From: a virus
IMG/VR virus record: IMGVR_UViG_3300032173_000003
Coordinates: 1 to 64,000 of that record
DNA: 64,000 nt
Reading direction: 5' to 3' (one strand)
Shown one piece after another: positions 1 to 64,000 of this stretch; the first letter of the stretch is position 1, and each line of letters starts with the position of its first letter. Made by a program: the position numbers and the translations under genes. The notes under the pieces were generated by a model. That model had not been told where the DNA came from and did no database searches. It saw only the letters and a program-made list of their open reading frames with translations.

Positions 1-37
1 GATTTGTGAGTATAATATCATCTGGATGTCCCATCAT
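1..37 (-). CDS. Start of an unidentified gene cut by the left edge
   Basis: The frame opens with two adjacent ATGs (35-37 and 32-34) and reads MMGHPDDIILTN before leaving the window. A purine-rich stretch lies just upstream and the preceding gene stops 13 bases away, as expected in this packed operon. Too short to identify. Confidence 0.4.
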   Translation of the reverse strand, partial: MMGHPDDIILTN

Positions 38-50
38 TTTTCTTATAAAA

Positions 51-221
51 TTATTTTTTAAGTTGAGTAATGAGTAAATCAACTTTATCTTCAATACGAG
101 TAAGTCGTTCCTCAATAGTATCTATACGATACTCATCAATTGCTTCTTTTTTAACTGAATACGGGTCAATCGTTGCCATAGTTCCTTGTAGTGAATTGAG
201 TAGTTGTTCGTCGTTAGTCAT
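51..221 (-). CDS. Small acidic coiled-coil-like protein
   Basis: Unrecognised 56-residue protein starting MTNDEQLLNS and ending in two lysines. The C-terminal half (EERLTRIEDKVDLLITQL) has a heptad-like spacing of Leu and Ile, so a short coiled coil or helical oligomer is likely. The start overlaps the stop of the preceding gene by 8 bases, which suggests translational coupling in the operon that begins near 1980. Confidence 0.65.
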   Translation of the reverse strand: MTNDEQLLNSLQGTMATIDPYSVKKEAIDEYRIDTIEERLTRIEDKVDLLITQLKK

Positions 222-420
222 TTACCACCTCCATAAACTCATCATAAGACAAATCAACAAAATCTCCATAATACAATTTATTCACAATTTTATTCACCAT
301 TTCTAAATTAAAATATTTTTCTAATTCAGTTCTGGTTTCGCAGGATACTCTTCCGTGTCCGTCGTGAGTTGTTTTTAGTTTCTCAAAGGAACTCATATCA
401 AAAAAATTAGTTTCCGTCAT
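214..420 (-). CDS. Hypothetical small protein
   Basis: Unrecognised 68-residue acidic protein (MTETNFFDMSSFEKLK...), no Cys pairs or membrane segment. It overlaps its neighbours on both sides by 8 and 14 bases, which is the main evidence that it is real. Confidence 0.65.
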   Translation of the reverse strand: MTETNFFDMSSFEKLKTTHDGHGRVSCETRTELEKYFNLEMVNKIVNKLYYGDFVDLSYDEFMEVVND

Positions 421-607
421 TTTGTGTCTCCTCTGGTTCTATCCATTCTTTATAGTCATCTGCTTTTACCCATTCGGCAACTTTCCAATCACTCCATCCA
501 TTACCAGGACATAAAGCACCAGAAGCATCAACACCAAAAACAAAATGCCGATACTGAAAATCTGGACGGCACATCAGTCCATTATCAACCACTCGGATTT
601 CGATCAT
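407..607 (-). CDS. Hypothetical small protein, Trp-rich
   Basis: Unrecognised 66-residue protein starting MIEIRVVDNG. It has four tryptophans and a compact beta-rich look (YRHFVFGVDASG). Both ends overlap neighbours, consistent with a coupled operon. Confidence 0.65.
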   Translation of the reverse strand: MIEIRVVDNGLMCRPDFQYRHFVFGVDASGALCPGNGWSDWKVAEWVKADDYKEWIEPEETQNDGN

Positions 608-771
608 TCTTCATCTCCAAATCTAAAAGGATAAAGTTTTTTCACACCACCAGAAGCATACTTGATTTCATCTTCTAATTGACGAATATAAACGAAAATT
701 GAGTATGGAACCTCAAAGTGCTCTAACTCTTTGGTCTCATTATTGTAGCACGAAATGTAGGATTTACTCAT
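604..771 (-). CDS. Hypothetical small protein
   Basis: A 55-residue protein (MSKSYISCYNNETKEL...) ending FRFGDEE. Its stop overlaps the ATG of the next gene (ATGA type) and its start lies 3 bases from the stop of the upstream gene. A TACAAT-like sequence lies inside it. Function unknown. Confidence 0.6.
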   Translation of the reverse strand: MSKSYISCYNNETKELEHFEVPYSIFVYIRQLEDEIKYASGGVKKLYPFRFGDEE

Positions 772-773
772 TA

Positions 774-1151
774 TCAAACTCCCAGTAGTTCTCTTTCTCT
801 TTGAGAAAGTTTAGCAAGAACTCTTTGTCGTTCTCCTTCTTTCACTTCTTCTTGAAGTTTTTGAATATCGGCAATAATAAAATCAACTGCCTCATCAATA
901 TTTGAAACTTCTTTACTGAGTTCAAAATCCATCCTCAATAGTCTTGCCACCGTCTTGTGAAGAAAAACTGGTTGAGTAGAACCTTTACTAAACTGAATTT
1001 CATACTGAACTCCACCAGAGGCAAGACCAGAGCAAACATCAGCATAAGCAAATGTCACACCATAAGTTTTATCTTCGTCGTCAATAAAATGGATTTTATA
1101 TCCATATGTTTGAAGTTTGATTAAGGCATCAAAAAATTGTGTTAGGTTCAT
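774..1151 (-). CDS. Hypothetical protein with basic helical C-terminus
   Basis: Unrecognised 125-residue protein starting MNLTQFFDAL. The N-terminal two thirds look mixed alpha/beta; the C-terminal 45 residues (IQKLQEEVKEGERQRVLAKL) are strongly helical and charged. It overlaps the upstream membrane-protein gene by 4 bases. Confidence 0.7.
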   Translation of the reverse strand: MNLTQFFDALIKLQTYGYKIHFIDDEDKTYGVTFAYADVCSGLASGGVQYEIQFSKGSTQPVFLHKTVARLLRMDFELSKEVSNIDEAVDFIIADIQKLQEEVKEGERQRVLAKLSQRERELLGV

Positions 1152-1363
1152 TTCTGGTTCTTCTCTATAAGTTCATCAAGTTCAACTTTATTCAGGTTAT
1201 CACCAAGTTTCATATACTCATACCTCATTTTACAAATATCAGGTTTTTCTATACATTGAACTGTGGTATAATTTACTGCTTTTTCTGTTTCGTGCATAAA
1301 AATAGCAATTGGAACTCCTACTACAAATACGGTAATAAAAATAGCAGCAATACTACTAATCAT
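1148..1363 (-). CDS. Small membrane protein with C-x6-C motif (copy 1)
   Basis: A 71-residue protein with one N-terminal membrane segment (residues about 3-23) followed by a short hydrophilic tail containing CIEKPDICKMRYEYMKL. The tail is clearly related to that of the next gene upstream (CMEQPKNCKISYEYLKL), so these are tandem paralogues. The two cysteines probably sit outside the cytoplasm and could form a disulfide; that is inference. Overlaps both neighbours by 4 bases. Confidence 0.75.
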   Translation of the reverse strand: MISSIAAIFITVFVVGVPIAIFMHETEKAVNYTTVQCIEKPDICKMRYEYMKLGDNLNKVELDELIEKNQK

Positions 1364-1566
1364 TTCTGGTTCTCCTGAAGTTTTAGATATTCATAAGAAA
1401 TCTTACAATTCTTTGGTTGTTCCATACAGAACACAATACCTTGATTTTTTCCATCTACCACACCATCATCAAAACCAACACGAACACCTGTAAGAAATAC
1501 AACAGCAGAGCTTGCGAGAACGGCAATACAAGTTATTCCAGATAAAACAGCATTATCATCGTTCAT
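1360..1566 (-). CDS. Small membrane protein with C-x6-C motif (copy 2)
   Basis: A 68-residue paralogue of the gene just downstream: one membrane segment (about residues 8-28), then the shared C-[IM]-E-[KQ]-P-x2-C-K motif and Y-E-Y-[ML]-K-L. Possibly a superinfection-exclusion or envelope protein, but nothing here proves that. Confidence 0.75.
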   Translation of the reverse strand: MNDDNAVLSGITCIAVLASSAVVFLTGVRVGFDDGVVDGKNQGIVFCMEQPKNCKISYEYLKLQENQK

Positions 1567-1784
1567 TCCAGTTCCTCCAATTCATTAGCAAGTTCATAAA
1601 GCACCCGAGCATCAACTACCATATCCTCTACACCTTCTTCTTCACAACACTGGTAATACTTAAACTCATTCACAATCTCACGAATACCAGCAGCAAGAGA
1701 AAGTTCTTCGTGATTTGGAAACTTATTACTTTCCACCCACTTATCTTCCCAAGCACGATAAATTTTTTTTGCTCGTTCAGTCAT
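1563..1784 (-). CDS. Hypothetical small acidic protein
   Basis: Unrecognised 73-residue protein starting MTERAKKIYRAWEDKW and ending ELANELEELE, with a CC pair in the middle. Start overlaps the stop of the upstream gene by 8 bases. Confidence 0.65.
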   Translation of the reverse strand: MTERAKKIYRAWEDKWVESNKFPNHEELSLAAGIREIVNEFKYYQCCEEEGVEDMVVDARVLYELANELEELE

Positions 1785-1956
1785 TTGGTTTCTCCACAGA
1801 TACTTCTACTTCAATTTCACTCATAATCTTTTGAAGTTTATTGAGCATACCGTCTCTTGCTTCTTTTGTAGCAACACCACTCCAACTGCTACCAAATTGT
1901 AAAGAGTGGATTATAGTGTCTGTGAGAATGTAAAGGTCTAACCCGGTAAGTCGCAT
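1777..1956 (-). CDS. Hypothetical small protein, first gene of the left operon
   Basis: A 59-residue protein starting MRLTGLDLYILTDTI, ending VEKPND. It is the first frame after the strong promoter at 1980-2008, with about 20 bases of leader, so it heads the run of overlapping genes that continues to the left edge. No family recognised. Confidence 0.65.
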   Translation of the reverse strand: MRLTGLDLYILTDTIIHSLQFGSSWSGVATKEARDGMLNKLQKIMSEIEVEVSVEKPND

Positions 1957-1979
1957 AAAATTGATTTTGTAATAAAAAT

Positions 1980-2008
1980 ATTATACCAGAAACAAACACG
2001 AGGTTCAA
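1980..2008 (-). promoter_or_regulatory. Sigma-70-type promoter of the left operon
   Basis: Minus-strand TTGAAC, 17-bp spacer, TATAAT. It lies immediately upstream of the first gene of the overlapping block at 51-1956. Confidence 0.7.
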
Positions 2009-2042
2009 GTGCCCTTGTGCCAGTTCTTCAAGTGTCCTTCGC

Positions 2043-2138
2043 TCATAATGCCTCCAGTGCTTGAAGGATTTTATCAGTGTCCCGGTGACCCGCACCACAC
2101 TGTTGCAGGGTTCGTAGTTGCTCCAGTGCCGCTGTCAT
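2043..2138 (-). CDS. Very small hypothetical protein
   Basis: A 31-residue frame starting MTAALEQLRTLQQ right at the stop of the large modular gene upstream and ending at an ATGA from which a 13-codon frame (MSEGHLKNW...) runs on. The ending LQALEAL resembles the tails of other small modules here. It may be a gene remnant. Confidence 0.4.
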   Translation of the reverse strand: MTAALEQLRTLQQCGAGHRDTDKILQALEAL

Positions 2139-2873
2139 TCAGGTCACCATCCTTGTGTTTTTTGTTGGGTCTTCGTCAAAGGCTTCAGGCCCTGGCAGCC
2201 GCTCGCTCACCGGCACCGGCTGGATGGCGGGTGTGCCCCAGCGGGCAAGGACGGCGCGGGCGAAGTCAATCAGCTCTTCGCCATTAGCCTCAAGTTCTTT
2301 GCTGTCAACGCGGATGTGGACATAGCCAAGCGCATTAGAGGCCGCTTCCAGCAGATCCTCATCCGTTGGCGCCACCGGCACCGGCTGGATGGCGGGTGTG
2401 CCCCAGCGGGCAAGAGCTTCCGCAATAGCGTTTTCAAAGCCAACCTGTGAACCTTCGCCCATGTGGCGATAGAACAGTTCAGTTACGTCATCATCCGTTG
2501 GCGCCACCGGCTCGGGCTGAGCCAGGGCGGCCCCCATGCGGTAGGTCTGATTGAATAGCTCCCGTCCGATTGGGTATTCCTCACCTTGCACCCCACGCAT
2601 GATTAGATCATCGGGGCGCAGAGGTGTAATCCCTTCGCGGGTGCTGCTGTGGGTTTCGCCTGGTCGCTGCTCACGAACATGAACGGTGATCGGGAGCTTT
2701 ACGCAAGGTTGCCATTCGGGACCAATTACCGTTGGCGCCACCGGCTCGGACTGGGCTAGGGCGGCGCGGGCGCGGGCAATCAATGCTGCATATCGGTCAT
2801 CGTCAGTTTCCCATTGCCAGTCGTTAAGGGCTGGGGTCAACTCAGCGCAAAGGGCGCGGTAGTCGGTGCTCAC
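2139..2873 (-). CDS. Multi-module protein with YRALCAEL and repeated ARWGTPAIQP units
   Basis: A 244-residue protein with a GTG start overlapping the upstream stop (GTGA). It opens with TDYRALCAELTPAL and RARAALAQSEPVAPT, then has two imperfect repeats ending in ARWGTPAIQPVPV (about residues 120-165 and 170-225), and closes with VSERLPGPEAF, which resembles a DUF551-type start. The same pieces recur in other genes of this window (for example 35551-35916 and 45818-46516), so this is a mosaic assembled from shared modules. Function unknown. Confidence 0.75.
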   Translation of the reverse strand: MSTDYRALCAELTPALNDWQWETDDDRYAALIARARAALAQSEPVAPTVIGPEWQPCVKLPITVHVREQRPGETHSSTREGITPLRPDDLIMRGVQGEEYPIGRELFNQTYRMGAALAQPEPVAPTDDDVTELFYRHMGEGSQVGFENAIAEALARWGTPAIQPVPVAPTDEDLLEAASNALGYVHIRVDSKELEANGEELIDFARAVLARWGTPAIQPVPVSERLPGPEAFDEDPTKNTRMVT

Positions 2874-3154
2874 GCCTCCACCTCCAGCTCGGCGGCAAGT
2901 TCGCGCAAGAACTGATAGCTAAAAGCAATTCCATCACGTAATCCAGTAGCGTAATTTTCACCACCCCACTCTTCCTTGGGTACGCAACCTGCAGCAGCGC
3001 GGAGGACGGCCTTGGCGCGGTCGGCGGCTTGAGAGGAGTCCTTTGCCCATAAAGCCCGGTGATTGTCGTTGGCAGTCCGATTGCTCAGACCGTTTGCAGC
3101 ACGGGTGAGTTCGTAGATCAGTTCAGCGCACAGGGCGCGGTAGTCGGTGGTCAT
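2870..3154 (-). CDS. YRALCAEL-module protein
   Basis: 94 residues: MTTDYRALCAELIYEL at the start, then a helical region with RAKAVLRAAAG and a FLRELAAELEVEA tail. The head matches the family seen at 2139-2873 and the tail matches the LAIAAELE tail of the LSPAAQ family, so it looks like a hybrid of the two. Overlaps both neighbours by 4 bases. Confidence 0.7.
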   Translation of the reverse strand: MTTDYRALCAELIYELTRAANGLSNRTANDNHRALWAKDSSQAADRAKAVLRAAAGCVPKEEWGGENYATGLRDGIAFSYQFLRELAAELEVEA

Positions 3155-3396
3155 TGCAGAAAGTCCTCACGGATGATTTGGGGCGGTGGGAATTGTGGCT
3201 TGGGGGGATCGTCATCGTCGCGGTCTATGGCAATCAGCCGGTCCATCTTGTCCTGGTGAGGTTGCTGCGCAGCCTCCAACGCCTCGATGCGGGCGCGGAG
3301 TTCAAGCAGGGCCGTGGATTCGGCGCTGCCCAGCGTCTGGCCTTGGCGTTGCAGCAACTTCCACTGCTCAGGCGTGGCGCGGTGCTGGCTAGTCAT
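3151..3396 (-). CDS. HRATPEQW-module protein
   Basis: 81 residues starting MTSQHRATPEQWKLL, with LELRARIEALEAAQ and DKMDRLIAIDRDD. The same module forms the N-terminus of the gene at 45818-46516. It has a helical heptad-like centre (possible coiled coil) and a Pro-rich tail. Function unknown. Confidence 0.7.
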   Translation of the reverse strand: MTSQHRATPEQWKLLQRQGQTLGSAESTALLELRARIEALEAAQQPHQDKMDRLIAIDRDDDDPPKPQFPPPQIIREDFLQ

Positions 3397-4075
3397 CGAG
3401 GGCCTCCACCACGGGCGCTTCGCTAATTAGGCGCAGCAGCAGGTCACGTTGTGACAATCGAGCATCAGCATCAACACCATAAACAGCAGCGGCAGCAGCA
3501 GCAGCAGTAGCATTAGCAGCACGAGCAGCAGCACGAGCAGCATAGGAATTAGCACCATAAGCAACAGCACGAGCGGCAGCAGCGGCAGCAGCGGCAGCAG
3601 CGGCAGCAGCGGCATTAGCACCATAAGCAACAACACGAGCAGCAGCAGCAGCGGCCCATTCTTGGCCGCTAGCAAGCAGGTCCATTCCTGTAATTACAGG
3701 GTCAATGACTGCTTGAATTTTGGCAGGCTGCTTAGGCAATGAACGCAGCTCAGCAGCCAAAAACTGCCAGCCAACGTTAGTTAAATTTTTGCCATCACAA
3801 TTCACTGCACTAGGGAGCGCGGCAAAGAACTTCTTGGCTTCATCAGCAGGCAACGCTTCAAAAATGTTTTCAGCAATACGTTGCACCATTACGGGCAAGC
3901 CGTAGGCGGTTTCGTTAAATGCTGGATTATCCTCGTGGGCAAGGCAACCAATAAAGCAGCCCGACTTACTGACTGCATCCCAGTAAGCACCTTGCACTAT
4001 GGAGTCAGCGGCAACATGAGCAGCCACTTCCTGGCGCAGTTTGTCTGTGTTTTTGGTGAGCATGGGCTTAGTCAT
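3389..4075 (-). CDS. Ala-rich repeat protein
   Basis: About 228 residues from MTKPMLTKNTDKL (ATG at 4073-4075; another ATG lies directly upstream). Residues 1-120 form a normal-looking domain with conserved Cys and His; residues about 130-200 are almost pure Ala with interspersed Arg, Tyr, Gly, Asn and the recurring unit VAYGAN. The DNA there is a GCA/GCG/GCT triplet array (about 3480-3655). Such Ala-rich stretches are common in phage proteins and could change length by slippage. Confidence 0.7.
   Translation of the reverse strand: MTKPMLTKNTDKLRQEVAAHVAADSIVQGAYWDAVSKSGCFIGCLAHEDNPAFNETAYGLPVMVQRIAENIFEALPADEAKKFFAALPSAVNCDGKNLTNVGWQFLAAELRSLPKQPAKIQAVIDPVITGMDLLASGQEWAAAAAARVVAYGANAAAAAAAAAAAAAARAVAYGANSYAARAAARAANATAAAAAAAVYGVDADARLSQRDLLLRLISEAPVVEALDD
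3480..3655 (-). repeat. GCN trinucleotide array in the Ala-rich gene
   Basis: Runs of GCA, GCG and GCT codons (Ala, Arg) broken only by a few other codons. Two imperfect copies of an AYGAN-coding unit are visible. Length variation would keep the frame. Confidence 0.6.
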
Positions 4076-4163
4076 CATCCTTATAGATAAATTTTTGTGC
4101 GATAAATTCACCAACAAAAGTCCCAACAAGACCACCAAGTAGAAACAAGAATAGAGTAGTCAT
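4068..4163 (-). CDS. 31-residue membrane peptide
   Basis: MTTLFLFLLGGLVGTF followed by VGEFIAQKFIYKDDD. One membrane segment with a GxxxG-like motif and a charged tail. The ATG overlaps the stop of the gene upstream and the stop overlaps the ATGs of the Ala-rich gene downstream. Confidence 0.6.
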   Translation of the reverse strand: MTTLFLFLLGGLVGTFVGEFIAQKFIYKDDD

Positions 4164-4492
4164 TTCAGTGTCTCCAGTTCAATAATAGTGGCAAGCATCA
4201 TAGAACGGGTCTGTTGTCGTTGTTCCCAACGAAGGTTCAGTTCATCCTGACGAAATTGACGACGAAGATGAGCACTGTGGTTATAATGGAGTTTTCCTAC
4301 TTTCCCTTTTGGTGCCCACGCAGGAGTAGGTTCACAATCAAATACTGCTTCCGGTGCTTCAGTTTCTCCGGGAACTACAGAATCTACAAAAACACGAAGA
4401 GCAGCAGCAAGGTCAAACAAGTCCATGTCTTGCGTACCCTCACGATAGAAGGCATCTACAACTGCTTGTGTTTCGGAAGTAAGTTCAGTCAT
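4160..4492 (-). CDS. LSPAAQ-family-like protein
   Basis: 110 residues starting MTELTSETQAVVDAFYR, with AAALRVFVDSVVPGE and a tail LATIIELETLK. This is the pattern of the recurring LSPAAQAVLDA...AAALRAAAD...LAIAAELE family, diverged. Function unknown. Confidence 0.65.
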   Translation of the reverse strand: MTELTSETQAVVDAFYREGTQDMDLFDLAAALRVFVDSVVPGETEAPEAVFDCEPTPAWAPKGKVGKLHYNHSAHLRRQFRQDELNLRWEQRQQTRSMMLATIIELETLK

Positions 4493-4584
4493 AAGAGTTC
4501 CTTTGTGTGTATGAGTGTATTATAGGGCATCCACAGGGGGACTGGTGGGGTCTTGTGCCAGTTCTTCAAGTGTCCAACAGTTCT

Positions 4585-4773
4585 TTAGTTCGGATTGACG
4601 TAACTGGGCAGAGTGATGTAACTACAGGGCCTTATGGTTTCCCCACCTTGATAAATGCCATGAAAGAAAATTTCAGGGGTACCCTCCAGCATTTCAAACT
4701 CTGCACCATGTCGTTGCAGCAATTCGTTGAAGTCCCGCAGAAAATCCTGGTGCAGTTGTTCGGTGTCAGCCAT
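4585..4773 (-). CDS. Hypothetical small protein
   Basis: 62 residues (MADTEQLHQDFLRDF...), helical N-terminal half, then a beta-like half ending LPSYVNPN. Directly downstream, in another frame and without a start codon, lies a sequence coding WTLEELAQDPTSPPVDAL, which looks like the orphaned tail of a longer protein. Confidence 0.6.
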   Translation of the reverse strand: MADTEQLHQDFLRDFNELLQRHGAEFEMLEGTPEIFFHGIYQGGETIRPCSYITLPSYVNPN

Positions 4774-4860
4774 CTGGTGTTAGCAAGTTGATCCCTGAGT
4801 TAAGTGTAGCCTTTCCCCCACGGGAAAGAAAGGGCGGGTAACCGTCCCTGTGCCGGTTTA

Positions 4861-5136
4861 TCAATCGTCGGCATTTTCAGTGTAGCTTTCACTACGGTAA
4901 GTAACCAAATTTCTACAGAACCAAGAAAAAACATCAACAGAAACACTATACTTCCAGATATGGAGGTCAAATCCAAACAAGGAAGAGTGCCCGACATTTA
5001 CAAGCAAACCCGAACTTCCGGCATATTCATTAAGGTCAATATTGAACTGAAGTAAGCATAATCGTTTGATTTGTAGAATATTCAGGTAATATTCTTTGCC
5101 GTAATCCTCAACAACCAGATAATCAATTAGTTTCAT
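4861..5136 (-). CDS. Hypothetical protein
   Basis: 91 residues starting MKLIDYLVVEDYGKEYYL; hydrophobic and aromatic-rich, no clear membrane segment. Overlaps the upstream gene by 14 bases. Confidence 0.6.
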   Translation of the reverse strand: MKLIDYLVVEDYGKEYYLNILQIKRLCLLQFNIDLNEYAGSSGLLVNVGHSSLFGFDLHIWKYSVSVDVFSWFCRNLVTYRSESYTENADD

Positions 5137-5395
5137 TTTCCTTAATTTCTTTGGATAGGTCCATCATACCACTACAGTCAAGAAAATACTTGTAGTCGGC
5201 AAGCATACTAGAATGCCACTGAACGACATCGCAACCTTTATATTGCTCAATAACCGTAAAAGTGGACTTTGGTGCTTCTGATTCCGATTCGTTTGGACCA
5301 AACGCAACGCTAAGGACCGCATAAACCAGAGAAAAGAATGCCACGCCGGTAACCGTTCCAAGTAGTGCAGATCGATAGAAGTCAGCTTTAGTCAC
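5123..5395 (-). CDS. Membrane-anchored protein
   Basis: 90 residues, GTG start in a GTGA overlap with the upstream gene. One membrane segment at about residues 10-33 (SALLGTVTGVAFFSLVYAV), then a soluble domain with two Cys (YKGCDVVQW, FLDCSGMMD). Probably an N-in membrane protein with the domain outside. Confidence 0.65.
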   Translation of the reverse strand: MTKADFYRSALLGTVTGVAFFSLVYAVLSVAFGPNESESEAPKSTFTVIEQYKGCDVVQWHSSMLADYKYFLDCSGMMDLSKEIKENETN

Positions 5396-5688
5396 TTTAG
5401 AATTTCCTCAGCTTTCAATTTACCGTAATTCCCCTCGTTGAGCATTTCCATCACGTACCCTTCAAAGTCAGTGGCACCGGATTCACAAATATAGTGCCCC
5501 TGATCTTCTTGACCCTCAGTATAATTACCCAGGTAATCCCCAAGGATTAGAAAGATTGCCATGGCACGAGCCTTGTCGTGATCCGTAATAACCCCGTGGG
5601 GGTGAGCTACTACCCGTGTAATGCAGTCAAACAACTCTTCACGGGTGTAAGAGAATGCTTTTGCTTCTTCATTCAATTGGTAAGTCAT
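5392..5688 (-). CDS. Hypothetical protein
   Basis: 98 residues starting MTYQLNEEAKAFSY, acidic, mostly helical by composition. A promoter-like TATAAT (5753-5758) lies about 65 bases upstream. Confidence 0.65.
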   Translation of the reverse strand: MTYQLNEEAKAFSYTREELFDCITRVVAHPHGVITDHDKARAMAIFLILGDYLGNYTEGQEDQGHYICESGATDFEGYVMEMLNEGNYGKLKAEEILK

Positions 5689-5752
5689 TCCGCTCCTCGT
5701 GGCGATGGGATTTTATGTTGCCTAGTGAAAGTTCACCAATCATACTACGCTA

Positions 5753-6250
5753 TTATAGCACATTATCTATAAATCTTTCATATTCTCTAAATGCTTCTCT
5801 CAATCCAGCATCAACTTGCTCTGGTGTTTGTGAAGTTGGTTCATAACCTACGGTAACTCCTTTTGGTCCTGGTCCAGGTACAACAAGTCCTTGAATACCT
5901 TGAGCACATATTGGTCCTTGTGGGGTTAGATAATCTTCCACACTCTCATTTGGATGTTCCTCACACCATTTCACACTCTCACGAATAACATCCCATTTTT
6001 GTTCTTTTTCTTTTGGTTGATACTCTCCGACCTTGTAATCTGTTTGTGCTTCCTCATAACCATTCCGAAAGTTATTCCAAGTACTATCATAGTAGGTTCC
6101 ATAATCATCTACTTCGTCATTTGGGTAACGACCATAAACTCTTTTGTATGCGATTTCACACGGAGTTTTGTGCTTCTCCATTTCTTTGAGAAGTTCCAGT
6201 TTCGCAGTCAAAACTTCAATTTCTTTTTTAGTTTTTTCAATTTCCGTCAT
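5753..6250 (-). CDS. Hypothetical protein with N-terminal coiled coil
   Basis: About 165 residues from MTEIEKTKKEIEVLTAKLE; the start at 6250 overlaps the upstream stop by 14 bases, and upstream codons of the frame lie inside that gene. Residues 1-30 form a clear coiled coil. The rest is acidic and Tyr-rich, with GLVVPGPGPKGV as a flexible linker before a C-terminal helix. Confidence 0.65.
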   Translation of the reverse strand: MTEIEKTKKEIEVLTAKLELLKEMEKHKTPCEIAYKRVYGRYPNDEVDDYGTYYDSTWNNFRNGYEEAQTDYKVGEYQPKEKEQKWDVIRESVKWCEEHPNESVEDYLTPQGPICAQGIQGLVVPGPGPKGVTVGYEPTSQTPEQVDAGLREAFREYERFIDNVL

Positions 6251-6470
6251 TTTCTTTCTCACAAGGGTATTCAAACTTTTCACCGATTTGTTCTAATAGA
6301 GTGCGGGCAAAGGTAATCTCACCATAATCAGTACCATCATCAAAGGCATTATCATAATTACCAGCACTTGGAGTGTAATCTTCTTCATACTCATAGCAGT
6401 GCTTCCTTTCTGCGGATTCTTTGATAAGTTTGGTAAGATACGCAAATGAAAATTCTCTTTCGTCAGTCAT
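6237..6470 (-). CDS. Hypothetical acidic protein
   Basis: 77 residues from MTDEREFSFAYLTKL (the ATG nearest the upstream stop was chosen). Very acidic with many Tyr (YEYEEDYTPSAGNYDNAF). No family recognised. Confidence 0.6.
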   Translation of the reverse strand: MTDEREFSFAYLTKLIKESAERKHCYEYEEDYTPSAGNYDNAFDDGTDYGEITFARTLLEQIGEKFEYPCEKENDGN

Positions 6471-6648
6471 TTTCAGTCCCTCCATAATAATGTTGTGCGT
6501 TGAGTGTTCTCCACATTACAATCTGTTCAAAACATTCTCCAAGAGAACGGCAAACAAAACTCTCTTCATCAATTCCATCTGGACCGTCCCAGATCGTTGC
6601 CGTGTATCCTTTGGTTGGATGTGGGGTACAAGTGATTTCAATTTTCAT
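6463..6648 (-). CDS. Hypothetical small protein
   Basis: 61 residues (MKIEITCTPHPTKGYTAT...), beta-rich first half and a helix SLGECFEQIVMWRTL. Overlaps both neighbours. Confidence 0.6.
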   Translation of the reverse strand: MKIEITCTPHPTKGYTATIWDGPDGIDEESFVCRSLGECFEQIVMWRTLNAQHYYGGTEND

Positions 6649-6850
6649 TTTCTTCTCTTAAATCTCTAATGACAAAAGCAATATCCGCAACATCCACAAC
6701 TGCGTTACCGTAAAGTGCTGGCTGATATGCAAATTCCTTGAGCACAAACCCCAAAATACTCGCAACACAATGGCGGTCGGTGGAATGCCGGTCCAGGTTT
6801 GGATAGTTTTTGTAAAACTCATCCATTATTTTGTTGTCAGGGCTACTCAT
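6638..6850 (-). CDS. Hypothetical small protein
   Basis: 70 residues from MSSPDNKIMDEFYKNY, ending VADIAFVIRDLREENEN. The layout resembles the LSPAAQ family (N-terminal helix, central region, DIAFVIRDL tail) but is too diverged to assign. Confidence 0.6.
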   Translation of the reverse strand: MSSPDNKIMDEFYKNYPNLDRHSTDRHCVASILGFVLKEFAYQPALYGNAVVDVADIAFVIRDLREENEN

Positions 6851-6852
6851 GT

Positions 6853-7116
6853 CTACAAAACCTCGCACAACCCGAGTACTTGATACTTGGTTATGAATCC
6901 ACGTGTTGTGTACTTAACTTTGTAGGAATCAATCCAGTTTTTAGCCCCGTCTTTGGATTCAAACGGGCCAAAGTTCCTGTAGAACGCATCACCCCTTCCC
7001 CCGCCCTCCTTAAAGGGATTGGCGGTATAGGTTGTTACAACCCACTGGTGAGAGTGTTTCGGGTAGCTGTCGTTCTCTCTGATAAACTGGTAGCAATCTT
7101 CTTTGGTTTTTATCAT
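6853..7116 (-). CDS. Hypothetical protein
   Basis: 87 residues starting MIKTKEDCYQFIREND. Contains a Gly-rich turn (KEGGGRGDAFYRNFG) and basic, aromatic strands. No family recognised. Confidence 0.6.
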   Translation of the reverse strand: MIKTKEDCYQFIRENDSYPKHSHQWVVTTYTANPFKEGGGRGDAFYRNFGPFESKDGAKNWIDSYKVKYTTRGFITKYQVLGLCEVL

Positions 7117-7141
7117 CGGCTAGGGGGGGGACAGTTCATAA

Positions 7142-7170
7142 AGTGTAGCAGGCTCAGTCTAGGTTGTCAA
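7142..7170 (-). promoter_or_regulatory. Sigma-70-type promoter
   Basis: Minus-strand TTGACA, 17-bp spacer, TACACT. It overlaps the end of the zinc-motif gene upstream and points into the gene starting at 7116. Confidence 0.65.
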
Positions 7171-7460
7171 GACGAAAGAATATAACCAACACCGTGACAA
7201 GTTTCGCAGTCATAAAGATAACATTCACCCCAAGAATACTCTGGGGGCAAGTTATTCTCATCGAAGTCAGCAGCGAATTGATCACTTACATCTTTGAACC
7301 GCTCATTGTTTTGGTCTGGGTCATTTGCTAGGACATAGTGAAGTGTCCAGATCTCGCCGGCAGTTCCACAATCAGGGCACTTGCGAGTTTCGGTTTTACC
7401 CTTGATAATGTTGCGAAGTTTCTCGGGCGTAAGACGAACCTCTTCTTCAGAAATTTCCAT
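7167..7460 (-). CDS. Small zinc-motif protein
   Basis: 97 residues with two Cys pairs: KCPDCGTAGEIW (about residues 28-39) and LYDCETCHGVGY near the C-terminus, a spacing suited to one zinc ion as in zinc-ribbon or DnaJ-type motifs. Probably a nucleic-acid or protein-binding adaptor; the function is inferred only from the Cys pattern. Confidence 0.65.
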   Translation of the reverse strand: MEISEEEVRLTPEKLRNIIKGKTETRKCPDCGTAGEIWTLHYVLANDPDQNNERFKDVSDQFAADFDENNLPPEYSWGECYLYDCETCHGVGYILSS

Positions 7461-7483
7461 TGGTTTGACTCTGTGTTACAGAA

Positions 7484-7663
7484 CTATGAAACATCGACAT
7501 TAAGCTCTTTTAGGATTTCATTCGCAAGGGCTCGCCTACCTTGAATCCATCCGTCAGCGAACAACTCATCACCCTTAATGAAAACTTTAGTTTCCTGGCC
7601 CTTGGAGACACTTGTCAACAAAGTAACGACCTTGAAAATACCGCTCAGCAAAGGTTTAGCCAT
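7484..7663 (-). CDS. Hypothetical small protein
   Basis: 59 residues, MAKPLLSGIFKVVTLLTS at the start, ending ANEILKELNVDVS. Located 2 bases after the stop of the upstream gene. No family recognised. Confidence 0.55.
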   Translation of the reverse strand: MAKPLLSGIFKVVTLLTSVSKGQETKVFIKGDELFADGWIQGRRALANEILKELNVDVS

Positions 7664-7665
7664 CG

Positions 7666-7893
7666 TCAGACCTTGATAGGGGGGTTTGAGAGGTCAAAGG
7701 AGAGGCCAGCCTTCAAAGCCTCTTGCATTGCGCTGAACTCGTACATAGATTGGCTAAATAGGGTCCACAGGGGGATCTTCTTAGGGTTATCCGGAGAGGA
7801 ATGTGGGCAAGTCACATCCTCATCTGGGTCACCACCATAAATCAAAACAAGCTTGCGGGCTGCAACTTCTACGGCCTTATCAGAAAAGGTCAT
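7666..7893 (-). CDS. Hypothetical small protein
   Basis: 75 residues starting MTFSDKAVEVAARKLVLIYGG, with PDEDVTCPHSSPD in the middle. Overlaps the stop of the upstream gene (ATGA type). No family recognised. Confidence 0.6.
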   Translation of the reverse strand: MTFSDKAVEVAARKLVLIYGGDPDEDVTCPHSSPDNPKKIPLWTLFSQSMYEFSAMQEALKAGLSFDLSNPPIKV

Positions 7894-8384
7894 TGTGCGG
7901 TTTCAAGAGGGGGTAAGGGGAGGGGTACAGCACCGGGTTTAGCCTTTGGGACATTAACCCGTTGCATCTTGGGGGGACCGGCCTGGGCATCGGCCGAGAG
8001 CCCGTCACGGATAGGGACAGGGGGCGGTGGAGCCGCCATCGCAGGGGCAACAGGGACGTTATCAAAGGGGGTATCTGCAGGAAAGCCCGAATCTGAAATA
8101 CTGACTAACAGATCATTAAGGCAGTCAGTATAGGGGGGCATTTCTCCCGTACTAATAATTCTCTTACCAAGTTCGCTACGTTGACTGCTTACCCAATTTG
8201 AAACAATTATAGCAATCCTGTCGGACCAAAACTCTGCCGCACCTTCATCGTTGCCCTCATCAATGAAGGCATCGTAGATGGTACCACGAATTGAGTTTGA
8301 CCCTCTGCGTAACCTGTCGAGTTCCCGCATCAAGGTTGAAATCTGCTGCTCAATCTGCGAAATCGCCTGTTCTGTATTTGGCAT
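7890..8384 (-). CDS. Helical protein with Pro/Ala-rich tail
   Basis: 164 residues. Residues 1-30 (ISQIEQQISTLMRELDRL) form a coiled coil, residues 30-100 a compact helical domain, and the last 60 residues are Pro/Ala-rich and disordered. Preceded by a promoter at 8406-8434, so it probably starts a transcription unit. Confidence 0.65.
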   Translation of the reverse strand: MPNTEQAISQIEQQISTLMRELDRLRRGSNSIRGTIYDAFIDEGNDEGAAEFWSDRIAIIVSNWVSSQRSELGKRIISTGEMPPYTDCLNDLLVSISDSGFPADTPFDNVPVAPAMAAPPPPVPIRDGLSADAQAGPPKMQRVNVPKAKPGAVPLPLPPLETAQ

Positions 8385-8405
8385 TGGTTCTAGGGTGATG
8401 CTTCT

Positions 8406-8434
8406 AGTATAGCAGGCTCAGGCGTCAAGGTAAA
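8406..8434 (-). promoter_or_regulatory. Sigma-70-type promoter
   Basis: Minus-strand TTTACC, 17-bp spacer, TATACT with the extended TGC before it. Serves the gene starting at 8384. Confidence 0.6.
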
Positions 8435-8468
8435 TCCCTCCGCCCAAACCTGTCCTCAAGTTCGCCAT

Positions 8469-9224
8469 TCATATAATGTTGCAAAAGAGAATTTGTGTCC
8501 AGCGAGACACAAGCATGTCTGCGTACTGTTGGCGAGTAGGGGGATTTGATTGGGGGTCGTCCGGGTTGTACAGTCCCAGGGACCAACCGTCATTGATTTC
8601 AACTAAGCTGTAGCAACCTAGATTGGGCCTCCAACCAATGTCAATTGAATATGCCCCTGGTCCGATATCCCTATGAAACTCATCCATAATTGACTCGACA
8701 AGGCTGAAGTCAGGTTCGGGATTAGTAACTGAAAGGTCATCATAACGAGCCCACCCTTGTATTTTGCTACCGTTTACAAAATCGTGAATGTAAAAGCGAA
8801 ACTCTGACTCAAAGGTGACGGGTTCACAAATCCACACAGGAGTCTCAGGGTCGATAGAGTCGGGTTTCTCATCTTCAAGGATCGATTTGATGTTACCAGT
8901 AAATGTCTTTGTCTCAATAGGCTTGACAAACTCTGAGAAGAGTGCTTCCTTGTATAGCCCTTCTTGAACCTTGCGATACAGGTAAGGGTGGAACTGCTCA
9001 GGGTATGAGAGGTTTATAGGCAAGTTCAGACCCATGTGGTCACAATAAGCACGGGTAAACTCCACGGAACCTACCGGAACGAACTTTAGTTTTGATTCCT
9101 CTGGGTTCAGCTTCGAAATGTCGTCAAACTTGCAAAACTGCGAGGGATAACTTGAGAAGTTACAAGCTATCTTTTCGGCGGACATGACCTCACCAGCCTG
9201 TAGCAAAAAGACAGGGTCTCTCAT
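8469..9224 (-). CDS. ATP-grasp protein, R2K-clade type
   Basis: 251 residues. The first 100 residues hold an N-terminal lobe (PVGSVEFTRAYCDHMG). The C-terminal half has the pattern of R2K-type ATP-grasp enzymes: ETKTFTG, then SEFRFYIHDFVNGSKIQGWA, and the nucleotide/metal end GAYSIDIGWRPN followed by CYSLVEINDGWSLGLY. Such enzymes use ATP to join a carboxylate to a nucleophile; relatives occur in phages and conflict systems, substrate unknown. The fold is a pattern match by eye; the reaction is inference. Confidence 0.65.
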   Translation of the reverse strand: MRDPVFLLQAGEVMSAEKIACNFSSYPSQFCKFDDISKLNPEESKLKFVPVGSVEFTRAYCDHMGLNLPINLSYPEQFHPYLYRKVQEGLYKEALFSEFVKPIETKTFTGNIKSILEDEKPDSIDPETPVWICEPVTFESEFRFYIHDFVNGSKIQGWARYDDLSVTNPEPDFSLVESIMDEFHRDIGPGAYSIDIGWRPNLGCYSLVEINDGWSLGLYNPDDPQSNPPTRQQYADMLVSRWTQILFCNII

Positions 9225-9448
9225 TGGAAGAAATCCTCAGCAATGGCAAACAGTTTACAAGAGCAAAGCTTTTCTGCTTCACCCTCAGGACTGCTCATAA
9301 GTAGCGCTGTAGCCAAGGCTTTAACTACCTTGGCCAAAGATTCGGGATTGGCGTAGGGGCCGGAAGATCCGGGCACAGCGTTATAAACATCCACAAGTAC
9401 TTGAGCTGCCGGAGACAACTCCTTGGTCACTTTAGGTTGGTAGGACAT
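9221..9448 (-). CDS. LSPAAQ-family module protein
   Basis: 75 residues: [18 protein letters not shown] at the start, [12 protein letters not shown] in the middle and [10 protein letters not shown] at the end, i.e. the usual order of the recurring LSPAAQ...AAALRAA...LAIAAEL family. Overlaps both neighbours. Function unknown. Confidence 0.65.
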
Positions 9449-10013
9449 TGGGTTTAGGGAATGAAGTGTTAGCCTTCAACATATTGCAAAAGATTTGACC
9501 TTGTTCGATTGCGTCATCTAAGGCAACGTGAGTGTGCTTGTTATTAAGGGGGAACCAAGAGCGGGGATAGGCCCGTTTAGTTGACTTCCTGTAGCCTTTC
9601 TTTAGGAGAGCCATTGCATAGGTTTTGCCGTCAATAGCAGAGAAGCTAAATGGGCTTTCGCCAGCGAAGTAAATCATGTACCAGTACATGAACATGAAGT
9701 CATATCCGGCAGGGAATGCCACAAATACGGGCTTTCCTGGTAGTTGCTTTACCCACTCCACATAGTTCCTCATTGCCTCGGCAGGATCTTGGAGATTGCG
9801 GCGGCAGGCTTCCCAGGCCACAGGCTGTGTGAGCCACCACTCTGCGGTGTTGGGGTCGGGTTTTGCCCCTGGCAAAGTATCCAGGTTGGCAGTGAATGTG
9901 CCCAAAAGTTCGCCCTCAGCAGTAAAAGCAGCTGAGCCAAACGACAACATACTGTTGGGACCGGGGATGGGCCCATCAGATTCGATGTCGGTACTAACGT
10001 AAATTTCTACCAT
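9432..10013 (-). CDS. DEDDh-type 3'-5' exonuclease
   Basis: 193 residues. Motifs of the RNase T/DnaQ superfamily are visible in order: Exo I as STDIESDGP (D and E at residues about 8 and 10), Exo II as [12 protein letters not shown] (D about 105), and Exo III as [11 protein letters not shown] (H and D near 162-167). Length and single-domain layout suit a proofreading or RNA-trimming exonuclease acting alone. The substrate (DNA or RNA) cannot be told from sequence; with so many RNA-processing genes in this phage an RNA end-trimming role is possible. Confidence 0.8.
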
Positions 10014-10174
10014 TGTTCGCAGATTCGGATGCTTACGATTTTTGTGTTTGGGAAGAGTTCTAGGGTGGTTTGAATAGCGGAGTTTTTACTTACGGAGACG
10101 GTTCTAACATCGTCGTAGGAAGAGTTGCTGTATTTTATGGTTACTTCGTAAGTGAGTGGTTTGTTAATTTTCAC
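10007..10174 (-). CDS. Small basic protein, GTG start
   Basis: 55 residues beginning with GTG ([14 protein letters not shown]) and ending IRICEQW. It overlaps the upstream methylase-like gene by 11 bases and the exonuclease gene by 7, so it is probably coupled to both. Beta-rich, function unknown. Confidence 0.5.
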
Positions 10175-10895
10175 AGTATCTTACAGAGGGGTAAGCACTT
10201 TGTACAAGGATGTTGTCACAATTGGTAAGGACCGTGCCGCCAGGTGGAGTGATTAGTTTGAGTAAATACTTGAGTAAGTCATTAAGGTGGGGGGCAGAAT
10301 AGAAGAACCTGGCAGCAGAGCCGGAGTCGCCAGGGTAGATGGGGCCTTGCGGCTGGTAGTTCCCTTGCCCAGGTCGAAACTTGCTTTCAGGTTTCACTTT
10401 GCTCGGTGAACTGCATGACTTGCTATCGGGAAACAACGTCAGCACCTCGTCGCTGCCGTCGTGGATCAGGTTGGCGGGCCAGCGGCCTTCAGCAGGCACA
10501 AACGCCCCGCCACCAGTGCCAGTGCCAAACATTGAACAACCGCCGTCAGTGTTGCGATTGCGAGTTTCGTAGCGGCCAGCCACCCTGCACCCATCCACAT
10601 TCAGCGCCCCTGTGCCGTGCTCCAGCACGTTCGCTGCCACGGTACCCTCCAACGGCTTCCTTGCCACCGTAACCATCAGCATTTCCGGGGTTTGACCACC
10701 GGAGTCAAACACCCAGACTACAGTATCTCTAATCTCCATCCCAGCATCTTCGATACCGATGGTGTTGCTATGGTGTGTTGCAATGGGGCTAAGGGCCAAT
10801 AGGTGAGCCCCAGGTTTAAGCTTTCCGATCACCCTTTCAAAATCACCCTCCATATCACCCGCAGCAAGGTCAAAGAACGCACTATCTGCTTTCAC
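10164..10895 (-). CDS. Degenerate DNA-methylase paralogue
   Basis: 243 residues. The middle keeps features of N6/N4 DNA methylases: RDTVVWVF, VTVARKPLEGTVAAN, TGALNVDGCRVAGRYE, RWPANLIHDGSDEV and SAARFFYSAP, the region that normally holds target recognition. It lacks the catalytic DPPY (the frame starts downstream of where it should be), and where DPF-x-GSGTT is expected it reads GGTVLTNCDN. It should be catalytically dead alone. It overlaps the intact methylase gene by 4 bases, so it may be a partner subunit supplying specificity, or a decaying copy. Confidence 0.65.
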   Translation of the reverse strand: MKADSAFFDLAAGDMEGDFERVIGKLKPGAHLLALSPIATHHSNTIGIEDAGMEIRDTVVWVFDSGGQTPEMLMVTVARKPLEGTVAANVLEHGTGALNVDGCRVAGRYETRNRNTDGGCSMFGTGTGGGAFVPAEGRWPANLIHDGSDEVLTLFPDSKSCSSPSKVKPESKFRPGQGNYQPQGPIYPGDSGSAARFFYSAPHLNDLLKYLLKLITPPGGTVLTNCDNILVQSAYPSVRYCEN

Positions 10896-12169
10896 GGTTG
10901 TGCCTCACTTTTAGGGAAAAGGGAATTAAGTCGGCAAGAAGCAATGTCAAAGTATTCTTCACCCATGTCAATGCCGATGAAGTTGTAGCCCATATTCAAA
11001 GCGGCAATGCCAGTTGTTCCGCTCCCCGTGAATGGGTCAAGGATAGTGCCTCCTACCGGCGTGGCAAGCTGGCACAATTGCTTCATTAGCTTCAAAGGTT
11101 TGACTGTGGGGTGAGTGTTGGTTATGTCGAGGGGTAGACCTAGGTTACGTTCTTTTTTAGGTGCTTTAGCGCAGTAGTACAGGCGCTTGGGCTCACTATG
11201 GAGCTTAAACTCACCGGGCAATTTGGTGAAAATGGAGATGGGCTCATTACTGGGTTTTAAGGCCGTGCCGATACCTTGGAATCTATTTGCCTGCTCTGGG
11301 TCAATCTTTTGGATAGCTTTTTCTACATTGTGGGACTTCGGAAATCCACTATTACCCGTGACGAAAACTTTACCATTGCGCCTTGCAACGAAAGCCCCTG
11401 TGCTTACTGTTGGGCACCAGAAGAACCCACTATACTCTATCGTGGTAACTGTCGCTTCTGAGATCGTGTAAGAGCCTCCGTCAACATCCTTCAAGACCGG
11501 CACATTGGCAATGGGTGGTAGTTCCTCAGCCACTTTAAACTCCAAACCCCCGCCTTGACTAATCAAGCAACGGTGCCCTTTGCTAACTATCTGATCCGTT
11601 GCCTCAGATTTGATACTATAGGCAACATCGTTATGGACTAAATACGAGTACCACTTCTCTGGTAACTCCCACCTATACTCACCCGTCACAATGTCGTAGA
11701 TGAGAATTTCTCTACCACCTGGGTTATCCCTCCAGTTGAACCAGCCATCTTTGGTTAGAACTTAAGAGTCCTCGCTTAGGCATCCATACGTCCAGAGCAC
11801 AATATCCTGAAGCTCAAATCCAGCCCCAAGAATGTTAGCAACCATACGGTGCTGAGTCCTTGTCCCTGCAAACGACAGCAGATTCCCCCCAGGCTTCAAC
11901 ACCCGCAGACACTCTGCCCAAATATCCACTGTAGGCACACCAGAGTCCCATTTCTGACCCATGAACCCACCCGTTCCGTTCCCTGTGCTTATGCGGGCAC
12001 GGCCATGGGGGCTGTTAAGATTTACGGACTTTACCCCAGTACCTCCCTTCTTATTCTGGGTCAGACCGTAAGGGGGATCCGTAACAACGGAATCAATGGA
12101 GTTGTCAGGAAAGTCCCTGAGAACGTCAAGACAGTTCCCAAGCAATAGCTGATGGTTTGGCATCTTCAC
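10892..12169 (-). pseudogene. DNA methylase gene with mini-intein, interrupted by one in-frame TAA
   Basis: One continuous frame of 426 codons broken by a single TAA at 11762-11764. N-extein (about 129 residues) has SVVTDPPYGLT and the FAGTRTQHRM region; C-extein has GFPKSHNVEKAI, LYYCAKAPKKERN, THPTVKPLKLMKQL and ILDPFTGSGTTG. Together they make a normal beta-class DNA methylase of about 280 residues (DPPY suggests adenine methylation). Between them sits a mini-intein (11351-11782) in the conserved site before SGFPKSHN. If the stop is not read through, only the N-extein and a downstream piece are made. A TTA-to-TAA change would explain it. It overlaps the RHH gene (upstream) and the degenerate paralogue (downstream) by 4 bases. 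Confidence 0.8.
11351..11782 (-). other. Mini-intein (no homing domain) with a stop at codon 7
   Basis: 144 codons inside the methylase. Block A starts with Cys1 (CLSEDS, stop, VLTKDGW; the usual residue at the stop is a hydrophobic one such as Leu). Block B appears as SKGHRCLIS with its His. The C-terminal part reads WCPTVSTGAFVARRNGKVFV and ends TGN, followed by Ser as the +1 residue. The penultimate residue is Gly instead of the more common His. No endonuclease domain fits in this length. Confidence 0.75.
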
Positions 12170-12438
12170 GGAAGAATAAGGTTGCTTTTTGGCTCTTCGT
12201 CCCTGAGACGAATGATTTCTTTGACAGTCAAATCTCCCGTCTCTTCATACCTGCGGAACGACAGGGCGTAGTTATCAAGCTCAGCATTGATTGCCATAAC
12301 ATATAGCCCGATGGCCCTCTGAACGAGAATGCTCTCAGTGGCACCCTCCCGTTCGGCCAGTTTCTGCAAAGCAGCGGCAAATGTTTCAGGAACTTCAAGC
12401 TCTAATACTTGGTTTTGGTTTTGTTCTTCGGTGGACAT
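12166..12438 (-). CDS. Ribbon-helix-helix (CopG-type) DNA-binding protein
   Basis: About 90 residues from MSTEEQNQNQVLELEV. Pattern of an RHH fold: strand LELEVPETF, helix AAALQKLAEREG, turn ATES, helix ILVQRAIGLYVMAIN. RHH proteins bind DNA as dimers and usually act as repressors. The ATG at 12438 was preferred over 12480 because the latter almost abuts the 161-nt element. It heads the methylase unit and could autoregulate it through the palindromic leader upstream; that is inference. Confidence 0.7.
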   Translation of the reverse strand: MSTEEQNQNQVLELEVPETFAAALQKLAEREGATESILVQRAIGLYVMAINAELDNYALSFRRYEETGDLTVKEIIRLRDEEPKSNLILP

Positions 12439-12486
12439 AATTTCTATTGTGACTGCGATTGCAGCGAGTTGTGAATTCATCAGTAA

Positions 12487-12647
12487 GTGGAACCAAGTTT
12501 TGATAATTTTGTCGGAAACGGGAAGAAAACTTTCTCCCCCTTACCACACTGTCAAAACTTTTGAAAAATTTTTCTGAAGTTGTCAAGCAACCTATGGAAG
12601 TTTTTTCTTAGCGAATTTTGGGCAAAATTATCAAAACTTGGTTCCAC
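12487..12647 (-). repeat. 161-nt inverted-repeat leader element, copy I
   Basis: Ends are perfect 25-base inverted repeats starting GTGGAACCAAGTTTTGATAA. Total 161 bases. As RNA it would fold into a long closing stem with an internal domain. Copy II at 22796-22956 has the same length and nearly the same ends. Within the interior (minus strand) both copies keep GCCC-n-AAAA, CGCUA, a run of A before UUCC, and CAGUGU-n-G-n-AAG at similar spacing, while the rest differs. It starts about 5 bases after the expected start of transcription from the promoter at 12659-12686 and ends about 49 bases before the RHH start codon, so it fills the mRNA leader. Confidence 0.8.
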
Positions 12648-12658
12648 CCGCTAGCCTC

Positions 12659-12686
12659 ATTATAGCAAGCGGGGGCAAGGTGTCAA
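12659..12686 (-). promoter_or_regulatory. Consensus sigma-70 promoter ahead of the 161-nt leader
   Basis: Minus-strand TTGACA, 16-bp spacer, TATAAT with the extended TGC. Full consensus at both boxes. Transcription should begin right at the border of the inverted-repeat element. Confidence 0.8.
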
Positions 12687-12688
12687 CT

Positions 12689-12871
12689 TCAGGCAGTAAC
12701 CTGCCCCACCGGCTTCCACCGAGTGATGGCCGGTCCAGTGAATACCGTTACAGGTTCTCGTAGGGCCTTAGCCATTGCAGCAGCTTCCGTAAAAGCTTCT
12801 TCGCGTGTAAAAGGGCCATCAGGAGCCGAAGACTCCGAAACGGCCCAGAATGGAAAAGTGTCAGGGGTCAT
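12689..12871 (-). CDS. Hypothetical small protein
   Basis: 60 residues starting MTPDTFPFWAVSESS, with EEAFTEAAAMAKAL as a helix and ITRWKPVGQVTA at the end. Compact alpha/beta look, function unknown. Confidence 0.6.
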   Translation of the reverse strand: MTPDTFPFWAVSESSAPDGPFTREEAFTEAAAMAKALREPVTVFTGPAITRWKPVGQVTA

Positions 12872-12932
12872 TGGTGTTGTTGCGTCAACTTACCAATGGT
12901 ATCACACTTTTCTTAGATATGCAAAGGGGAGG

Positions 12933-13628
12933 TCAGTCCCCCGAGGCAAAGAATTGGGACGCATTGGCCCGAACATCTTCAAAGGTGTAGGTCTTGGTGA
13001 TTTCACCATTCTCAAACACTTTTTCCAAGGCGATGGGGTCATTCGACTCATTTTCCAGCGCTGTGTAATAGCCTTGGTCACCCTTAAACAGAGTAACTAA
13101 GCCCTTTTTCGATTCCTTACCGGAGTCAGTAATGGGTTGCTTGAAGACATCTCTCCATTCCCCGTTTACACGGGCAGCAGAGCACTTCATTGCAAACTTC
13201 ATGGTATCCCTATCAACCTGTTGAAGCAATCCGCCCCCTTGCCCGAAAGCAACGTTGTCAGCAGAGAAGCCAGCAGTGGTTATTCTGTAAAGAATCCGTG
13301 CAATCACTTCCTGCGTGATGCCGTCCCCTTGGATGACACGAACGTGGTTAAGGACTTTGAAGCCTTTGGAGTTAGTAGTGGAGCCAAAGTGTCGGTCTAG
13401 GACTTCAAGGCACTTGAGAACGACACTAACGGGGTCACCACTATCCGGGCGAAGAACCACGAACTTCCCCCCACTAGTCTTTTCAATAATTTCCTCCTTA
13501 ATACTTCCCATCAACTCCGCAAAGTTAAAAATGTCGTAAGCATCTCCAACTATAGAGACAAGGGGATGTGTATCCAGGAACTTTAGCATCTGACGAATGT
13601 ACGTCAGTTCATTTTTAGTGTCATTCAT
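12933..13628 (-). CDS. nadV: NAMPT C-terminal half (split nicotinamide phosphoribosyltransferase)
   Basis: 231 residues from MNDTKNELTYIRQML. It carries the second half of NAMPT: VSIVGDAYDIFNF, VVLRPDSGDPVSV, VRVIQGDGI, SADNVAFGQGGGLLQ, RDTMKFAMKCSAAR and SKKGLVTL. The RPDSGDP and GQGGGL loops bind phosphoribosyl pyrophosphate and the product NMN. Intact NAMPT is one chain of about 460-490 residues; here the frame starts in an ATGAATGA overlap with the stop of the N-terminal half, so the two pieces are probably translated together. Neighbouring NadM completes the route from nicotinamide to NAD. Confidence 0.85.
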   Translation of the reverse strand: MNDTKNELTYIRQMLKFLDTHPLVSIVGDAYDIFNFAELMGSIKEEIIEKTSGGKFVVLRPDSGDPVSVVLKCLEVLDRHFGSTTNSKGFKVLNHVRVIQGDGITQEVIARILYRITTAGFSADNVAFGQGGGLLQQVDRDTMKFAMKCSAARVNGEWRDVFKQPITDSGKESKKGLVTLFKGDQGYYTALENESNDPIALEKVFENGEITKTYTFEDVRANASQFFASGD

Positions 13629-14418
13629 TTTGATTAATCCAATCAATAAGAGTAAATGAGCAGTCACGGGGGAGGTTTATTGTGGGAATTGAGGCATAAG
13701 AGCAAGCTATGCTATGTTCACTAGCCGGAATGGAGAAACCTGCGATGTTTTCACCATAAAACTTCCTGGCATAAAGCAACGCAGTTACAGTATCTGTGCC
13801 CTTGAAATTAACTAGGTGAGCCAATCCGCCAATACCGGCACTCTCCAAAGACGAAACACCTCTGGCCCCAAAATCATGAAGCTTGAAGTCAATGAGGCCA
13901 GGGTCCCCGGTCTTGTTCAAATAATCAAGAATAATGCTCTTGCTTTCAAAAGAGTTGGTGGCTACTGTAGTCGGATACCACACAGCCCTCAGCAAAGCAG
14001 TCTCCAAGAAACTTGTCAGCCAGTAGCAGGCGGGGTCGGTGTTTTCAATGGTGAGCAAAACATTTTTAACAGGGATGATGCTACCTTCGGGAGCAGACAT
14101 GATTTTCACAGGCAATTTGCCCCCGTGCTCCCTAAGAATGTACTCCCAACCTTCCCTGTAAAAGGGTTCCCCGTGAGCAAGGATCAAAGATTCTGCATAG
14201 TCGATTTCTTCCTTAGTGATGGGACGGGCGAGCTTAGGCAGGAACATTTGGAGTCCGAACCATTCAACCAAAGCCCACTTACCGCCACGACTCTCGATGT
14301 AGGAGCGGATAATTTCTGTCCCCTCGGGATATTGAACCCATTGCGAATACTTGTACGAATCACTATTCAAGATGATCGAATCATCGATAAAGTTGTTGTT
14401 GCTGAATGTGTTAGTCAT
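13621..14418 (-). CDS. nadV: NAMPT N-terminal half (split nicotinamide phosphoribosyltransferase)
   Basis: 265 residues. Matches the first half of NAMPT: LNSDSYKYSQWVQYPEGT, YIESRGGKW, FGLQMFL, LPVKIMSAPEGSIIPV, CYWLTSFLETALLRAVWYPT, DFKLHDFGARGVSSLESA and FSIPASEHS. After SEHS, where NAMPT should continue into the second half, the frame has about 28 extra residues (CSYASIPTINL...DWINQ) and stops. The DNA here holds a small hairpin (TTGATT/AATCAA) just before the overlap. Either the enzyme works as two subunits or a small insertion and frameshift broke the gene. Confidence 0.85.
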   Translation of the reverse strand: MTNTFSNNNFIDDSIILNSDSYKYSQWVQYPEGTEIIRSYIESRGGKWALVEWFGLQMFLPKLARPITKEEIDYAESLILAHGEPFYREGWEYILREHGGKLPVKIMSAPEGSIIPVKNVLLTIENTDPACYWLTSFLETALLRAVWYPTTVATNSFESKSIILDYLNKTGDPGLIDFKLHDFGARGVSSLESAGIGGLAHLVNFKGTDTVTALLYARKFYGENIAGFSIPASEHSIACSYASIPTINLPRDCSFTLIDWINQNE

Positions 14419-14469
14419 TTTTAAATCCTAAAAATGTTAGTAAGGGCCCTAAGTCTTTCTCAGGGTGTA

Positions 14470-15498
14470 TCAGAGTGTGGTTCCAGTCAAGTTACCGATA
14501 ATTTCCCAGTGGTCTTCAAAGCATTCCTCTGACTTGATTTTGCACAGAGGTACCCATTGGGCCTTTTCAGCATCGGAACCGCCCTTGACTTTGGGTAGTT
14601 CCCCATCGGGCAAGTGAATGTAGAAAGCGTGGGTAATGGTTCTCCCACGGGAGCTGCGATTGATCGCATCATAAACCTTGTTGGCTTTAATGTTCCCTTT
14701 CAGAACCGGGGTGGGAACCTTCAGGCCGGTTTCTTCCCTCAGCTCCCTCAACATGGCGGACTCCACTGAAGGGTCACTGCCAGCGTCCAGGAAGCCCCCA
14801 GGGATGGCCCATAGACCTCGGCCAGGCTCAGCACGGCGCTTCACCATAAGAACGTGGCCGCTCTGAACAACCACGGCGTCCACCGTGACGAACACAGGCG
14901 GATACGCAAGGTGCTCAAACTGCCTCTTATAGGTCTCTACGAACACCCGCTCCCTAATAACTTGTTGGAACTCTTCCGTAAAGGAGAACCCGATCAGCCA
15001 ATCCAACGTGGAAGGTGGAACCACAGACTTCAGGAAGTTGGAATTGAAATCGCTGCGGAAATACAAGTCCCTGATCTTTGTTGCCGAAAGTTCCTCAACT
15101 AGGGCAACTTCTTCCAAGCTCCACTGGGGGAACATATCAAGGTAGAAGGAAGTTTCATCTTTCTTGTGACCGATGATTGCTACTTTAGCATCAGCGTCGG
15201 TAACATTGTTAGCAACAATATCCTGAACTCTTGCCGCCCAAGCATTATCATTGTAGATTGTGTCTTTGGTTGGTACAATGACTAACTCAGCATCAATTTC
15301 ACTTTCCAGTTGCTGAATCAGTTGTTGCCTCTCTATGAAAGAGAAAGGGTTTTTATAAGTTCTTGGTTGGTCAGCAGAACCGACTATCACAATGACCCGG
15401 TCACTGAGTTCTGCCGCCTTTTTCAAAATTTGAACGTGTGCGTTGTGAACTGGCTGAAATCGCCCGATGAACACAACTGCATTGTACTTCTTGGTCAT
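14470..15498 (-). CDS. nadM: Bifunctional NMN adenylyltransferase / Nudix hydrolase
   Basis: 342 residues. Residues 1-180: NMN adenylyltransferase with GRFQPVHNAHVQILKKA (the G-x-F-x-P-x-H-x-x-H signature) and the second signature ELSATKIRDL. Residues 200-340: Nudix domain with GGFLDAGS and RELREETGL; the linker between them is two residues longer than usual and the first Glu of the Nudix box is not obvious. It converts NMN plus ATP to NAD; the Nudix part likely hydrolyses ADP-ribose. Preceded by its own promoter and a good Shine-Dalgarno (AAGGAG). With NAMPT it forms the salvage route known in phages as a way to restore NAD (NARP2 type). Confidence 0.9.
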   Translation of the reverse strand: MTKKYNAVVFIGRFQPVHNAHVQILKKAAELSDRVIVIVGSADQPRTYKNPFSFIERQQLIQQLESEIDAELVIVPTKDTIYNDNAWAARVQDIVANNVTDADAKVAIIGHKKDETSFYLDMFPQWSLEEVALVEELSATKIRDLYFRSDFNSNFLKSVVPPSTLDWLIGFSFTEEFQQVIRERVFVETYKRQFEHLAYPPVFVTVDAVVVQSGHVLMVKRRAEPGRGLWAIPGGFLDAGSDPSVESAMLRELREETGLKVPTPVLKGNIKANKVYDAINRSSRGRTITHAFYIHLPDGELPKVKGGSDAEKAQWVPLCKIKSEECFEDHWEIIGNLTGTTL

Positions 15499-15546
15499 TG
15501 TAAACTCCTTACAATTAGTGAATAAGACGTCTGTCGTCTCGTTGTT

Positions 15547-15574
15547 AGTATAGCACGGAAGACTCCGGGGTAAA
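15547..15574 (-). promoter_or_regulatory. Promoter of the NAD salvage operon
   Basis: Minus-strand TTTACC, 16-bp spacer, TATACT with extended TGC. Leader of about 40 bases, then AAGGAG and the nadM ATG. Confidence 0.7.
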
Positions 15575-15584
15575 TGCCCAGGGC

Positions 15585-15890
15585 CTAGCCGTTTTCCTGG
15601 GACCTACGTTCCCTCTGCATCTTTTCTACTCTTTTCAAAATAAGATACCCAAGTAAATCCCACTCAGGGTCTTCATCTTCGTTGTCTTTACGGTTAGCAA
15701 TGCGATTGAGTTTATCATCGATTCTAACGTTTAGTTGTTCAGCAGTATCTGCTCGGCTAAAGATACGTGCAGGGTGCAAAGCTGCATCCCCGTACTTAAA
15801 GTTTTTCTCCAGCAAAAGCTCTTTAACCTCGTCACAAACTGCGGCAATATCGAGTTGCGATTGGTGCTGACTTGTTGAACTATTTCCCAT
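15585..15890 (-). CDS. DUF1599/MazG-like protein
   Basis: About 101 residues from MGNSSTSQHQ; an upstream start at 16007 would add 39 residues of doubtful sequence. The core CDEVKELLLEKNFKYGDAAL, then IDDKLNRIANR and EDEDPEWDLLGYLIL, matches the DUF1599 (Nmad1) pattern, an all-alpha group related to MazG-type nucleotide pyrophosphohydrolases that often sits in phage nucleotide-modification sets. Acidic residues in the KYGD and EWDLLGY helices would bind metal. Confidence 0.65.
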   Translation of the reverse strand: MGNSSTSQHQSQLDIAAVCDEVKELLLEKNFKYGDAALHPARIFSRADTAEQLNVRIDDKLNRIANRKDNEDEDPEWDLLGYLILKRVEKMQRERRSQENG

Positions 15891-16037
15891 ACTTCTTAAG
15901 AGATTTTTCTGTAATTGTGCGGTAATAAGATTGATACCTTGCAAATCTTCCCACTGATGGAGTGACGCCCAAACTCCAGCAACACTCACAGTACGATAAA
16001 AACTCATACCAAGGTGTCGTAGGGTCGAGAGCAGGCA

Positions 16038-16235
16038 TTAAAGCTTTCCTCCTACTGACCCTTCGTAATTGGAGTCAGACTGTGTGAAGCCTTCTTGTAG
16101 ACCCTTCAGGTAGAATCGGGTGGCTTCAATGCACCCTTCTTCAGTGAACGAGATGACTAATTTTTCACCTTTATCGTTGACCGAGTGCCATGTGCCCCAC
16201 CTGGACTTTTCTGTTTTGAAGCAATCGTCAATCAT
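16038..16235 (-). CDS. Hypothetical small protein
   Basis: 65 residues starting MIDDCFKTEKSRWGTWH. Overlaps the upstream small gene by 8 bases. No family recognised. Confidence 0.6.
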   Translation of the reverse strand: MIDDCFKTEKSRWGTWHSVNDKGEKLVISFTEEGCIEATRFYLKGLQEGFTQSDSNYEGSVGGKL

Positions 16236-16398
16236 CGGTTTCTACCATATTTGTAATGGGGCGGCAGTCTCCTTTCCCTGCCAAAGACTTGACAAACAGT
16301 TCGGTGAATCTTGCCTGGTGTTCTGGTGCCACGGACTGAGGGTACCCGTCAATAGCACCCTTCAGTGCTACCAGTTCTTCCCACTCTGTTGCGTTCAT
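16228..16398 (-). CDS. Hypothetical small protein
   Basis: 56 residues: MNATEWEELVALKGAI, a helical body (HQARFTELFVKSL) and CRPITNMVETDD at the end. Overlaps both neighbours (ATGA upstream). Confidence 0.55.
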   Translation of the reverse strand: MNATEWEELVALKGAIDGYPQSVAPEHQARFTELFVKSLAGKGDCRPITNMVETDD

Positions 16399-16604
16399 CG
16401 GAGGCACTCCACTATTTTGCCCACACAGAGAGCTTTCTCCATGGCATAGTACATCCCTACGGGCGGGAGGACGATAGAAGCAAATTTAGGAAACCCTATC
16501 GGAGCAACCACCATCCCCGCAAACCACCATAGCAGAACAGCCATTGAGAACAGATGTGAGACACCGGTATCAATCCGTATAGTTTTGTTTTCTTGGGGTT
16601 CCAT
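16395..16604 (-). CDS. Small membrane protein
   Basis: 69 residues with a hydrophobic centre (SMAVLLWWFAGMVVAPIGF and ASIVLPPVGMYYA), suggesting one or two membrane passes. Overlaps the next gene by 4 bases. Confidence 0.6.
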   Translation of the reverse strand: MEPQENKTIRIDTGVSHLFSMAVLLWWFAGMVVAPIGFPKFASIVLPPVGMYYAMEKALCVGKIVECLR

Positions 16605-16686
16605 GGAGATGGGGAGCTTTCGTAGCTATTTTAGGGGGGACGGGCAAAAAGTAAACCCCTCCAGTTGCTTGGAGAGGTTCATAGAG

Positions 16687-16995
16687 TCAGAACTTAAGGT
16701 AAAGACCGGTTGTGGTTTCAAACAAGGGGCGCAGTTGATCGGCATAGATGCCTGCGAACTCTTGCACCTTGGGGCAAGTGAGTTTCTTAGGGGAGAACTT
16801 AAAGAATTCCACACTGTAGAGGTCAGAACCTTTGCAATAGGTGACTCGGCACTTGTTGGCTTTGCGAAAGCCCTTAAAGTCAAAGGTGATGGCTTCGTCG
16901 TCGCAAACAACGGCTTTGGTACCTAGCATCATGCGGAGGGCGCCGATGCCGCCAATTTGGTCAATGATGGTTTCAGCGCAAGCGGTGATGGCCAT
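16687..16995 (-). CDS. Conserved phage-type hypothetical protein
   Basis: About 102 residues from MAITACAETIIDQIGG. It fits a small family met in phages and bacteria: an N-terminal QIGG helix, a MMLGTKAVVCDDEAITFDFK strand, KANKCRVTY, DLYSVEFFKF and a closing GIYADQLRPLFETTTGLYL. The promoter-like TATAAT at 17027-17032 just upstream supports this start over 17055. Function unknown. Confidence 0.65.
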   Translation of the reverse strand: MAITACAETIIDQIGGIGALRMMLGTKAVVCDDEAITFDFKGFRKANKCRVTYCKGSDLYSVEFFKFSPKKLTCPKVQEFAGIYADQLRPLFETTTGLYLKF

Positions 16996-17026
16996 GTTCT
17001 GCGGGGAGCGATTGACTGACTTACAT

Positions 17027-17055
17027 ATTATAGCAGATTTGAAGGGGGTGCGCAA
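17027..17055 (-). promoter_or_regulatory. Sigma-70-type promoter
   Basis: Minus-strand TTGCGC, 17-bp spacer, TATAAT with extended TGC. Drives the gene at 16687-16995. Confidence 0.6.
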
Positions 17056-17064
17056 CCCTCGGTC

Positions 17065-17292
17065 TCAGCGCTTCCGGTAGCGGAACTTGACGCTGGTGAC
17101 AGGCCCGCAAGTCTCGCTCCGATGCGCCATTGCCTTAACCCAGGATTCTACAATGTCGGGGCTAATGACGGGTAGAGGTTCCCCTGCAGGAACCAAGGTG
17201 GGCCGGGGATTGCTGCACTTGACCTTGGCACCGTTTGCAAAGGTAACCTCTACGAACCGGGTGTAGGGCAGGTAGTTGGTAGTGTTGGTCAT
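17065..17292 (-). CDS. Hypothetical small protein
   Basis: 75 residues from MTNTTNYLPYTRFVEV. A TACAAT (17317-17322) with extended TGC upstream supports starting at 17292 and not further out. Beta-rich, basic C-terminus (KFRYRKR). Unknown. Confidence 0.6.
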   Translation of the reverse strand: MTNTTNYLPYTRFVEVTFANGAKVKCSNPRPTLVPAGEPLPVISPDIVESWVKAMAHRSETCGPVTSVKFRYRKR

Positions 17293-17353
17293 TTGCTCAG
17301 GGATAGCAACAGGGTTATTGTAGCACGATTGGACAGGAACTGCCAGTTCCGAA

Positions 17354-17521
17354 TCAGACCACCTGGCTGTAGGCCCCGGTCTCATAACGAATGACAGTAT
17401 AGAACCGCTTGCCACGGGGGCGCTTCAGGGTCAGAGCTGCCCGACCAGGGAACACGGGGATCTCCTTTGCTGCGAGCACAAGGTAGGTAACGTTGTCCAG
17501 AGTCAGAGTGGCGTCGGTCAT
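17354..17521 (-). CDS. Hypothetical small basic protein
   Basis: 55 residues (MTDATLTLDNVTYLVL...), beta-rich, ending RYETGAYSQVV. Its size and style are typical of the small early genes around it. Confidence 0.55.
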   Translation of the reverse strand: MTDATLTLDNVTYLVLAAKEIPVFPGRAALTLKRPRGKRFYTVIRYETGAYSQVV

Positions 17522-17584
17522 GTGCTCGTGGTGGTTGACTTATATAGTATAACAGGTTTAGGCGGGTGATGCAACTCCCGGCAG

Positions 17585-17770
17585 TTAGAACAAAGGGAGC
17601 TGGATAAACCGGGGGTCAGGATTAGGAATGATACCGTGTCCCAGAGCCCCTTCCCGTTCCATGTCAGTTACCGCATCTTCCACGGCAGCAATGTTCCCAA
17701 TGCCGACCTTACCAAACAGGAAGTTTACGAATTGCTGGTCAGTCAGGGCGCCGATTTCTTTGGGGTCCAT
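17585..17770 (-). CDS. Hypothetical small protein
   Basis: 61 residues starting MDPKEIGALTDQQFVNFLFG; two helices then a Pro-rich end. Unknown. Confidence 0.6.
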   Translation of the reverse strand: MDPKEIGALTDQQFVNFLFGKVGIGNIAAVEDAVTDMEREGALGHGIIPNPDPRFIQLPLF

Positions 17771-17821
17771 GGTTCAAGGGGAGTAACAACAAACTAATTA
17801 TACTACGTTGGCCAAAATCAA

Positions 17822-17995
17822 TCAGAGGTGACCAAGACGCTCACCGTCCTCAAAGACGTTGATTCGGGCGGTTTTACCGAAGATGGTCACTTTGTAGATC
17901 CAACCGTCTTCATCCATAGAGGTCAGTTCCGCTGCTAGCTTTACAGCTTCTTCAATGGTGAACTTGGTGGGGGGCTGAAGGTCGAGGCGAATCAT
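17822..17995 (-). CDS. Hypothetical small protein
   Basis: 57 residues from MIRLDLQPPTKFTIEEA; an alternative ATG lies at 18031. An alpha/beta fold is likely (IYKVTIFGKTARINVF). Unknown. Confidence 0.6.
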   Translation of the reverse strand: MIRLDLQPPTKFTIEEAVKLAAELTSMDEDGWIYKVTIFGKTARINVFEDGERLGHL

Positions 17996-18031
17996 GGTTT
18001 CAGTGCCGACTATCTTAATATTGTACCACAC

Positions 18032-18256
18032 TCACGGGTAACAGCAAGGCTGGTAGGTGAAACGGGTGGAGGCTCGGCTGCAACCTGTGATGGCTAGAAC
18101 TTCGTCAGCCAACTGCTCGGGAACCGGATAAAAACCTCCAGTGCAGGCAGTGTTCCAGCTATACCAGCCACGGATTTTACCTGTGGTGCGAAACATCGTC
18201 TCCCGTGCCCTGTGTGAGGAGCACTTGATCAGGATGGTGGAAGGGGGCAGACTCAC
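18032..18256 (-). CDS. RGWYSW-family small protein, GTG start
   Basis: 74 residues. LPPSTILIKC near the start, then TTGKIRGWYSW and FYPVPEQLADEV are conserved features of a small phage/cyanobacterial family, and they argue for the GTG start at 18256 over the internal ATG at 18196. Function unknown. Confidence 0.6.
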   Translation of the reverse strand: MSLPPSTILIKCSSHRARETMFRTTGKIRGWYSWNTACTGGFYPVPEQLADEVLAITGCSRASTRFTYQPCCYP

Positions 18257-18289
18257 GGGTTTTTCCGGTGTTCGTCCCCCTCGGTTTAA

Positions 18290-18544
18290 TCAGTTGGACT
18301 TAAGCAGGCGACCGGGGAGAGCCCCTTTGGCGAAGCGCTTACCGTCAACATAGAAGAGCCTGTAGAGACGTCCGGGGCGAACTGCCGGGGTAACGGTGCA
18401 GTCAACGGTGGCACCATTGATGCGAACCGTGTAGGTTGTCTTCTGGTTGGTCCCCAGAGCAGTCTCAACGGTTTCGTTCTCAATGGTATCGAGGCGTGTA
18501 GCCAGAGTTTCGGGCTTGCGAATGGTCAGAGGGGGGAGAGCCAT
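18290..18544 (-). CDS. Hypothetical basic protein
   Basis: 84 residues from MALPPLTIRKPETLATRL. Beta-rich and basic (VRPGRLYRLFYVDGKRF). Upstream codons of this frame lie in the Dam gene, so the internal ATG was chosen. Confidence 0.55.
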   Translation of the reverse strand: MALPPLTIRKPETLATRLDTIENETVETALGTNQKTTYTVRINGATVDCTVTPAVRPGRLYRLFYVDGKRFAKGALPGRLLKSN

Positions 18545-18611
18545 TGTCTTTGTTGTGGTGGGCAGCCTTGCCGCCCTTGTCCCTATATTGTAACCCCTTG
18601 TTCCCAGACTG

Positions 18612-19448
18612 TCAACCTCCTTCCCCTGGGCCGAAAACTGCGATAATTTCCTGAGCTTTTTTGCGACTTTCAGCATTTGCTGAAATAGTCCTTGATACTG
18701 AAATAGAAGTTATCTCAGCTCCCTCGTAGAGTTCCCTTGTAATTTCGCAATCGCTGTTAGTGATAACTACCTTTATGCCCCTGCTTGACAGGTCGTGAGC
18801 TAGCGTGACCAACTCTGTCTGCTGAGCAAAAGAGAACCCGTCAGCGGAATAGCTGGTGAAGTTTGAAGTTGCTGAGGCAGGTACGTAAGGGGGGTCAAAA
18901 AATACTACGTCACCTTCTTCAAGAGTTTCATAGAGTGACCCATCTTCAAAAGATAAAGCCGTAAATGATACAGATTCCTTGCTCTCGAAGAAACTACCAA
19001 ACTCCCTCATTTCCTTCTCCGGAAAATGTGGAGACAGGTACTTACCAAACGGTACATTGAAGCCACCGCTTTTATTGTACCGAGTCAAGCCATTAAAGCA
19101 ATGCCGATTCAAGTAAATAAACAAGCCGGCCCTCTCAACCCCGTAGTCTAACGAATTGAATAAAGCTCTCAGCTCGATAAATTTTTCTTTCCTGTTGTTA
19201 TCAGGAGTAAACCATTCTTGGCATGTACACAAAAATTCCTCAGAGTTTTCACCCGTGAGGATACTGTATACTGCGGTAAGGTCGTTGTTAATATCATTCA
19301 GCACATACTCGCAAGCAGAAAGATTGAGGGCAGCCGCCAGGCTACCCCCAAAAGGCTCACAGTATCGTTTTGGACTACCAACGATGGGGAGTAAGTGAGG
19401 CAGGACCCTGTATTTGTTTCCTGCCCACTTTAAAAAGGGTTTAGGCAT
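18612..19448 (-). CDS. dam: DNA adenine methylase (Dam family)
   Basis: 278 residues from MPKPFLKWAGNKYRVLPHLL. Motifs of the Dam/alpha class in order: AdoMet-binding KWAGNK and YCEPFGGSLAAAL, the Dam-specific NRHCFNGLTRYNKSG with FNVPFGKY, and catalytic VVFFDPPYVP near residue 190. Such enzymes methylate the adenine of GATC. It overlaps the stop of the gene at 19441-19929 by 8 bases. It may protect phage DNA against GATC-specific enzymes or modify the host pattern. Confidence 0.9.
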   Translation of the reverse strand: MPKPFLKWAGNKYRVLPHLLPIVGSPKRYCEPFGGSLAAALNLSACEYVLNDINNDLTAVYSILTGENSEEFLCTCQEWFTPDNNRKEKFIELRALFNSLDYGVERAGLFIYLNRHCFNGLTRYNKSGGFNVPFGKYLSPHFPEKEMREFGSFFESKESVSFTALSFEDGSLYETLEEGDVVFFDPPYVPASATSNFTSYSADGFSFAQQTELVTLAHDLSSRGIKVVITNSDCEITRELYEGAEITSISVSRTISANAESRKKAQEIIAVFGPGEGG

Positions 19449-19929
19449 CAACTTTGTTGTAATATCGGTCTGCAAAGTCTGCAAACTCGATGATTTCTAC
19501 ATCGGGATAACGTTCTTGATTCCGTGCATAGCAGCGGGAAAATTTGTTCTTGGAGAGGAAAGCCTTGCCCCAAGTCATGTTATCGTTGGGGTCGTCAATG
19601 ACGATAATGGCACGTTTCCACCCATACGTGTCACAGGCGTCTTGGAGACACTGGACTTCAGTCAGGAGCTTGTCGTCTACTGAACCAGAAACCGTTTGAG
19701 AGCGGATACTAATAAGTTCCTCCCGTTCAGGGATAACTCCATCGACTCGGAAAGCTCTCCCAGTGATTTTTTCACCGATAATCACTTCCGGAAAATAAGA
19801 GTAGGTGCTAAGATGATTCATCCCGGCAGCAATTGACTTTTCCAGTCGTTGGCGGGGTTTGTACTTCCCGGCGAGAAAGGTAAGTCCATTGCCAATTTCA
19901 AACTCTTGAAGACTAGACTTGCGGGCCAT
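19441..19929 (-). CDS. Possible PD-(D/E)xK-like nuclease next to Dam
   Basis: 162 residues starting MARKSSLQEFEIGNGL. The central part FRVDGVIPEREELISIRSQ followed by TVSGSVDDKLLTEVQCLQDA and a Rossmann-like strand RAIIVIDDP resembles the core of PD-(D/E)xK nucleases (VDG, then E-x-I-x-R/K, then SGSVDDK). The usual catalytic Lys is replaced by Arg in SIRSQ, so activity is uncertain. Position and overlap with dam suggest a restriction-like pair; that is inference. Confidence 0.5.
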   Translation of the reverse strand: MARKSSLQEFEIGNGLTFLAGKYKPRQRLEKSIAAGMNHLSTYSYFPEVIIGEKITGRAFRVDGVIPEREELISIRSQTVSGSVDDKLLTEVQCLQDACDTYGWKRAIIVIDDPNDNMTWGKAFLSKNKFSRCYARNQERYPDVEIIEFADFADRYYNKVDA

Positions 19930-20021
19930 TGGTTTTGTGTAATGTAGTGTTAAAATAGTTTACTGACTTTGCGGTCAGCTGACCTTATTGTAGCGGCTTC
20001 AGAGGTATAGTAAAGGTGGAG

Positions 20022-20375
20022 TCAGGCAGCCTTTTGGCTGCAAACGTGAATGGTCGCAGTCTCCAGCAAGGTACCATCGGGCAGCTCACACAGTAGAGAG
20101 CTGGTGAAGCCCCGCGCCTTGCGTCCTTTGACCGTCACGATACCTTCTAGCTGGTAGCCGCTCTCATAGCAGCCTGAGAGGGTCCTGGGACCATACAGAG
20201 TATAGGTCTCAACCCAACCTAGGCTGTTAAACTTGGCACTGACAGCAGGGGCCATGTATCGGATCGGAACATTCCACATTCCTACTGTCTCAAGCTCCCC
20301 ACGCTGGTCCTCAAGGTTGGGGGATATGTATTGCTGCCATTGCTCCACTGTGAGCTTCAGTGCGCCCCCAGTCAT
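20022..20375 (-). CDS. Hypothetical protein
   Basis: About 117 residues from MTGGALKLTVEQW. A TACAAT box with TTGAG upstream sits on the outer part of this frame (about 20478), so translation must start inside, leaving a leader of roughly 90 bases. Beta-rich middle (WVETYTLYGPRTL), tail TIHVCSQKAA. Unknown. Confidence 0.55.
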   Translation of the reverse strand: MTGGALKLTVEQWQQYISPNLEDQRGELETVGMWNVPIRYMAPAVSAKFNSLGWVETYTLYGPRTLSGCYESGYQLEGIVTVKGRKARGFTSSLLCELPDGTLLETATIHVCSQKAA

Positions 20376-20512
20376 CGTCAGGGTTAGCGGAGGGAGCCGC
20401 TTGGAGAGGGAGCTGGTGCGAGGCTTGTTAAGGGTTGCGATCACGGTGGTTGCCAGGGTGCAGGAATTTAAAGATTGTAGCATACTGAGGGTGGGCTCAA
20501 CCCAACCCCAAG

Positions 20513-20719
20513 TCAGAAGCCGGGGTAAATAACCATCTCAACCTTGAGGGGAGACTTCCGGTTTTTGTGCCTACGGAAAGCATAGTTGTCGTCCGTGTAC
20601 ATTTGCTCGATGCGGGAGTTATCCTCAATGATGGCCTCAGAGCTGATACGTTCACGGGCAGCAAATTTGCGGTCCCTGGAAATCTGAGCACGGTAGATGG
20701 TGGAAGAAGAGCGAGCCAC
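20513..20719 (-). CDS. Hypothetical basic protein, GTG start
   Basis: 68 residues; GTG at 20717-20719 chosen because GGAG lies 5 bases before it and the promoter at 20768-20797 rules out starts further upstream. Charged, ends KVEMVIYPGF. Unknown. Confidence 0.5.
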   Translation of the reverse strand: MARSSSTIYRAQISRDRKFAARERISSEAIIEDNSRIEQMYTDDNYAFRRHKNRKSPLKVEMVIYPGF

Positions 20720-20767
20720 AGGGATCTCCAGACGAGGTAAAGGTGGCGGTTGCCCGCCACTTAAAGT

Positions 20768-20797
20768 ATTGTAGGGCATAGAAGGCCCCGGTGTCAA
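20768..20797 (-). promoter_or_regulatory. Sigma-70-type promoter
   Basis: Minus-strand TTGACA, 18-bp spacer, TACAAT. Overlaps the end of the gene at 20794-21042. Confidence 0.7.
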
Positions 20798-21042
20798 CCT
20801 ATGATCTTAGCCAGGTAGGTAGCTTGAGTCTTGCTGCGAGCGGCAGCCTTGCGGGTGTGCTTTGCCTTGGCAACCACCGTGGGTGGAACTACCAGGACTT
20901 CATTGGCCCAGGCAAGCAGTTGCTTACGGTCCATTGCCGGGGTAGGGTAGCTAAGGATTTGGTAGAAGTTTCCTTTAACCCTTTCAACAGGGTTGCGACG
21001 ACCGATTACGGTCTGAACTTGGGCGATGGTGGTGAGTTTCAT
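20794..21042 (-). CDS. Hypothetical basic protein
   Basis: 82 residues (MKLTTIAQVQTVIGRRN...), with a basic C-terminal half (KHTRKAAARSKTQATYLAKI) that could bind nucleic acid. Unknown. Confidence 0.6.
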   Translation of the reverse strand: MKLTTIAQVQTVIGRRNPVERVKGNFYQILSYPTPAMDRKQLLAWANEVLVVPPTVVAKAKHTRKAAARSKTQATYLAKIIG

Positions 21043-21069
21043 TGTTTTCGGGGGGGAGTAAAGTTCGTA

Positions 21070-21402
21070 TCAACGAACCATGGAAGGATTCCGTTCGGCT
21101 GCAGTCAGTGCAGGGTGGAAACGGTCGCTTTCATAGTCGCTTTCATCTTCCTCGGGCAAGTAGACCGTCAAGGTGTAGCTGCCTCCTTTATTATCGAAGG
21201 CAACCAGAGTTTCTTCCAGGTCAGAGAAGTGGCAGAAGTCGTCATCAAATTCACCCTCAAGGTGAAAGTAGAGAGTCTCTTTGCTATTGCAGGAGTCGCC
21301 AAGGCGAACGTCACAGAGAGGGTGGTCGGTAACGGTGACACCTTGAAGGGCTTCCTTAAGAGTCTCAGGCTGCCAATTGTCGGAGGAGTCGTAGAAAGCC
21401 AT
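21070..21402 (-). CDS. Hypothetical acidic protein
   Basis: 110 residues starting MAFYDSSDNWQPETL, very acidic in the middle (EEDESDYESD). Beta-rich. Unknown. Confidence 0.6.
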   Translation of the reverse strand: MAFYDSSDNWQPETLKEALQGVTVTDHPLCDVRLGDSCNSKETLYFHLEGEFDDDFCHFSDLEETLVAFDNKGGSYTLTVYLPEEDESDYESDRFHPALTAAERNPSMVR

Positions 21403-21475
21403 GGGAGAGGCGTTTGGCGGTTACTTAAGTATTGTAAGGGGTGGGGGGCTGCTGTCAACCCCCCCTGCCGCTGGC

Positions 21476-21841
21476 TCAGAACTTGAGCGTAGGCACAAAG
21501 TTATCAAAGACAAGGTCAGCGATATTTTCCACCTCCTTTGCAAACGAGATGGTGTTAGGGATTGCCACGGTTTGCGCCCAGGGAGTAGCCACAGTAGTCA
21601 ACCAGTGGTTGACTGCGGTGAAGGCAGCTTTTAACTTTTCGGCAACAAAATCAACGACCTTTGCGGTCTGTTCCTTGCCACCGTTCAACCACCAGACTTG
21701 AGCACGTTCAAACAGAACTTGAGCGATGGCAGCAGCAAACAGAGCTACGGTAACGATTTGGTTGGCAATCTTGCGGTATTCAATTTTCTGGAGCATGGCG
21801 ACGAGGGCGTCAGCCGGGGGGAAAGACTTGGTGAGTTCCAT
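21476..21841 (-). CDS. Membrane-associated hypothetical protein
   Basis: 121 residues with a hydrophobic helix at about residues 28-48 (IVTVALFAAAIAQVLFERA) and Ala-rich amphipathic helices after it. Unknown. Confidence 0.6.
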   Translation of the reverse strand: MELTKSFPPADALVAMLQKIEYRKIANQIVTVALFAAAIAQVLFERAQVWWLNGGKEQTAKVVDFVAEKLKAAFTAVNHWLTTVATPWAQTVAIPNTISFAKEVENIADLVFDNFVPTLKF

Positions 21842-21964
21842 TTTAGGTTGGGGGAAGGGGAATTGAAAGGCGTCCCTGCCACTCCTTAATTATGCCACAC
21901 TTGGTCGTTGGTGTCAAGGGCAGTGTGCCAGTGGCGAGACTGGCACCTTAACCCCGAGATTAAA

Positions 21965-22294
21965 TCACCCTTTGCGCCCCATCCTGCCCTGGTAATCATT
22001 CATAACGAACCAGACATCGAGAGCAGCATTATGGTAGTCATTGTCTTCAATGGCGTTCTTGAAGTTGTCATAGTCAATGTTTTGAATCTCGTTAAGCATT
22101 GCGTTAGCTACAACATCACGGTTTACCCAGGCCCGGAAAGCATAGTCACTTCCGGCGGCACTGAATACCTTGGCATCTTCAAAGACATTCTCAATGTCTC
22201 CTGCACGGCGAGCACGGACTAGAAGCCTGTCGCCATTGACATCTCCCCGATCAGAAACGATTGATAGGAAAGCGTTCTTAGTAAAAATCCACAT
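21965..22294 (-). CDS. Conserved phage/bacterial hypothetical protein (MWIFT family)
   Basis: About 109 residues from MWIFTKNAFLSIVSDRGDVN. Fits a family with MW-[IL]-x-T...SIV, RLLVRARRAGDIENVF, SDYAFRAWVNRDVVANA and IDYDNFKNAI, often found in phage and plasmid genomes. The outer ATG at 22336 lies at the promoter, so the internal start is preferred. Function unknown. Confidence 0.7.
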   Translation of the reverse strand: MWIFTKNAFLSIVSDRGDVNGDRLLVRARRAGDIENVFEDAKVFSAAGSDYAFRAWVNRDVVANAMLNEIQNIDYDNFKNAIEDNDYHNAALDVWFVMNDYQGRMGRKG

Positions 22295-22324
22295 TTGGTT
22301 AAGGGAAAAGTCAGTTTCGTAACT

Positions 22325-22353
22325 ATTGTAGCACATTGGGGGTCGGTCGTCAA
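22325..22353 (-). promoter_or_regulatory. Sigma-70-type promoter
   Basis: Minus-strand TTGACG, 17-bp spacer, TACAAT with extended TGC. Drives the MWIFT-family gene. Confidence 0.7.
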
Positions 22354-22424
22354 CCCTTAGAAAGTTTCAACAAAGTAGTAAGGAGCATGACCCCCACCGT
22401 TAAACCTGCAATGTAAATACTCAC
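22350..22424 (-). CDS. 24-residue membrane peptide, GTG start
   Basis: SIYIAGLTVGVMLLTTLLKL forms one membrane helix, followed by a short basic end. The GTG lies 2 bases after the stop of the gene upstream. Too short to be certain it is translated. Confidence 0.4.
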   Translation of the reverse strand: MSIYIAGLTVGVMLLTTLLKLSKG

Positions 22425-22426
22425 GG

Positions 22427-22741
22427 TCAGTCTCGTTTCAAGCGGTCATTGCCCTCATTGTGGAAGAAATCGACTAATTCATCCAGATCTTGAATACCTA
22501 CCAAGTGGTTGGATGGGTCAGGGTCCCCTAGATCCAAATCTTGGAGGAAGCTATCCAAGCTATCTTTTTTCGGAACACCTTGGAAAGCAGTACGCAAAGC
22601 ATTACGAATAATCTTTCCTGCGTGAGCATTGTGCTTAGCCCACTTATCTGCCCACACCCTCTCGGTAAAGGATACAGGTTCACCGCTCTCCAGTCGTCTG
22701 GCAATTTCCTCAAGCCGTAGCCTTACTTCGGTAGAAATCAT
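22427..22741 (-). CDS. Hypothetical protein behind the second 161-nt leader
   Basis: 104 residues from MISTEVRLRLEEIARRLESG; helical, charged, with WADKWAKHNAHAGKII and a DxD-rich end. The outer ATG at 22786 lies only 10 bases from the inverted-repeat element, so the inner start was preferred (55-base spacing, similar to copy I). Function unknown. Confidence 0.6.
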   Translation of the reverse strand: MISTEVRLRLEEIARRLESGEPVSFTERVWADKWAKHNAHAGKIIRNALRTAFQGVPKKDSLDSFLQDLDLGDPDPSNHLVGIQDLDELVDFFHNEGNDRLKRD

Positions 22742-22795
22742 AGCTGTCAATAGCAAACTGGTTTGAATCTGATAGGATTTACCCACGCTTTTCAG

Positions 22796-22956
22796 GTGGA
22801 ACCAAGTTTTGATAATTATGGTAGGAAGTCAAGACAGAATTTTTCCATCAGCTCACTTGCTACACTGCGGACGAAAATTTTTATCTGTGCGGGAATCTCT
22901 GGGGGAAACTTTTTGTAGCGTCGTTTTCGGGCAAAATTATCAAAACTTGGTTCCAC
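22796..22956 (-). repeat. 161-nt inverted-repeat leader element, copy II
   Basis: Same length and near-identical ends as copy I (12487-12647): 24 of 25 terminal bases pair. The interior differs but keeps matching blocks. GCUAC and GUAGC, about 60 bases apart in the transcript, can pair; the matching positions in copy I can pair with wobbles (GCUA with UGGU). It ends about 55 bases before the ATG of the gene at 22427-22741 and follows a terminator directly. Confidence 0.8.
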
Positions 22957-22964
22957 TGCCCATA

Positions 22965-22996
22965 GAAAAAACCCCCGGAGGTTAATCCAGGGGTTC
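22965..22996 (-). terminator. Rho-independent terminator
   Basis: Minus-strand RNA has AACCCC...GGGGGUU with an inner GG/CC pairing, followed by a U6 run. Ends the gene at 23012-23425, immediately upstream of copy II. Confidence 0.7.
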
Positions 22997-23011
22997 AATG
23001 ACCGGCAGCAG

Positions 23012-23425
23012 TCAGTTCTTGACCATCTGCTTTTTGTTAGGGTTGTGGATGGTAGCCACATAGACCCGACCTTTCTGGGCACGAGCGGAGACGGCTTTGT
23101 TGCGGTAAAAGGCAAAGGTTTTCTTTGTGGTAGAGGGCGCTTTGGCCACCACCGCTGCGAACTCGGCAGCTTTGACCTTAGCTTTGACCAGTTCGGTAAC
23201 TCGCTTCAACTCCAGGGCAGCAGCAGCCACTTCGGGGAACTGGGAGAAGTCAAAGACTTCCTGCTCCTTGACCTGAACGTAACCGTAGAGGGTCTCCACC
23301 TTCTTGAGGTTCTGAGTTTCCATCTGGGCACCGATCTGGTCCCGCAGAGTTTCCTTCTGGGTGGTTAGGGTAGCGATCCGCTCTTCCAGGGAGCTGAGAC
23401 GACGGACCTGGGTATCGAAGTTCAT
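23012..23425 (-). CDS. Coiled-coil protein
   Basis: 137 residues from MNFDTQVRRLSSLEERIATL. Residues 5-45 are a clear coiled coil, the middle is Ala/Lys-rich (LVKAKVKAAEFAAVVAKA) and the end is basic (NPNKKQMVKN). Expressed alone between a promoter (23450-23479) and a terminator, so it is probably made in quantity. Function unknown. Confidence 0.65.
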   Translation of the reverse strand: MNFDTQVRRLSSLEERIATLTTQKETLRDQIGAQMETQNLKKVETLYGYVQVKEQEVFDFSQFPEVAAAALELKRVTELVKAKVKAAEFAAVVAKAPSTTKKTFAFYRNKAVSARAQKGRVYVATIHNPNKKQMVKN

Positions 23426-23449
23426 TGGGGTGTCGTGTTGACTGAACCT

Positions 23450-23479
23450 ATTGTAAACCATGGTTCCTGCCGGTGTCAA
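23450..23479 (-). promoter_or_regulatory. Sigma-70-type promoter
   Basis: Minus-strand TTGACA, 18-bp spacer, TACAAT; starts the single-gene unit of the coiled-coil protein. Confidence 0.7.
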
Positions 23480-23511
23480 TACCCTTGTCCCTGTGTCTTG
23501 ATTTCCTGTCT

Positions 23512-23916
23512 CTACTGCTTTACTCGGATACAGGAAACACCTGTCTCTTTTTCCACAGCCTTGCAGTTTTCCTCCTTATCGTCATACATTACGATGTTGT
23601 CTCCGTAGTTTTTTCTAAGGATGTTAATCTGTTCGACTTTGACTTCAGGGTCAGGGCGCGAGTCTCCGTGGCCACGCATTAGAACGTGCTTGGGTTTGAG
23701 GCCCATCTTCTTCAACCAAGTTTCCGTAAGCTTCCTTGACTTTTCGTCACGAGCCGTAGTTATTACGACGGTACCTTCTGAGGGGCGTTGAAAGAACAGG
23801 GCCAGATTAAGAATCTTGTCGTTAGGCTCCAAGTCTAAAATGTCCACTCCGGGTTGATTGATTTTGGTCAACGTTTTGTCAACGTCAAAAGCATAGACGG
23901 TAGGACTTTTCGCCAT
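23512..23916 (-). CDS. HAD phosphatase resembling the 3'-phosphatase domain of phage Pnkp
   Basis: 134 residues. HAD motif I is FDVDKTLT (nucleophile Asp in D-x-D-x-T), motif II TVVITTARDEKSRK (Thr), and motif IV IVMYDDKEENC. The stretch KKMGLKPKHVLMRGHGDSRP resembles the phosphatase domain of T4 polynucleotide kinase (PseT). It would remove 3' phosphates from cut RNA. In T4 this domain is fused to a kinase; here a separate kinase gene lies at 25318-25773, so the enzyme looks split. Assignment is by pattern. Confidence 0.7.
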   Translation of the reverse strand: MAKSPTVYAFDVDKTLTKINQPGVDILDLEPNDKILNLALFFQRPSEGTVVITTARDEKSRKLTETWLKKMGLKPKHVLMRGHGDSRPDPEVKVEQINILRKNYGDNIVMYDDKEENCKAVEKETGVSCIRVKQ

Positions 23917-23959
23917 GGTGACCGGGGGTATGAGGATGTAAGTAAGTTTACCCGTATAC

Positions 23960-24214
23960 TCAAACTAGCTTAGCCTGAAGCTTGTCCAACTGTTGGAGCA
24001 AGTCATTCATCTTTTTTGCTTCTGCAACAGCGTGGTCAAGTTGATTGCGGGTCACATATGTAGTAACAATTTGACTTTGAGTGGAGCGATAGGTGCCAGC
24101 AAAGGACTCTACGCACTGGGATAAAATTAGCCAATCGTTGTTGGATAGGTTAACAGAACGAAAAATTTCTTCGGCCTCATCAGATTGAGGCACATTGACT
24201 ACGATGGAACTCAT
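23960..24214 (-). CDS. Hypothetical protein
   Basis: 84 residues starting MSSIVVNVPQSDEAEEIFRS, with a C-terminal helix (AKKMNDLLQQLDKLQAKLV) of coiled-coil type. Overlaps the upstream gene by 4 bases. Unknown. Confidence 0.6.
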   Translation of the reverse strand: MSSIVVNVPQSDEAEEIFRSVNLSNNDWLILSQCVESFAGTYRSTQSQIVTTYVTRNQLDHAVAEAKKMNDLLQQLDKLQAKLV

Positions 24215-24456
24215 GTTGAAGCGTCAGATAGGTACTGTTTATGAAGCTGATTCAGAAAAAGGAACCCTTTATACTTGGCAAACACTTCTACAGGGTGCCA
24301 GTTATTAAAGTACCTAGATGACAAATACCACCTACCATCCTGAGACTTATAAACCTTGCCGCAGATTTTCCGGGTTTTTAGATCTTTGTATAAGACAAAG
24401 GAAGGAAGGTTAGTTTCAATGTACAGTGGGGACAAGTAAACAGCAGGTTCGTTCAT
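24211..24456 (-). CDS. Hypothetical protein
   Basis: 81 residues (MNEPAVYLSPLYIETN...), basic and aromatic, ending HKQYLSDAST. Overlaps both neighbours by 4 bases. Unknown. Confidence 0.6.
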   Translation of the reverse strand: MNEPAVYLSPLYIETNLPSFVLYKDLKTRKICGKVYKSQDGRWYLSSRYFNNWHPVEVFAKYKGFLFLNQLHKQYLSDAST

Positions 24457-24584
24457 AGTTCTTTATAAGAAAGTTTCAAACCGAGAAAAATAAACCCCAG
24501 AGCAAAATCTACTGAGGGGTTATAGGAATGGTCAAGTAACCAAGACCCAATACCAAAAATAAAGAAGAAGGTGGGAATCCACAT
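24453..24584 (-). CDS. Small membrane protein
   Basis: 43 residues from MWIPTFFFIFGIGSWLL, with two hydrophobic stretches (second: FALGFIFLGLKLSY). An ATG at 24644 would extend it into the phosphatase gene upstream; the ATG at 24584 gives a neat junction. Confidence 0.55.
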   Translation of the reverse strand: MWIPTFFFIFGIGSWLLDHSYNPSVDFALGFIFLGLKLSYKEL

Positions 24585-24585
24585 A

Positions 24586-25293
24586 TCAACGGTAAAGGGG
24601 ATTAGCTGGCTTGACAATTTGATGGTAAGTGTCTTGGGTGGCATTATAAGTGGTCAGGATGCCGGTGTAAAAGGCACCAGTATCAATACCTACTCGTTGA
24701 TTGCCCACATCGGGCAAATTTTCTTGGATCGAGTGACCGTGAACAACTTTTTTAATGGTGTTGGTCCACTTATCAAGTTTGGGACCCAGTGTAAGGAAAG
24801 GTTCACGAATCCATACCAGTTTGTCTAGACCCGTATCATTCAGGGTAACCTGCGGGTCAACCCCCGGTACAACGCCAGCGTGGACGAACATAGTGTCGCC
24901 AACCGTAATCATTGCGGGCAGGCTATGTAGCCAACCTAGGTGGTTCCGGCTCATGTCAAGGATTTTTTCAATATTACCACCGTTGCCAATCCAGTCGGTC
25001 ATTGAATACCTGTCGGTCTCTAGCATAGCATCAATGAACAATTGTTCATGGTTGCCCCTAACCATGCTAAAGCTTTCCAGTCCCCAAGCCTCAGGGTCAT
25101 CTAGAAGGGTTTTGATACGGTCAAGGACGTCCATATCTTCCCCACCCCTGTCGATTACGTCGCCCAGCAGAATAACTCTGGCACCCGACCCTTTGACCCA
25201 CTCAAGAAATCCGTCAAGGATATCGTAACGTGCGTGGATATCGCCAACAGCAATAACATCGCCGGGATTTATTTTTTCTGTAAAGTTAATCAT
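24586..25293 (-). CDS. Calcineurin-like metallophosphatase
   Basis: 235 residues. Metal-binding motifs in order: AVGDIHARYD, LLGDVIDRG, MVRGNHEQL, MFVHAGV and VVHGHS, the full PPP-type set (GDxH, GDxxDRG, GNHE, H, GHxxxH-like). Length matches lambda phosphatase. Preceded by a strong Shine-Dalgarno (AGGAGG). Lies between the candidate 3'-phosphatase and the P-loop kinase. Substrate could be phosphoprotein or cyclic phosphate; not decidable here. Confidence 0.85.
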   Translation of the reverse strand: MINFTEKINPGDVIAVGDIHARYDILDGFLEWVKGSGARVILLGDVIDRGGEDMDVLDRIKTLLDDPEAWGLESFSMVRGNHEQLFIDAMLETDRYSMTDWIGNGGNIEKILDMSRNHLGWLHSLPAMITVGDTMFVHAGVVPGVDPQVTLNDTGLDKLVWIREPFLTLGPKLDKWTNTIKKVVHGHSIQENLPDVGNQRVGIDTGAFYTGILTTYNATQDTYHQIVKPANPLYR

Positions 25294-25317
25294 TTAGTCC
25301 ACCTCCTGGGTCAGACT

Positions 25318-25773
25318 TCAGTTATGTATGTATTGTACCACGGAAAAACCTTCCTTGTCAACCCCCCTCAAGGATGCCAGTAAGCTCTGGAACATCTTGT
25401 TGATAACATGCTCTGGGACTTGACGGGAACGGGCAGCGTTGCGGGATAGGCAGTCTGCTAGCGGGGTGTTGACTATCACAGCTTCCACCTCGGAATACCC
25501 GTAGCTTTGAAGCAAGGTCAGGGCGTCTCTCCGGTAGCTAGCGCGATAGTGAGTACCGTCCATGATAATGGTGCGGCCTACGTTCTCTTCCAAGGTTTCA
25601 ACGATTTTGTCATGGATCTCCACCCAGTTGCCCTGAATGTTGGCATCACCGTAGAGTTGCTCACGGATGGTATCGCCGCAGATTACTACAGCACCTGGGT
25701 GCTCGGCTTTCAGTTTTTCAGAATGGGTTGATTTGCCGGAGCCTGGCGCCCCAACCATTACAAATGCTTTCAT
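25318..25773 (-). CDS. P-loop kinase, polynucleotide-kinase-like
   Basis: 151 residues from MKAFVMVGAPGSGKSTHSEK; the frame extends to 25812 but the internal ATG directly precedes the P-loop. Walker A GAPGSGKST, then GDTIREQLYG, RTIIMDGTHY (Walker B-like) and NAARSRQVPEHVINKM, the pattern of AAA_33/T4 Pnkp-type kinases that add a 5' phosphate to nucleic acid ends. With the HAD gene at 23512-23916 it would form a split end-healing pair feeding the two RNA ligases. Confidence 0.75.
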   Translation of the reverse strand: MKAFVMVGAPGSGKSTHSEKLKAEHPGAVVICGDTIREQLYGDANIQGNWVEIHDKIVETLEENVGRTIIMDGTHYRASYRRDALTLLQSYGYSEVEAVIVNTPLADCLSRNAARSRQVPEHVINKMFQSLLASLRGVDKEGFSVVQYIHN

Positions 25774-25783
25774 TGTTCTTGTT

Positions 25784-26074
25784 TCAATAAAGACCGGGCC
25801 ACGGGGCCTCAACTATACTAGCATCCTTGGTCAAGTACTTCACAGTTTCCGGGTAAACTTGGCAGACTACCCAGAAGATGCAAAATCTGTTAGATGCCCT
25901 TGTCACATCCTTCACAAGCCAGCCGCTTTGCTTAGCAAAAGAGATGGCATCTTTTTTAAGGGCAAAAGTTGCCAAACCTTGCTCACGCAAGCTGGTTCCG
26001 GCTTTGCCCCTATGGTCGAGATCGCGCATATTGAGAAAGGGATGGTGCAGGGTAGCCCCTGCTCTCATCCCCAT
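25784..26074 (-). CDS. Hypothetical protein
   Basis: 96 residues as an open frame; a TACAAT overlaps its first codon, so translation may begin at a later ATG (26029, MRDLDHRGKAG). Contains LVKDVTRASNRFCIFWVV. Unknown. Confidence 0.45.
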   Translation of the reverse strand: MGMRAGATLHHPFLNMRDLDHRGKAGTSLREQGLATFALKKDAISFAKQSGWLVKDVTRASNRFCIFWVVCQVYPETVKYLTKDASIVEAPWPGLY

Positions 26075-26092
26075 TGTAGCACGGTTAGGCCG

Positions 26093-26323
26093 TCAGTATC
26101 CAGCGTTCAGAAAGAACTGATACTTGTCTAACCAATTGACTAACGGGTTAGAGTCTTGTATGACATCATCACTTTGATTGACAAAGTTTTTGACAACCCA
26201 AATAATTTCTCTGAACTCTTGGTTACTCCAACACGGTTCCTTAAGTGGCACTTCTAAGTTAGGAGTTTTTTGCAAGAGAAGGTAAAGTTCTCTCTGTAGT
26301 GCCAAAAGCCTACCAGAGTTCAT
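26093..26323 (-). CDS. Hypothetical helical protein
   Basis: 76 residues starting MNSGRLLALQRELYLLLQ; all-helical by composition. Unknown. Confidence 0.6.
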   Translation of the reverse strand: MNSGRLLALQRELYLLLQKTPNLEVPLKEPCWSNQEFREIIWVVKNFVNQSDDVIQDSNPLVNWLDKYQFFLNAGY

Positions 26324-26362
26324 GGTCCCTAAACTAAAGGTTGAAAGGTTTTACCCCCCCCC

Positions 26363-26635
26363 TTAGGCATCGACCGGCAGCGGGCCACCCGCAGCAACCG
26401 CACCTTCAACACCTTCAACACCCTCAGGGTCAAGGTCAAGGTCGGTAATGTACAAGTCAAGCAAGTCACGGTAGCCAGCATCTACTACGGACTTGGCGAG
26501 GTCTTCAACGCTAAGTTCGTTAACGGCTGCGGTTACGGCTTCACCGTAGACCCTAACCAATTCACGAATAGGTGCGTTTGAGATTACTCTAGATACAAGA
26601 ACATCAGTCAGTTCTTCTCTTTTTTCGATTTTCAT
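26363..26635 (-). CDS. Hypothetical protein
   Basis: 90 residues: helical N-terminus (MKIEKREELTDVLVSRVI), acidic tail with two GVEG repeats. Unknown. Confidence 0.6.
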   Translation of the reverse strand: MKIEKREELTDVLVSRVISNAPIRELVRVYGEAVTAAVNELSVEDLAKSVVDAGYRDLLDLYITDLDLDPEGVEGVEGAVAAGGPLPVDA

Positions 26636-26697
26636 AGTTTTTTGTCAATGAGTGATAACGGCCCCTAGAGATTACTATAGGTTAGGGTACCGTAACG

Positions 26698-26786
26698 GAA
26701 AAGGGGGGGATTTGAACCCCCGGAGGCACCTTTAGTACCTCGGCGGTTTTCGAAACCGCTGCTTTAAGCCTCTCAGCCACCTTTCC
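26698..26786 (-). tRNA. tRNA-Ser(CGA)
   Basis: Class II cloverleaf: acceptor GGAAAGG/CCTTTTC (one G-T pair), D arm, anticodon stem GCGGT/ACCGC with loop TTCGAAA (anticodon CGA, reads UCG), a long variable arm, and T arm GGGGG/CCCCC with TTCAAAT. No encoded CCA. It lies inside the 3' end of the glycosyltransferase frame, overlapping it by about 55 bases. Confidence 0.9.
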
Positions 26787-27559
26787 AAGTGTCTAATAAT
26801 TGGGAGTGAAATCAACAGGCCCGATGACGACAGTTGTTCAACGGGCTCACTAGTTCCAAACGTAGGGGTAATTCGTCCTTTCCAGTTGAGGCCGAGTCCT
26901 GGTTGGCTTTCCAGGTGAATGACAACAATTTCCGGTAGCAGTTCTCTTCTCTCTCTGGACCATTTTTTACAATGGAGTACGTCTGTACGGTCGGCAAACC
27001 CGTGTTTATCCGGGTAACGAAATACACCTGAACTTTTTGGGTTCCATAGTTGGAAATACCCAATAGGCTCATATCCGCCTAGTGGAGTCTTATACTCTGC
27101 AATACGTACTCCAACGGGGAATTTAGTCAGATGAATAAATATCCAAGAATCTTGAATTGGGGTGGGGCAGTTTACAAACTTTTGCCACTCCTCAAAACTA
27201 GGGCACATTAGGCGGTCTGCCCCATATATTTTCTTACCACGTAAAGGTAAGGACTCTAGAATAGACCTTGTTTGCGGGGGGAGGTAAATGTCAGCATCTA
27301 GATGAATCACCCAACCATCTAAACTAAGGTTTTTCAGCCCCTTATTAATGCCTTTACCTTTGTTGAAGACGTCGCCACCCTCGTAAAAGGCGTCTGTCTG
27401 AACACACTCCACATTGTAGTATTCGCACAATGCCTTTGTACGTCTATCTTCAAGGTCTGTAACAACTACCAGTCTGTCAAACTGATTTCGTGTACTTGGC
27501 AAAGTATGGGCCAAAAAGTCTGAATAATTGACGCATACTATAACAGCTTCTAGCTTCAT
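26732..27559 (-). CDS. Glycosyltransferase, GT-A type
   Basis: 275 residues. N-terminal nucleotide-binding half: EAVIVCVNYSDFLAHTL, RLVVVTDLED, then the DxD-type motif WVIHLDADIYLPP near residue 93. The middle GGYEPIGYFQLWNP and the ending EIVVIHLES fit GT-A enzymes of GT2 type. It would add a sugar from a nucleotide donor, perhaps to phage DNA, virion protein or host surface. The last 18 or so codons run through the tRNA-Ser gene, ending at a TAG inside it. Confidence 0.75.
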   Translation of the reverse strand: MKLEAVIVCVNYSDFLAHTLPSTRNQFDRLVVVTDLEDRRTKALCEYYNVECVQTDAFYEGGDVFNKGKGINKGLKNLSLDGWVIHLDADIYLPPQTRSILESLPLRGKKIYGADRLMCPSFEEWQKFVNCPTPIQDSWIFIHLTKFPVGVRIAEYKTPLGGYEPIGYFQLWNPKSSGVFRYPDKHGFADRTDVLHCKKWSRERRELLPEIVVIHLESQPGLGLNWKGRITPTFGTSEPVEQLSSSGLLISLPIIRHLERWLRGLKQRFRKPPRY

Positions 27560-27562
27560 TAG

Positions 27563-27742
27563 TTAATGTGCCTTTGAATTTTTTCTTCCTTTGTGGTACT
27601 CTAGTTTAATCCAGCTTAGTAAAGCCTGTGTATTTGCGACTTTTGCCGAATCTACCTCACAGTTTTTACCCTTCAATACACCGAGGTAATGATCTAGAGC
27701 TTCAATAGCAAGTTCGTGGTCTTGTAGAGAAATGAGAGACAT
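27563..27742 (-). CDS. Hypothetical small protein
   Basis: 59 residues from MSLISLQDHELAIEALDHYL; helical, basic end. The ATG at 27742 coincides with the stop of the upstream gene. Unknown. Confidence 0.6.
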   Translation of the reverse strand: MSLISLQDHELAIEALDHYLGVLKGKNCEVDSAKVANTQALLSWIKLEYHKGRKNSKAH

Positions 27743-27897
27743 CAGGGTGCATTCCATAGTGGGCGTGGAGCTAGCTTAGCCTTTTCAATTTTTACCCCCT
27801 CTACCTCCCTTTGTGCCGTCGCCAATTTCCTGGGACTCATCTGAGCTTCCCACTCTTTAGCCAAATCGCTCATGTCAATGTTGGATAGGTTTTTCAT
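27742..27897 (-). CDS. Hypothetical small basic protein
   Basis: 51 residues from MKNLSNIDMSDLAKEWEAQ. The open frame reaches to 27996 but that part lies in the tRNA-Arg gene, so the internal ATG is taken. Unknown. Confidence 0.55.
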   Translation of the reverse strand: MKNLSNIDMSDLAKEWEAQMSPRKLATAQREVEGVKIEKAKLAPRPLWNAP

Positions 27898-27944
27898 TTT
27901 GGACAGGGGATTAAGGTTTTGGCCAAAGGGTAAACCCGTGGCAA

Positions 27945-28017
27945 TGCTCCTTGCGAGGATCGAACTTGCCTTAGGCGAATTAGGAGTTCGCTGCATTCGC
28001 CAGATTGCTAAAGGAGC
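27945..28017 (-). tRNA. tRNA-Arg(CCU)
   Basis: Acceptor GCTCCTT/AAGGAGC is perfect, D stem GCA/TGC, anticodon stem GCGAA/TTCGC with loop CTCCTAA (anticodon CCU, reads AGG), T arm GCAAG/CTCGC with one mismatch and loop TTCGATC. No encoded CCA. It starts about 10 bases after the promoter at 28027-28054. Confidence 0.85.
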
Positions 28018-28026
28018 TTTGACCCT

Positions 28027-28054
28027 ATTATAGCATCTCTCCGGGGAAGGTCAA
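28027..28054 (-). promoter_or_regulatory. Promoter of tRNA-Arg(CCU)
   Basis: Minus-strand TTGACC, 16-bp spacer, TATAAT with preceding TGC. Placed so that the tRNA starts a few bases after the transcription start. Confidence 0.75.
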
Positions 28055-29436
28055 CCCTCTTTCCAACCTCCCGGAACATTGACCCTTCTTTTTTGAGAGA
28101 CTTCATTTTTGAGCCTAACTGCCCATACTGACCCTTCCTTTGAGATGGGGTTTTCTACGTCACAAAAAGATACAGGCCATACATCGAAGCGGTCTTTTAG
28201 CCGTTTAATCAGCTGGTAGAACTCAGTGTCTGCTTCCGAGTTTGGTCCTAGCCTTGGCACTTGGATTTCCAAAGACCCAAAGAATCTGCCCATGCCTACA
28301 TCGTAAGTTTCCAGAATCTTGCCATATGCTTTTCCACTTACAATATCATCTTCGGTCAGCTCCAAGAGACCTTCAATCATCTCTTTTGTGGGGGCTTTCC
28401 TGACATTTTCATCCTTGGACGAGCGGCTAAATATAGAGTTATCAACAATGCGGTAGAATCTATTTAGATTGGCCAGCAAAGACTGCTTGTGCTCCCGAAC
28501 CTTCCTTTGAACCTTCCTAATGGTGTTACCTTTAAGCGGATTATAACCAACGATTTTGCAGAAGTACAGGTCTTCATAACTTTGGCCCTTCCTTAGGGTT
28601 TGAATCTCATTTGTTGCACAAGCGAGTAAGACTTGAAGTTCCCGTGAGCTGATTCCGTTAAACCCGCTAGGAAGGTTAGTAAGAACATAATCGGCAGCGG
28701 CTATCCAACCGAAATACGCACGAGAGTAGTCACCCACCACTATCACATTGTCTGTATATGCCGTGTCATTGGGGTACTTTTCTAACCATTCTAGTCCAGG
28801 TAAGTACCGGGGGGCATGTTGATTGCTAGAGTAGGAAACTTTAAACTCAGGGATTAACTTAGCTACTTCTTCTTCAGTTTTTCTCTCTACAAGGGTAGGA
28901 TCTAAGGGTTCTGAATGTCCGAGCAGATAGTACAAGTCCGGGGTAATAACATCCAGTGTCTCAGTCAGGAGCTTTAGGTCTTTCTTTCTCGATTCATACT
29001 CCTTCTGTTTAGTATTGTTTGATAGTGCCTCTAGCAGTTCTTCCCATTGCCCCTGAGTAATGGAGTCAACAAAATGCCAAAACTCTGACACCTTCCCCCA
29101 GTTTTCACCGAGGATTTTTTCAGGTTCGTTAAGTACGATGGCCGGACTCTGACTCGAAAGGTCATTAAACCTTCGCAGAAGAATGGAGTGAATCACACTT
29201 ATTCCTAGGGTCTTGGCTGTAACTTCGTCAAGATTTAAGCCTGAGTTGCCGTACGTTAACCCTTTCCAAAAAGCTTGAAAGTCCATCACCCCCATACCCT
29301 TGGAAATCATAATCGCTTCACTCTGGGCACAGGGGCTGAGACCGTTTTCCTCTCTCACCAGTTCGTATCCTTTGCCGGGCATACCCTCAAGCTGAGACCA
29401 TTTTTTCGTGAGTTCTTTAATTAGTGAAGTGTTCAT
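28051..29436 (-). CDS. Large hypothetical protein
   Basis: 461 residues, mostly helical and soluble. It opens MNTSLIKELTKKWSQLEGMP and contains no motif I recognise; visible features are a WLEKYPNDTAYTDNVIVVGD stretch near residue 240 and KVQRKVREHKQSLLANLNRF near residue 335. No Walker, HExxH or Cys-pair patterns. Its length and single-copy state suggest a specific enzyme or structural role. Confidence 0.7.
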   Translation of the reverse strand: MNTSLIKELTKKWSQLEGMPGKGYELVREENGLSPCAQSEAIMISKGMGVMDFQAFWKGLTYGNSGLNLDEVTAKTLGISVIHSILLRRFNDLSSQSPAIVLNEPEKILGENWGKVSEFWHFVDSITQGQWEELLEALSNNTKQKEYESRKKDLKLLTETLDVITPDLYYLLGHSEPLDPTLVERKTEEEVAKLIPEFKVSYSSNQHAPRYLPGLEWLEKYPNDTAYTDNVIVVGDYSRAYFGWIAAADYVLTNLPSGFNGISSRELQVLLACATNEIQTLRKGQSYEDLYFCKIVGYNPLKGNTIRKVQRKVREHKQSLLANLNRFYRIVDNSIFSRSSKDENVRKAPTKEMIEGLLELTEDDIVSGKAYGKILETYDVGMGRFFGSLEIQVPRLGPNSEADTEFYQLIKRLKDRFDVWPVSFCDVENPISKEGSVWAVRLKNEVSQKRRVNVPGGWKEG

Positions 29437-29465
29437 TTTGTGAGTTTACTTGTTGTCGGTTAAAT

Positions 29466-29554
29466 AGGCGTGTAGGGAGTCGAACCCTAACTAGCCGGTA
29501 ATCTGCCGGAGTGGTCTTCATAAGGGACCCTGTGCTACCGTACACCACACGCCC
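29466..29554 (-). tRNA. Class II tRNA with abnormal anticodon loop
   Basis: Acceptor GGGCGTG/CACGCCT, 4-bp D stem (GTGT/GCAC), T arm TAGGG/CCCTA with TTCGACT, and a long variable arm with CCGG/CCGG hairpin. The anticodon arm is odd: stem GGTC/GACC leaves a 9-base loop CCTTATGAA; forcing a 7-base loop CTTATGA gives anticodon UAU, which does not occur in class II tRNAs (Leu, Ser, Tyr, Sec). The 4-bp D stem is also unlike Leu or Ser. The identity cannot be called. Confidence 0.6.
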
Positions 29555-29557
29555 AAG

Positions 29558-29579
29558 AAAAAGAGTCAGTAGACTCTTT
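29558..29579 (-). terminator. Rho-independent terminator-like hairpin
   Basis: Perfect 8-bp stem AAAGAGTC/GACTCTTT with loop TACT on the minus strand, followed by a U run. Lies between the gene at 29606-29758 and the class II tRNA. Confidence 0.6.
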
Positions 29580-29605
29580 AGCACAAGTAGTTTACCCTGG
29601 GGGAG

Positions 29606-29758
29606 TCAAGCTGCGGCAGATGCCACAGGTTGGTACTCGTTGAGAGCTTGATTTACTTCTACTGAGGTTTCCGCCTTATAGAGATTAAGCAGGAGGTAGG
29701 ACGCTGCGGGGTCCTTTTCAGGGAGTTTAGCAAGCAGAGTAGCAATAGACTTTGCCAT
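29606..29758 (-). CDS. Hypothetical small protein
   Basis: 50 residues from MAKSIATLLAKLPEKDPA, helical and Ala-rich, located between two tRNA genes. Unknown. Confidence 0.55.
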   Translation of the reverse strand: MAKSIATLLAKLPEKDPAASYLLLNLYKAETSVEVNQALNEYQPVASAAA

Positions 29759-29804
29759 TTTGTTTGAGGTGTTTGTCGTTGGGATTTGGCTGCTTAGCAA
29801 CCAA

Positions 29805-29878
29805 CGACCCCTGATGGATTCGAACCATCGACCGACCGCTTAGAAGGCGGTTGCTCTAGTCCACTGAGCTAAGGGGCC
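29805..29878 (-). tRNA. tRNA-Arg(UCU)
   Basis: Acceptor GGCCCCT/AGGGGTC (one G-T pair), D stem GCTC/GAGC, anticodon stem ACCGC/GCGGT with loop CTTCTAA (anticodon UCU, reads AGA and AGG), T arm GATGG/CCATC with TTCGAAT. No encoded CCA. Confidence 0.9.
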
Positions 29879-29912
29879 TTGTTTGAGGGGTGTGCGCCCC
29901 TCCCTCCCTATT

Positions 29913-30188
29913 TTAGGAAGCACTGACCAGTCTGTAAACGTTTCCCAGCTTAGCCCGCATTGTGGGCTCCAGGATGGCATAGTTGGGGTCCTTTAGGGCC
30001 TTGTCTACCGAAGGTTGGTCCTTCCAAAAGATCAGGATGGTAATTTGACCAGCAGGGTACCTGACATACTGTTTATTGATGTAGCCCGGTTGTCTTTGCA
30101 ACCACGATGTCCAAACCTCTTCATCAGCGGATATAAAGGTTTCAACCAACTCAGGGGCAACTTGGAAATGCAATCTTTCAATCTTCAT
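29913..30188 (-). CDS. TIGR03792-like cyanobacterial protein
   Basis: 91 residues from MKIERLHFQVAPELVETFI; a GTG three codons further out overlaps the neighbouring gene. Pattern of a small cyanobacterial family of antibiotic-monooxygenase-like (ABM) fold: E-x-L-x-F-x-V, EVWTSWLQRQPGYINKQYV, ITILIFWKDQPSVDKAL and a closing AKLGNVYRLV. Likely acquired from the host; function unknown. Confidence 0.7.
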   Translation of the reverse strand: MKIERLHFQVAPELVETFISADEEVWTSWLQRQPGYINKQYVRYPAGQITILIFWKDQPSVDKALKDPNYAILEPTMRAKLGNVYRLVSAS

Positions 30189-30438
30189 TGGGCTCACCAG
30201 TCCACTCTTCCCACTTGTCGATTGGGCAACGCATGTTTGCGAAAGATGCCTTTATCCCAAGTATGCATAAACATATGTCACACTGGTCTGTATTTTCCAT
30301 GTAATGGTTACATTCATGGCAAATGTCTAACCTGTTTTTTCGTATTGACCTTGGGGCCAGTTTAGGGTTTTCTAGCACTCTCTTTGCGCTATCTCGGAGG
30401 GAGTCGCCAAAGGAACGTCTACAACAGTCTTCAGCCAT
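30178..30438 (-). CDS. Small zinc-motif protein
   Basis: 86 residues from MAEDCCRRSFGDSLRD. The C-terminal half has ICHECNHYMENTDQCDICLC and MRCPIDKWEEW: five or more Cys spaced as for a zinc site, in the style of a small phage family ending CP-x-x-KW. Probable nucleic-acid or protein binding. Overlaps the HNH gene upstream by 8 bases. Confidence 0.65.
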   Translation of the reverse strand: MAEDCCRRSFGDSLRDSAKRVLENPKLAPRSIRKNRLDICHECNHYMENTDQCDICLCILGIKASFANMRCPIDKWEEWTGEPNED

Positions 30439-31132
30439 TCTCCTTTCTCCGTTTTTGAACAAGTTTCATCCTCTCACTTTGAGCTTTTTTGTCTTCTTCA
30501 GACCATTTTTTATATGGTCCCCTCTTCTTACCCGTTCGGGAAGCAGACATTTTAGCCTTAGATTCCACAGAAGCTTTCTTACCCGTAAGGGATTTCCTAA
30601 GTTTGTCTTTAGTTTCTTCTGTCAGGGTAACTCCCTTTCGGGAGCCGGGTTTACCTTTCTTGGCCTCCGAAACTTTTTTAGCCACTTTTGGATCTTTCAT
30701 CGGGTTGTTGTTTTTCATTCGCTCTGAGTGAGCTTTTTTCATCTCAGGGGTCATCGGGGCCTGATTTTTGCCCTGATAGTCTGGGTTATTCGGGCCTCTA
30801 AACTTTTCTTTAGACTCCTCTGACCAAAACCGTCCAGGAACTCCCGGTTTGCCTCTACGTTGAGCGGCAACTTTTTCCGCAGTCTCTGGATTTTTCATAG
30901 GGTTTTCTTCAGTTTTAAATCTTCTTGAGTGTTCCGCCCTGACTGCTGCCCTTAGTTCGGAGCTAAGGTATCTCCAACCCTCGTGCCTATAGTCAAACTG
31001 TCTATCAAGTCCCTGTACGTACCTGTTAGCGTGGAGTTCAGCGTGAGTAATGAAGTCAATTTCCTCTAGGTTCCAGTCGTCGTCAGTGCCCCCTAAGTGC
31101 CGGGGTACTACGTGGTGATTGTGGTTTTTCAT
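30431..31132 (-). CDS. Free-standing HNH homing endonuclease with NUMOD3-like repeats
   Basis: 233 residues from MKNHNHHVVPRHLGGTDDDW (a TTG five codons upstream also opens the frame). N-terminal HNH pattern: HHVVPRHLGG, N in DDDWNLEEI, and ITHAELHANRY. The rest is a string of basic DNA-binding repeats (NPMKNPETAEKV, NPDYQ, NPMKDPKVAKKV, SRKGVTLTEETKDKL), typical of NUMOD3 modules. It cuts DNA at a specific site and spreads itself. No intron context is seen, so it is free-standing. Confidence 0.75.
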   Translation of the reverse strand: MKNHNHHVVPRHLGGTDDDWNLEEIDFITHAELHANRYVQGLDRQFDYRHEGWRYLSSELRAAVRAEHSRRFKTEENPMKNPETAEKVAAQRRGKPGVPGRFWSEESKEKFRGPNNPDYQGKNQAPMTPEMKKAHSERMKNNNPMKDPKVAKKVSEAKKGKPGSRKGVTLTEETKDKLRKSLTGKKASVESKAKMSASRTGKKRGPYKKWSEEDKKAQSERMKLVQKRRKENG

Positions 31133-31166
31133 TATTTTGGCCAACAAGGTTATCTTTACCCTTACC

Positions 31167-31862
31167 TCAATCCCAATACTTGTGCAGCGTCTCTACGTGC
31201 CTCAAGATGATAGAACTGTCCGTGAACCTATACGTATCTTTAAGACTTTGCGTATCTTTAAAGTGGGAAAGTTCTGAAAGTACCGCCCTAGTAACAGCAC
31301 AATCCGAAATGTAGTCCCTATACCAAAATGTGTCAAACTTCTCCAGGTAAATAAGGAAAGGGTCGGCATAGGTCCAGGTAAACTTGGGCTTTGCGTTTTG
31401 TTTACCGTGTAACGAATGGATGTAACCCACTGGGGTATAATCGTTATCTTCATCGTGACCCAAGTCAAACTCCGAGTACTCACTGCTCTGGTGACTTTCG
31501 AGCCAACCCCAATTCAAGCTACGCCAAAAGTCCCCCCTGTAAGAGCGTGACCACACATCCTCTTCAGAACTGGTGAGGGTGCGGCCCCAGAATTTTGTGA
31601 TTTGGGGGATGATACGCAGAGCTTCACGGGGACTTGCTTTACGAAAGAAGCTTTCTAAAAGGTCAATGCGATGCTTCTCGGGATCGGCAATACTGATAAC
31701 CCTTTGATAGTCTTCGGAAGCCGCCTGGAAGTGAACTTTAATGTATTCCTCTTCCTCCTTTTCAACTTTGAAAGTTATATTGACCCTTAGGAAAGGTATT
31801 GAGCCTGCTCCGTCAGAAGGGCGTTCATCCACCCTAAAGCTGGTGATTTGGATAAAACTCAT
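31167..31862 (-). CDS. Hypothetical protein
   Basis: 231 residues starting MSFIQITSFRVDERPSDG; mixed alpha/beta, acidic, Trp-rich in the middle. Overlaps the upstream gene by 4 bases. No family recognised. Confidence 0.65.
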   Translation of the reverse strand: MSFIQITSFRVDERPSDGAGSIPFLRVNITFKVEKEEEEYIKVHFQAASEDYQRVISIADPEKHRIDLLESFFRKASPREALRIIPQITKFWGRTLTSSEEDVWSRSYRGDFWRSLNWGWLESHQSSEYSEFDLGHDEDNDYTPVGYIHSLHGKQNAKPKFTWTYADPFLIYLEKFDTFWYRDYISDCAVTRAVLSELSHFKDTQSLKDTYRFTDSSIILRHVETLHKYWD

Positions 31863-32107
31863 GACATACCCAGAGCAGCTCTAAAGAAACTGGTAATCTC
31901 AAGTTTGGAACCATGGTTGACATTGTACTTATTGCATACTTCAATTAGTTTTTTCTCATAGTCAAGGTGGGGGTGCGAAAGACCAATAACCCTGAGCCTA
32001 TCGACAAAGGACTCTTTGACAACATCTGTCAATGCTGCAAGGTCTTCTTCATCAATGTTAACGGTTTTTGTGCATATGGCCGGGTGGTATTCGTATGTGA
32101 TTTCCAT
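31859..32107 (-). CDS. Hypothetical protein
   Basis: 82 residues starting MEITYEYHPAICTKTVNI; acidic, ends FFRAALGMS. Coupled to the next gene by overlap. Unknown. Confidence 0.6.
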   Translation of the reverse strand: MEITYEYHPAICTKTVNIDEEDLAALTDVVKESFVDRLRVIGLSHPHLDYEKKLIEVCNKYNVNHGSKLEITSFFRAALGMS

Positions 32108-32166
32108 TGAGTGTCTCTGTGAGGGTAAAGTGGGGCAAAGTCAAACTCTACCCCACCGGTAAGCGA

Positions 32167-33000
32167 TCAGACGGCAGCCATCTCAGTCAAGACGCTCATT
32201 GCACGGCGGTTGATGGACGCCCCAGCACCGAAGTTGCTGTAGTTGAACCGACCAGCAACAGTCTTGCGGCTACGGTTAGAGCCGAAGTCGGTGATTCCGT
32301 TGAAGGCATCGTAGAAAGTCCTACCTTCATTACCGCCGCCCGTACCAGAGACAAACAGCTCGGTGAAGGTCTCAACGTTGCGCATCTTGGCGATATCTTT
32401 TTGGTAGACAGCTTCCAGAGCAGTTTGGAACTGGTCGATGCTGCAAGGAGCAGAAGCCAAGGTCTCAACTTTGGTTGCATAGATACGCATCGAGTCGTTG
32501 ACATAGCTGACAACGGCATCAGAAGCCAGGACACGGTTGTTAACACCCTCCATGTGGCGATAGCGCTCACTCAGGTCACTGTAGGCCATTGCAAAAGTAT
32601 TCCCGCAAATGACACGAGTGGCTGAGTTACCGATTGCCACACTGGCGTTACCCGTGTGCCCATTCAGCAAGGTGATGTAGGCTTTGTAGTCCTCACCAAG
32701 AACTTGGAACTCCTGGTTGATGCGAGCTTGGATAAACACCTTGGCCCCGTGGTTAAGGAACCCGATGTTCTCAATGTTGAGCACACCTTCGGAAACCATT
32801 GGATCGACCAGCTTGCGGAGGTCGGCATTCTGAACCGTTTCATATGCAGAGGAAACAACGCCGAGGGCACGACCGGTATCGGCACGAACCACAGCGGCTT
32901 TCTCGTCCCACTGAACCGGCTGACCATCGTTGCCAGCGAAGAACAGAGGGCGCTTCTCAACGGCCCAATCCAGGTTATCGGTCAGAGCGAAAGTAGTCAT
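32167..33000 (-). CDS. DUF932 phage/plasmid-like protein
   Basis: 277 residues. Pattern of DUF932 (TIGR03299-type): an N-terminal lead-in, then DTGRALGVVSSAYETVQN, GAKVFIQARI, YITLLNGHTGNASVAI, TRVICGNTFAMA and a helical C-terminal half ending with a GRTFYDAFNGITDF block. These proteins are common on phages and plasmids and often expressed at high level; their biochemical role is not settled. It has its own promoter at 33050-33078. Confidence 0.85.
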   Translation of the reverse strand: MTTFALTDNLDWAVEKRPLFFAGNDGQPVQWDEKAAVVRADTGRALGVVSSAYETVQNADLRKLVDPMVSEGVLNIENIGFLNHGAKVFIQARINQEFQVLGEDYKAYITLLNGHTGNASVAIGNSATRVICGNTFAMAYSDLSERYRHMEGVNNRVLASDAVVSYVNDSMRIYATKVETLASAPCSIDQFQTALEAVYQKDIAKMRNVETFTELFVSGTGGGNEGRTFYDAFNGITDFGSNRSRKTVAGRFNYSNFGAGASINRRAMSVLTEMAAV

Positions 33001-33049
33001 TTTGGTTTAGGGGTGGTGGTTTAGGGGGCGGGTCGCCTCCAGTGATTTA

Positions 33050-33078
33050 ATTATAGCAGCCTAGGGGGCAAAAGTAAA
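33050..33078 (-). promoter_or_regulatory. Promoter of the DUF932 gene, with -35 inside a G/C hairpin
   Basis: Minus-strand TTTACT, 17-bp spacer, TATAAT with extended TGC. The -35 box lies in the loop of an 8-bp inverted repeat (CTAGGGGG/CCCCCTAG, 33061-33086), a layout seen at several promoters here. Confidence 0.65.
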
Positions 33079-33095
33079 CCCCCTAGTTTAAGGGC

Positions 33096-33296
33096 TCACT
33101 GGCGTTCCCATCGCTGGCTGCAGCGTTGGTTGCAACGCAGCTCAGACACAGGGTAATCAAAGCCTTGCTTAAAGGCATTCTCCTGCACCTCCTGAGCGCT
33201 GTCGCCCGTGATAGTGCGCTGGGTTGAGGCTTGGGCGGGATAGCTCGTTATGATTGCTGCCAGGGCAACCATTGCTAGTGCTAGAGTTTTAGTCAT
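33096..33296 (-). CDS. Small exported protein
   Basis: 66 residues with a signal peptide (MTKTLALAMVALAAIITSYP, cut likely after AQA) and a mature part with two Cys (LRCNQRCSQRW) that could form a disulfide. Expected in the periplasm. Unknown function. Confidence 0.65.
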   Translation of the reverse strand: MTKTLALAMVALAAIITSYPAQASTQRTITGDSAQEVQENAFKQGFDYPVSELRCNQRCSQRWERQ

Positions 33297-33300
33297 TGTG

Positions 33301-34047
33301 TCAGGGAACTAGGGAGAACAATTTCAGGGATTTGCATTCCACATCATAGAGACAAAGGTTCATCTCGGATACGGGGACGGGGTCACGGGAGCTACCACCC
33401 ATTTGCCCGTCAAGTACCAGGCTATAGTCACTGATATGAATTGCATGGTAGTGCCCAGCTACTCGAACCCAAGTGCGGTTAGGCTCTTTGTTCCACCAGT
33501 AAACACGCTCGTTAGGTCCCCCAGGAGTCGAATACGAAGGTCCGAACATCATTAGGTCCCGCTCTTTGCGACTAGCTTCCTTCACCAGGTAATGACCGTC
33601 GTACGCAGGTATTTCCATTTGGGAGGGGAAGCAGGCGTGAGAGCAGCGGTATTCCACCCCAGCGGAGTCACGGAAGACGATTCCGTATGGGAACGATAGA
33701 AGCCACGGCAAGAGTTCTCCCTTGGTGTCGATACCACCCTTTTCAAAGTCAGAGAGAGTCTGCCTAAGGTCTTGGAAGATGCGCACGTTGTTACCTTTCA
33801 GGTACCGCTCTAGCTTATCTTGGTGATTGCTTCGAAGAACAACCATACCGGGGAGAGACTCTTGAGCCTCCCGAACTGCTTTGTAAACAGCTACTGAGTC
33901 ACTCGTATCGCACCGAGAATCAAACAGATCTCCAAGCAAGATGGGCGTCAGCTTGTTGTTATAGCAGTGGTCCAGTGCTTCCAGCAAAGGTCCGGGTTGG
34001 GAATGAACATCCCCGATCAAGGCGTAGTTGTGTTGGGGCATTTTCAT
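33301..34047 (-). CDS. Metallophosphatase (variant)
   Basis: About 248 residues from MKMPQHNYALIGDVHSQPG; the promoter at 34064-34091 excludes the outer start. Motifs: LIGDVHSQPG, LLGDLFDSR, VVLRSNHQDKL, YRCSHACF and VAGHYHAIH. The third motif has SNH where GNH is standard. The C-terminal part (LVLDGQMGG) is as in PPP-like phosphatases. A second such enzyme sits at 24586-25293. Confidence 0.8.
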   Translation of the reverse strand: MKMPQHNYALIGDVHSQPGPLLEALDHCYNNKLTPILLGDLFDSRCDTSDSVAVYKAVREAQESLPGMVVLRSNHQDKLERYLKGNNVRIFQDLRQTLSDFEKGGIDTKGELLPWLLSFPYGIVFRDSAGVEYRCSHACFPSQMEIPAYDGHYLVKEASRKERDLMMFGPSYSTPGGPNERVYWWNKEPNRTWVRVAGHYHAIHISDYSLVLDGQMGGSSRDPVPVSEMNLCLYDVECKSLKLFSLVP

Positions 34048-34063
34048 TAAATGGCTATACTGT

Positions 34064-34091
34064 ATTATAGCACGGAAGCCCCGGCTGTCAA
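34064..34091 (-). promoter_or_regulatory. Consensus sigma-70 promoter
   Basis: Minus-strand TTGACA, 16-bp spacer, TATAAT with extended TGC: one of the best matches in the window. A CACGG/CCGTG inverted repeat flanks the -35 box. It overlaps the 3' end of the macro-domain gene. Confidence 0.8.
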
Positions 34092-34591
34092 GCCCCCGTG
34101 TATTCAACCAATGTGACAACAGCCCAGGGCTTGACATCCTTTGCGAACTGCTCCAGTTTGGCCACAATCAGTGCCTCATCGCCTCCGGCAAGTCCGCACC
34201 CAATCTTGGGGAAGCCGATCCGCATCGGTGAGAGGAACTCGTTGGCTAGCCGACCCGTGTACCCGCACAGACGGTTAAGCAAAGTGTCAAAGGCTTCGTA
34301 TTCAAAAACGTCTTTGTTTCGGCTATAGGTATGTTGGGTGTAGGCATTGATAATGAAGAAGAAACCTCTGCCATTACCGCTAACAAGAGCATCGCTCCAA
34401 TTGCCAAGTTTGTCCTTAGAGCCATAAACCGTGGCCTTATCAGCAGCAACTGCTGCGGGAAACTTCTTAGCAATCTGACCTGCAATGCCTGATTTCATTG
34501 CGTGAAAGCAGTTACAACCGTGAACAATCACATCGAACTGACCACCTTCTGCCAAAGCCAGTAAGTCACCCTCAATAACTTGCAAAGTCAT
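34088..34591 (-). CDS. Macro domain protein
   Basis: 167 residues. Macro fold signatures: VIEGDLLALAEGGQFDVIVH, then GCNCFHAMKSGIAGQI (adenine/ribose loop), FFIINAYTQH and the phosphate loop RIGFPKIGCGLAGGDEAL. It resembles the OARD1/Poa1 type that removes ADP-ribose or phosphate from ADP-ribose derivatives. With the NAD salvage enzymes it suggests the phage handles ADP-ribose signals or defence products. Overlaps the upstream gene by 4 bases. Confidence 0.85.
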   Translation of the reverse strand: MTLQVIEGDLLALAEGGQFDVIVHGCNCFHAMKSGIAGQIAKKFPAAVAADKATVYGSKDKLGNWSDALVSGNGRGFFFIINAYTQHTYSRNKDVFEYEAFDTLLNRLCGYTGRLANEFLSPMRIGFPKIGCGLAGGDEALIVAKLEQFAKDVKPWAVVTLVEYTGA

Positions 34592-34860
34592 TTCCTCTCC
34601 GCAACTTGAAAGTTAAGCTCAGCGTAGTGGTCAGTCAGATAGGACTTGATTTCTTTGAGTTTTGCAAGTTGGGCATCCCTATCTGCCTTCGCATTGTTGA
34701 AGGCGTCCGGACCTTGGACGTAGTAATCACGTGCGTGGAACTCAATGTCGTGGAACTTGTCAATGGCTTCTTCCAGGGCGCGGTAAGCGTTACGGTAGCC
34801 ATCAAGCAGGGTACCACCCCCTGAGCCGTTAATGTGGACGGTAGGTAAAGTGCGAGTCAT
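34588..34860 (-). CDS. Hypothetical phage protein
   Basis: 90 residues starting MTRTLPTVHINGSGGGTLLD, with GYRNAYRALEEAIDKF and AKLKEIKSYLTDHYAEL helices. The HINGSGG opening recurs in phage proteins. Unknown function. Confidence 0.65.
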   Translation of the reverse strand: MTRTLPTVHINGSGGGTLLDGYRNAYRALEEAIDKFHDIEFHARDYYVQGPDAFNNAKADRDAQLAKLKEIKSYLTDHYAELNFQVAERK

Positions 34861-34869
34861 TTAGTCCTC

Positions 34870-35313
34870 TTAGTTAATAGTGTTGGTGCCGTCTAGCTCG
34901 GCGGTGATGGCGCGGGGTTGTCGTTGTACAAAGTGTGCAAGATCGTTACCCGGCCAAAATCTTTTTCTGTTGTTTGATGCTACTTCCCCTTCTTCGTTGA
35001 AAGTATCTAGCCAGTGGCTATTGCGCCAATCATTGTGGAAACCCTTGTACCCTCCACGATTCTCCCGGTAGTACATAGTGATCTTTGAAGCATACCATTC
35101 GTCGTATTCGCCAACCTCACGGGCAGACATAGTGAACTTACACTCGGGAATGTTATTTGTTTTCACTCCCCAAACTCCGGTGTGTGCTTCAGGGTTATTG
35201 TGCCATACGTCTCTGGCACTTAGCCATTCTCCTGAAATAGCGCACCAACTTTCAACGGGATGAAGACCACCTAAAGCTACTCGATAGTGAATGCAGGATG
35301 AACAAGGTGACAT
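34870..35313 (-). CDS. Cys-motif hypothetical protein
   Basis: 147 residues beginning MSPCSSCIHYRVALGG: a CxxC at the very N-terminus with further Cys in ESWCAISGEW and PECKF, giving a likely zinc site. The C-terminal half is basic and aromatic. Unknown. Confidence 0.6.
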   Translation of the reverse strand: MSPCSSCIHYRVALGGLHPVESWCAISGEWLSARDVWHNNPEAHTGVWGVKTNNIPECKFTMSAREVGEYDEWYASKITMYYRENRGGYKGFHNDWRNSHWLDTFNEEGEVASNNRKRFWPGNDLAHFVQRQPRAITAELDGTNTIN

Positions 35314-35558
35314 TAGTTAGAACCCTCCAGCTCGGCGGCGATGGCTAGCAAGTAGCCGCGAGTCGTATTCTGCGCTAACCACTGGCCATATTCAAACTCG
35401 ATGTTTGGGTCGGGGCGATCCGAAATCGGCACCACCAGATCAGCAGCAGCCCGCAGGGCGGCGGCAGCAATCCAAGGTGCATAGCACTCGGCATTAACTT
35501 CAAACAAGGCAGCATCCAGCACGGCCTGAGCGGCGGGGGATAGCGGTTGGTCAGTCAT
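35313..35558 (-). CDS. LSPAAQ-family module protein
   Basis: 81 residues with the typical order MTDQPLSPAAQAVLDAAL, AAALRAAADLVVPI and YLLAIAAELEGSN. Overlaps the next gene by 8 bases. One of at least five related copies in the window. Unknown. Confidence 0.7.
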   Translation of the reverse strand: MTDQPLSPAAQAVLDAALFEVNAECYAPWIAAAALRAAADLVVPISDRPDPNIEFEYGQWLAQNTTRGYLLAIAAELEGSN

Positions 35559-35916
35559 TTGGCAGGGCCTCGGCGGCGATGGCAGGCATCGGCAGCGCCC
35601 AGTGGGGGAGCCAGTGGGTGTGAATGGTCTGATTGATCCTGGTCAGCTTCCAGTGATCCAGTACAGGATTAAACGCCCACACTGCTTCAAAAGGATTGCA
35701 ATCAGAAAACTCAGGCCACCGCTCGCTCACCGGCTCGGGCTGGGCCAGGGCGGCGCGGGCTTTTTCAAGCACGTCTTCGATATTCAGGTCTAGATATGCG
35801 CTGCCACCCCTATCTTCGTCCAGCAGGTGCGGGGCCTCACCCCAGACCATTGTGTGAAGTTCCTGCAGCTGCTGGATCAGCTCAGCGCACAGGGCTTTGT
35901 AATCGGGGTCAGGCAT
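35551..35916 (-). CDS. YRALCAEL module fused to a DUF551-like tail
   Basis: About 121 residues from MPDPDYKALCAELIQQL. First half: YKALCAEL...KARAALAQPEPVSER; second half resembles DUF551, ending with THWLPHWALPMPA. The open frame extends further out but without module similarity. Unknown. Confidence 0.65.
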   Translation of the reverse strand: MPDPDYKALCAELIQQLQELHTMVWGEAPHLLDEDRGGSAYLDLNIEDVLEKARAALAQPEPVSERWPEFSDCNPFEAVWAFNPVLDHWKLTRINQTIHTHWLPHWALPMPAIAAEALPND

Positions 35917-35927
35917 TGAAACTTTCT

Positions 35928-36158
35928 TCACTTGTGGGACCAGCGGCGTGGTGCTTGAATAAGGTATTCGGTAGGGTCTTCTCCACTTCGCCAAGCATTG
36001 CGTATTGCTTTGGGAAAGAATGTTTGCCCACAATTACTATAGCCGGCGCAAGATGCACCACTTTGATATGCAGATCCCGCCATGGGTTTGTATAAACCAG
36101 CGGCTTGGACCCACTCGCTAAAGGTAAGTCCTTCGCAGTTGATGTCGTGATAGGCCAT
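35928..36158 (-). CDS. Hypothetical small protein
   Basis: 76 residues starting MAYHDINCEGLTFSEWVQAA, with two Cys in SGASCAGYSNCG. Ends APRRWSHK. Unknown. Confidence 0.55.
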   Translation of the reverse strand: MAYHDINCEGLTFSEWVQAAGLYKPMAGSAYQSGASCAGYSNCGQTFFPKAIRNAWRSGEDPTEYLIQAPRRWSHK

Positions 36159-36160
36159 GT

Positions 36161-36355
36161 TTATTGCGTTTTTAGGGTTGGGTTAATAAAAGATACTGAT
36201 TCAGACCAGTATTCATTTGTAAGAGCCTTTTTGTTCAATTCCTCAACTCTGTCTTCCGCTTCTTTCAAGGTCTGATAAATCTCAAATGGACGGGCGGAAA
36301 ATCTGGCAAGTGGGCTTTTACGCTCTGTCATGACAACGTACATTTTTGAAGTCAT
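36161..36355 (-). CDS. Hypothetical small basic protein
   Basis: 64 residues from MTSKMYVVMTERKSP; YEIYQTL-like helix with EDRVEELNKKAL. The ATG at 36355 lies next to the upstream stop. Unknown. Confidence 0.55.
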   Translation of the reverse strand: MTSKMYVVMTERKSPLARFSARPFEIYQTLKEAEDRVEELNKKALTNEYWSESVSFINPTLKTQ

Positions 36356-36356
36356 T

Positions 36357-36635
36357 TCAGCTGGCCTCCTCCTGCAAATAGCCGAACAGCTCCTGTAACA
36401 GGGCGTTACCCGCAAGGTCCAGAGGGGCGGGGGCGGCCTTCATGTTGAACTCTTTGAGCAACCAGCGAGCAGCGGCTCTCCCAGATTCGGAGTAGGGCTC
36501 GGCAGTGGCCAGTTGCTGGAAGAAGGATACCCTGGCAGAACGGTCGCCAATGAAGAACTGACCGATAGTGTGGAAACCGACCAGACCTACGGTTCCGAAG
36601 AAAGCGCCAGGGGCAGCAGCGTATATGGTGCTCAC
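36357..36635 (-). CDS. Hypothetical protein, GTG start
   Basis: 92 residues (STIYAAAPGAFFGTVGL...), one hydrophobic stretch near the N-terminus and a helical tail LLQELFGYLQEEAS. A TATGAT box with TTGCAC 17 bp upstream (36663-36691) precedes it. Unknown. Confidence 0.55.
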   Translation of the reverse strand: MSTIYAAAPGAFFGTVGLVGFHTIGQFFIGDRSARVSFFQQLATAEPYSESGRAAARWLLKEFNMKAAPAPLDLAGNALLQELFGYLQEEAS

Positions 36636-36715
36636 GGGGTCACTTGGTTGACTACCCCCATATCATACCACAAAACCCAGACGGGTGCAACCTGCCTGGG
36701 CTTGTGGATTTGGAA

Positions 36716-36834
36716 TGGGACCGGCAGGATTCGAACCATGCAACCACTCCTTTAAACGAGGTATTTTTTAATTGCTGATGTATCTTGTACAAGATAACTT
36801 TTATTTAGTGCTCTACCAGTTGAGCTACGGTCCC
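36716..36834 (-). tRNA. tRNA-Lys-like gene with a 45-nt insertion in the anticodon stem
   Basis: Acceptor GGGACCG/CGGTCCC, D arm GCTC/GAGC, variable loop TGGTT and T arm TTCGAAT are normal and close to bacterial tRNA-Lys (one extra T bulges in the T stem). After C27-T28 the sequence is interrupted by 45 bases (36762-36806). Removing them restores a perfect 5-bp stem CTCCT/AGGAG and a loop CGTTTAA (anticodon TTT, Lys), although position 33 would be G where T is almost universal. The insertion holds TTATCTTGTACAAGATA (hairpin) and CAGCAATTAAA. Confidence 0.7.
36762..36806 (-). other. Insertion in tRNA-Lys-like gene (mini-intron candidate)
   Basis: 45 bases, A/T-rich. A 7-bp hairpin (TATCTTG/CAAGATA), then CATCAGCAATTAAAAAATA. 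Same plan as the other two insertions and as the two leader elements in this cluster. Confidence 0.6.
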
Positions 36835-36840
36835 AAGTTT

Positions 36841-36917
36841 CCGGGTGTCTACCCCGGTTTTAACTAGATAGTTGTTTTTCCTTTGGGTTAGCGAGAAGGT
36901 GTTTAGCTGAACTATCT
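36841..36917 (-). ncRNA. Structured element A in the tRNA cluster
   Basis: Between the Gln-like and Lys-like tRNAs. RNA 8-bp stem AGAUAGUU/AACUAUCU (36910-36917 with 36866-36873) encloses CAGCUAAACA and a small CCUU/AAGG stem; it is followed by a GC hairpin CCGGG/CCCGG (36841-36857) just before the tRNA. Element B has the same plan with covarying stem bases. Confidence 0.55.
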
Positions 36918-36938
36918 ACGTTTTTCAAAGAAAAACAA

Positions 36939-37061
36939 TCGAAGAGGCAAGATTCGAACTTGCGTATAGCGGTTCCCTTAGTGTATTTAATTGCTGAATC
37001 ATCTCTATCGAGATAATTTTTTTTTTACATGACCGCTGCCTGACCACTCGGCTACTCTTCG
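36939..37061 (-). tRNA. Gln-like tRNA gene with an insertion of about 51 nt in the anticodon loop
   Basis: Acceptor CGAAGAG/CTCTTCG (7 bp perfect), D arm GCC/GGC, anticodon stem GCGGT/ACCGC and T arm GCAAG/CTTGC with TTCGAAT are all intact. The loop, however, is 58 bases long (36974-37031). It holds hairpin ATCTC-GATA-GAGAT and TTCAGCAATTAAA, flanked by TGTA and TACA. The final loop bases are CTAAGGGA; no exact 7-base loop with T33 can be drawn, so the anticodon is unknown; the Gln-like label rests on the D arm only. Confidence 0.65.
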
Positions 37062-37067
37062 TTATTC

Positions 37068-37152
37068 AAGGTGAGTTTTGCTGGATTTGAACCAGCTAAC
37101 TTGGGGTGTTAAACCCCGCGTATTAACCTATTTTTAATAGCTGCCTCACCTT
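37068..37152 (-). tRNA. Aberrant tRNA-like gene
   Basis: T arm GCTGG/CCAGC with TTCAAAT and a 4+7+4 hairpin GGGG-TTTAACA-CCCC look like tRNA parts. The ends pair over 8 bp (AAGGTGAG/CTCACCTT) but four extra A separate the T stem from the acceptor strand, and the D region is replaced by a TATTAA/TTAATA hairpin preceded by GGCAGC. If the loop is an anticodon loop it reads UAA. Probably not a normal tRNA. Confidence 0.45.
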
Positions 37153-37179
37153 CTGAGGTTGTTTCCGTTAAACGGAAAA

Positions 37180-37298
37180 TCGGGGAAGAAGGAATCGAAC
37201 CTCCGTCACGTCCTGTCTGATGGAATTTTAGTAATTGCTGTCTGTACCTTAAACAAGATAACTGTTAATTACGTGTGCTACCACTGCACCATTCCCCA
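37180..37298 (-). tRNA. tRNA-like gene with a 47-nt insertion in the anticodon stem
   Basis: Acceptor TGGGGAA/TTCCCCG (first pair T-G), D arm GTGC/GCAC, T arm GGAGG/CCTTC with TTCGATT. Between base 29 and base 30 lies a 47-base insertion (37224-37270). Joining the flanks gives a perfect 5-bp stem CGTCC/GGACG but an 8-base loop ATCAGACA, so the identity stays open. The insertion has hairpin TATCTT/AAGGTA and GACAGCAATTAC, with GTAATT/AATTAC as an outer stem. Confidence 0.6.
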
Positions 37299-37344
37299 TT
37301 GTTGCCCCGGTAAACTACCGGGGGAAATTGACTTTAGTGAAACA

Positions 37345-37395
37345 AGATGGTTGGGTTTCTGTTGAAAAGAAAGGTTTTTGATTGCTGAACCATCT
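37345..37395 (-). ncRNA. Structured element B at the 5' end of the tRNA transcript
   Basis: RNA stem AGAUGGUU/AACCAUCU (37388-37395 with 37345-37352) encloses CAGCAAUCAAAAACC and a UUUCU/AGAAA stem with a 7-base loop. Against element A, one stem pair changes from A-U to G-C, i.e. covaries. Its first base is about where transcription should start from the promoter at 37402-37429. A GC hairpin (37305-37323) separates it from the first tRNA. Confidence 0.55.
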
Positions 37396-37401
37396 GGGTG
37401 T

Positions 37402-37429
37402 ATTATAGCAGTGTTGCTTGGGCGGTAAA
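37402..37429 (-). promoter_or_regulatory. Promoter of the interrupted-tRNA cluster
   Basis: Minus-strand TTTACC, 16-bp spacer, TATAAT with extended TGC. Confidence 0.7.
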
Positions 37430-37433
37430 CGGC

Positions 37434-37619
37434 CTACTTCTCGTGAGTGGCAAGCTGTAAAATCAACCAGAGGGCCGTAATCCCCAGCAAAAAGACAGGC
37501 ACAAGTGTGGGGGCCATCACGGTAAGCCAGGGCCAGGAGACCTGACCCGTTACTTTCAAAGTTATGAAAACGGTCTGCAGAACAGTGTTTAGAGCGCCCA
37601 GCAGTTTGAATTGGGTCAT
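37434..37619 (-). CDS. Small membrane protein (LKLTG-WPW family)
   Basis: 61 residues with two membrane segments; LKVTGQVSWPWLTVMAP matches the gene at 49909-50109 (LKLTGYIAWPWIWVLSP), so they are paralogues. Such small membrane proteins recur in many phages; role unknown. Confidence 0.7.
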   Translation of the reverse strand: MTQFKLLGALNTVLQTVFITLKVTGQVSWPWLTVMAPTLVPVFLLGITALWLILQLATHEK

Positions 37620-37639
37620 GAATCTTTACCGACGCTAGG

Positions 37640-37690
37640 ATTGAAGGACTAAAACTAGGTACAGGGCAGGTGCCATACCAAACCGGGCAA
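37640..37690 (-). pseudogene. Partial duplicate of the DUF2828 gene's 3' end
   Basis: The stretch GGATTGAAGG-n-CT...CAGGTGCC closely follows the DNA at about 38025-38070, which codes the SGCSPSILTS region of the DUF2828 protein. In this copy the frame is broken by stops. It suggests an old tandem duplication with loss of most of one copy. Confidence 0.4.
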
Positions 37691-37709
37691 TATCCCGTTT
37701 TTCTAAACG

Positions 37710-37925
37710 TTATTTACCCCAAAGAAGCTGGAATAAGTTCCTCTTTCTTTTTCGTTTAGGGACATCTGTCCAGAAGTTCCTCACCGTAACTGTTTCACCG
37801 TTACCTAGGTCTATGTTTGACGTAGGTTTGGAACGGTCCCGATTAAAGAACCCTTGCTGAAAAGCCTCAGAAATTGCAGGGTTTGCTAAGATGGCCCTGA
37901 GCTGGGGGGAAATGATGCCCTTCAC
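37710..37925 (-). CDS. Small basic protein, GTG start
   Basis: 71 residues; GTG overlaps the stop of the DUF2828 gene (GTGA). KGIISPQLRAILANPAISEA, then FQQGFFNRDRSKPTSN and a basic tail KRKRKRNLFQLLWGK. Coupled to the DUF2828 protein, perhaps its partner. Unknown. Confidence 0.55.
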   Translation of the reverse strand: MKGIISPQLRAILANPAISEAFQQGFFNRDRSKPTSNIDLGNGETVTVRNFWTDVPKRKRKRNLFQLLWGK

Positions 37926-39388
37926 GATAACCCGAACGCTGTACCAACTGGGGCGTAACGCTCGGCATAGACCGCATTCTTCATAACCTCGATGGGAGTA
38001 ATCACCTTGCCGGTAAGAACCGATGTGAGGATTGAAGGGCTGCAGCCAGAAACAAGGCAAGTGCCCGTATCGTGCATCTTCATGGGGACGTTGCCCCCGG
38101 CGTTAACATTCCAGAACACAAGCTCAGGCAAAGAATATCCAGCTTGGGCGTACTTGATTCGGATTGCTTCAAAGTTTGTAACTGAAGCCCCTGTGCAACA
38201 CCGGTCAAACTCCATGTCTGAAACAATGATGAGCTTGCGGGGCATGTCTCCTTCGGGGACATTGTTTCTAACCGCAGTATTCAACACCAGGTTAAATACC
38301 GCTTGAAGGTCCGTACTCATCCCCCAAGCTGCATTGGAAAGGTTCCTGATGCGTTGGGCAATTGTTTGACCAGTTACAGTTTGCAGTTCGGGAGTTGAAG
38401 AGAAAGTCAAGAACTTGTCTTTCCAGATCCCAGTGTTGCGCTCCGAGATATACATCGCCATAGAGATGGAAACTGCCATAGGAGTTCCATACATGGAGCC
38501 AGAGACGTCAGCAACAACAAGTCCGTTAAACTCTTGACCCTCCATGTAGTTAGGCAGAGCCTCCCACATTAGGTTCAGGGTTTGGTCACTGGATTCACCT
38601 TTGTTCAGGTACTTGTCTACGATTTCGTAAGGATAGATGGTGCCAGCATTAATCTTAGCCTCACCCTTTTCAACAGCATTGAGGTACGTTTGGTAACGTT
38701 CCCCATCACGTTTTGCGAAAGCCTTGCGATACATAAAGCCAGCCCGAGAAGGCAACTTGCTGTAATCAATATTTTCCCATTCACGGGAGCACATTGCTTG
38801 TTCGACAATTCGGATTTGCGTACGAAGGGCGGTGAGAGCCTTGCGGTATTGGCGCTCAGACCAACCCATTGCTTCGGCAATCTTGCGGCCGATGCGCTTT
38901 GATTCTTTACTGGAAGCATTAACCGAAGGCAGCCACTTTGCAAGTAGGGAAACAGAGTTTCCTACTTCCGTATTCAAGTCAGTGGTAAGCTGAGTCTTGA
39001 TGGCGTTCAAGGCAACATCCCAGACCAGGGTTCCCTCAAGTACCACCAAGTCGTCCCAACGTCCGAACTCAGGAATCAGACCGACAAGTTTAGCGCCGAT
39101 TGTAGCGTCACTGCGCACAAGTTCCTTAAACAGTTCACGGAAGATTTTGCGCTCACCTTGGCCTCCACGAATGTCGCGAGCCCAAAATAGAATCCTGGCT
39201 GCAGTTTCTGCGTCTTCGGCGTAAGCCAGGTTGAATAGGCGAACGGCTTCAGGCACATTGTCACGGCAGGCCGCAATCTTACCAAAAAGGTCAAGATTCT
39301 TGGAACCTGTGGACTTATAGGCTTTTGCGCCGTTTGCAGTCGTGGTGGTATTGAAGTTGTTCTCTAGAGCGTTTAGAAATGTCGTCAT
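37922..39388 (-). CDS. DUF2828/Ro60(TROVE)-like vWA-domain protein
   Basis: 488 residues. N-terminal 270: helical repeat region with NGAKAYKSTGSKNLDLF, ILFWARDIRGGQGERKIFREL and LIPEFGRWDDLVVL, the pattern shared by DUF2828 and TROVE proteins. C-terminal part: von Willebrand A domain with the MIDAS DVSGSMYGTPMAVS, IIVSDMEFDRC and later acidic and Thr positions. This two-part layout is that of Ro60, which binds Y RNAs and misfolded small RNAs as a ring. It lies directly upstream of the interrupted tRNAs, and bacterial Y RNAs contain a tRNA-like module; a similar RNP is inference. Own promoter at 39484-39511. Confidence 0.75.
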   Translation of the reverse strand: MTTFLNALENNFNTTTTANGAKAYKSTGSKNLDLFGKIAACRDNVPEAVRLFNLAYAEDAETAARILFWARDIRGGQGERKIFRELFKELVRSDATIGAKLVGLIPEFGRWDDLVVLEGTLVWDVALNAIKTQLTTDLNTEVGNSVSLLAKWLPSVNASSKESKRIGRKIAEAMGWSERQYRKALTALRTQIRIVEQAMCSREWENIDYSKLPSRAGFMYRKAFAKRDGERYQTYLNAVEKGEAKINAGTIYPYEIVDKYLNKGESSDQTLNLMWEALPNYMEGQEFNGLVVADVSGSMYGTPMAVSISMAMYISERNTGIWKDKFLTFSSTPELQTVTGQTIAQRIRNLSNAAWGMSTDLQAVFNLVLNTAVRNNVPEGDMPRKLIIVSDMEFDRCCTGASVTNFEAIRIKYAQAGYSLPELVFWNVNAGGNVPMKMHDTGTCLVSGCSPSILTSVLTGKVITPIEVMKNAVYAERYAPVGTAFGLS

Positions 39389-39478
39389 TTTTCTTTGTGC
39401 AAGTTGATTGTTTTGTGTGTTTAAGATACAAGTTATGGCTGTATCAACTTTGATCCCGATGGCTGAACCACCGTTCTG
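39389..39478 (-). promoter_or_regulatory. Structured leader of the DUF2828 gene
   Basis: About 90 bases. A hairpin GGUGG/CCAUC with loop UUCAG, then an 8-bp stem AAGUUGAU/AUCAACUU enclosing ACAGCCAUAAC and a GAUAC/GUAUC pairing. It recalls elements A and B in style (8-bp stem followed by CAGC) but is not the same sequence. Possible autoregulatory site. Confidence 0.4.
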
Positions 39479-39483
39479 TGCCT

Positions 39484-39511
39484 AGTATAGCAAGGGGGGC
39501 TAAGGGGGTAA
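39484..39511 (-). promoter_or_regulatory. Promoter of the DUF2828 gene
   Basis: Minus-strand TTTACC, 16-bp spacer, TATACT with extended TGC. A second TACAAT box with TTTACC lies about 50 bases upstream. Confidence 0.65.
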
Positions 39512-39566
39512 ACTCCGTTCCCGCTTCCTGGGTCTATTGTAGCACGGTGGAGGGAGGGTAAATGCC

Positions 39567-39812
39567 TCAGCTTTCCAACTCGTTTGCGATGGCAAGAAGT
39601 TCGTGTCGTATTAGTTGAGCTTTATGGTTCATCCCCCATATCATAGTTTCCCTATGATTTTCAAGATTTTCCTGAGGTTTGATTTCCATAAAAGGTAACA
39701 GCTCATTTACAGCAGTTCGCAGGGCGGTGGCCACTGCCGCTTCCAATTCGTCACAGTTTTCGTAGGCATCCCTAATTGCCTGTGCGACAGGAGACAGTGA
39801 TTGGTCAGTCAT
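39567..39812 (-). CDS. LSPAAQ-family module protein
   Basis: 81 residues: MTDQSLSPVAQAIRDAYEN, VATALRTAVNELLPF and HELLAIANELES. Overlaps the tiny gene upstream. Unknown. Confidence 0.7.
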   Translation of the reverse strand: MTDQSLSPVAQAIRDAYENCDELEAAVATALRTAVNELLPFMEIKPQENLENHRETMIWGMNHKAQLIRHELLAIANELES

Positions 39813-39903
39813 TTGGCAGGGCCTCCAGGGCGCGGCGGATTAGCTTTTCTTGATTCGTTGGTCCAAGCATGTGATCTTCGATTTCGGAAGGGATGATGTC
39901 CAT
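39805..39903 (-). CDS. 32-residue protein
   Basis: MDIIPSEIEDHMLGPTNQ then LIRRALEALPND. The LEALPND ending recurs in other small modules here (46506-46625 ends LEALPND). Its stop overlaps the next ATG. Confidence 0.45.
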   Translation of the reverse strand: MDIIPSEIEDHMLGPTNQEKLIRRALEALPND

Positions 39904-39907
39904 TGTG

Positions 39908-40390
39908 TCAGAGTTTGAAAGGAGAGACGATAATACGAGGTTCAACATAAACAGGGCGGGTTTTGCCATTACCACTGGGGTCTGAACACATCACCCAAGA
40001 CCCTTCTGCACTACTCGGAGAGAACAAACCATCGGGGTCTGCTTGAGGGAGAGTTGCACCAGCAGTGCCTACATACTTCTCAGGATTGGTGTATTGTGTG
40101 GCAGCAGGAATAGCATAACCGACAGAGTTACACAGAAACACAGGACGACCAGTAGTTTCAGGAACAGTGTAAGTATAAGTTACCAAACCGTCTTGGTCAC
40201 GCATCTCAATAATCTGCTTCATCAACTTACGTGTGCGGAAGTTTTTGATAGCAGGCATACCAGTTTGTGCCGTGCCCTCTTGAAGCATACGTTCTTGTTG
40301 TACTCGTTGCGTATCATCAGAACTTTCTGCACATCCAGTCAAGGTCACACCGAGAAAGGCAATGGAAGCAATAGCAAGAAAGGGTTTCAT
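39908..40390 (-). CDS. Exported lipoprotein
   Basis: 160 residues. N-terminus MKPFLAIASIAFLGVTLTGCAESS is a lipoprotein signal with lipobox LTGC, so it should be lipidated and membrane-anchored outside the cytoplasm. Mature part has one Cys pair (FLCNSVGY, VMCSDPSG). Could act in superinfection exclusion. The first 7 residues are identical to those of the next gene. Confidence 0.7.
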   Translation of the reverse strand: MKPFLAIASIAFLGVTLTGCAESSDDTQRVQQERMLQEGTAQTGMPAIKNFRTRKLMKQIIEMRDQDGLVTYTYTVPETTGRPVFLCNSVGYAIPAATQYTNPEKYVGTAGATLPQADPDGLFSPSSAEGSWVMCSDPSGNGKTRPVYVEPRIIVSPFKL

Positions 40391-40392
40391 AA

Positions 40393-40710
40393 TCAGTTAG
40401 GGAGGTTGGAAATAAAAGACTGAAGACCAGAAGGCATAGCATCAGCAGGAACTTCAATAGCACGATGCCTAATCACATCAGCAAGTGCTTTTTTGTGTTC
40501 GGGAGATGCTTTAATGTACTCAAATTGCATATTTTGCAACTCTTGCACAGCACCAGTTCGGAAAGACTTTGATTGCTCAAAAGTATTCCTCCGAACATTC
40601 TCGTACTTGGGGGCAAAGAATGAGGTGAATAAAAGGTCATGGTAGGTGATGCCCCAGGTCAGGGCACCGACGCCTACCACACCACCAACAATAGCAAGAA
40701 AGGGTTTCAT
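40393..40710 (-). CDS. Membrane-anchored protein
   Basis: 105 residues: MKPFLAIVGGVVGVGALTWG as a membrane anchor, then a helical soluble part (EQSKSFRTGAVQELQNMQF). Shares the MKPFLAI start (same DNA) with the lipoprotein gene downstream, suggesting exchange of the 5' end. Confidence 0.65.
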   Translation of the reverse strand: MKPFLAIVGGVVGVGALTWGITYHDLLFTSFFAPKYENVRRNTFEQSKSFRTGAVQELQNMQFEYIKASPEHKKALADVIRHRAIEVPADAMPSGLQSFISNLPN

Positions 40711-40729
40711 AAGTTTCAGTTGTGAGTAT

Positions 40730-41098
40730 TCATGGAAAAATTTTCAGGGCCAGGGTGCTGGTTTTCCAAGTACCAGGGAGACGGTTACCCCGCTTCCCGA
40801 CAATAACGGGCAAATCACCAACCATTTCAACCACTGTGTCAATGTCGAACACCTCCAAAGTAGCCATATTGTGACTACCAAACCAACGAGTTCTACCCGT
40901 AGCTCTGGCAATCAGGCGGCTCCCCCTGGCATCTTCCAGGGCAAACTCCCCCTCTTCAAGACACAGGTCCTGGGGAGCTACAGGCAGAACATCCCACCAA
41001 CCCCACCAACCACGTTTCCGGCCATTGGGGGCTGCGTCACAGTGACTAGCACTGAAACCGTTGCGAGTGATGGGACTGAAGGTTGCGGTGGCGAACAT
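40730..41098 (-). CDS. Hypothetical protein
   Basis: About 122 residues from MFATATFSPITRNGFSA; the promoter at 41127-41155 lies just upstream. Contains RKRGWWGWWDVLPV and TRWFGSHNMATLEVFDIDTV. Beta-rich. Unknown. Confidence 0.6.
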   Translation of the reverse strand: MFATATFSPITRNGFSASHCDAAPNGRKRGWWGWWDVLPVAPQDLCLEEGEFALEDARGSRLIARATGRTRWFGSHNMATLEVFDIDTVVEMVGDLPVIVGKRGNRLPGTWKTSTLALKIFP

Positions 41099-41126
41099 GG
41101 AAGACTCCGTGTTGGTTGCTGTGTAT

Positions 41127-41155
41127 ATTGTAGCACGACGGGGGAGAAAGTTCAA
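41127..41155 (-). promoter_or_regulatory. Promoter with -35 inside a G/C hairpin
   Basis: Minus-strand TTGAAC, 17-bp spacer, TACAAT with extended TGC. GGGGG and CCCCC on either side of the -35 can pair, so the same DNA may end the upstream transcript. Confidence 0.65.
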
Positions 41156-41178
41156 ACCCCCCCCCCAACCCGTGACCA

Positions 41179-41835
41179 TCAGGCAGCCAGGATAGCATCC
41201 AGCAGATTAGCCGATTGGAAGTCCCGGAAATCTTCTTCCAGCTCGGCCCTGGCACCCTCACCAGCCATCTTAGCCAGACAGATGGGGCCGATGCCACCGA
41301 AGACGCTCACAGGGTCAACCAGGCCCCGACCGCAGCAGCTACAGGTTCCGGTCTTGCGGCCATATGCCACAGCAGCGTTCTTGGGGTCGTTGGCAACCTG
41401 GGCCAAAGTTTCAGCTACGCTGGTGCTACCGTCAAAGGTACCAGTGCGGCTAATTTTACCAACATAGGCCCCGTTCTGGTATACGTAGGCGGCACCGGCA
41501 TTGTATCCCTTGGTGACTGCCTTGACGGTAGCACCTTCGAAGCGGAGGATAACCTGGCGCTTGGCTTTCTCCTGCATCTTGGCAGTCAGAGTAACCAATC
41601 CCAGGAAAGGTCCCACCGTCTCAGGAGCTTTGCGAGCATTCAGGGTATCCTGGGCAGTCTTCAGAGCCCACATCTGTTGCTTGTGGCTAGGGCTGCCAGC
41701 GTAGAAGCCAGCCAGGATCCAGTCAATGAAGCTGCTAGCGGGCAGAGTAGCCACGATCTCTTGGGCTTGCTCGATGCTCAAGTCAGTGGTGAAGGTGATG
41801 AGTTTGCCAGCAGCAGTGACGACTTGGTAGTTCAT
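41179..41835 (-). CDS. DUF6011-type protein with C-terminal zinc motif
   Basis: 218 residues. The C-terminal region TGTCSCCGRGLVDPVSVFGG followed by GPICLAKMAG is the DUF6011-type zinc motif (three to four Cys). The N-terminal 100 residues are helical (FIDWILAGFYAGSP), the middle has AVTKGYNAGAAYVYQNGAYV. These proteins are common in phages and actinobacteria; role unknown, possibly nucleic-acid binding. Confidence 0.7.
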   Translation of the reverse strand: MNYQVVTAAGKLITFTTDLSIEQAQEIVATLPASSFIDWILAGFYAGSPSHKQQMWALKTAQDTLNARKAPETVGPFLGLVTLTAKMQEKAKRQVILRFEGATVKAVTKGYNAGAAYVYQNGAYVGKISRTGTFDGSTSVAETLAQVANDPKNAAVAYGRKTGTCSCCGRGLVDPVSVFGGIGPICLAKMAGEGARAELEEDFRDFQSANLLDAILAA

Positions 41836-41906
41836 GAGGGGGAAGGGGTGATTGCCTTACCCCTTTATTGTAAACCATGGAAGGAGCAGTGTCAACCCCC
41901 TTGCCC

Positions 41907-42089
41907 TTAGTGGAGGATCGTGGCTGCGGTTTGACTTTTGAAAACTTTCATGGCTTCCGCCTTGATCTGGGCGCAAGTGAAAAAGCGTCCACCCATTCTG
42001 TAGTTGCGGTAAGGAAGCATCGTCGGTTTCATCCCGGCTTCGGTGAGAACTGCCAGGGCTTGGCCGATGTTGAGTGACTGAGTGGCCAT
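41907..42089 (-). CDS. Hypothetical small protein
   Basis: 60 residues starting MATQSLNIGQALAVLTEAG, with YRNYRMGGRFFTCAQI. Basic. Unknown. Confidence 0.6.
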   Translation of the reverse strand: MATQSLNIGQALAVLTEAGMKPTMLPYRNYRMGGRFFTCAQIKAEAMKVFKSQTAATILH

Positions 42090-42200
42090 GGTGCCGTGAT
42101 TGGTTGCGCTACCCTCAAATTGTAGCAGCTTAATCTGTTAGGTGCAAGTCTGCGCAGCCGGTTCAGCTGTGATCTCACTTGAGGAGGCTTCCAACGGGGG

Positions 42201-42353
42201 TCAAGACTCTGGGTACGGCTCTCCAAAAATCATCTGATAGAAAAGCTTTGCTGCCTCACTGCTCCTGGCAAACTCGTCATCTTCCTCATTTAAGAGGTCG
42301 GAGTTAGGCTCTGTGGCGAGGTCGTCAGTGTCGTGTGCAAGTTGGTTTGACAT
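42201..42353 (-). CDS. Small acidic protein
   Basis: 50 residues: MSNQLAHDTDDLATEPN, an acidic run, then AAKLFYQMIFGEPYPES. A promoter (TTGACC, 17-bp spacer, TAAGAT, 42375-42403) precedes it. Acidic mimicry of nucleic acid is possible but unproven. Confidence 0.55.
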   Translation of the reverse strand: MSNQLAHDTDDLATEPNSDLLNEEDDEFARSSEAAKLFYQMIFGEPYPES

Positions 42354-42399
42354 TGAGAGGGGAGCTAATCCTTTATCTTAGCACAATGCTATAGCAAGG

Positions 42400-42612
42400 T
42401 CAAGGTGTGGATACCCACCCCCCACGAATGTCAGGCACATAGAGAAACTCTTCTCCATTGTCGTATGCCTGAGTTATGCTATAAGCCTCGGCCATCACAA
42501 TTTCCAGAAGTTCTTGGTTCCCGTTCTCAAAGTGGAAATGTGTTTGATTGGCTAAATCAGTTAGTTTTACCAGAAGGATTTCCTCCAGAGTGTCGGGGTT
42601 CATTAGTCTCAT
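42400..42612 (-). CDS. Hypothetical small protein
   Basis: 70 residues (MRLMNPDTLEEILLVKL...), the real start may be the second ATG. Acidic, helical. Unknown. Confidence 0.6.
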   Translation of the reverse strand: MRLMNPDTLEEILLVKLTDLANQTHFHFENGNQELLEIVMAEAYSITQAYDNGEEFLYVPDIRGGWVSTP

Positions 42613-42630
42613 CTACGATGTTTAAGGCAG

Positions 42631-42870
42631 CTATTGACTTCGCCATTTCAGTATGGCACGGGCGAACCTGATGGCTTCGTCATACAGAGAAAAATAGCGA
42701 CTAGATTTATCCCACAGCCTGCATATTTCATCCTCTGTCAGTTCTTGCGGCTCGGGCTCAACATGTAGGGCATCATTCATTTCGTGAATGACGGTCCAAT
42801 AGTCTTCACCATTGCCCCACTTATCAACGAGTTTGGCGCACAGGGATTTCCAGTAGTTGGGGTCAGTCAT
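42631..42870 (-). CDS. YRALCAEL-family-like protein
   Basis: 79 residues: MTDPNYWKSLCAKLVDKWG is a diverged YRALCAEL head; ends AIRFARAILKWRSQ like the ARAVLARWG units. Overlaps the upstream gene by 4 bases. Unknown. Confidence 0.6.
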   Translation of the reverse strand: MTDPNYWKSLCAKLVDKWGNGEDYWTVIHEMNDALHVEPEPQELTEDEICRLWDKSSRYFSLYDEAIRFARAILKWRSQ

Positions 42871-43163
42871 GGTAGCACCCTTGAATAGTGTCCGTGGGCT
42901 TTCAGAAGGTAGCGAATGCGGGGGAGAGCTTGGGCGGCACGTTCTTCACACCATTGCAAGTCATCTCCTTCCTCACGCTCAGCGTCCCCAATGTCAGCTA
43001 AGGCAGCTTCAGCATAGGCCAATGCGGAAAGTAAACCGTCACGGTCGTTTAAAGCATGGGAATAACTCCCGGCACTAAACTTGTCGTGATAGATAAGTTT
43101 TTCGCGTTCAGTGTCTGTTAAATTTTTGAAAACTACTGTGTGAAACTGGTTGGAGTCAATCAT
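42867..43163 (-). CDS. Hypothetical protein
   Basis: 98 residues starting MIDSNQFHTVVFKNLTDTER; helical, with DLQWCEERAAQALPRIRYLL. Unknown. Confidence 0.6.
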   Translation of the reverse strand: MIDSNQFHTVVFKNLTDTEREKLIYHDKFSAGSYSHALNDRDGLLSALAYAEAALADIGDAEREEGDDLQWCEERAAQALPRIRYLLKAHGHYSRVLP

Positions 43164-43464
43164 TTGATCTCATTGATTTGATGAAGGGCCTAATGAAAGC
43201 CCAAGCCGTTTTAGCTATGTCCACAAGGAGAGGCTCTTGGGCGTCTACCCCAGGTTTGGGGAGACGGGGCTCATACCCAACAGCATCGGGACCGCATAGT
43301 TTTTTGTTTTCTCTAGCGGTCAGGCACCAATATTCGTCTTTGGTTGATGTTCCGTGCAAATAGTTATCGACGGTGAAAGTGTACTTCTTGCAGGTGGGGG
43401 TGAAATCATCGCTGTCATCGCAATGCTCGCAACTGTAGCAGGATTTTAAGGGGGTGTCAGTCAT
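43156..43464 (-). CDS. Cys-rich N-terminal zinc-motif protein
   Basis: 102 residues; KSCYSCEHCDDSDDF at the start with further Cys (PTCKKY, WCLTARENKKLC). The 5' end of this gene is partly duplicated at 45178-45214 beside the GIY-YIG gene. Unknown function. Confidence 0.65.
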   Translation of the reverse strand: MTDTPLKSCYSCEHCDDSDDFTPTCKKYTFTVDNYLHGTSTKDEYWCLTARENKKLCGPDAVGYEPRLPKPGVDAQEPLLVDIAKTAWAFIRPFIKSMRSND

Positions 43465-43476
43465 GGTCGGTGTTTA

Positions 43477-43689
43477 TCAATCATAGATTTCAGTCTCGTT
43501 TTCAAGTTTGTTCAAGACGGTTCGGCGGGTCGGGATGCCAAGGGCCATTCTCAGGGTGTCCACCTCGTGAATGAGCAACCTCACCATGTCTAATGGAGCA
43601 ACTTCACACTCAGGGTAAACCTTGCTGACTTCTGAGGCGATGCGGAGGTATTCGGCCCTGTAGTAGTCTATTTCGTTTGGGATTGTCAT
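43477..43689 (-). CDS. Hypothetical small protein
   Basis: 70 residues (MTIPNEIDYYRAEYLRIA...), helical; EVDTLRMALGIPTR. Unknown. Confidence 0.6.
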   Translation of the reverse strand: MTIPNEIDYYRAEYLRIASEVSKVYPECEVAPLDMVRLLIHEVDTLRMALGIPTRRTVLNKLENETEIYD

Positions 43690-43940
43690 TGCTCAACAGC
43701 AGTGTAAGGTGTAAACCCCAGCTCAAAAAGGTCCCCCTCCCTGTTGACGTATAGAAGTTTAGGCTCCTCACCGTCCGGATACCACCAAGCAAACCGGTTT
43801 CTCACAATTTTAAGTCTTTCTGACGGGGAGGTTTTCCCCCTTAACAGCGTGTAAATAAGGCCGTCAGGGTACTGAGTACAGGGGGGTAGCAGGTTCACGC
43901 CTTTTGCGCCATCGAACCCGGCTTCAGTTGGTGTCATCAT
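43686..43940 (-). CDS. Hypothetical small protein
   Basis: 84 residues starting MMTPTEAGFDGAKG; RFAWWYPDGEEPKLLYVNRE in the middle. Overlaps both neighbours. Unknown. Confidence 0.6.
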   Translation of the reverse strand: MMTPTEAGFDGAKGVNLLPPCTQYPDGLIYTLLRGKTSPSERLKIVRNRFAWWYPDGEEPKLLYVNREGDLFELGFTPYTAVEQ

Positions 43941-44211
43941 TGTTATTTGTGTAAGGTCCAGGGATAATCCACTGTAGGTTTAAACTTTTGCATTGGGCGC
44001 AGAATTCATCGACCCCTTCAGCCCAAACATACCCGATTCCACGGGCATTTACGTAAATTGAGTCAGTGCCGGTCTCACATCGTGTGCTACAAACATCTCG
44101 GCACCCTTCATAGTCTACAATGCAAACCACGGATTGGTTTTTTGCCAGCTCATACAAGGTTGCATAGTCTGAAGATAAATTGTAACCAGAAATGTCTCTT
44201 ACTGAGGTCAT
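43924..44211 (-). CDS. Cys-containing hypothetical protein
   Basis: 95 residues with Cys in VVCIVDYEGCRDVCSTRC and FCAQCKSL; possible zinc site. Unknown. Confidence 0.6.
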   Translation of the reverse strand: MTSVRDISGYNLSSDYATLYELAKNQSVVCIVDYEGCRDVCSTRCETGTDSIYVNARGIGYVWAEGVDEFCAQCKSLNLQWIIPGPYTNNNDDTN

Positions 44212-44216
44212 ATGTG

Positions 44217-44291
44217 TTAGTTAAGTGTTGTGAGGGTTGCAAGAATTACCGTTGACAGCCAGTCCAAGACTCGAATTGTACTGTCATCCAT
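44217..44291 (-). CDS. 24-residue membrane peptide
   Basis: MDDSTIRVLDWLSTVILATL then TTLN: one short membrane helix with acidic N-terminus. Preceded by its own promoter, which supports expression. Confidence 0.45.
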   Translation of the reverse strand: MDDSTIRVLDWLSTVILATLTTLN

Positions 44292-44318
44292 GGTTGGTTT
44301 CCGGGTTCACATGGTAGT

Positions 44319-44348
44319 ATCATACAGCATAGTCCCCCCTGTTGTCAA
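44319..44348 (-). promoter_or_regulatory. Promoter with -35 inside a C/G hairpin
   Basis: Minus-strand TTGACA, 18-bp spacer, TATGAT. CCCC and GGGG flank the -35. It overlaps the stop of the GIY-YIG gene. Confidence 0.6.
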
Positions 44349-45159
44349 GGGGTTCCTGTAGGAGTCTCATTCTGTTTGACGTATCAATCCCCCTTGCTTT
44401 TTGGTAACTTGAAAGACTACCAGCATTTGTAGTAAAACCAGTTACCGTGCATTGCCATCTCTGAGACAGGGCAATGGCTAAATTTTCTCTTGCCTTTTCT
44501 CTTTGCTCCGGGGTCTTACTTGCCGCCCTCTTCTTTGCAATTTCACTTCTTTGCTCCGGGGTCTTACTTGCCGCCCTCTTCTTTGCAATTTCACTTCTTT
44601 GCTCCGGGGTCTTACTTGCCGCCCTCTTCTTTGCAACTTCACTTCTTTGCTCCGGGGTCTTATTTGCCGCCCTCTTCTTTGCAACTTCACTTCTTTGCTC
44701 AGGAGTCATACTTGCCTGCGCCTTCCTTACCCTCTTACTTCTTTGCTCAGGAGTCATACTTGCCGCCGCTTTCCTTCCCCTCTTACTTCTTTGCTCAGGA
44801 GTCATACTTGCCGCCGCTTTCCTTGCCACCTCACTTCTTTGCTCCGGTGTTGAATTCTTCAAGTATTCCGTATTACAAAATCTCTCATTAGCATTGTGTT
44901 TATTGGCAAATTTCGGATTCAATCCAACGTCATAGAAACGGTGAAGAATCCTCTCATCCTTATTCGCCTCTTCTCTGGTCTCATAAGTCCCTAGTATAAT
45001 CTTACTAGTTGGTAGAAATGACTTATCGCTAAATGAACCAAAATACTTCACATCTTCTTCCGGCTTACAGTTACAGCTTCTCACCCCGATGTAACCCCTA
45101 CCAAACTCTTCATACGAGTAGTAAGTATAATGGTATTTTTTGTGAAGGTCGGTTCTCAT
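44320..45159 (-). CDS. GIY-YIG-type homing endonuclease with nine 16-residue repeats
   Basis: 279 residues. N-terminal 95: diverged GIY-YIG nuclease (YHYTYYSYEEFGRGYIGVRS, then Arg and Glu further on: YETREEANKDERILH). Middle: about nine tandem copies of a 16-residue unit of the type TPEQRSEVAKKRAASK, encoded by 48-bp DNA repeats, a basic helical array like NUMOD-type DNA-binding modules. The C-terminal part (GSLSSYQKARGIDTSNRM) resembles the helix-turn-helix tail of such enzymes. Inserted next to a truncated copy of the gene at 43156-43464. Confidence 0.75.
   Translation of the reverse strand: MRTDLHKKYHYTYYSYEEFGRGYIGVRSCNCKPEEDVKYFGSFSDKSFLPTSKIILGTYETREEANKDERILHRFYDVGLNPKFANKHNANERFCNTEYLKNSTPEQRSEVARKAAASMTPEQRSKRGRKAAASMTPEQRSKRVRKAQASMTPEQRSEVAKKRAANKTPEQRSEVAKKRAASKTPEQRSEIAKKRAASKTPEQRSEIAKKRAASKTPEQREKARENLAIALSQRWQCTVTGFTTNAGSLSSYQKARGIDTSNRMRLLQEPLDNRGDYAV
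44495..44860 (-). repeat. 48-bp tandem repeat array
   Basis: Roughly seven to nine head-to-tail copies of a 48-base unit inside the GIY-YIG gene; copies toward the gene's 3' end are nearly identical, those nearer its 5' end more diverged. This gradient suggests recent expansion from one side. Confidence 0.8.
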
Positions 45160-45177
45160 GATTTTGCTTCTGCGGGT

Positions 45178-45214
45178 ACTCGCAACTGTAGCAGGATTTT
45201 AGGGGGGTTTCAAT
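45178..45214 (-). pseudogene. Truncated duplicate of the 5' end of the CYSCEHC gene
   Basis: Codes ETPLKSCYSCE and shares 23 identical bases with the start of the gene at 43156-43464, but has ATT in place of the ATG and then runs into the GIY-YIG gene. It marks the insertion point of the endonuclease. Confidence 0.6.
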
Positions 45215-45371
45215 TGTTCCAGTGCCGGATTACGCCAGCAACGATAAAGATGTTGGTAGTCAGGTAGCTGAGCAGGATGACTAAGCGGACCATAGCGATG
45301 CGGTCAGCAATGCTAGGGTCGGGGTGCGCCTTCTCGCCTAAGGCTTTGGCGAGGATACGCCAGCGGCTCAC
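45210..45371 (-). CDS. Small membrane protein, GTG start
   Basis: 53 residues; the GTG overlaps the upstream stop (GTGA). SRWRILAKALGEKAHPDP then a membrane helix (AMVRLVILLSYLTTNIFIV). Unknown. Confidence 0.55.
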   Translation of the reverse strand: MSRWRILAKALGEKAHPDPSIADRIAMVRLVILLSYLTTNIFIVAGVIRHWNN

Positions 45372-45628
45372 TGCGCAGCCTCCAGCTCGGCGGCGATGGC
45401 GAGGAAGCCCTCGGCAACATCCATTGCTCCTTGTTTCCATCCTTTGCCCCAATCAGTTGACGGAATGCCTGTTACGACTGTTCGCCTAGCCTGATCAGCA
45501 GCAGCTCGCAGGGCGGCGGCGATGCCTTGGCGAGTTGTTCCGGCTTGGTCAAATGCGGAGTCGGCAGCATCCAGCACCGCCTGGGCGGCGGGGGAGAGTT
45601 GCGTATCGGGTGCGGTTGTTTTGCTCAT
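45368..45628 (-). CDS. LSPAAQ-family module protein
   Basis: 86 residues: TQLSPAAQAVLDAADSAF, IAAALRAAADQARR and FLAIAAELEAAQ, the clearest example of this family. Unknown. Confidence 0.7.
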   Translation of the reverse strand: MSKTTAPDTQLSPAAQAVLDAADSAFDQAGTTRQGIAAALRAAADQARRTVVTGIPSTDWGKGWKQGAMDVAEGFLAIAAELEAAQ

Positions 45629-45825
45629 GAATCGCGCAGTTCGGCAGCATTCATCATCTCAGGACAATGCCGTTCCATTATGCCATAAAGTTCCTCCATA
45701 AGGTCTCCGTAGCAATTAAGATCTTCAACCGGATTCAGGGCAGAGGCAATTTGTTCAAGAATTTCGTTTGGGGTGAGTTTCATGGGGAGTTGCATATCGG
45801 GGGTGATTGGGGGTTGGTCAGTCAT
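45625..45825 (-). CDS. Hypothetical small acidic protein
   Basis: 66 residues (MTDQPPITPDMQLPMKLT...), with LEQIASALNPVEDL. Overlaps both neighbours. Unknown. Confidence 0.6.
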   Translation of the reverse strand: MTDQPPITPDMQLPMKLTPNEILEQIASALNPVEDLNCYGDLMEELYGIMERHCPEMMNAAELRDS

Positions 45826-46516
45826 TGGTGGCCTCGGGGGTGGGTAGGGCGTTGGTTGGGGCCGGCACAGGCACTATTTCAACTATTCCCGGTATCCAGT
45901 ACCGCCCCTGTTCATCCCACCATCCCTCACGCCCCGGCAGGCGCTCGCTTACCGCCACTGGCTGCGGCGTGGGGTTGTTGATTTCATGCAATCGCCTGAC
46001 CACCTCAGCTAGTTCTGCTGGGGGTTGCGGCGTGGGGCGGCCCCAGCGGGCAACGACGGCTTTTAACCCGCGCAGGTGAATTTCGTCAGCAGTGCCACCT
46101 TCTGATAGACACGCCTTGTAAAATGCCTCTAGCAGTTCCTGGTCTCGGCCAGTGTGCTCAGCGTCGATGTAACTCGGGGGCAGCTCCGGCTGGGCTAGGG
46201 CGGCGCGGGCGCGGTTAATCACAGCGGAGAGGTTTGCGGTCCACCGGCTAACCGACATGCCTTCATCGGCATCATGTGCGTCAATAATCTCAGCGCACAG
46301 GGCGCGGAAGGTGTCAGTCGCTACCGGCGAGTTACCAGGATCGTCTCGGTCTATGGCAATCAACCGATCCATCTTGTCCTGGGGAGGCTGCGCAGCCTCC
46401 AGCGCCTCGATGCGGTCGCGGAGTTCAAGGATGCAGGCGGCGGGATCGATGCTGTCGGCGTACAGCTCAATGAATTCCCACTGTTCGGGCGTGGCGCGGT
46501 GTTGATTAGTCATTGG
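45818..46516 (-). CDS. Multi-module protein (HRATPEQW + RALCAE + DUF551-like)
   Basis: About 232 residues from MTNQHRATPEQWEFIELY. In order: HRATPEQW module with RDRIEALEAAQ and DKMDRLIAIDRDD; TFRALCAEIIDAHDADEG with RARAALAQPEL; a VARWGRPTPQP unit; and VSERLPGREGWWDEQGRYW, a DUF551-like end. It contains in one chain the modules that are separate genes at 2139-3396. Function unknown. Confidence 0.7.
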   Translation of the reverse strand, partial: PMTNQHRATPEQWEFIELYADSIDPAACILELRDRIEALEAAQPPQDKMDRLIAIDRDDPGNSPVATDTFRALCAEIIDAHDADEGMSVSRWTANLSAVINRARAALAQPELPPSYIDAEHTGRDQELLEAFYKACLSEGGTADEIHLRGLKAVVARWGRPTPQPPAELAEVVRRLHEINNPTPQPVAVSERLPGREGWWDEQGRYWIPGIVEIVPVPAPTNALPTPEATND

Positions 46517-46625
46517 GTAGGGCCTCCAGAGTTTCACGAAGATCATCAATAGCGTTTTGAGTACTTTGATACTTGTCTGCTACGTCCCTGATGTGCTCAA
46601 GTTTTTGTAACAGTTGTTCCTTCAA
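46506..46625 (-). CDS. Small helical protein, TTG start
   Basis: 39 residues: KEQLLQKLEHIRDVADKYQS, ending TLEALPND. TTG overlaps the stop of the upstream frame. The weak start makes it uncertain. Confidence 0.4.
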   Translation of the reverse strand: MKEQLLQKLEHIRDVADKYQSTQNAIDDLRETLEALPND

Positions 46626-46735
46626 GCTCGGCGGCTCAGGGCGGCGGCGAGTGCCTGGCGCTCATCGTCGTCAACCACGAACCATTCCGACATGGCATCC
46701 AGCACCGCCTGAGCAGTAAGGGAAAGGTTAGACAT
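46622..46735 (-). CDS. Truncated LSPAAQ-family protein
   Basis: 37 residues: SNLSLTAQAVLDAMSEWF, then DERQALAAALSRRA and stop. The family normally continues; here the second half is missing. Confidence 0.5.
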   Translation of the reverse strand: MSNLSLTAQAVLDAMSEWFVVDDDERQALAAALSRRA

Positions 46736-47105
46736 ACTGGTTTACCGCTCGATTGTAAAAGTCATTGAGTGCTTTGAGTACACTGGGCTCCAGCACAACT
46801 ACAGGTTCGTTACGATGGTCGTTTACAGTTAGAGAAACGGAATACCCGTCAAACTGGGCATACACGCCGTGTCCTAGGTGTTCAGTCCAAGGGTCATTCA
46901 TTTTAGGTTGAGGGATTAGTTTTACGGTTTGCTCCACCCATCCCCGATTAGTTGAGGGAGCTGTTAGCCTGAGTACGTGAGTAAACCAGTCCTTATACGA
47001 GCCGGTATAGAGGGAAATGCCAAGAATAGTGGATAGACCGTCAGCCTCGCCACTACACCACGTAGGGTACTTGTCCCCCACTTTGAGGGCATCGGTAATA
47101 ACCAT
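46728..47105 (-). CDS. Hypothetical protein
   Basis: 125 residues starting MVITDALKVGDKYPTWCSG; beta-rich (GVYAQFDGYSVSLTVND) with a helical C-terminus. Unknown. Confidence 0.6.
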   Translation of the reverse strand: MVITDALKVGDKYPTWCSGEADGLSTILGISLYTGSYKDWFTHVLRLTAPSTNRGWVEQTVKLIPQPKMNDPWTEHLGHGVYAQFDGYSVSLTVNDHRNEPVVVLEPSVLKALNDFYNRAVNQYV

Positions 47106-47145
47106 GATTTTGTTTAGTAGCTATGTTGGGGGGGGGTAAGTAAAA

Positions 47146-47283
47146 TTACTTAACAACAACCCTGCTCAGGAAGTTGGAGCGGCTTGCTTTGGCCTGGCGG
47201 ACAGCCTGGGGCTTTGCCTTGCCTTTGTGCTTACGTCCCTTTTGACGGGGACCCAGTTTGCAACGGATTGAATCGTTTTCCAT
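47146..47283 (-). CDS. Small very basic protein
   Basis: 45 residues, MENDSIRCKLGPRQKGRKHK then a long Lys/Arg/Gln run and SNFLSRVVVK. About a third of residues are basic, so nucleic-acid binding is likely. Preceded by its own promoter. Confidence 0.6.
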   Translation of the reverse strand: MENDSIRCKLGPRQKGRKHKGKAKPQAVRQAKASRSNFLSRVVVK

Positions 47284-47308
47284 CGGTGAACCGTGCCTTG
47301 TTCCCCCT

Positions 47309-47337
47309 ATTGTAGCAGCTTATGACCACGGGGTCAA
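47309..47337 (-). promoter_or_regulatory. Sigma-70-type promoter
   Basis: Minus-strand TTGACC, 17-bp spacer, TACAAT with extended TGC; serves the small basic protein. Confidence 0.7.
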
Positions 47338-47351
47338 CGGTTTGCCCAGCC

Positions 47352-47561
47352 TCACCCGAACCCGTGCTCATCCCAGAAAAGGTTAGCTTCATATAGGCCG
47401 CCGTACCAAATGGCCGTAAATAACCAGAATAGGCATATAGTTGCAAGCAGGAAAGGATAAATAAGCAGTCGCCTCAGGATGACAAACCACGGCAACAAAC
47501 CTGTGCGTCTGTTTTCGGGCCAGCGCAGAATCTTGATTAGTTTTTGTTCTTTAATAGCCAT
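47352..47561 (-). CDS. Small membrane protein
   Basis: 69 residues with one membrane segment (LLIYPFLLATICLFWLFTAI) and a basic N-terminus. Overlaps the RNA ligase stop by about 25 bases. Unknown. Confidence 0.6.
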   Translation of the reverse strand: MAIKEQKLIKILRWPENRRTGLLPWFVILRRLLIYPFLLATICLFWLFTAIWYGGLYEANLFWDEHGFG

Positions 47562-48571
47562 TCGTTACTAATTACTTTGAATGAGAATGAGGAATCGTAG
47601 GATTTGAATACCAGACCTTCGCGCTTGACTTCAGGATTTAAAGAAGGGCCAGTGGCATAGCTGAGCAATGCTTCGACATTATCAAAGCGGCTAGCCACAT
47701 AAGTGCGCAAATCCCAGATTGGAGTGTGCTCAAGGTTGGCCCCAAGGGCAATCAGAATGTCCTCAAGGAAGGCAAGACGTTGACCGGGCTTCATGTAGGT
47801 CCCGGCATCAATGTCAAAGATGTCAAACAGGTACAGGCGTTGGCCTTGAATTTTTTCCTGATTACCCTGGATTCCTTCGCCAATGAGTTCACCTTGGATA
47901 GCCACATTGTGGCCAGTCCTTTTGTTGTAAGCAAGCAGTGCCTCAACGATGTTTTGATCTCGGGCAGCTTTCCAGAAACTGTTCCCTTCTGTCTCTATCA
48001 AATCAAGGTTACGGCTGCATACACCGACCTCTCCATCCTTGACGTAGATTGTGCAAGAGGAGCCGTCGAGTTTGATAGTGACCTCAAAGGACTCATCTTT
48101 GTGCTTCTCAAAAATGTCCGAAACAACGTTCTGGCAACGTTCCTGGTCAGTTTTTGGAATGAAGCTGGGGAAGTTGCCCCTAGCTGTACCTGCAAGGCAG
48201 GCAGGGACAGGTGCTTCCCATTTTTGAATGCCCAGGGTTTCTGTAACATCGGTTCCAGGGTCACGGAAGAAGCTAAGCTCTACCGGCAGCAAAAGCCCCT
48301 GCGACAAAGTACCCCTGAGTCGGATAGTTCTCAAACGTTCACCTTTCACCCCATTATATTCACGGGGCTCTTTGCCTTTACTGAGGAATGGGGCAAGTTC
48401 GTGGGGGATCCATGAATCCACCTCACAATAAATCACAAGGTCGTTTACTTGATACTTATTGATAGTATCAACAACCCACCAACCATCTACCCGATAAGCA
48501 CAAATCTTATCTGCTTCTGGAATCGGTTTAATTTCTTCAATTTCTCGGATTGTTGCCAGTTTTCGTGTCAT
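47537..48571 (-). CDS. RNA ligase, DRB0094/Rnl5 type
   Basis: 344 residues. N-terminal OB-like region (LATIREIEEIKPIPEADKIC) then the adenylyltransferase domain: motif I EVTIKLDGSSCTIY with the lysine nucleophile, motif III region VAIQGELIGEGIQGN, motif IV EGLVFKS, motif V SFKVISNEWLLK. This layout is that of Deinococcus-type ligases that seal nicked RNA. With the kinase and phosphatase genes it gives the phage a full RNA-repair set. A truncated related start lies at 48962-49066. Confidence 0.85.
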   Translation of the reverse strand: MTRKLATIREIEEIKPIPEADKICAYRVDGWWVVDTINKYQVNDLVIYCEVDSWIPHELAPFLSKGKEPREYNGVKGERLRTIRLRGTLSQGLLLPVELSFFRDPGTDVTETLGIQKWEAPVPACLAGTARGNFPSFIPKTDQERCQNVVSDIFEKHKDESFEVTIKLDGSSCTIYVKDGEVGVCSRNLDLIETEGNSFWKAARDQNIVEALLAYNKRTGHNVAIQGELIGEGIQGNQEKIQGQRLYLFDIFDIDAGTYMKPGQRLAFLEDILIALGANLEHTPIWDLRTYVASRFDNVEALLSYATGPSLNPEVKREGLVFKSYDSSFSFKVISNEWLLKNKN

Positions 48572-48960
48572 TTCTTAAGTAATTAATTGCGGATTCTAAT
48601 AATTGAGGAGAGTCTTTGAATAATCCAAGTCCTTTATTGCATCCATTACACAATAACCCCCGGATTTGTCCTGTATTATGGTCATGGTCCACGGCGACAA
48701 CCTCTAAAGATTGACCTTTTCTTCTTTCTGGAAGTTTTTAATTATTCTCACATATGGAGCATTTTCCTTTAAAAACGATCTAATAACCCCAAAACTCATT
48801 TAGAGAAATTCCATACTTTTTGTTCAAAGTATGATTTCTTTGCATTTCGTAGTAGGTATCAATTTTTTTTTCTTTTTTCTCTACTGTGGGTAATACACAT
48901 CTCACCATTAGTCAGAGTATTACACCCATCTATTATACACTTTTTCTTTTTTCTTGGCAT
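48537..48960 (-). pseudogene. Recombination endonuclease VII (HNH) pseudogene
   Basis: Starts MPRKKKKCIIDGCNTLTN, then a frameshift and in-frame stops, but the catalytic core is still readable: a KCSICEN-type Cys pair, EVVAVDHDHNTGQIRGLLCN and GCNKGLGLFKDSPQLLESA. Such genes are common mobile endonucleases in phages. Its 3' end runs into the start of the RNA ligase gene and its ATG follows the truncated ligase copy directly. Confidence 0.7.
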
Positions 48961-48961
48961 T

Positions 48962-49066
48962 TTATTCACTTCCTACAATAGCGCACTCGATGGCGTCAGC
49001 GTCGGGGATGGGCTTAATGTACGTGATTTCACGGATGGAAGCAAGTTTGCGGATTGTATCAGTCAT
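48962..49066 (-). pseudogene. Truncated RNA ligase start
   Basis: 34 residues, TIRKLASIREITYIKPIPDA and a stop after IVGSE. Clear match to the N-terminus of the full ligase gene, but the DNA is well diverged. It is cut off exactly where the endonuclease VII remnant begins, so the endonuclease gene appears to have inserted near the ligase start. Confidence 0.7.
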
Positions 49067-49070
49067 TTGC

Positions 49071-49340
49071 TCAGTTGGTTGTGTTCTTTTGTTCGTTGGC
49101 CCACTCTACAAACTCCTCTACTTTTTCAGCAGAGGGGTATACTCTGTGTCCAAAGTCCTCTTCGACCTTTTCGTGATAAAAGTCCTTAAGCTCTACGTCA
49201 GTCAAGTCTTCGATGTCGTCTGCATCGATGTTAAAGTATTTGGGGCGGGCAGGTCCAGCGTACCCGTCATCAATCAGGTACTGGGCTCTAAAGGTTTCAC
49301 TCACTGTTTTATGGTTGGTAATTAGGAGGTGTATGTGCAT
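49071..49340 (-). CDS. Hypothetical acidic protein
   Basis: 89 residues starting MHIHLLITNHKTVSET, with YFNIDADDIEDLTDVELKDF in the middle. Unknown. Confidence 0.6.
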   Translation of the reverse strand: MHIHLLITNHKTVSETFRAQYLIDDGYAGPARPKYFNIDADDIEDLTDVELKDFYHEKVEEDFGHRVYPSAEKVEEFVEWANEQKNTTN

Positions 49341-49912
49341 TCATTGTCGCTCTCAATGAAAGTGCTAGGGCCGGAGCCAACACAATCAATCAAGTACCTG
49401 CTTTCCAGTTCCTCGGCCAAACTAAAACCAACACCTTGCCAATGCCATCTACAGTCAGGGTCTGAGTGGGACAGGTAGTCGCTGTATGAACTCCACTGAT
49501 GACCCGAACCTTTAGCTTCCCTCCTGTATACCCCAGAATCGTACTTAAAGTAATCCTGACGGAGACCCTCCATATGGAAGCGCTCCATGCGTTTAGAGTC
49601 AGGAATCTCTTCCAGCAGCTCCATGAGTCTACCCGGATTGTCCTTCAAGTACTCACAGATTTTCTCCAAATTTTCGTCCCGGTTAGTGCTCATTGTTAGT
49701 TGAGATTTGGTTTGTGGTTTTTGAAGTTGGCTATTCTGTTCAAGGTATGACCAAAGGAAATCACCGGGGTCAACTCTTGTGCCGCCCCAAGGACTGATAT
49801 AAACTCTGTGCCCAGCTTCACAGTGAATTGTGCTTTCACCTGTCTTAAAGTAGTGGATAGTATCTTCTAGCCACCGCTTGAACCAGCGTTTTACCGTACT
49901 GGTTGGTTTCAC
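49322..49912 (-). CDS. Hypothetical protein, GTG start
   Basis: 196 residues; GTG overlaps the upstream stop (GTGA). N-terminal 70 residues basic, followed by MSTNRDENLEKICEYLKDNP, which could itself be an internal start at 49693. Acidic C-terminus. Unknown. Confidence 0.55.
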   Translation of the reverse strand: MKPTSTVKRWFKRWLEDTIHYFKTGESTIHCEAGHRVYISPWGGTRVDPGDFLWSYLEQNSQLQKPQTKSQLTMSTNRDENLEKICEYLKDNPGRLMELLEEIPDSKRMERFHMEGLRQDYFKYDSGVYRREAKGSGHQWSSYSDYLSHSDPDCRWHWQGVGFSLAEELESRYLIDCVGSGPSTFIESDNECTYTS

Positions 49913-50109
49913 TTAAAGAAACCTGTTGCCAAAGCAATCGCTAACATTATTGCGGCAATCGCTATAAAAATCAGAAAGCTGATCCAAATTGGAGACAAGA
50001 CCCAGATCCAGGGCCATGCAATATAACCCGTTAACTTAAGACCAACAAATAGTACGGTCAGCAAACCAGTGAAGCCAATGCCAGAAGAAGAAGAAGAAGA
50101 GCTGCCCAT
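49909..50109 (-). CDS. Small membrane protein (LKLTG-WPW family, copy 2)
   Basis: 66 residues from MGSSSSSSSGIGF; two membrane segments, with LKLTGYIAWPWIWVLSP. Paralogue of 37434-37619. Confidence 0.7.
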   Translation of the reverse strand: MGSSSSSSSGIGFTGLLTVLFVGLKLTGYIAWPWIWVLSPIWISFLIFIAIAAIMLAIALATGFFK

Positions 50110-50159
50110 TGTTGAATACCGTGTTGCCCTAGTATAGCTCCTGAGGCGGGATCGTAAAT

Positions 50160-50429
50160 TCACCAGTCCCAGTCCCTTTCAATTAACTGCGTCACACCTT
50201 GACTTGCCAGCCACATCATGAACTTTGACTTGAAGCATTCGCCGCACATGTCAACCTCCACTTCCTGTCCGTAGCCGCCTTCGGGGTAGGAGTGCCCGTA
50301 TTTATGCTTCACAGTAACTTCATCCACTTCGAAGCTTCCCTCAACAATACCCTTCCCGCAAAGGTCACAAACTACCTTTTCTTCAACCTCTCTTGTGTAT
50401 TCAACTTTAACCGTCTTGTAGTGTTTCAT
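50160..50429 (-). CDS. Zinc-motif protein
   Basis: 89 residues from MKHYKTVKVEYTREVEEKVV; VCDLCGKGIVEG and VDMCGECFKSK give a paired CxxC zinc knuckle, with Gly/Tyr-rich loops between. Probably binds nucleic acid or a partner protein. Unknown. Confidence 0.65.
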   Translation of the reverse strand: MKHYKTVKVEYTREVEEKVVCDLCGKGIVEGSFEVDEVTVKHKYGHSYPEGGYGQEVEVDMCGECFKSKFMMWLASQGVTQLIERDWDW

Positions 50430-50442
50430 TTTGCCAGTCCAA

Positions 50443-50991
50443 TCATCGTTCAAGTCCCAGAGCATTAACCTCTTCGTCAGTGAGTTTAGCTAGCGCACTT
50501 TGGCGAAGCACTCCTTTACGATCTTCCCCTATTTTCCGACCGGTTTCTTTCCACCAATCGTAGATATTGCTGGTCTCGTCCAAGAGTTCAATCAAAAGCC
50601 CCTCGTATTCAATCAAAGTCATTGCCTCCTCTAGATACTTGAAAAGAATTTCCGGAAGGTCTTTGTCTGAGACTTCCAACCCGTACTTTCGGAGGTTGTC
50701 GGTAGCTTGGTTTTTTTGGCTGGGGCGAGGTTCAAGAGTCTCGTTGCCAATAAGGTCCATGTAAGTCATGGGTCTTTTGTTTAAGGGTTCGTACTGACTC
50801 AGAAATTTTGACAAGGGGAGAATAATGTGGTTTCCCATGAAAAGGTACCGGACATTTAGTTCTGGTTCCTTCTCACCAGTCAACAGACGGTTGGTAAGAA
50901 CTCGGGGAGGGTACAGAAGAATTTGAACTTCATGCTTGGGGTGAAGCTGGTTTACCCAGTAAGAACCTGGTTGAGGGAGTGTATCAGTCAT
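50443..50991 (-). CDS. Hypothetical protein
   Basis: 182 residues (MTDTLPQPGSYWVNQLHP...); N-terminal beta-rich part, C-terminal helices (LLIELLDETSNIYDWWKE). Unknown. Confidence 0.65.
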   Translation of the reverse strand: MTDTLPQPGSYWVNQLHPKHEVQILLYPPRVLTNRLLTGEKEPELNVRYLFMGNHIILPLSKFLSQYEPLNKRPMTYMDLIGNETLEPRPSQKNQATDNLRKYGLEVSDKDLPEILFKYLEEAMTLIEYEGLLIELLDETSNIYDWWKETGRKIGEDRKGVLRQSALAKLTDEEVNALGLER

Positions 50992-50993
50992 TG

Positions 50994-51290
50994 TTAAAGA
51001 ATCTCACTGACAGCCTCATCCGCAAGGTTACGGCAGTTGCTGCGTCGGTACAAGTATAGCACAGCCCAGTGGGGATGCCCGTAAGCACCACCCGTATAGC
51101 TGTTGTCACCCGTTTGGTAATTCCAGCTTACTCCGGTTTCATCGATGGTTGCCCCAACAGTGACCTGAATACCCGGCACCGTATCATCCTCATCAATGCG
51201 ATACTCATTGCTGATCTCGGGTTTGAGACCCTTGAGCAGGGACTCCACCTCATTGCGAAAGGTGGAGATTTGGCGTGGTTTCAGTGTCAT
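50994..51290 (-). CDS. Hypothetical protein
   Basis: 98 residues from MTLKPRQISTFRNEVESLL; the ATG at 51290 overlaps the upstream stop (ATGA type). Beta-rich with GGAYGHPHWAVLYLY. Unknown. Confidence 0.6.
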   Translation of the reverse strand: MTLKPRQISTFRNEVESLLKGLKPEISNEYRIDEDDTVPGIQVTVGATIDETGVSWNYQTGDNSYTGGAYGHPHWAVLYLYRRSNCRNLADEAVSEIL

Positions 51291-51514
51291 TTGAGATCCT
51301 TCCATTGTTGAATAACTTGGGGTTGAACGAACCATTCTTTAGGGTTATTATCGGATCCTACCGCAAAGTCAATCTCCATAGTTTGATTTGACTTAACGAT
51401 ACGGGGAACTCCGTATTGCACTTCACCTCCCGGAGTAGGAACATAATTCTTATGTACCCAAGCCCAAAACTCAGCGAGGTCAATTTCGATAGTGCCTTCA
51501 GCAGTATATGCCAT
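51287..51514 (-). CDS. Hypothetical small protein
   Basis: 75 residues, MAYTAEGTIEIDLAEFWAWV; beta-rich, Trp at several positions. Unknown. Confidence 0.6.
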   Translation of the reverse strand: MAYTAEGTIEIDLAEFWAWVHKNYVPTPGGEVQYGVPRIVKSNQTMEIDFAVGSDNNPKEWFVQPQVIQQWKDLK

Positions 51515-51522
51515 TGTGTTAC

Positions 51523-51690
51523 TCAGTTACCGTTCAGAAAATCAGCCATCGCCTCCTCATACTCCTCGTAGGTGGCAAAGCGGTCCCTAAGCAGTGCGGG
51601 AACCTCACGGGCAGCCTTAGCAGGAGCCTGAGGCAGATCACGGGCTTTTTCCCGGTAGTAAGCGTGGTAGACGGAGCGGTCGCTTTCCAT
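51523..51690 (-). CDS. Hypothetical small protein
   Basis: 55 residues from MESDRSVYHAYYREKARDL; helical and basic, ends EEAMADFLNGN. A promoter (TTGCCA, 17-bp spacer, TACAAT, 51720-51748) precedes it and excludes the outer starts. Confidence 0.6.
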   Translation of the reverse strand: MESDRSVYHAYYREKARDLPQAPAKAAREVPALLRDRFATYEEYEEAMADFLNGN

Positions 51691-51719
51691 GGTTGGTGGT
51701 TGTTGGCTGGTATAGGTTA

Positions 51720-51748
51720 ATTGTAGCACTCTGCCACGGAGTTGGCAA
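51720..51748 (-). promoter_or_regulatory. Sigma-70-type promoter
   Basis: Minus-strand TTGCCA, 17-bp spacer, TACAAT with extended TGC. Confidence 0.6.
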
Positions 51749-51859
51749 GGGCGGCTCAGCGACCGCCTTGCTTGCATCAGTATAGACCTTCTGGCATCCT
51801 GAGTCAACCCTTAGCGCTTTAGCCCGGTTCTTCGCCCCATAGAATGGTGTAGAAGGTCC

Positions 51860-52123
51860 TTATTTTGTCCTTCGGACCAAGTTCAGCGAAGTTGAAGTCT
51901 CTTTCTCGCCTGTAGCTATTCCACTCACTTCCAGAAGCTTGGGAGGCAACCATTGCTCATAGGCATCGCACACCCTGTCCCGTTCTTCTGGGGAAGGGCC
52001 AACCATTTTGAAGGGATTGCCTAAAGGGGTACTGCGGTGAACTGCCGCTCTGATTGTTCCCTCCGGTGGTTTCATCGGTCGGTTCCCAATGTGGTACTTA
52101 TTGACGACTTTTATCTCAGTCAT
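51860..52123 (-). CDS. DUF4326-like protein, C-terminus apparently lost
   Basis: 87 residues. VVNKYHIGNRPMKPPEGTI, VHRSTPLGNPF and RDRVCDAYEQWL match the start of DUF4326; the family normally ends with a short Cys-rich LxC-W/F-C segment, which is absent. After EQWL the frame reads an unrelated tail, and a second frame stays open further (EWNSYRRERDFNF), so a frameshift is likely. Confidence 0.55.
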   Translation of the reverse strand: MTEIKVVNKYHIGNRPMKPPEGTIRAAVHRSTPLGNPFKMVGPSPEERDRVCDAYEQWLPPKLLEVSGIATGEKETSTSLNLVRRTK

Positions 52124-52338
52124 TTTTCGACCATGAGGACAGACTGTCTAAGGACGTAGGGACTGAGAACGAGGATATTTCCCTTATCATCTTCAATTGA
52201 GAGGGAACCCTGATCATTATGGCAGTTATCACCAACTCCCTCCATCTGAAGAATTAACTCTTCATACCGAGTTTCATTGAAAGGTTCGTGAGCGGTTTGA
52301 ACGATTCCGAAATCTTTTGTAATGATTCTGATTCTCAT
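52120..52338 (-). CDS. Hypothetical small protein
   Basis: 72 residues (MRIRIITKDFGIVQTAHE...), alternating strands, ends QSVLMVEK. Unknown. Confidence 0.6.
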   Translation of the reverse strand: MRIRIITKDFGIVQTAHEPFNETRYEELILQMEGVGDNCHNDQGSLSIEDDKGNILVLSPYVLRQSVLMVEK

Positions 52339-52340
52339 TT

Positions 52341-53435
52341 TTAGATACCTAAAAGGTTGTCAAGTTGGGTGGGCCTAAGGGAACCTAACCACTGGCTAAA
52401 GTTGCCGTATTTGCCAGCACGGAGAGCGAAACAAGCCCCAGAAAGTTCTTTGGACTCAGCTAGGACAACTTGGGCAAAGTCCTTCTGGTTAAGGTCTTTG
52501 TGGGCCGCAACAGTGGCATTTACCCAATGTCCCATCGTTTCGATAGAAGCAATGTAGGAATCGAATTGCTCCTTGTACTCGGGGAAATGAAGCAGAAACT
52601 CTTCTAGGTCGTCATTGAGAAACAACTCAGAGAAGTCCGGCTCACCGTTACCACGCACCCTGTGCAACTGGCAATAAACATCAGATTTTGCCTTAGCCCG
52701 CCCTGAGCCATCAAAGAGGACAAACCCCTCATGGTCTGCTCCACGATTGTTAATCACGGACATCAAACCTTCCATGCTGCCAAAGTCATATGACTTTGCA
52801 ACTTCGTAACCATGTTGCAGACCAAAGTCTTCCAGGTCCAGTTCTTCAAAGTCCTGGGTACGGTCCCTAACAGCAAGCAGCGGTAGCTGCGGCTCAGCGT
52901 AATCCACTACAATGCGGTTGTCACGGTGGCACAGTTCAAAAATGTAGCAAAGGTCTGGATCCAGAACTTCTCGGGAATAACCAACTCCGTCGAAGACGGA
53001 CCAGAACAACTCAGCAAATGAGCGCCCAGTCGCACCAACCTCTGCAGCAGCCGCAACTGTACCGGAGGTTGAAACAATCCATTCACCCCCATAGTTGAAC
53101 ATTTTTATTAGCGAGCCATCATACTTTTCATAGACCTTGGTACTAGACCAGTCTAGTCCATGACAGTGGCCTTCGCCAACGTTGAAGAACCGGTCGAAAG
53201 CATACGCCGCTAGCTTGTAACAGCCTGTGCTGTCACGCTCCACTACCGCACCACGGCAAGCGCAAACTAGCGGATTTGATTTATCCGCCAGTATAGAGCC
53301 GTATTTCAGGTTGAAGAGATTCGGGTAGCGCTCATCTCGGCCGACACGAATGTCGTACTCAGCCAGTTCTTCCAGGGCATTAGAGCCCCGCTCATTCAGC
53401 CAGCCAATGAGGTAGTGGCGAAGATTCAGTTCCAT
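52341..53435 (-). CDS. RNA ligase, T4 Rnl1-like
   Basis: 364 residues. Upstream strand CRGAVVERD, motif I KVYEKYDGSLIKMF with the active lysine, motif III YIFELCHRDNRIVV, motif IV HEGFVLFDGS, motif V AKAKSDVY, then a long helical C-terminal domain as in the T4 ligase that repairs cut tRNA anticodon loops. Second RNA ligase of this phage; together with the kinase and phosphatase it fits tRNA repair. Confidence 0.85.
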   Translation of the reverse strand: MELNLRHYLIGWLNERGSNALEELAEYDIRVGRDERYPNLFNLKYGSILADKSNPLVCACRGAVVERDSTGCYKLAAYAFDRFFNVGEGHCHGLDWSSTKVYEKYDGSLIKMFNYGGEWIVSTSGTVAAAAEVGATGRSFAELFWSVFDGVGYSREVLDPDLCYIFELCHRDNRIVVDYAEPQLPLLAVRDRTQDFEELDLEDFGLQHGYEVAKSYDFGSMEGLMSVINNRGADHEGFVLFDGSGRAKAKSDVYCQLHRVRGNGEPDFSELFLNDDLEEFLLHFPEYKEQFDSYIASIETMGHWVNATVAAHKDLNQKDFAQVVLAESKELSGACFALRAGKYGNFSQWLGSLRPTQLDNLLGI

Positions 53436-53465
53436 TGTTTTCAGTGGGTGGTTTACTTTAGTGAA

Positions 53466-53951
53466 TTAATCGTAACAGTACTGCATCCATTCCGGGACCT
53501 TGTTAAGGGTGCGGGAAGAGAATCGGATGTTTGGAGACGTTGGCCTCTTCATCAAAGGGACGCCCCATTCTTCAGGGGTTCGGTTGTCTTTGGTGTTGTT
53601 ACAATCAACGCAAGCGCACACAAGGTTTTGCCACTCATCTTTACCACCCCTTGACTTAGGGATTATGTGGTCAATAGTTAGCACATTCTTGGAGCCCCCG
53701 GATGTGCCGCAGTATTGACACATGAAGTTATCGCGATGTTTGATTCGCTTGGGCGTGGGCTTACCTGCCATAATCCGGCCGAGGGGTAACCTAACGTAGT
53801 TAATCAAGCGGATAACCCTTTGGGAAACGACCCTCGCCTTGTTCTTCAAGACCAAAATAACTGCTCGGCGCCAGGAAGTTTCGTTGATTGGCTCATACGA
53901 ACTATTAAGAACCAAGATAGTTTTTCTGTATGTCAGTTGGAGCGCATCCAT
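53466..53951 (-). CDS. HNH endonuclease, cyanobacterial type
   Basis: 161 residues. Cyanobacterial layout: VLNSSYEPINETSWRRAV at the N-terminus, then the HNH core with CQYCGTSGG, TIDHIIPKSRGG and CACVDCNNTKD (two zinc Cys pairs and the catalytic His in DHIIP). Probably host-derived. It cuts DNA; target unknown. Confidence 0.8.
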   Translation of the reverse strand: MDALQLTYRKTILVLNSSYEPINETSWRRAVILVLKNKARVVSQRVIRLINYVRLPLGRIMAGKPTPKRIKHRDNFMCQYCGTSGGSKNVLTIDHIIPKSRGGKDEWQNLVCACVDCNNTKDNRTPEEWGVPLMKRPTSPNIRFSSRTLNKVPEWMQYCYD

Positions 53952-53989
53952 CGGCCTTCTCTCTTTACTTATAGTGAATAATACCTGTG

Positions 53990-54142
53990 TCAGTTCCGAG
54001 CAACTTTTTTATACAAAAAAGCAAGCAACCCGATAGATAGAGTTCCCAGCATTGCAATGAACAGGGTGTCCACGACAACATTGGGGAAAACTACCGGGTC
54101 GCCTGCGGTATTGGCTGGAAGTCCAGGTTGGTGGCTAGTCAT
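53990..54142 (-). CDS. Small membrane protein
   Basis: 50 residues: TSHQPGLPANTAGDPVVF, then a membrane segment TLFIAMLGTLSIGLLAFL and a basic tail. Promoter just upstream. Unknown. Confidence 0.6.
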   Translation of the reverse strand: MTSHQPGLPANTAGDPVVFPNVVVDTLFIAMLGTLSIGLLAFLYKKVARN

Positions 54143-54166
54143 GGGGGTTCCTTGCGGTTCCCACTT

Positions 54167-54194
54167 ATTATAGCACGTTTTACCTGTAAGTCAA
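54167..54194 (-). promoter_or_regulatory. Sigma-70-type promoter
   Basis: Minus-strand TTGACT, 16-bp spacer, TATAAT with extended TGC. Confidence 0.7.
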
Positions 54195-54267
54195 CCTGCC
54201 CTATTGTAGGTTGTTTGCCATAAGGTGAACTTGGTGGGGAGTCGTTGTCAACTCCCCAACACTAACA

Positions 54268-55233
54268 TCAGTTTCCGATACGCTTCACAGCAATCCTCGA
54301 TTTATTGAGAATGCTACCGGCAAGGGGAACATAACCCAAGTCATCAGCAATCATTTGTGCCTTTGCGCTCAGAGCATAATTAAGTGCCTGTTGAATATCA
54401 CTTGCTTTCCTAGCACCATTTCCGGTCTTATAGGCAAGAACCCAAGTCAGAGTAGAAATAGGATAAGCACCAGAAGCAGAAGGGTTGGGATTTTCTCCAG
54501 CAAGGTTACTATCAAGTGTAATACTATTCAGAGCAATAGCACCAGATTTAGCATTAGGAAGAACAAACTGTCCTGCTTTGTTTTGAATTGCTGCTGCTTG
54601 GAGTTTGTTTGCTTTTACGAACCCAGTATTCACATAACCAATAGAACCAGGAGTAGTCTTAACAGTACCAGAAACACCTTCGTTACCTTTGCCACCAATG
54701 CCAACAGGCCATTTTACTGACTTACCAACTCCAGGTTTCCAACCACCAAAAGCATCCAGAGAATTAGTGAATGCAAAAGTAGTTCCAGAACCATCAGAAC
54801 GATGAACAACGGTCATAGGACCTGCAGCACATCCAAGTGCTTTCCAATCCTTGATGCGACCGGAGAATACATCCACAGTTTGCTTCTGAGTGAGTTTCAG
54901 AGTGCATCCTGGTTTGTTATAAGCAATCGCAATCGTTCCACCTACCATCGGGATTTGAACGACACCACGCTTTACTTTACTTGCCTCTTTTGACGAAATA
55001 GGTTCATCAGTTGCACCGAAATCAACAGTTCCTGCGACATGCTGACGGACACCAGCACCAGAGCCAACGGACTGGTAATTCACACGGTTTCCAGACGATT
55101 GTGCATAATCTTGGAACCAACGCTGATAGATTGGTGCCGGGAAGGTTGCACCAGCACCGTTCAGAGCAGGTCCAGCAAGTGTTGCTACAGGAGCAGCAAC
55201 CATACCTGCAACAATAAGATTTTTAAGTTTCAT
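54268..55233 (-). CDS. pstS: Phosphate-binding protein PstS
   Basis: 321 residues with signal peptide (cut near residue 20). PstS features: GAGATFPAPIYQRWF, NRVNYQSVGSGAGVRQ (phosphate-binding SGAG), DFGATDEPIS, VHRSDGSGTTFAFT and TPGSIGYV. It captures phosphate outside the cell for the host PstABC importer, a known cyanophage auxiliary gene. Preceded by a Pho-box-like site, so the host PhoB-type regulator probably induces it when phosphate is scarce. It stands next to a porin gene. Confidence 0.92.
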   Translation of the reverse strand: MKLKNLIVAGMVAAPVATLAGPALNGAGATFPAPIYQRWFQDYAQSSGNRVNYQSVGSGAGVRQHVAGTVDFGATDEPISSKEASKVKRGVVQIPMVGGTIAIAYNKPGCTLKLTQKQTVDVFSGRIKDWKALGCAAGPMTVVHRSDGSGTTFAFTNSLDAFGGWKPGVGKSVKWPVGIGGKGNEGVSGTVKTTPGSIGYVNTGFVKANKLQAAAIQNKAGQFVLPNAKSGAIALNSITLDSNLAGENPNPSASGAYPISTLTWVLAYKTGNGARKASDIQQALNYALSAKAQMIADDLGYVPLAGSILNKSRIAVKRIGN

Positions 55234-55272
55234 AAAAAGTGAATAACTACAGAGTAATTGTAATGTAAGAAA

Positions 55273-55301
55273 GAACTAAAGTCCACTAAGATTTGGTTAA
55301 G
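55273..55301 (-). promoter_or_regulatory. Pho-box-like site upstream of pstS
   Basis: Minus strand: CTTAACC, CTTAGTG and TTTAGTT, spaced 10-11 bases, resembling the cyanobacterial Pho box (repeats of PyTTAAPyPy). TACAAT follows at a suitable distance before the pstS start. Predicts induction under phosphate starvation. Confidence 0.65.
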
Positions 55302-55302
55302 A

Positions 55303-55333
55303 CAAAAAAAAAGCACCCAAAGAATGGGTGCTT
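55303..55333 (-). terminator. Strong rho-independent terminator of the porin gene
   Basis: Perfect 9-bp stem AAGCACCCA/TGGGTGCTT with a short loop, followed by nine T on the minus strand. Separates porin from pstS transcription. Confidence 0.85.
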
Positions 55334-55356
55334 CTACTCATATTATGAGTTGTTTA

Positions 55357-56835
55357 TCAGAAGGTGAACTTGGTTTGGATTACACCACCCCACTTGTTGG
55401 AATCTTGATAACGCTGATTGTTGTCAACGTAGAAGAGAGCGGGGGTGATGCTGATGTTATCGGTGACTTGGAACTTGTAGAAGAACTCAAGCATCGTAGC
55501 ATCACTTACACCAGCGGTTTCGGCAGAAGGTGCTTGTCCAACGGCAATACCAGCGGCATTACCAGCAACAAAAGCATCTTGCCACTGAAGACCAACAAAC
55601 CACGAATCAGAGTCCGTAGCATCGGTAGCGCCAACAGTACCACTGACAAAGTTATAACCATAACCAGCCGAGATAGAAGGAATGAATCCACTCTCGGAAG
55701 GTTGCCAGTAAGCGTTCAGAGCAACGGCATTGGATTCTTGACCATTAACCAGAGCACCATTGGCACCAAGGATACCGTTGTAAGAACGAGGACGGGTGCC
55801 CTCAGAACCGTAACGATAGCCTACACCAACACCCCAGTTAGGGGCCTTATAGCCAACCTGAGCAAGGAAGTTCAGAGCACCATCAGAATCAAAGACACCG
55901 GTTTCACTGTCGTCACCGTTTTGGGCAACATAGATTAGACCAGCAACGATTCCGTTTTTACCGACATACTGAGCACCGACACCAGCACCAGTTGCCTTGT
56001 TATAGACACCAGGAGCACCAGCAACGGCAAAGAAGTCAAGGATTTCCGACTTATATGCGGAAGGAACCCATGCCATCTCAGTGTTACGAACCAAAGGACC
56101 AGCAGTCAGAGTTACACCCTTAGAGACTGGGAACTGATAGTAAAGACGATCAATCTCTACAGAGCTATCGGTAGATTCTGCCTTATCAAGTTTGAACAAA
56201 GAAGAACTGGAACCGAATGGATCGCTGCTGAAATTACCAGAGCGGAGACGGGTACGAAGCAAATCCTTGCCTGTGAATGAAGTATCAAAGTTCAGACGGA
56301 GATCATAGTTAAATGCGGTGTTGCCAACGTTTCCACCATCATTTGTTTCTAGACCAGGAACTCCACCAAGGACGAAGGTTGCTTCACCTTTGAGTTTGGT
56401 TGTGGTTGAGAATTGAGTTGCCTCAAGTTGCCCAACCTTTGCATCAAGACCATCTACACGGGCAGTAAGAACAGTAAGTTCCGTCTTGAATTCTTTCAGC
56501 AGACGCTGAAGTTCATCTGTAGTTTCAGTCACACGGTCCAAGCAAGCATTTAGAAGTGCTGCTGCTTCGTAACGGGTCATTGCCTGACCACCGACGAAGG
56601 TGCCATTAGGATATCCAGCAACACAACCATAACGTTGTACCAGATTTTCCAGCGCCTGATATGCCCAATCCGTAGGACGGACATCAGAGAATTGAGTAAT
56701 ACTCGTGACCTGATCCAAGGGACCTTGGGAGTATTGGTTAACTGCGTTGAGGTTGAGTTCTGAGGCAGAAGCTCCGATGGGGGCTGCTACGCTCAGTGCC
56801 GCAACACTGAAGCCAATAAAAGAGTTGAGTTTCAT
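55357..56835 (-). CDS. Cyanobacterial-type outer-membrane porin with SLH domain
   Basis: 492 residues. Signal peptide (to about residue 24), SLH domain (SDVRPTDWAYQALENLVQRY, VAGYPNGTFVGGQAMTRYEA), a coiled-coil linker (RLLKEFKTELTVLTARVDGL), then an OprB-like beta-barrel ending in a C-terminal aromatic strand TKFTF. This is the domain order of cyanobacterial SomA-type porins, where the SLH domain grips the cell wall. Virtually unheard of in a phage genome; probably taken from the host. Paired with pstS, it suggests modified nutrient entry, for example phosphate. Confidence 0.9.
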   Translation of the reverse strand: MKLNSFIGFSVAALSVAAPIGASASELNLNAVNQYSQGPLDQVTSITQFSDVRPTDWAYQALENLVQRYGCVAGYPNGTFVGGQAMTRYEAAALLNACLDRVTETTDELQRLLKEFKTELTVLTARVDGLDAKVGQLEATQFSTTTKLKGEATFVLGGVPGLETNDGGNVGNTAFNYDLRLNFDTSFTGKDLLRTRLRSGNFSSDPFGSSSSLFKLDKAESTDSSVEIDRLYYQFPVSKGVTLTAGPLVRNTEMAWVPSAYKSEILDFFAVAGAPGVYNKATGAGVGAQYVGKNGIVAGLIYVAQNGDDSETGVFDSDGALNFLAQVGYKAPNWGVGVGYRYGSEGTRPRSYNGILGANGALVNGQESNAVALNAYWQPSESGFIPSISAGYGYNFVSGTVGATDATDSDSWFVGLQWQDAFVAGNAAGIAVGQAPSAETAGVSDATMLEFFYKFQVTDNISITPALFYVDNNQRYQDSNKWGGVIQTKFTF

Positions 56836-56850
56836 GCTCTATAGTAAGTT

Positions 56851-56884
56851 TTCTGTACAGTCCCCTAATAGAGTTTTAGGGGGA
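56851..56884 (-). other. Hairpin between tRNA-Gly and the porin gene
   Basis: CCCCTAA/TTAGGGG stem with a 7-base loop right after the tRNA 3' end. No T run follows, so it is more likely a processing or leader structure than a terminator. Confidence 0.4.
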
Positions 56885-56956
56885 AGCGGATGATCGGATT
56901 CGAACCGACGACGTTTAGCTTGGGAAGCTAACATTCTACCACTGAATTACACCCGC
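56885..56956 (-). tRNA. tRNA-Gly(CCC)
   Basis: Acceptor GCGGGTG/CATCCGC (one G-T), D stem ATTC/GAAT, anticodon stem TTAGC/GCTAA with loop TTCCCAA (anticodon CCC), T arm GTCGG/CCGAT with TTCGAAT. No encoded CCA. Confidence 0.9.
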
Positions 56957-57141
56957 ATTGTTTGATTTAGGTTCTTGACCCGGATTCCAACGTCTTGGGT
57001 TTCTTCCTCACTCATGGAATACCACAGGGTGTCAAGCTGGTCAAGTAAAGCATCTTCGTTGAAGGAATCTCCGAGTCTTCGAAACTCCAAACACTGGCCT
57101 AGTCTTGGCCAGTATTGATAAACTTTGTTTGTATCATACAT
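56947..57141 (-). CDS. Hypothetical small protein
   Basis: 64 residues from MYDTNKVYQYWPRLGQCLEF; its ATG overlaps the stop of the small upstream gene. Its last codons overlap the 5' end of tRNA-Gly by 10 bases. Unknown. Confidence 0.55.
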   Translation of the reverse strand: MYDTNKVYQYWPRLGQCLEFRRLGDSFNEDALLDQLDTLWYSMSEEETQDVGIRVKNLNQTMRV

Positions 57142-57223
57142 TGGAATCACCCTTGAAGATGTTCAACCAGGTTAGTGTAAGCAGGAACATAATAACGCAA
57201 TCAAGTATGAGAAGTTTCGTCAC
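57134..57223 (-). CDS. 29-residue membrane peptide, GTG start
   Basis: TKLLILDCVIMFLLTLTWLN then a short polar tail; one membrane helix. GTG overlaps the RlpA stop (GTGA). Confidence 0.45.
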   Translation of the reverse strand: MTKLLILDCVIMFLLTLTWLNIFKGDSNV

Positions 57224-57582
57224 AGGCGATAGATACAAACATTTGCAAGATCGCTAACGGTAAGACCGAGGCGACTAGCTGCACCGTGAGCGAGGTCAAT
57301 GATTCGGCCACCGTAGTAAGGGCCCCTATCGGTAATTTTTACTGAGGCGACCCTACCATTATCTCGGTTTACGACTTTAACCCAGGAACCTAGGGGCAGG
57401 TACGGGTGGGCAGCAGTCATTGTCCATTTGCGTAGTACCTCGCCGTTAGCGGTCAGGTTCCCGTAAAGACCGGGACCATACCAACTTGCTTGACCACAAA
57501 CTTTTGCATGAGCTGGGTTGGTCCCCAAGACCAAAGTTCCAGCAATGCAGATTGGGGCAATAACGTTTTTAAAGAATTTCAT
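57220..57582 (-). CDS. RlpA-like exported double-psi barrel protein
   Basis: 120 residues. Signal peptide to about residue 26, then the RlpA core: GQASWYGPGLYGNLTANGE, TMTAAHPYLPLGSWVKVV, VKITDRGPYYGGRIIDL with conserved Asp. RlpA proteins act on peptidoglycan stripped of stem peptides, or bind it. In a phage it may help entry or lysis. No SPOR domain is present. A lysozyme-like exported gene lies upstream. Confidence 0.85.
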   Translation of the reverse strand: MKFFKNVIAPICIAGTLVLGTNPAHAKVCGQASWYGPGLYGNLTANGEVLRKWTMTAAHPYLPLGSWVKVVNRDNGRVASVKITDRGPYYGGRIIDLAHGAASRLGLTVSDLANVCIYRL

Positions 57583-57666
57583 GTAATGAGTAAAGAATCA
57601 ACAATCACGGCTCTGCTTGGCTACCCAAGTTGGCCTCATTATAGGTGACCTGGTTGGGGTAGTAAA

Positions 57667-57682
57667 GGGCGGTTGCCCGCCC
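57667..57682 (-). terminator. Weak terminator hairpin
   Basis: Stem GGGCGG/CCGCCC with a GCAA tetraloop on the minus strand after the lysozyme-like gene, followed by TTTACT, not a long T run. Confidence 0.4.
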
Positions 57683-57698
57683 CCGTTGAAGTTGTTAG

Positions 57699-58409
57699 TT
57701 AAGCCCTTGGGGCGACTGGCTTTTTCAGGTTTTCGCAATTTTCAGAATTACTGAAATTTGATGAAACTTGAAATTCAGTGTCGGTTTTAGGGCACACTCT
57801 CACAACCTCCACTGGCTGTGACACCATCCTACGAGCATAGCTATGGGCGTAGGAAGTCCTAGCTCCCTTTACCCCCCAGCCAAGCCAGCTATAGGAATAG
57901 TTCATGTAGCGATCAATGGATTTACCCGGTGTTTTCAGTAAGCCTTCGATCCGCTTCCACTGAGGCTCTGTAACAATGTAGCTTAGTTGAGCTTCAAGAG
58001 TGGAAGGGTCCTTTTTAATCGACCTAGCATGATACCCCAGGCCGTTATAGCGGTCAGAGGAAGTGAACTGAATTAGACCGTATCCGCCACGACGGCAACC
58101 GGAATAACTTGTCCGAGCGCCACCTTCGCAGATGTTAGGTACGAAAGTTGACTCTTGTTTAATATTGCCCATAACTGTGGCAATAGCATTTTTGTCTTTG
58201 ATTCCCCTCTCTTGAAGGAAAGCCAAAGTACGATTCTCGTTTTCATTACAACCTTTGCAAATGAAGCGTGAGTCTTTAGTTGGTTCTGGAACAATCTCTA
58301 GGATCGCGACTTGCTCAGGTTTGTTGCTACCGGAAGCAAGAGGTTGGGTCGAAGCGGTTGCAGCAGCCCCAAGTAGGGAAACAGCCACAAGTGTAGTAAG
58401 GCTAAGCAT
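57699..58409 (-). CDS. Exported lysozyme-like protein (phage tail lysozyme type)
   Basis: 236 residues. Signal peptide (to about residue 22), a linker, then a domain with NRTLAFLQERGIKDKNAIAT, VMGNIKQESTFVPNICEG, GYGLIQFTSSDRYNG and later YSYSWLGWGVKG. This is the pattern of Phage_lysozyme2 domains, with the catalytic Glu in KQES. The C-terminal tail has two Cys. It is exported to the cell wall, not a tail-only protein, judging by the signal peptide. Preceded by a long structured leader. Confidence 0.8.
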   Translation of the reverse strand: MLSLTTLVAVSLLGAAATASTQPLASGSNKPEQVAILEIVPEPTKDSRFICKGCNENENRTLAFLQERGIKDKNAIATVMGNIKQESTFVPNICEGGARTSYSGCRRGGYGLIQFTSSDRYNGLGYHARSIKKDPSTLEAQLSYIVTEPQWKRIEGLLKTPGKSIDRYMNYSYSWLGWGVKGARTSYAHSYARRMVSQPVEVVRVCPKTDTEFQVSSNFSNSENCENLKKPVAPRA

Positions 58410-58582
58410 TTAGTTAAGTAGAAATCGACATCCGTATAGAGAGCGGTCACTCACCTGTTTCAAGGTGCATTTCTCCACGGCACATTTATTTAAGAGCACA
58501 ATATTAGGCTCCGAGAATCCTTCTGCTTAGCAGAAGCCCCCTCATAAAGGGTGTCTTACCTTCGGAAAGGTGGACCGAACTC
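58410..58582 (-). promoter_or_regulatory. Structured leader of the lysozyme-like gene (riboswitch candidate)
   Basis: About 170 bases from the expected transcription start to the ATG. Stable hairpins: CUUCUGC/GCAGAAG, CACCU/AGGUG, CCUUUCCGAAGG and paired runs around ACACCC...GAGGGGG. In cyanobacteria, cell-wall hydrolase and RlpA-type genes are often under c-di-AMP (ydaO) riboswitches; I could not match this leader to that consensus by eye. Confidence 0.45.
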
Positions 58583-58588
58583 GCCCTT

Positions 58589-58616
58589 ATTATAGCACGT
58601 TAGAGTCGGTTGTAAA
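58589..58616 (-). promoter_or_regulatory. Promoter of the lysozyme-like gene
   Basis: Minus-strand TTTACA, 16-bp spacer, TATAAT with extended TGC. Confidence 0.7.
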
Positions 58617-58662
58617 TCCAGAATCAATGGGGATGCCTTTACCAAACTATCAACTACCCTTA

Positions 58663-58866
58663 TCACTTAAGGTTGTCATCGATGTTGTTAAGCCAAAGCC
58701 AGTCCTCTGGCTTTTTAGCCATGACTGCCTGGCTCTCAAAAAGCTGGCCAATCATGTCCCTTTCTTCTCCTTTGGCCAGGTGGTAGAGTTTGCGGGCCGC
58801 CAAGCACCGCTTCCTGCTAAACTCATTGGTTCTAAGGATTTCTGAAGCCTTGTCGAATAGTTTCAT
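58663..58866 (-). CDS. Hypothetical small basic protein
   Basis: 67 residues (MKLFDKASEILRTNEFSR...), helical; overlaps the next gene by 4 bases. Unknown. Confidence 0.6.
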   Translation of the reverse strand: MKLFDKASEILRTNEFSRKRCLAARKLYHLAKGEERDMIGQLFESQAVMAKKPEDWLWLNNIDDNLK

Positions 58867-60170
58867 TTCATGCCCTCGTTAGTTCCGGCATTAGGTAATG
58901 CTTTGTCCACTGTCTCTTTTACCCAGTTGTACAAAGGTTCATCGTGGTCTCTTAAGGCTTTAGGGTTGAATGTGTAGGCCACATATGCCTCAGCAAAGGT
59001 TTCAAGTTTAGACTCATGGGCATAGCGGGTTATCCCTGGTGCTAAACCTCTTGTCACGGACGGGCTGTTTTTCGGAGGATCTGACACACCACCCCTGAAC
59101 TGGATTTGATGACCTACCTCGTGTACGTAGTTCATCAGTATCCTGTCATTTCCCCTCTCCCCTCTTTTCCCGGAGAAGGTAAAGGTATCTTTATCTAGAG
59201 TGGCAATGTCAGTAGATTCATTCGCTTTACCCCGCATATCGATCACGCTGGCCACTCTAGATTGAAGTCTGGCTGAGTCTATCTTCTGAGATCTTGAGTA
59301 AGGAGTATCCCTATCCACTTTATTGTCGGCCATAAGAATTAATCGGCCCCCAGGGTTTGTACTCGCTCCAGACCCCGGACTTACAGCCACTACGTCTGCA
59401 AAAACTCTAAGCATGGAAGATATCTTAGTGGCTGCATTCAGCCTTTTCCTCTCCAGGGATTCTAAAGAATACTCTTGGTCTTCTGTCTTCCACCCCCTCT
59501 TCTGCCTCATTTTTATGTTTTTTATGAGCTTTAGTTGTTCGAGCTTATACTCTCTGTTATGCTCTTTCCAGGACCTAATTCCACCTTTCACCTCCTCCAT
59601 TGCCTTTGAGAAACTATTTGACCAGGATGTATATATTCCGAGAGTTTTGCCCCAAGTTACAAAGTCTATGGACTTGTCCAACATCTCCAGGTACCTACTT
59701 GACTGAACCCACCTAGGAATCCCCCCACCTTTAAAAGGTGCGTCATTACTGTTTGTACTCACGAATAAAACTTGTTTGTCATCTACAACAAACTTCCTCA
59801 ACTTGTCGATGTTTTCTCTGGCCTCCCCAGTTAGGCCCTCAGCCGCTTGGTTCACCATGTTAGCTAAATCCTTACCTGTAAAACTCCTGCCGGGGACCTG
59901 AAAAGAATTTTCCTCTAAATGTTTAGAGAAGTTAGTAGATAGCTTATCACCTTTGATACTCTTTCTAGAAGACACCATGATAGATGTTTTCTTTAAGGCA
60001 GATGACACGGGGTCAGCCAGCTCTACAGCACATATTTCATGTCTGGCAATGCAGGTAGCTCCGCACGACTTCCCTATCTTACACTTTTTCTTTACCCCTC
60101 GCAAAGAAGATAATCTTTTGGCCTGGGCTCGCTTAGCCTTCTTAATCCTTCGTCTTAGGTCACCATTCAT
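58863..60170 (-). CDS. HExxH protein with Cys-rich N-terminus (possible metalloprotease)
   Basis: 435 residues. Basic N-terminus, then KCKIGKSCGATCIARHEICA, a Cys cluster seen in phage head-associated proteins. C-terminal zinc metalloprotease signature YVHEVGHQIQF (HExxH) followed by ETFAEAYVAYTF, where the Glu could be the third zinc ligand. Between them lies a long charged helical region. It may be a virion protein that is proteolytic or an injected effector; function not proven. Confidence 0.6.
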   Translation of the reverse strand: MNGDLRRRIKKAKRAQAKRLSSLRGVKKKCKIGKSCGATCIARHEICAVELADPVSSALKKTSIMVSSRKSIKGDKLSTNFSKHLEENSFQVPGRSFTGKDLANMVNQAAEGLTGEARENIDKLRKFVVDDKQVLFVSTNSNDAPFKGGGIPRWVQSSRYLEMLDKSIDFVTWGKTLGIYTSWSNSFSKAMEEVKGGIRSWKEHNREYKLEQLKLIKNIKMRQKRGWKTEDQEYSLESLERKRLNAATKISSMLRVFADVVAVSPGSGASTNPGGRLILMADNKVDRDTPYSRSQKIDSARLQSRVASVIDMRGKANESTDIATLDKDTFTFSGKRGERGNDRILMNYVHEVGHQIQFRGGVSDPPKNSPSVTRGLAPGITRYAHESKLETFAEAYVAYTFNPKALRDHDEPLYNWVKETVDKALPNAGTNEGMK

Positions 60171-60219
60171 TGTGCATCGCCCACGGGGGCACAGGATGTA
60201 GTAAAGATTATTACCCCCA

Positions 60220-60438
60220 TCAAAAGGTAGGTTCGTGTTTCCAGCATAGGGCTGGATGATCTTTGCAATATTTCCTGAATGCGTCTTTTACGGCCTGCCA
60301 CTCTTCCTTATTTGCAGGTCTACCTAAAGCAGCAGCAGCCTGAGGTATATTCCACTTTGCTGTGAATAGTTTCCCCATAACTTCTCCGTAACTGCTATCT
60401 GGCATGGTGCCGATGTAACCAAAACCAGTCTTACCCAA
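60220..60438 (-). CDS. Hypothetical small protein
   Basis: 72 residues, TTG start (or ATG at 60405). GKTGFGYIGTMPDSSYGEVM, helical middle, tail CKDHPALCWKHEPTF. Unknown. Confidence 0.5.
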   Translation of the reverse strand: MGKTGFGYIGTMPDSSYGEVMGKLFTAKWNIPQAAAALGRPANKEEWQAVKDAFRKYCKDHPALCWKHEPTF

Positions 60439-60802
60439 AAAGACTTACGAGGCGGCGGATGAATGTGAACAAACCCCAAGCAGGCTCGCACTTCCACAGG
60501 GGCAAGTGGGAGAGTAGAAAGCGCTTCCCCTCCGGAACCACACAAGCGAGGGCACTAGGGTTATAGCCGTAGTAGTCAGGGTCGTGGAACTCTTCTGCGT
60601 GGACTCCGTGAGCCTTGAGCATACTGTACAGGTGCAGAAGTTCGGCCCTGTCCTCCACAGTAATCCAAACGAAGTTGACATTCGGGTCTAGTGGCCCTTC
60701 GTTAGTATTAAACCAGTGGCAGTATTTGACTTGGGCGTGTGCCCCCTGAATAGCTTGTTGGTGTACAGGGAGGTCCCTGCGAGAGATTGCGTAGAAGTAC
60801 AT
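60431..60802 (-). CDS. PTH2-like protein
   Basis: 123 residues. YFYAISRRDLPVHQQAIQGA and HAQVKYCHWF match the peptidyl-tRNA hydrolase II pattern of phages (RDL, Q-x-x-Q-x-x-HA), then VNFVWITVEDRAELLHLY and FHDPDYYGYNPSALACVV, where standard members have an EPDLG-x-x-TA motif. PTH2 frees stalled peptides from tRNA; this copy is diverged, so activity is uncertain. Confidence 0.6.
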   Translation of the reverse strand: MYFYAISRRDLPVHQQAIQGAHAQVKYCHWFNTNEGPLDPNVNFVWITVEDRAELLHLYSMLKAHGVHAEEFHDPDYYGYNPSALACVVPEGKRFLLSHLPLWKCEPAWGLFTFIRRLVSLFG

Positions 60803-60824
60803 TTTTTGTATAGGCTAGGTGGGA

Positions 60825-61175
60825 TTAAATACGGTTCAATCTTGTGGCAACCTCTGAAGCATCATTTGCAGCATCATCGACCTTTTGCCTTAACTCGATT
60901 ATAATGTTTGCAATGTTGTTATAAATTGCCCTTTCACTGCGGCTCAGGCCATCCCAACACCCCTCACATTCACCACCCTCTGTGACTTCTGACCCGTTGA
61001 AAATTTCCCTGAGGACTTGGTGGGTGTTCCAATTTTTTAAGTGGTCATAGTAGTCTTCTGGTTTTTTGAAATCAAGCCAAGACAAGCACTCGTAGTCAAG
61101 GGGTCCAAACTCTGAAGAAAGTTTCTTAAGTTTTGTCTTGCCAGAAGGTTTTAGTAGTTTAGGGTCGATTTCCAC
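60825..61175 (-). CDS. Hypothetical helical protein, GTG start
   Basis: 116 residues (EIDPKLLKPSGKTKLKKL...), with CEGCWDGLSRSERAIYNNI and a coiled-coil end. Unknown. Confidence 0.55.
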   Translation of the reverse strand: MEIDPKLLKPSGKTKLKKLSSEFGPLDYECLSWLDFKKPEDYYDHLKNWNTHQVLREIFNGSEVTEGGECEGCWDGLSRSERAIYNNIANIIIELRQKVDDAANDASEVATRLNRI

Positions 61176-61203
61176 GGTTTACCATTGAGTCATAGACAGT
61201 TAA

Positions 61204-61225
61204 AGCAAAGGGGCCGAAGCCCCCG
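61204..61225 (-). terminator. Terminator hairpin with UUCG loop
   Basis: Minus strand GGGGC-UUCG-GCCCC followed by UUUGCUUU. A very stable tetraloop stem; ends a short unit downstream of the tRNA-like remnants. Confidence 0.6.
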
Positions 61226-61365
61226 TGCAATGAGTCAGAGTGCGGTTGCTCAAACGGCAACGGCAATCCTCTCGAATTTGACGATTTTGTTAGCGTCTAT
61301 TTTGTGCTTATGCAAGCGGCTTTCAGTGATTGGCTTGCTGTCGGTCGATTCCAGAGCGGACCCGT

Positions 61366-61446
61366 GGTGGAGAGGTGGGATTCTAACCCACATTAGACCT
61401 TTCCCCATGAGTAATAGTGAGGGAGAGCGGTCTAAGTTCTCTCAAT
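61366..61446 (-). other. tRNA-like remnant 1
   Basis: T arm GTGGG/CCCAC with loop TTAGAAT, followed by CTCTCCACCA, and a 5' end TTGAGAG that pairs 6 of 7 with it. Between them a 7-bp stem TTAGACC/GGTCTAA encloses about 29 bases; D and anticodon arms cannot be drawn. Degenerate tRNA or tRNA mimic. Confidence 0.4.
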
Positions 61447-61449
61447 GGA

Positions 61450-61566
61450 TCCGAGGCGATTCGAACGCCTGTGTCGCTCAGTAGTTACAATCACCTACAC
61501 CCAGTTTATAGCCATATGGTAGGGCTTTACTTCACGGTTTGTAAGCTAACCAGGTACGATAGATTG
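61450..61566 (-). other. tRNA-like remnant 2
   Basis: T arm AGGCG/CGCCT with TTCGAAT and acceptor-like CGGATCC at the 3' end, but no matching 5' acceptor upstream. Upstream bases contain AGCTTACA-like and GGCTATAAACTGG loops resembling pieces of anticodon arms. Probably a decayed or interrupted tRNA; about 100 bases between pieces. Confidence 0.4.
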
Positions 61567-61571
61567 GCCCA

Positions 61572-61751
61572 TCATGCTGACGTCATCCAACCCATGGGAT
61601 GACCTTGTGAGTTGACCGTCTGGTACACTCGGTGACCTTTCCAGAGCAGTGCAGTTTTGTACTCGTCAGAGAAACGGCGCGGGTCTAGGATGTGGTTTTC
61701 GGCTCGTCGGACAGCACAGGCTGCCAGGTTGATTTTGCTGAAATCAGTCAT
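61572..61751 (-). CDS. Hypothetical small protein
   Basis: 59 residues from MTDFSKINLAACAVRRAE, ending SQGHPMGWMTSA. A promoter (61812-61839) lies about 55 bases upstream. Unknown. Confidence 0.6.
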   Translation of the reverse strand: MTDFSKINLAACAVRRAENHILDPRRFSDEYKTALLWKGHRVYQTVNSQGHPMGWMTSA

Positions 61752-61811
61752 TGGGTGATTGCCTATCAAAGGTGAGTCAGGGGGACCGGATGGCATCCCC
61801 CGTGCCCCACC

Positions 61812-61839
61812 ATCATAGCACGTTGGGACCCGAAGTCAA
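61812..61839 (-). promoter_or_regulatory. Sigma-70-type promoter
   Basis: Minus-strand TTGACT, 16-bp spacer, TATGAT with extended TGC. Overlaps the stop of the protease gene. Confidence 0.65.
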
Positions 61840-62750
61840 ACAAACTGGCCCGAATCAACCCACTCGGCCTTGACCATGGACCACCAGTCTGAGGTCAGAC
61901 CGGCAGTGACATACTGGTAAGGCAGCCAGCCGTAGCCTCCCTGGCCCCAAGAGGTGCCCCAGGAGTTCCGGATGAGTAAAGCACCCGTAGTTTGAGTTCC
62001 GCCCGTGTTCGTGTTGATGATTTTTTTGTTGTCATCGTACCCAACTACCAACATAGCGTGACCACCATCGAGGTAGTCGTTGCGGGTGGGGAACGGGAAG
62101 CACCCGCCATTGGTCTCTGCCTGAGCATAGGAGCTGTACACAGTGAAGCCAAACATTGCGGGCAGCCCTTTGAAGACATTGGTTTTAATCGCTGTCAGGA
62201 GAGCTGAGTTTGAAACTCCGGGTGTATCCAAGCGGTAGTAGGACAATGCTTGAAAATTCTGAGCAAATGAGTACAGAAACGCTGAGGGCTCATCATCAAA
62301 CTTTGAGGTGTCGTAAGGATAGAAGTTTTCAGGTGGTACTCCGAACAGCGTCAAAGCTCCCATCACATTACGCAGGTAGGCACCGGTATCTCCGGTAGTT
62401 TGCATAATGTTTCGGGTTACTTTGTACAGAAACAAGCGAGAACCATCAATGTGCTTGCCGAAGGACTTGCGCTCAAAGTATTCAAGCATACCTATGGCAG
62501 CGTGAGCTGTGCAGGAGCCAATGTCCCCTTGGTCCTCAATAGGGGAGCAAGAGGCTTTGAGGTCTACGGAAACAGGTAAAGCAAGTTTTGGAGTGGCGCC
62601 TGTAGTTGTCACAGCTCCCACCTTAAGCAGCATTGACCTGACCGAGGGCTGACCGGCTGCGGATAACCGGGAAGGCACAGTATCTGTCCCCGCCGTAACG
62701 TCCCTAAAATCTGGCAGATCTCGCATCCACCCAAAGGTCCTTTTTTCCAT
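61836..62750 (-). CDS. Papain-family (C1) cysteine protease
   Basis: 304 residues from MEKRTFGWMRDLPDFRD; an ATG at 62783 lies next to the upstream stop. The catalytic Cys sits in CSPIEDQGDIGSCTAHAAIG (residues about 70-90), His in GGHAMLVVGYDD and Asn in RNSWGTSWGQGGYG. Full papain triad plus the oxyanion Gln. No signal peptide. Such proteases occur in giant and large phages; a substrate in the host or virion is unknown. Confidence 0.88.
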   Translation of the reverse strand: MEKRTFGWMRDLPDFRDVTAGTDTVPSRLSAAGQPSVRSMLLKVGAVTTTGATPKLALPVSVDLKASCSPIEDQGDIGSCTAHAAIGMLEYFERKSFGKHIDGSRLFLYKVTRNIMQTTGDTGAYLRNVMGALTLFGVPPENFYPYDTSKFDDEPSAFLYSFAQNFQALSYYRLDTPGVSNSALLTAIKTNVFKGLPAMFGFTVYSSYAQAETNGGCFPFPTRNDYLDGGHAMLVVGYDDNKKIINTNTGGTQTTGALLIRNSWGTSWGQGGYGWLPYQYVTAGLTSDWWSMVKAEWVDSGQFV

Positions 62751-62784
62751 TTTTATTGTGAGGTTATTCGATTTTACCCGCAAA

Positions 62785-63324
62785 TCAGATGGCTTCGGTC
62801 AAAATGCGGCGACCATTGAATTTAGCGCGAGCGCCCTTGTTCTTGGTATCGATGGCCTTGACTTGAGCGATTGCATAGCCGCCATTTGTCTTGTGGAGCA
62901 GTAAATCACCTTTGGCAATCTTGCCAGGTTCACCAATGTAATGAAGTTCCTTTCCAGCCAGCTCAACGCTGAAGGTATAGGGCAAAACTTCCTCAAGATC
63001 CTTAGGGTCTTTGATGACGATTTCACCAGTTCCCTTAACTTCGACAATAAACTTGTTCTCGCTGTTGGTACCAATGTGGTTACCAAACACTGCTTTGCCG
63101 TCTTCGTCAGTGAATATATAAAGAGTTTTAGAATCCATGGATGTGTTCTCCGTTCCTTCGTAGTGAATTATAGATCGGGCTTGAGCCCATTTGTCGTTGT
63201 GTACATACTTCCCCCTATAAAGATCATAGTAAGTGGGACTACTAGGAATGTAAGTTAGGCGGAAAGGGTTCTTACCGCTGGGTGAAATTACGATATCACC
63301 GATTTCAAAGTGCTGTTGCTGCAT
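62785..63324 (-). CDS. Hypothetical protein with strong RBS
   Basis: 179 residues (MQQQHFEIGDIVISPSGKNP...), beta-rich, several small-barrel-like stretches. AAGGAGGT lies 8 bases upstream of the ATG, the strongest Shine-Dalgarno seen here, with a promoter just before it. It leads into the protease gene. Unknown. Confidence 0.7.
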   Translation of the reverse strand: MQQQHFEIGDIVISPSGKNPFRLTYIPSSPTYYDLYRGKYVHNDKWAQARSIIHYEGTENTSMDSKTLYIFTDEDGKAVFGNHIGTNSENKFIVEVKGTGEIVIKDPKDLEEVLPYTFSVELAGKELHYIGEPGKIAKGDLLLHKTNGGYAIAQVKAIDTKNKGARAKFNGRRILTEAI

Positions 63325-63343
63325 TGTTTGTACCTCCTTGAGT

Positions 63344-63371
63344 AGTATAGCTTCTGCTTACGGCAAGTAAA
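63344..63371 (-). promoter_or_regulatory. Promoter with strong RBS downstream
   Basis: Minus-strand TTTACT, 16-bp spacer, TATACT, followed by AAGGAGGT before the ATG at 63324. Confidence 0.7.
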
Positions 63372-63385
63372 TGCTTAGCCAAGGT

Positions 63386-64000
63386 TCAAGCTCTCACGAG
63401 AGTGAGGTGACGCTTGGCACGGGTCACTTGGACGTAGCACAGGTTGTCTTCCTGGGTCATCTCCCAGGGCTTGCGAGCCCAGCGGCTGGGGCTGTAGGAC
63501 TCCATCCCGAGGGCAAATACCCGGTTCCATTCCCTGCCCTTAGCACGGTGGATTGTGGACAGGGTGAGAATGTCTTGCTTAGAGCCACTGTCACCGAACA
63601 GGGATTCAATATGCGCAATAAGGTCGGTTATCGGGGCCTTGTAGTCACATTGATCCATCAGAACTCGGATGGTTTCTGCTTGGTCTTCAATGGAATCGCA
63701 CCGGTCATTGTGACCTTTGGCCCGAGCTTTGGCGATTTCATGGTCACTCCACTCGGTAAGTTTTTCATCAAGTTCGGATATCTTGGTGAGTTTCCACTTA
63801 TTGATTAGTTTGATTAGGCCCTTGCCGATAGACCTTCCTTCGACCTTGCAAGCAACGCCGTTCTGGATCAGTTTGAAGGCCAGGTCAACTAAGGGTTTGG
63901 TTTTGCGGCACAAGATGGCATCCTCCGAGGTGAACTCAGAGTTTTTGATGAGGGTTTCGATATCGGAAGAATCGACGATGCCGTCAGGGGCAGTTTCAGC
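63386..64000 (-). CDS. UvrD/Rep-type superfamily 1 helicase, C-terminal part
   Basis: At least 205 residues; the frame continues to the right edge, so the start is outside. ILCRKTKPLVDLAFKLI, GVACKVEGRSIGKGL, then motif V TLSTIHRAKGREWNRVF and motif VI CYVQVTRAKRHLTLV. These are the 2B/2A end of an SF1 DNA helicase (arginine finger in TRAKRH). It would unwind DNA in replication or repair. Confidence 0.85.
   Translation of the reverse strand, partial: AETAPDGIVDSSDIETLIKNSEFTSEDAILCRKTKPLVDLAFKLIQNGVACKVEGRSIGKGLIKLINKWKLTKISELDEKLTEWSDHEIAKARAKGHNDRCDSIEDQAETIRVLMDQCDYKAPITDLIAHIESLFGDSGSKQDILTLSTIHRAKGREWNRVFALGMESYSPSRWARKPWEMTQEDNLCYVQVTRAKRHLTLVRA

Follow-up and report, generated by a model that had tools for sequence, protein, structure and literature searches.

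The window analysed here, a 64,000-nucleotide stretch of viral DNA (positions 1 to 64,000 of IMG/VR record IMGVR_UViG_3300032173_000003), carries two palindromic elements on its minus strand, copy I at 12487-12647 and copy II at 22796-22956. The first-pass annotation had described them as inverted-repeat elements of equal length with 25-base ends, and its coordinates are right: both are exactly 161 bp long, the arms of copy I (12487-12511 and 12623-12647) forming a perfect 25-bp inverted repeat and those of copy II (22796-22820 and 22932-22956) matching exactly over 22 bp and at 24 of 25 positions overall. With at most three mismatches allowed, the arm pattern occurs four times in the window and not once in 100 shuffles. 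A third copy lies beyond the window, at 65211-65373 of the 87,020-bp source record (163 bp, with 161 bp between the outermost paired bases), and a fourth, L1, lies in a second IMG/VR contig, IMGVR_UViG_3300032173_000023 (L001:1127-1289, 163 bp). The length is thus kept in relatives (161, 161, 163 and 163 bp), the gap between the arms ranges from 111 to 119, and the copies are the sole inverted repeats in the source record and the L1 contig that score at least 15 with a gap of 30-400 nt. The complete genome of cyanophage S-CBWM1, scanned for inverted repeats of that strength, contains none. Taken together, these are four dispersed copies of a short non-coding unit of 161-163 bp with terminal inverted repeats of 22-25 bp, as expected of a MITE. 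At the same time, direct repeats were sought at the borders of all four copies and no target-site duplication was found, in agreement with what had been seen for the first two.

Copy I is flanked by the NAMPT gene and by the first gene after the element, a 104-aa ORF with no assigned function (12166-12480, minus strand) that may instead start at 12439. On the same strand, a promoter-like site, TTGACA-16-TATAAT at 12659-12686, agrees with the consensus at 12 of 12 positions, a consensus match only, and its second hexamer ends 11 bases before the element, so that the earlier placement of copy I at a predicted transcription start is supported by a perfect sigma-70-type promoter match. No promoter match was found before copy II on its strand; directly upstream of it stands a terminator-like hairpin (22969-22996, minus strand), an 11-pair stem followed by a T run, which is likewise a consensus match only. 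Downstream of copy II is a 119-aa ORF (22427-22786, minus strand; phrog_507, no assigned function) whose start may be 22741. The distance of about 50 bases first proposed between element and start codon holds if translation begins at ATG 12439 and ATG 22741 (48 and 55 nt), but ATG 12480 and GTG 22786 are further candidates in these frames. NAD salvage genes, for a nicotinamide phosphoribosyltransferase and a cytidyltransferase/NUDIX protein, are found together with a tRNA-His guanylyltransferase-like gene at 12933-13667 and 14470-15498 (-) of the window and at L009:3028-3882 (-).

The other two copies have quite different neighbours. Copy III falls in the 3' portion of a 258-aa ORF; the next start follows after about 100 nt, and a helicase region is nearby. 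L1 has a kinase-like gene on one side, with a stop codon that takes in the element's first base, and a baseplate/tail fibre gene on the other. Three of the four copies (I, II and L1) are therefore intergenic and just upstream of a co-directional gene, and all four share one orientation relative to transcription, an agreement that would arise by chance about 1 time in 8. By simple ORF tiling the source genome is about 83% covered, and of random 161-bp windows taken from it about 6% are as free of genes as copies I and II. Since homologous copies stand beside unrelated genes, the element is dispersed, and mobility of some form is needed whether it is read as an RNA leader or as a MITE.

The carriers belong with the cyanophages. 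Encoded in the source record are DNA methyltransferases, an RNA ligase, tRNAs, a PstS resembling that of marine cyanophages and a Ro-like RNA-binding protein with 63% identity to a protein of Synechococcus phage B23. Next to the Ro-like gene (37922-39388, minus strand) stand three RNAs of about 120 nt that resemble tRNAs (36716-36834, 36939-37061 and 37180-37298, minus strand), possibly Y RNAs of the tRNA-mimicking YrlA kind; in phage B23 the Ro-like homologue has an undetermined tRNA, 110 nt long, at its side. The window also contains a permuted tmRNA at 61250-61495 (minus strand; Rfam RF04321, 55.8 bits, above the gathering score) and a 492-aa ORF with SLH and OprB porin domains (55357-56835, minus strand) that resembles a cyanobacterial outer-membrane porin. 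The source record and the L1 contig have almost nothing in common but the element, and we at one stage regarded them as two unrelated phages; this was dropped because both are syntenic with S-CBWM1, which the source record proteins match mainly at 18-32 kb and the L1 contig mainly at 71-90 kb. Both are probably incomplete, and judged by this synteny they may be different pieces of related phages, for which reason we do not claim transfer between unrelated viruses. At least four homologous copies occupy unrelated places on two cyanophage contigs of one lineage.

Comparison of the four copies sets the ends sharply apart from the middle. The outer 20 bases are the same in all eight arms except for one terminal base of copy III, and the middles are 47-72% identical between copies; in columns, 40/40 or 39/40 matches in the outer 20+20 stand against 42-85 of 115-121 in the middle, a contrast with Fisher p values of 1e-5 to 1e-12 in every pair of copies. 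The middles are nevertheless homologous in one orientation for the best-supported pairs (z up to 10), copies I and III being the sole pair whose middles align better reversed. Copy II, at 72% identity in the middle and E=2e-32 across 166 columns, stands nearer to L1 of the other contig than to copy I (59%), with which it shares a genome, and copy I matches L1 with E=1e-9. Just inside the conserved ends, copy III carries A at positions 21-23 of each arm and copy I carries T, a concerted change that keeps the pairing. On the evidence of these alignments the ends are conserved as sequence, beyond what pairing alone would ask of them.

Folded as RNA, the whole element is far more stable than its shuffles (z -5.0 to -7.5). 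The middles taken by themselves do no better than shuffles, either as RNA (z -0.97 to +0.89) or as DNA, so the stability of the whole comes from the closing stem, and a consensus fold of the four copies holds little in common beyond that stem, in which 19 of 20 pairs are invariant. The pairing reported in the first-pass annotation is accordingly preserved in its outer part, the closing stem being kept in the copies, including through the concerted change in copy III; its proposed second pairing, GCUAC/GUAGC, is complete in copy II but partial in copy I and not kept in copy III or L1, and 52.9% of its cells are paired, no excess over shuffles. Within the middles of the four copies we found no covariation, no conserved pairing and no excess stability, and a ligand-binding or catalytic fold, of the riboswitch or ribozyme kind, is therefore unlikely. 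Indeed, a conserved internal RNA fold was rejected on these grounds, and the Rfam search returned no family above the gathering score for the element, its sub-threshold microRNA matches being generic hairpin matches. A coding role, as an in-frame insert of the Rickettsia kind, was also set aside: the element has 21 stop codons where 26.5 are expected, and 78 of 1000 shuffles have as few.

Further copies, a source and a mover were sought widely. IMG/VR, scanned also with relaxed end patterns, yielded no copy outside the source record and the L1 contig, and annotated phages and plasmids yielded none. A covariance model built from the four copies was run on 390 class-wide and 300 single-family (small-genome) cyanobacterial genomes and detected the full element in none of them, on which ground we rejected a host chromosomal origin in those cyanobacteria. 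Inverted repeats recovered with the relaxed pattern (L043-L050) and weak model matches in relatives do not share the outer ends and are attributed to chance. No parent insertion sequence with the element's ends was seen, though one may exist in unsequenced DNA; 28 bacterial contigs carry an exact 17-mer, in each case as an unpaired chance match. No Y1 transposase (RAYT, Y1_Tnp) is present in the available sequence of the source record or the L1 contig, both probably incomplete, and transposase families other than Y1 were checked on a subset of the ORFs. The ORF that holds copy III and the L1 baseplate protein have no IMG/VR homologues besides the source contig, so that no empty orthologous site was available for alignment.

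The same covariance model did bring out palindromes of about 55 bp that occur genus-wide in one cyanobacterial genus (L150, L156, L188-L205), probably Pseudanabaena to judge from one plasmid match. Their arms, GGAACCAATTTTTGAT, often vary together between copies, and both arms contain the core GGAACCAAnTTTTGAT. That core is shared with the phage element. The match scores 44.5 bits (E 6e-6 per genome), whereas the mirrored control reached no more than 29 bits on the same 390 genomes, which would suit an element captured from host repeats, its ends deriving from palindromes spread through Pseudanabaena. We nonetheless consider such a capture very improbable: the common part is the 15-base core only, the cyanobacterial unit has a GC-rich loop of 19-22 nt in place of the 110-nt middle, a match of this length may have arisen by chance given how frequent hairpins are, and there is no sign of this phage infecting Pseudanabaena, the matches being mainly to tRNA. 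With so short a core in common and hairpins so abundant, we treat the Pseudanabaena match as a lead only.

Overall, we lean, at slightly better than even confidence, toward a dispersed, non-autonomous palindrome of this cyanophage lineage, about 161 bp long, of REPIN- or Correia-like architecture and moved in trans by way of its ends. The ends would be recognised in trans by a recombinase or transposase, encoded perhaps in a part of the phage outside the available sequence, in another virus or in the host; by analogy with REPINs or Correia elements, the unit would be moved by these ends, and the middle would serve as a spacer of constrained length. Where a copy falls in a transcribed leader, as predicted for copy I, the RNA could close into one stem of 20-25 bp around a large loop, and this stem might, as in Correia elements, be a substrate for a double-strand RNase. 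Several observations count against a freely moving unit, namely the want of a target-site duplication, of a Y1 transposase and of any copy beyond the two contigs, the last of which leaves us with no known donor or mover, as well as the shared orientation of all four copies, which a free mover does not demand.

That orientation is among the facts that make a leader role through the closing stem the main rival, one compatible with the same observations and with the documented action of RNase III on Correia leaders. The element would then belong to a family of phage cis-regulatory RNAs in which the closing stem protects, processes (through RNase III) or regulates the downstream gene, as a small regulon. 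The three intergenic copies upstream of co-directional genes, in a genome where few windows are as gene-free, the promoter match abutting copy I, the order of terminator-like hairpin, element and gene at copy II, the folding of the whole element and the joint change in both arms of copy III all speak for it, and we regard it as a tentative alternative, well short of even probability. A stem, however, requires pairing and not identical 20-base arms, and it is the identity that is almost invariant; the middles lack conserved structure, copy III is located in an ORF, at its 3' end, the downstream genes have no evident common function, and no Rfam family is matched above its gathering score. The initial preference for an RNA leader over a MITE accordingly survives in part: length, closing stem, orientation and the upstream position of three of four copies are as it would have them, but the unstructured middles, the place of copy III and the unrelated neighbours are not.

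Regardless of whether the stem acts as RNA, the ends may matter as DNA. Two inverted binding sites of 20-22 bp about 120 bp apart, for a phage protein of replication, recombination, packaging or transcription looping, would account for ends conserved as sequence in eight of eight arms around a free middle, for the near-constant spacing and for several copies per genome. We find this doubtful, since the middles are still homologous in one orientation, more than spacing requires, no binding protein was identified, and the complete genome of the syntenic S-CBWM1 is without such an inverted repeat. Somewhat less doubtful to us, though still unlikely, is a phage-specific hairpin regulon, a dispersed element placed before unrelated genes whose ends are kept by the binding of a phage or host protein and which coordinates those genes during infection.

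The trans-moved palindrome, our preferred reading, has to be set against known repeats and RNAs. To our knowledge, dispersed palindromic repeats of the REPIN and Correia type are known mainly from bacterial chromosomes and have rarely been described in viruses; the presence in a compact cyanophage of a family with conserved ends, near-fixed length and a free middle suggests that such units can live in viruses, and makes it testable whether phages supply or borrow the moving machinery and whether viral gene expression is rewired. REPINs are doublets of REP sequences that form hairpins and are thought to be mobilised by RAYT transposases. Their invariant inverted 16-mers and less conserved spacer of fixed length have been ascribed to ends recognised by a transposase acting in trans (PMC3116915). 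The phage element likewise has inverted, invariant ends, a less conserved spacer of conserved length, a palindromic hairpin form and dispersed, extragenic copies; it differs in its few copies, in its virus genome, in that no RAYT or Y1 gene was found in the available sequence, and in its arms, which are not REPs (imperfect palindromes with a conserved tetranucleotide foot), no arm by itself being palindromic on inspection. Cis-regulatory RNAs (wcaG, manA and glnA of Rfam) have been reported in T4-like cyanophages (PMC9964418); the element matches none of them and is without a conserved internal fold. Rickettsia palindromic elements, 105-146 bp long, are found in reading frames as well as between genes (PMC2229807), and the phage element resembles them in being palindromic and in the placement of copy III inside an ORF, but only this one copy is in frame and stop codons are not significantly depleted. 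Correia elements carry target duplications, with terminal TA, of which none was found for the phage element, and with no target duplication and no Y1 transposase we do not claim that it belongs to the REPINs or the Correia elements. Nonetheless, the long form of Correia elements, 153-157 bp, often lies 5' of genes and is acted on by RNase III (PMC2649163), and it is with these Neisseria repeats (Correia/NEMIS) that the phage element shares a similar size, terminal inverted repeats of about 25 bp, a frequent position 5' of genes and a stem in the leader (PMC2649163, PMC2229807).
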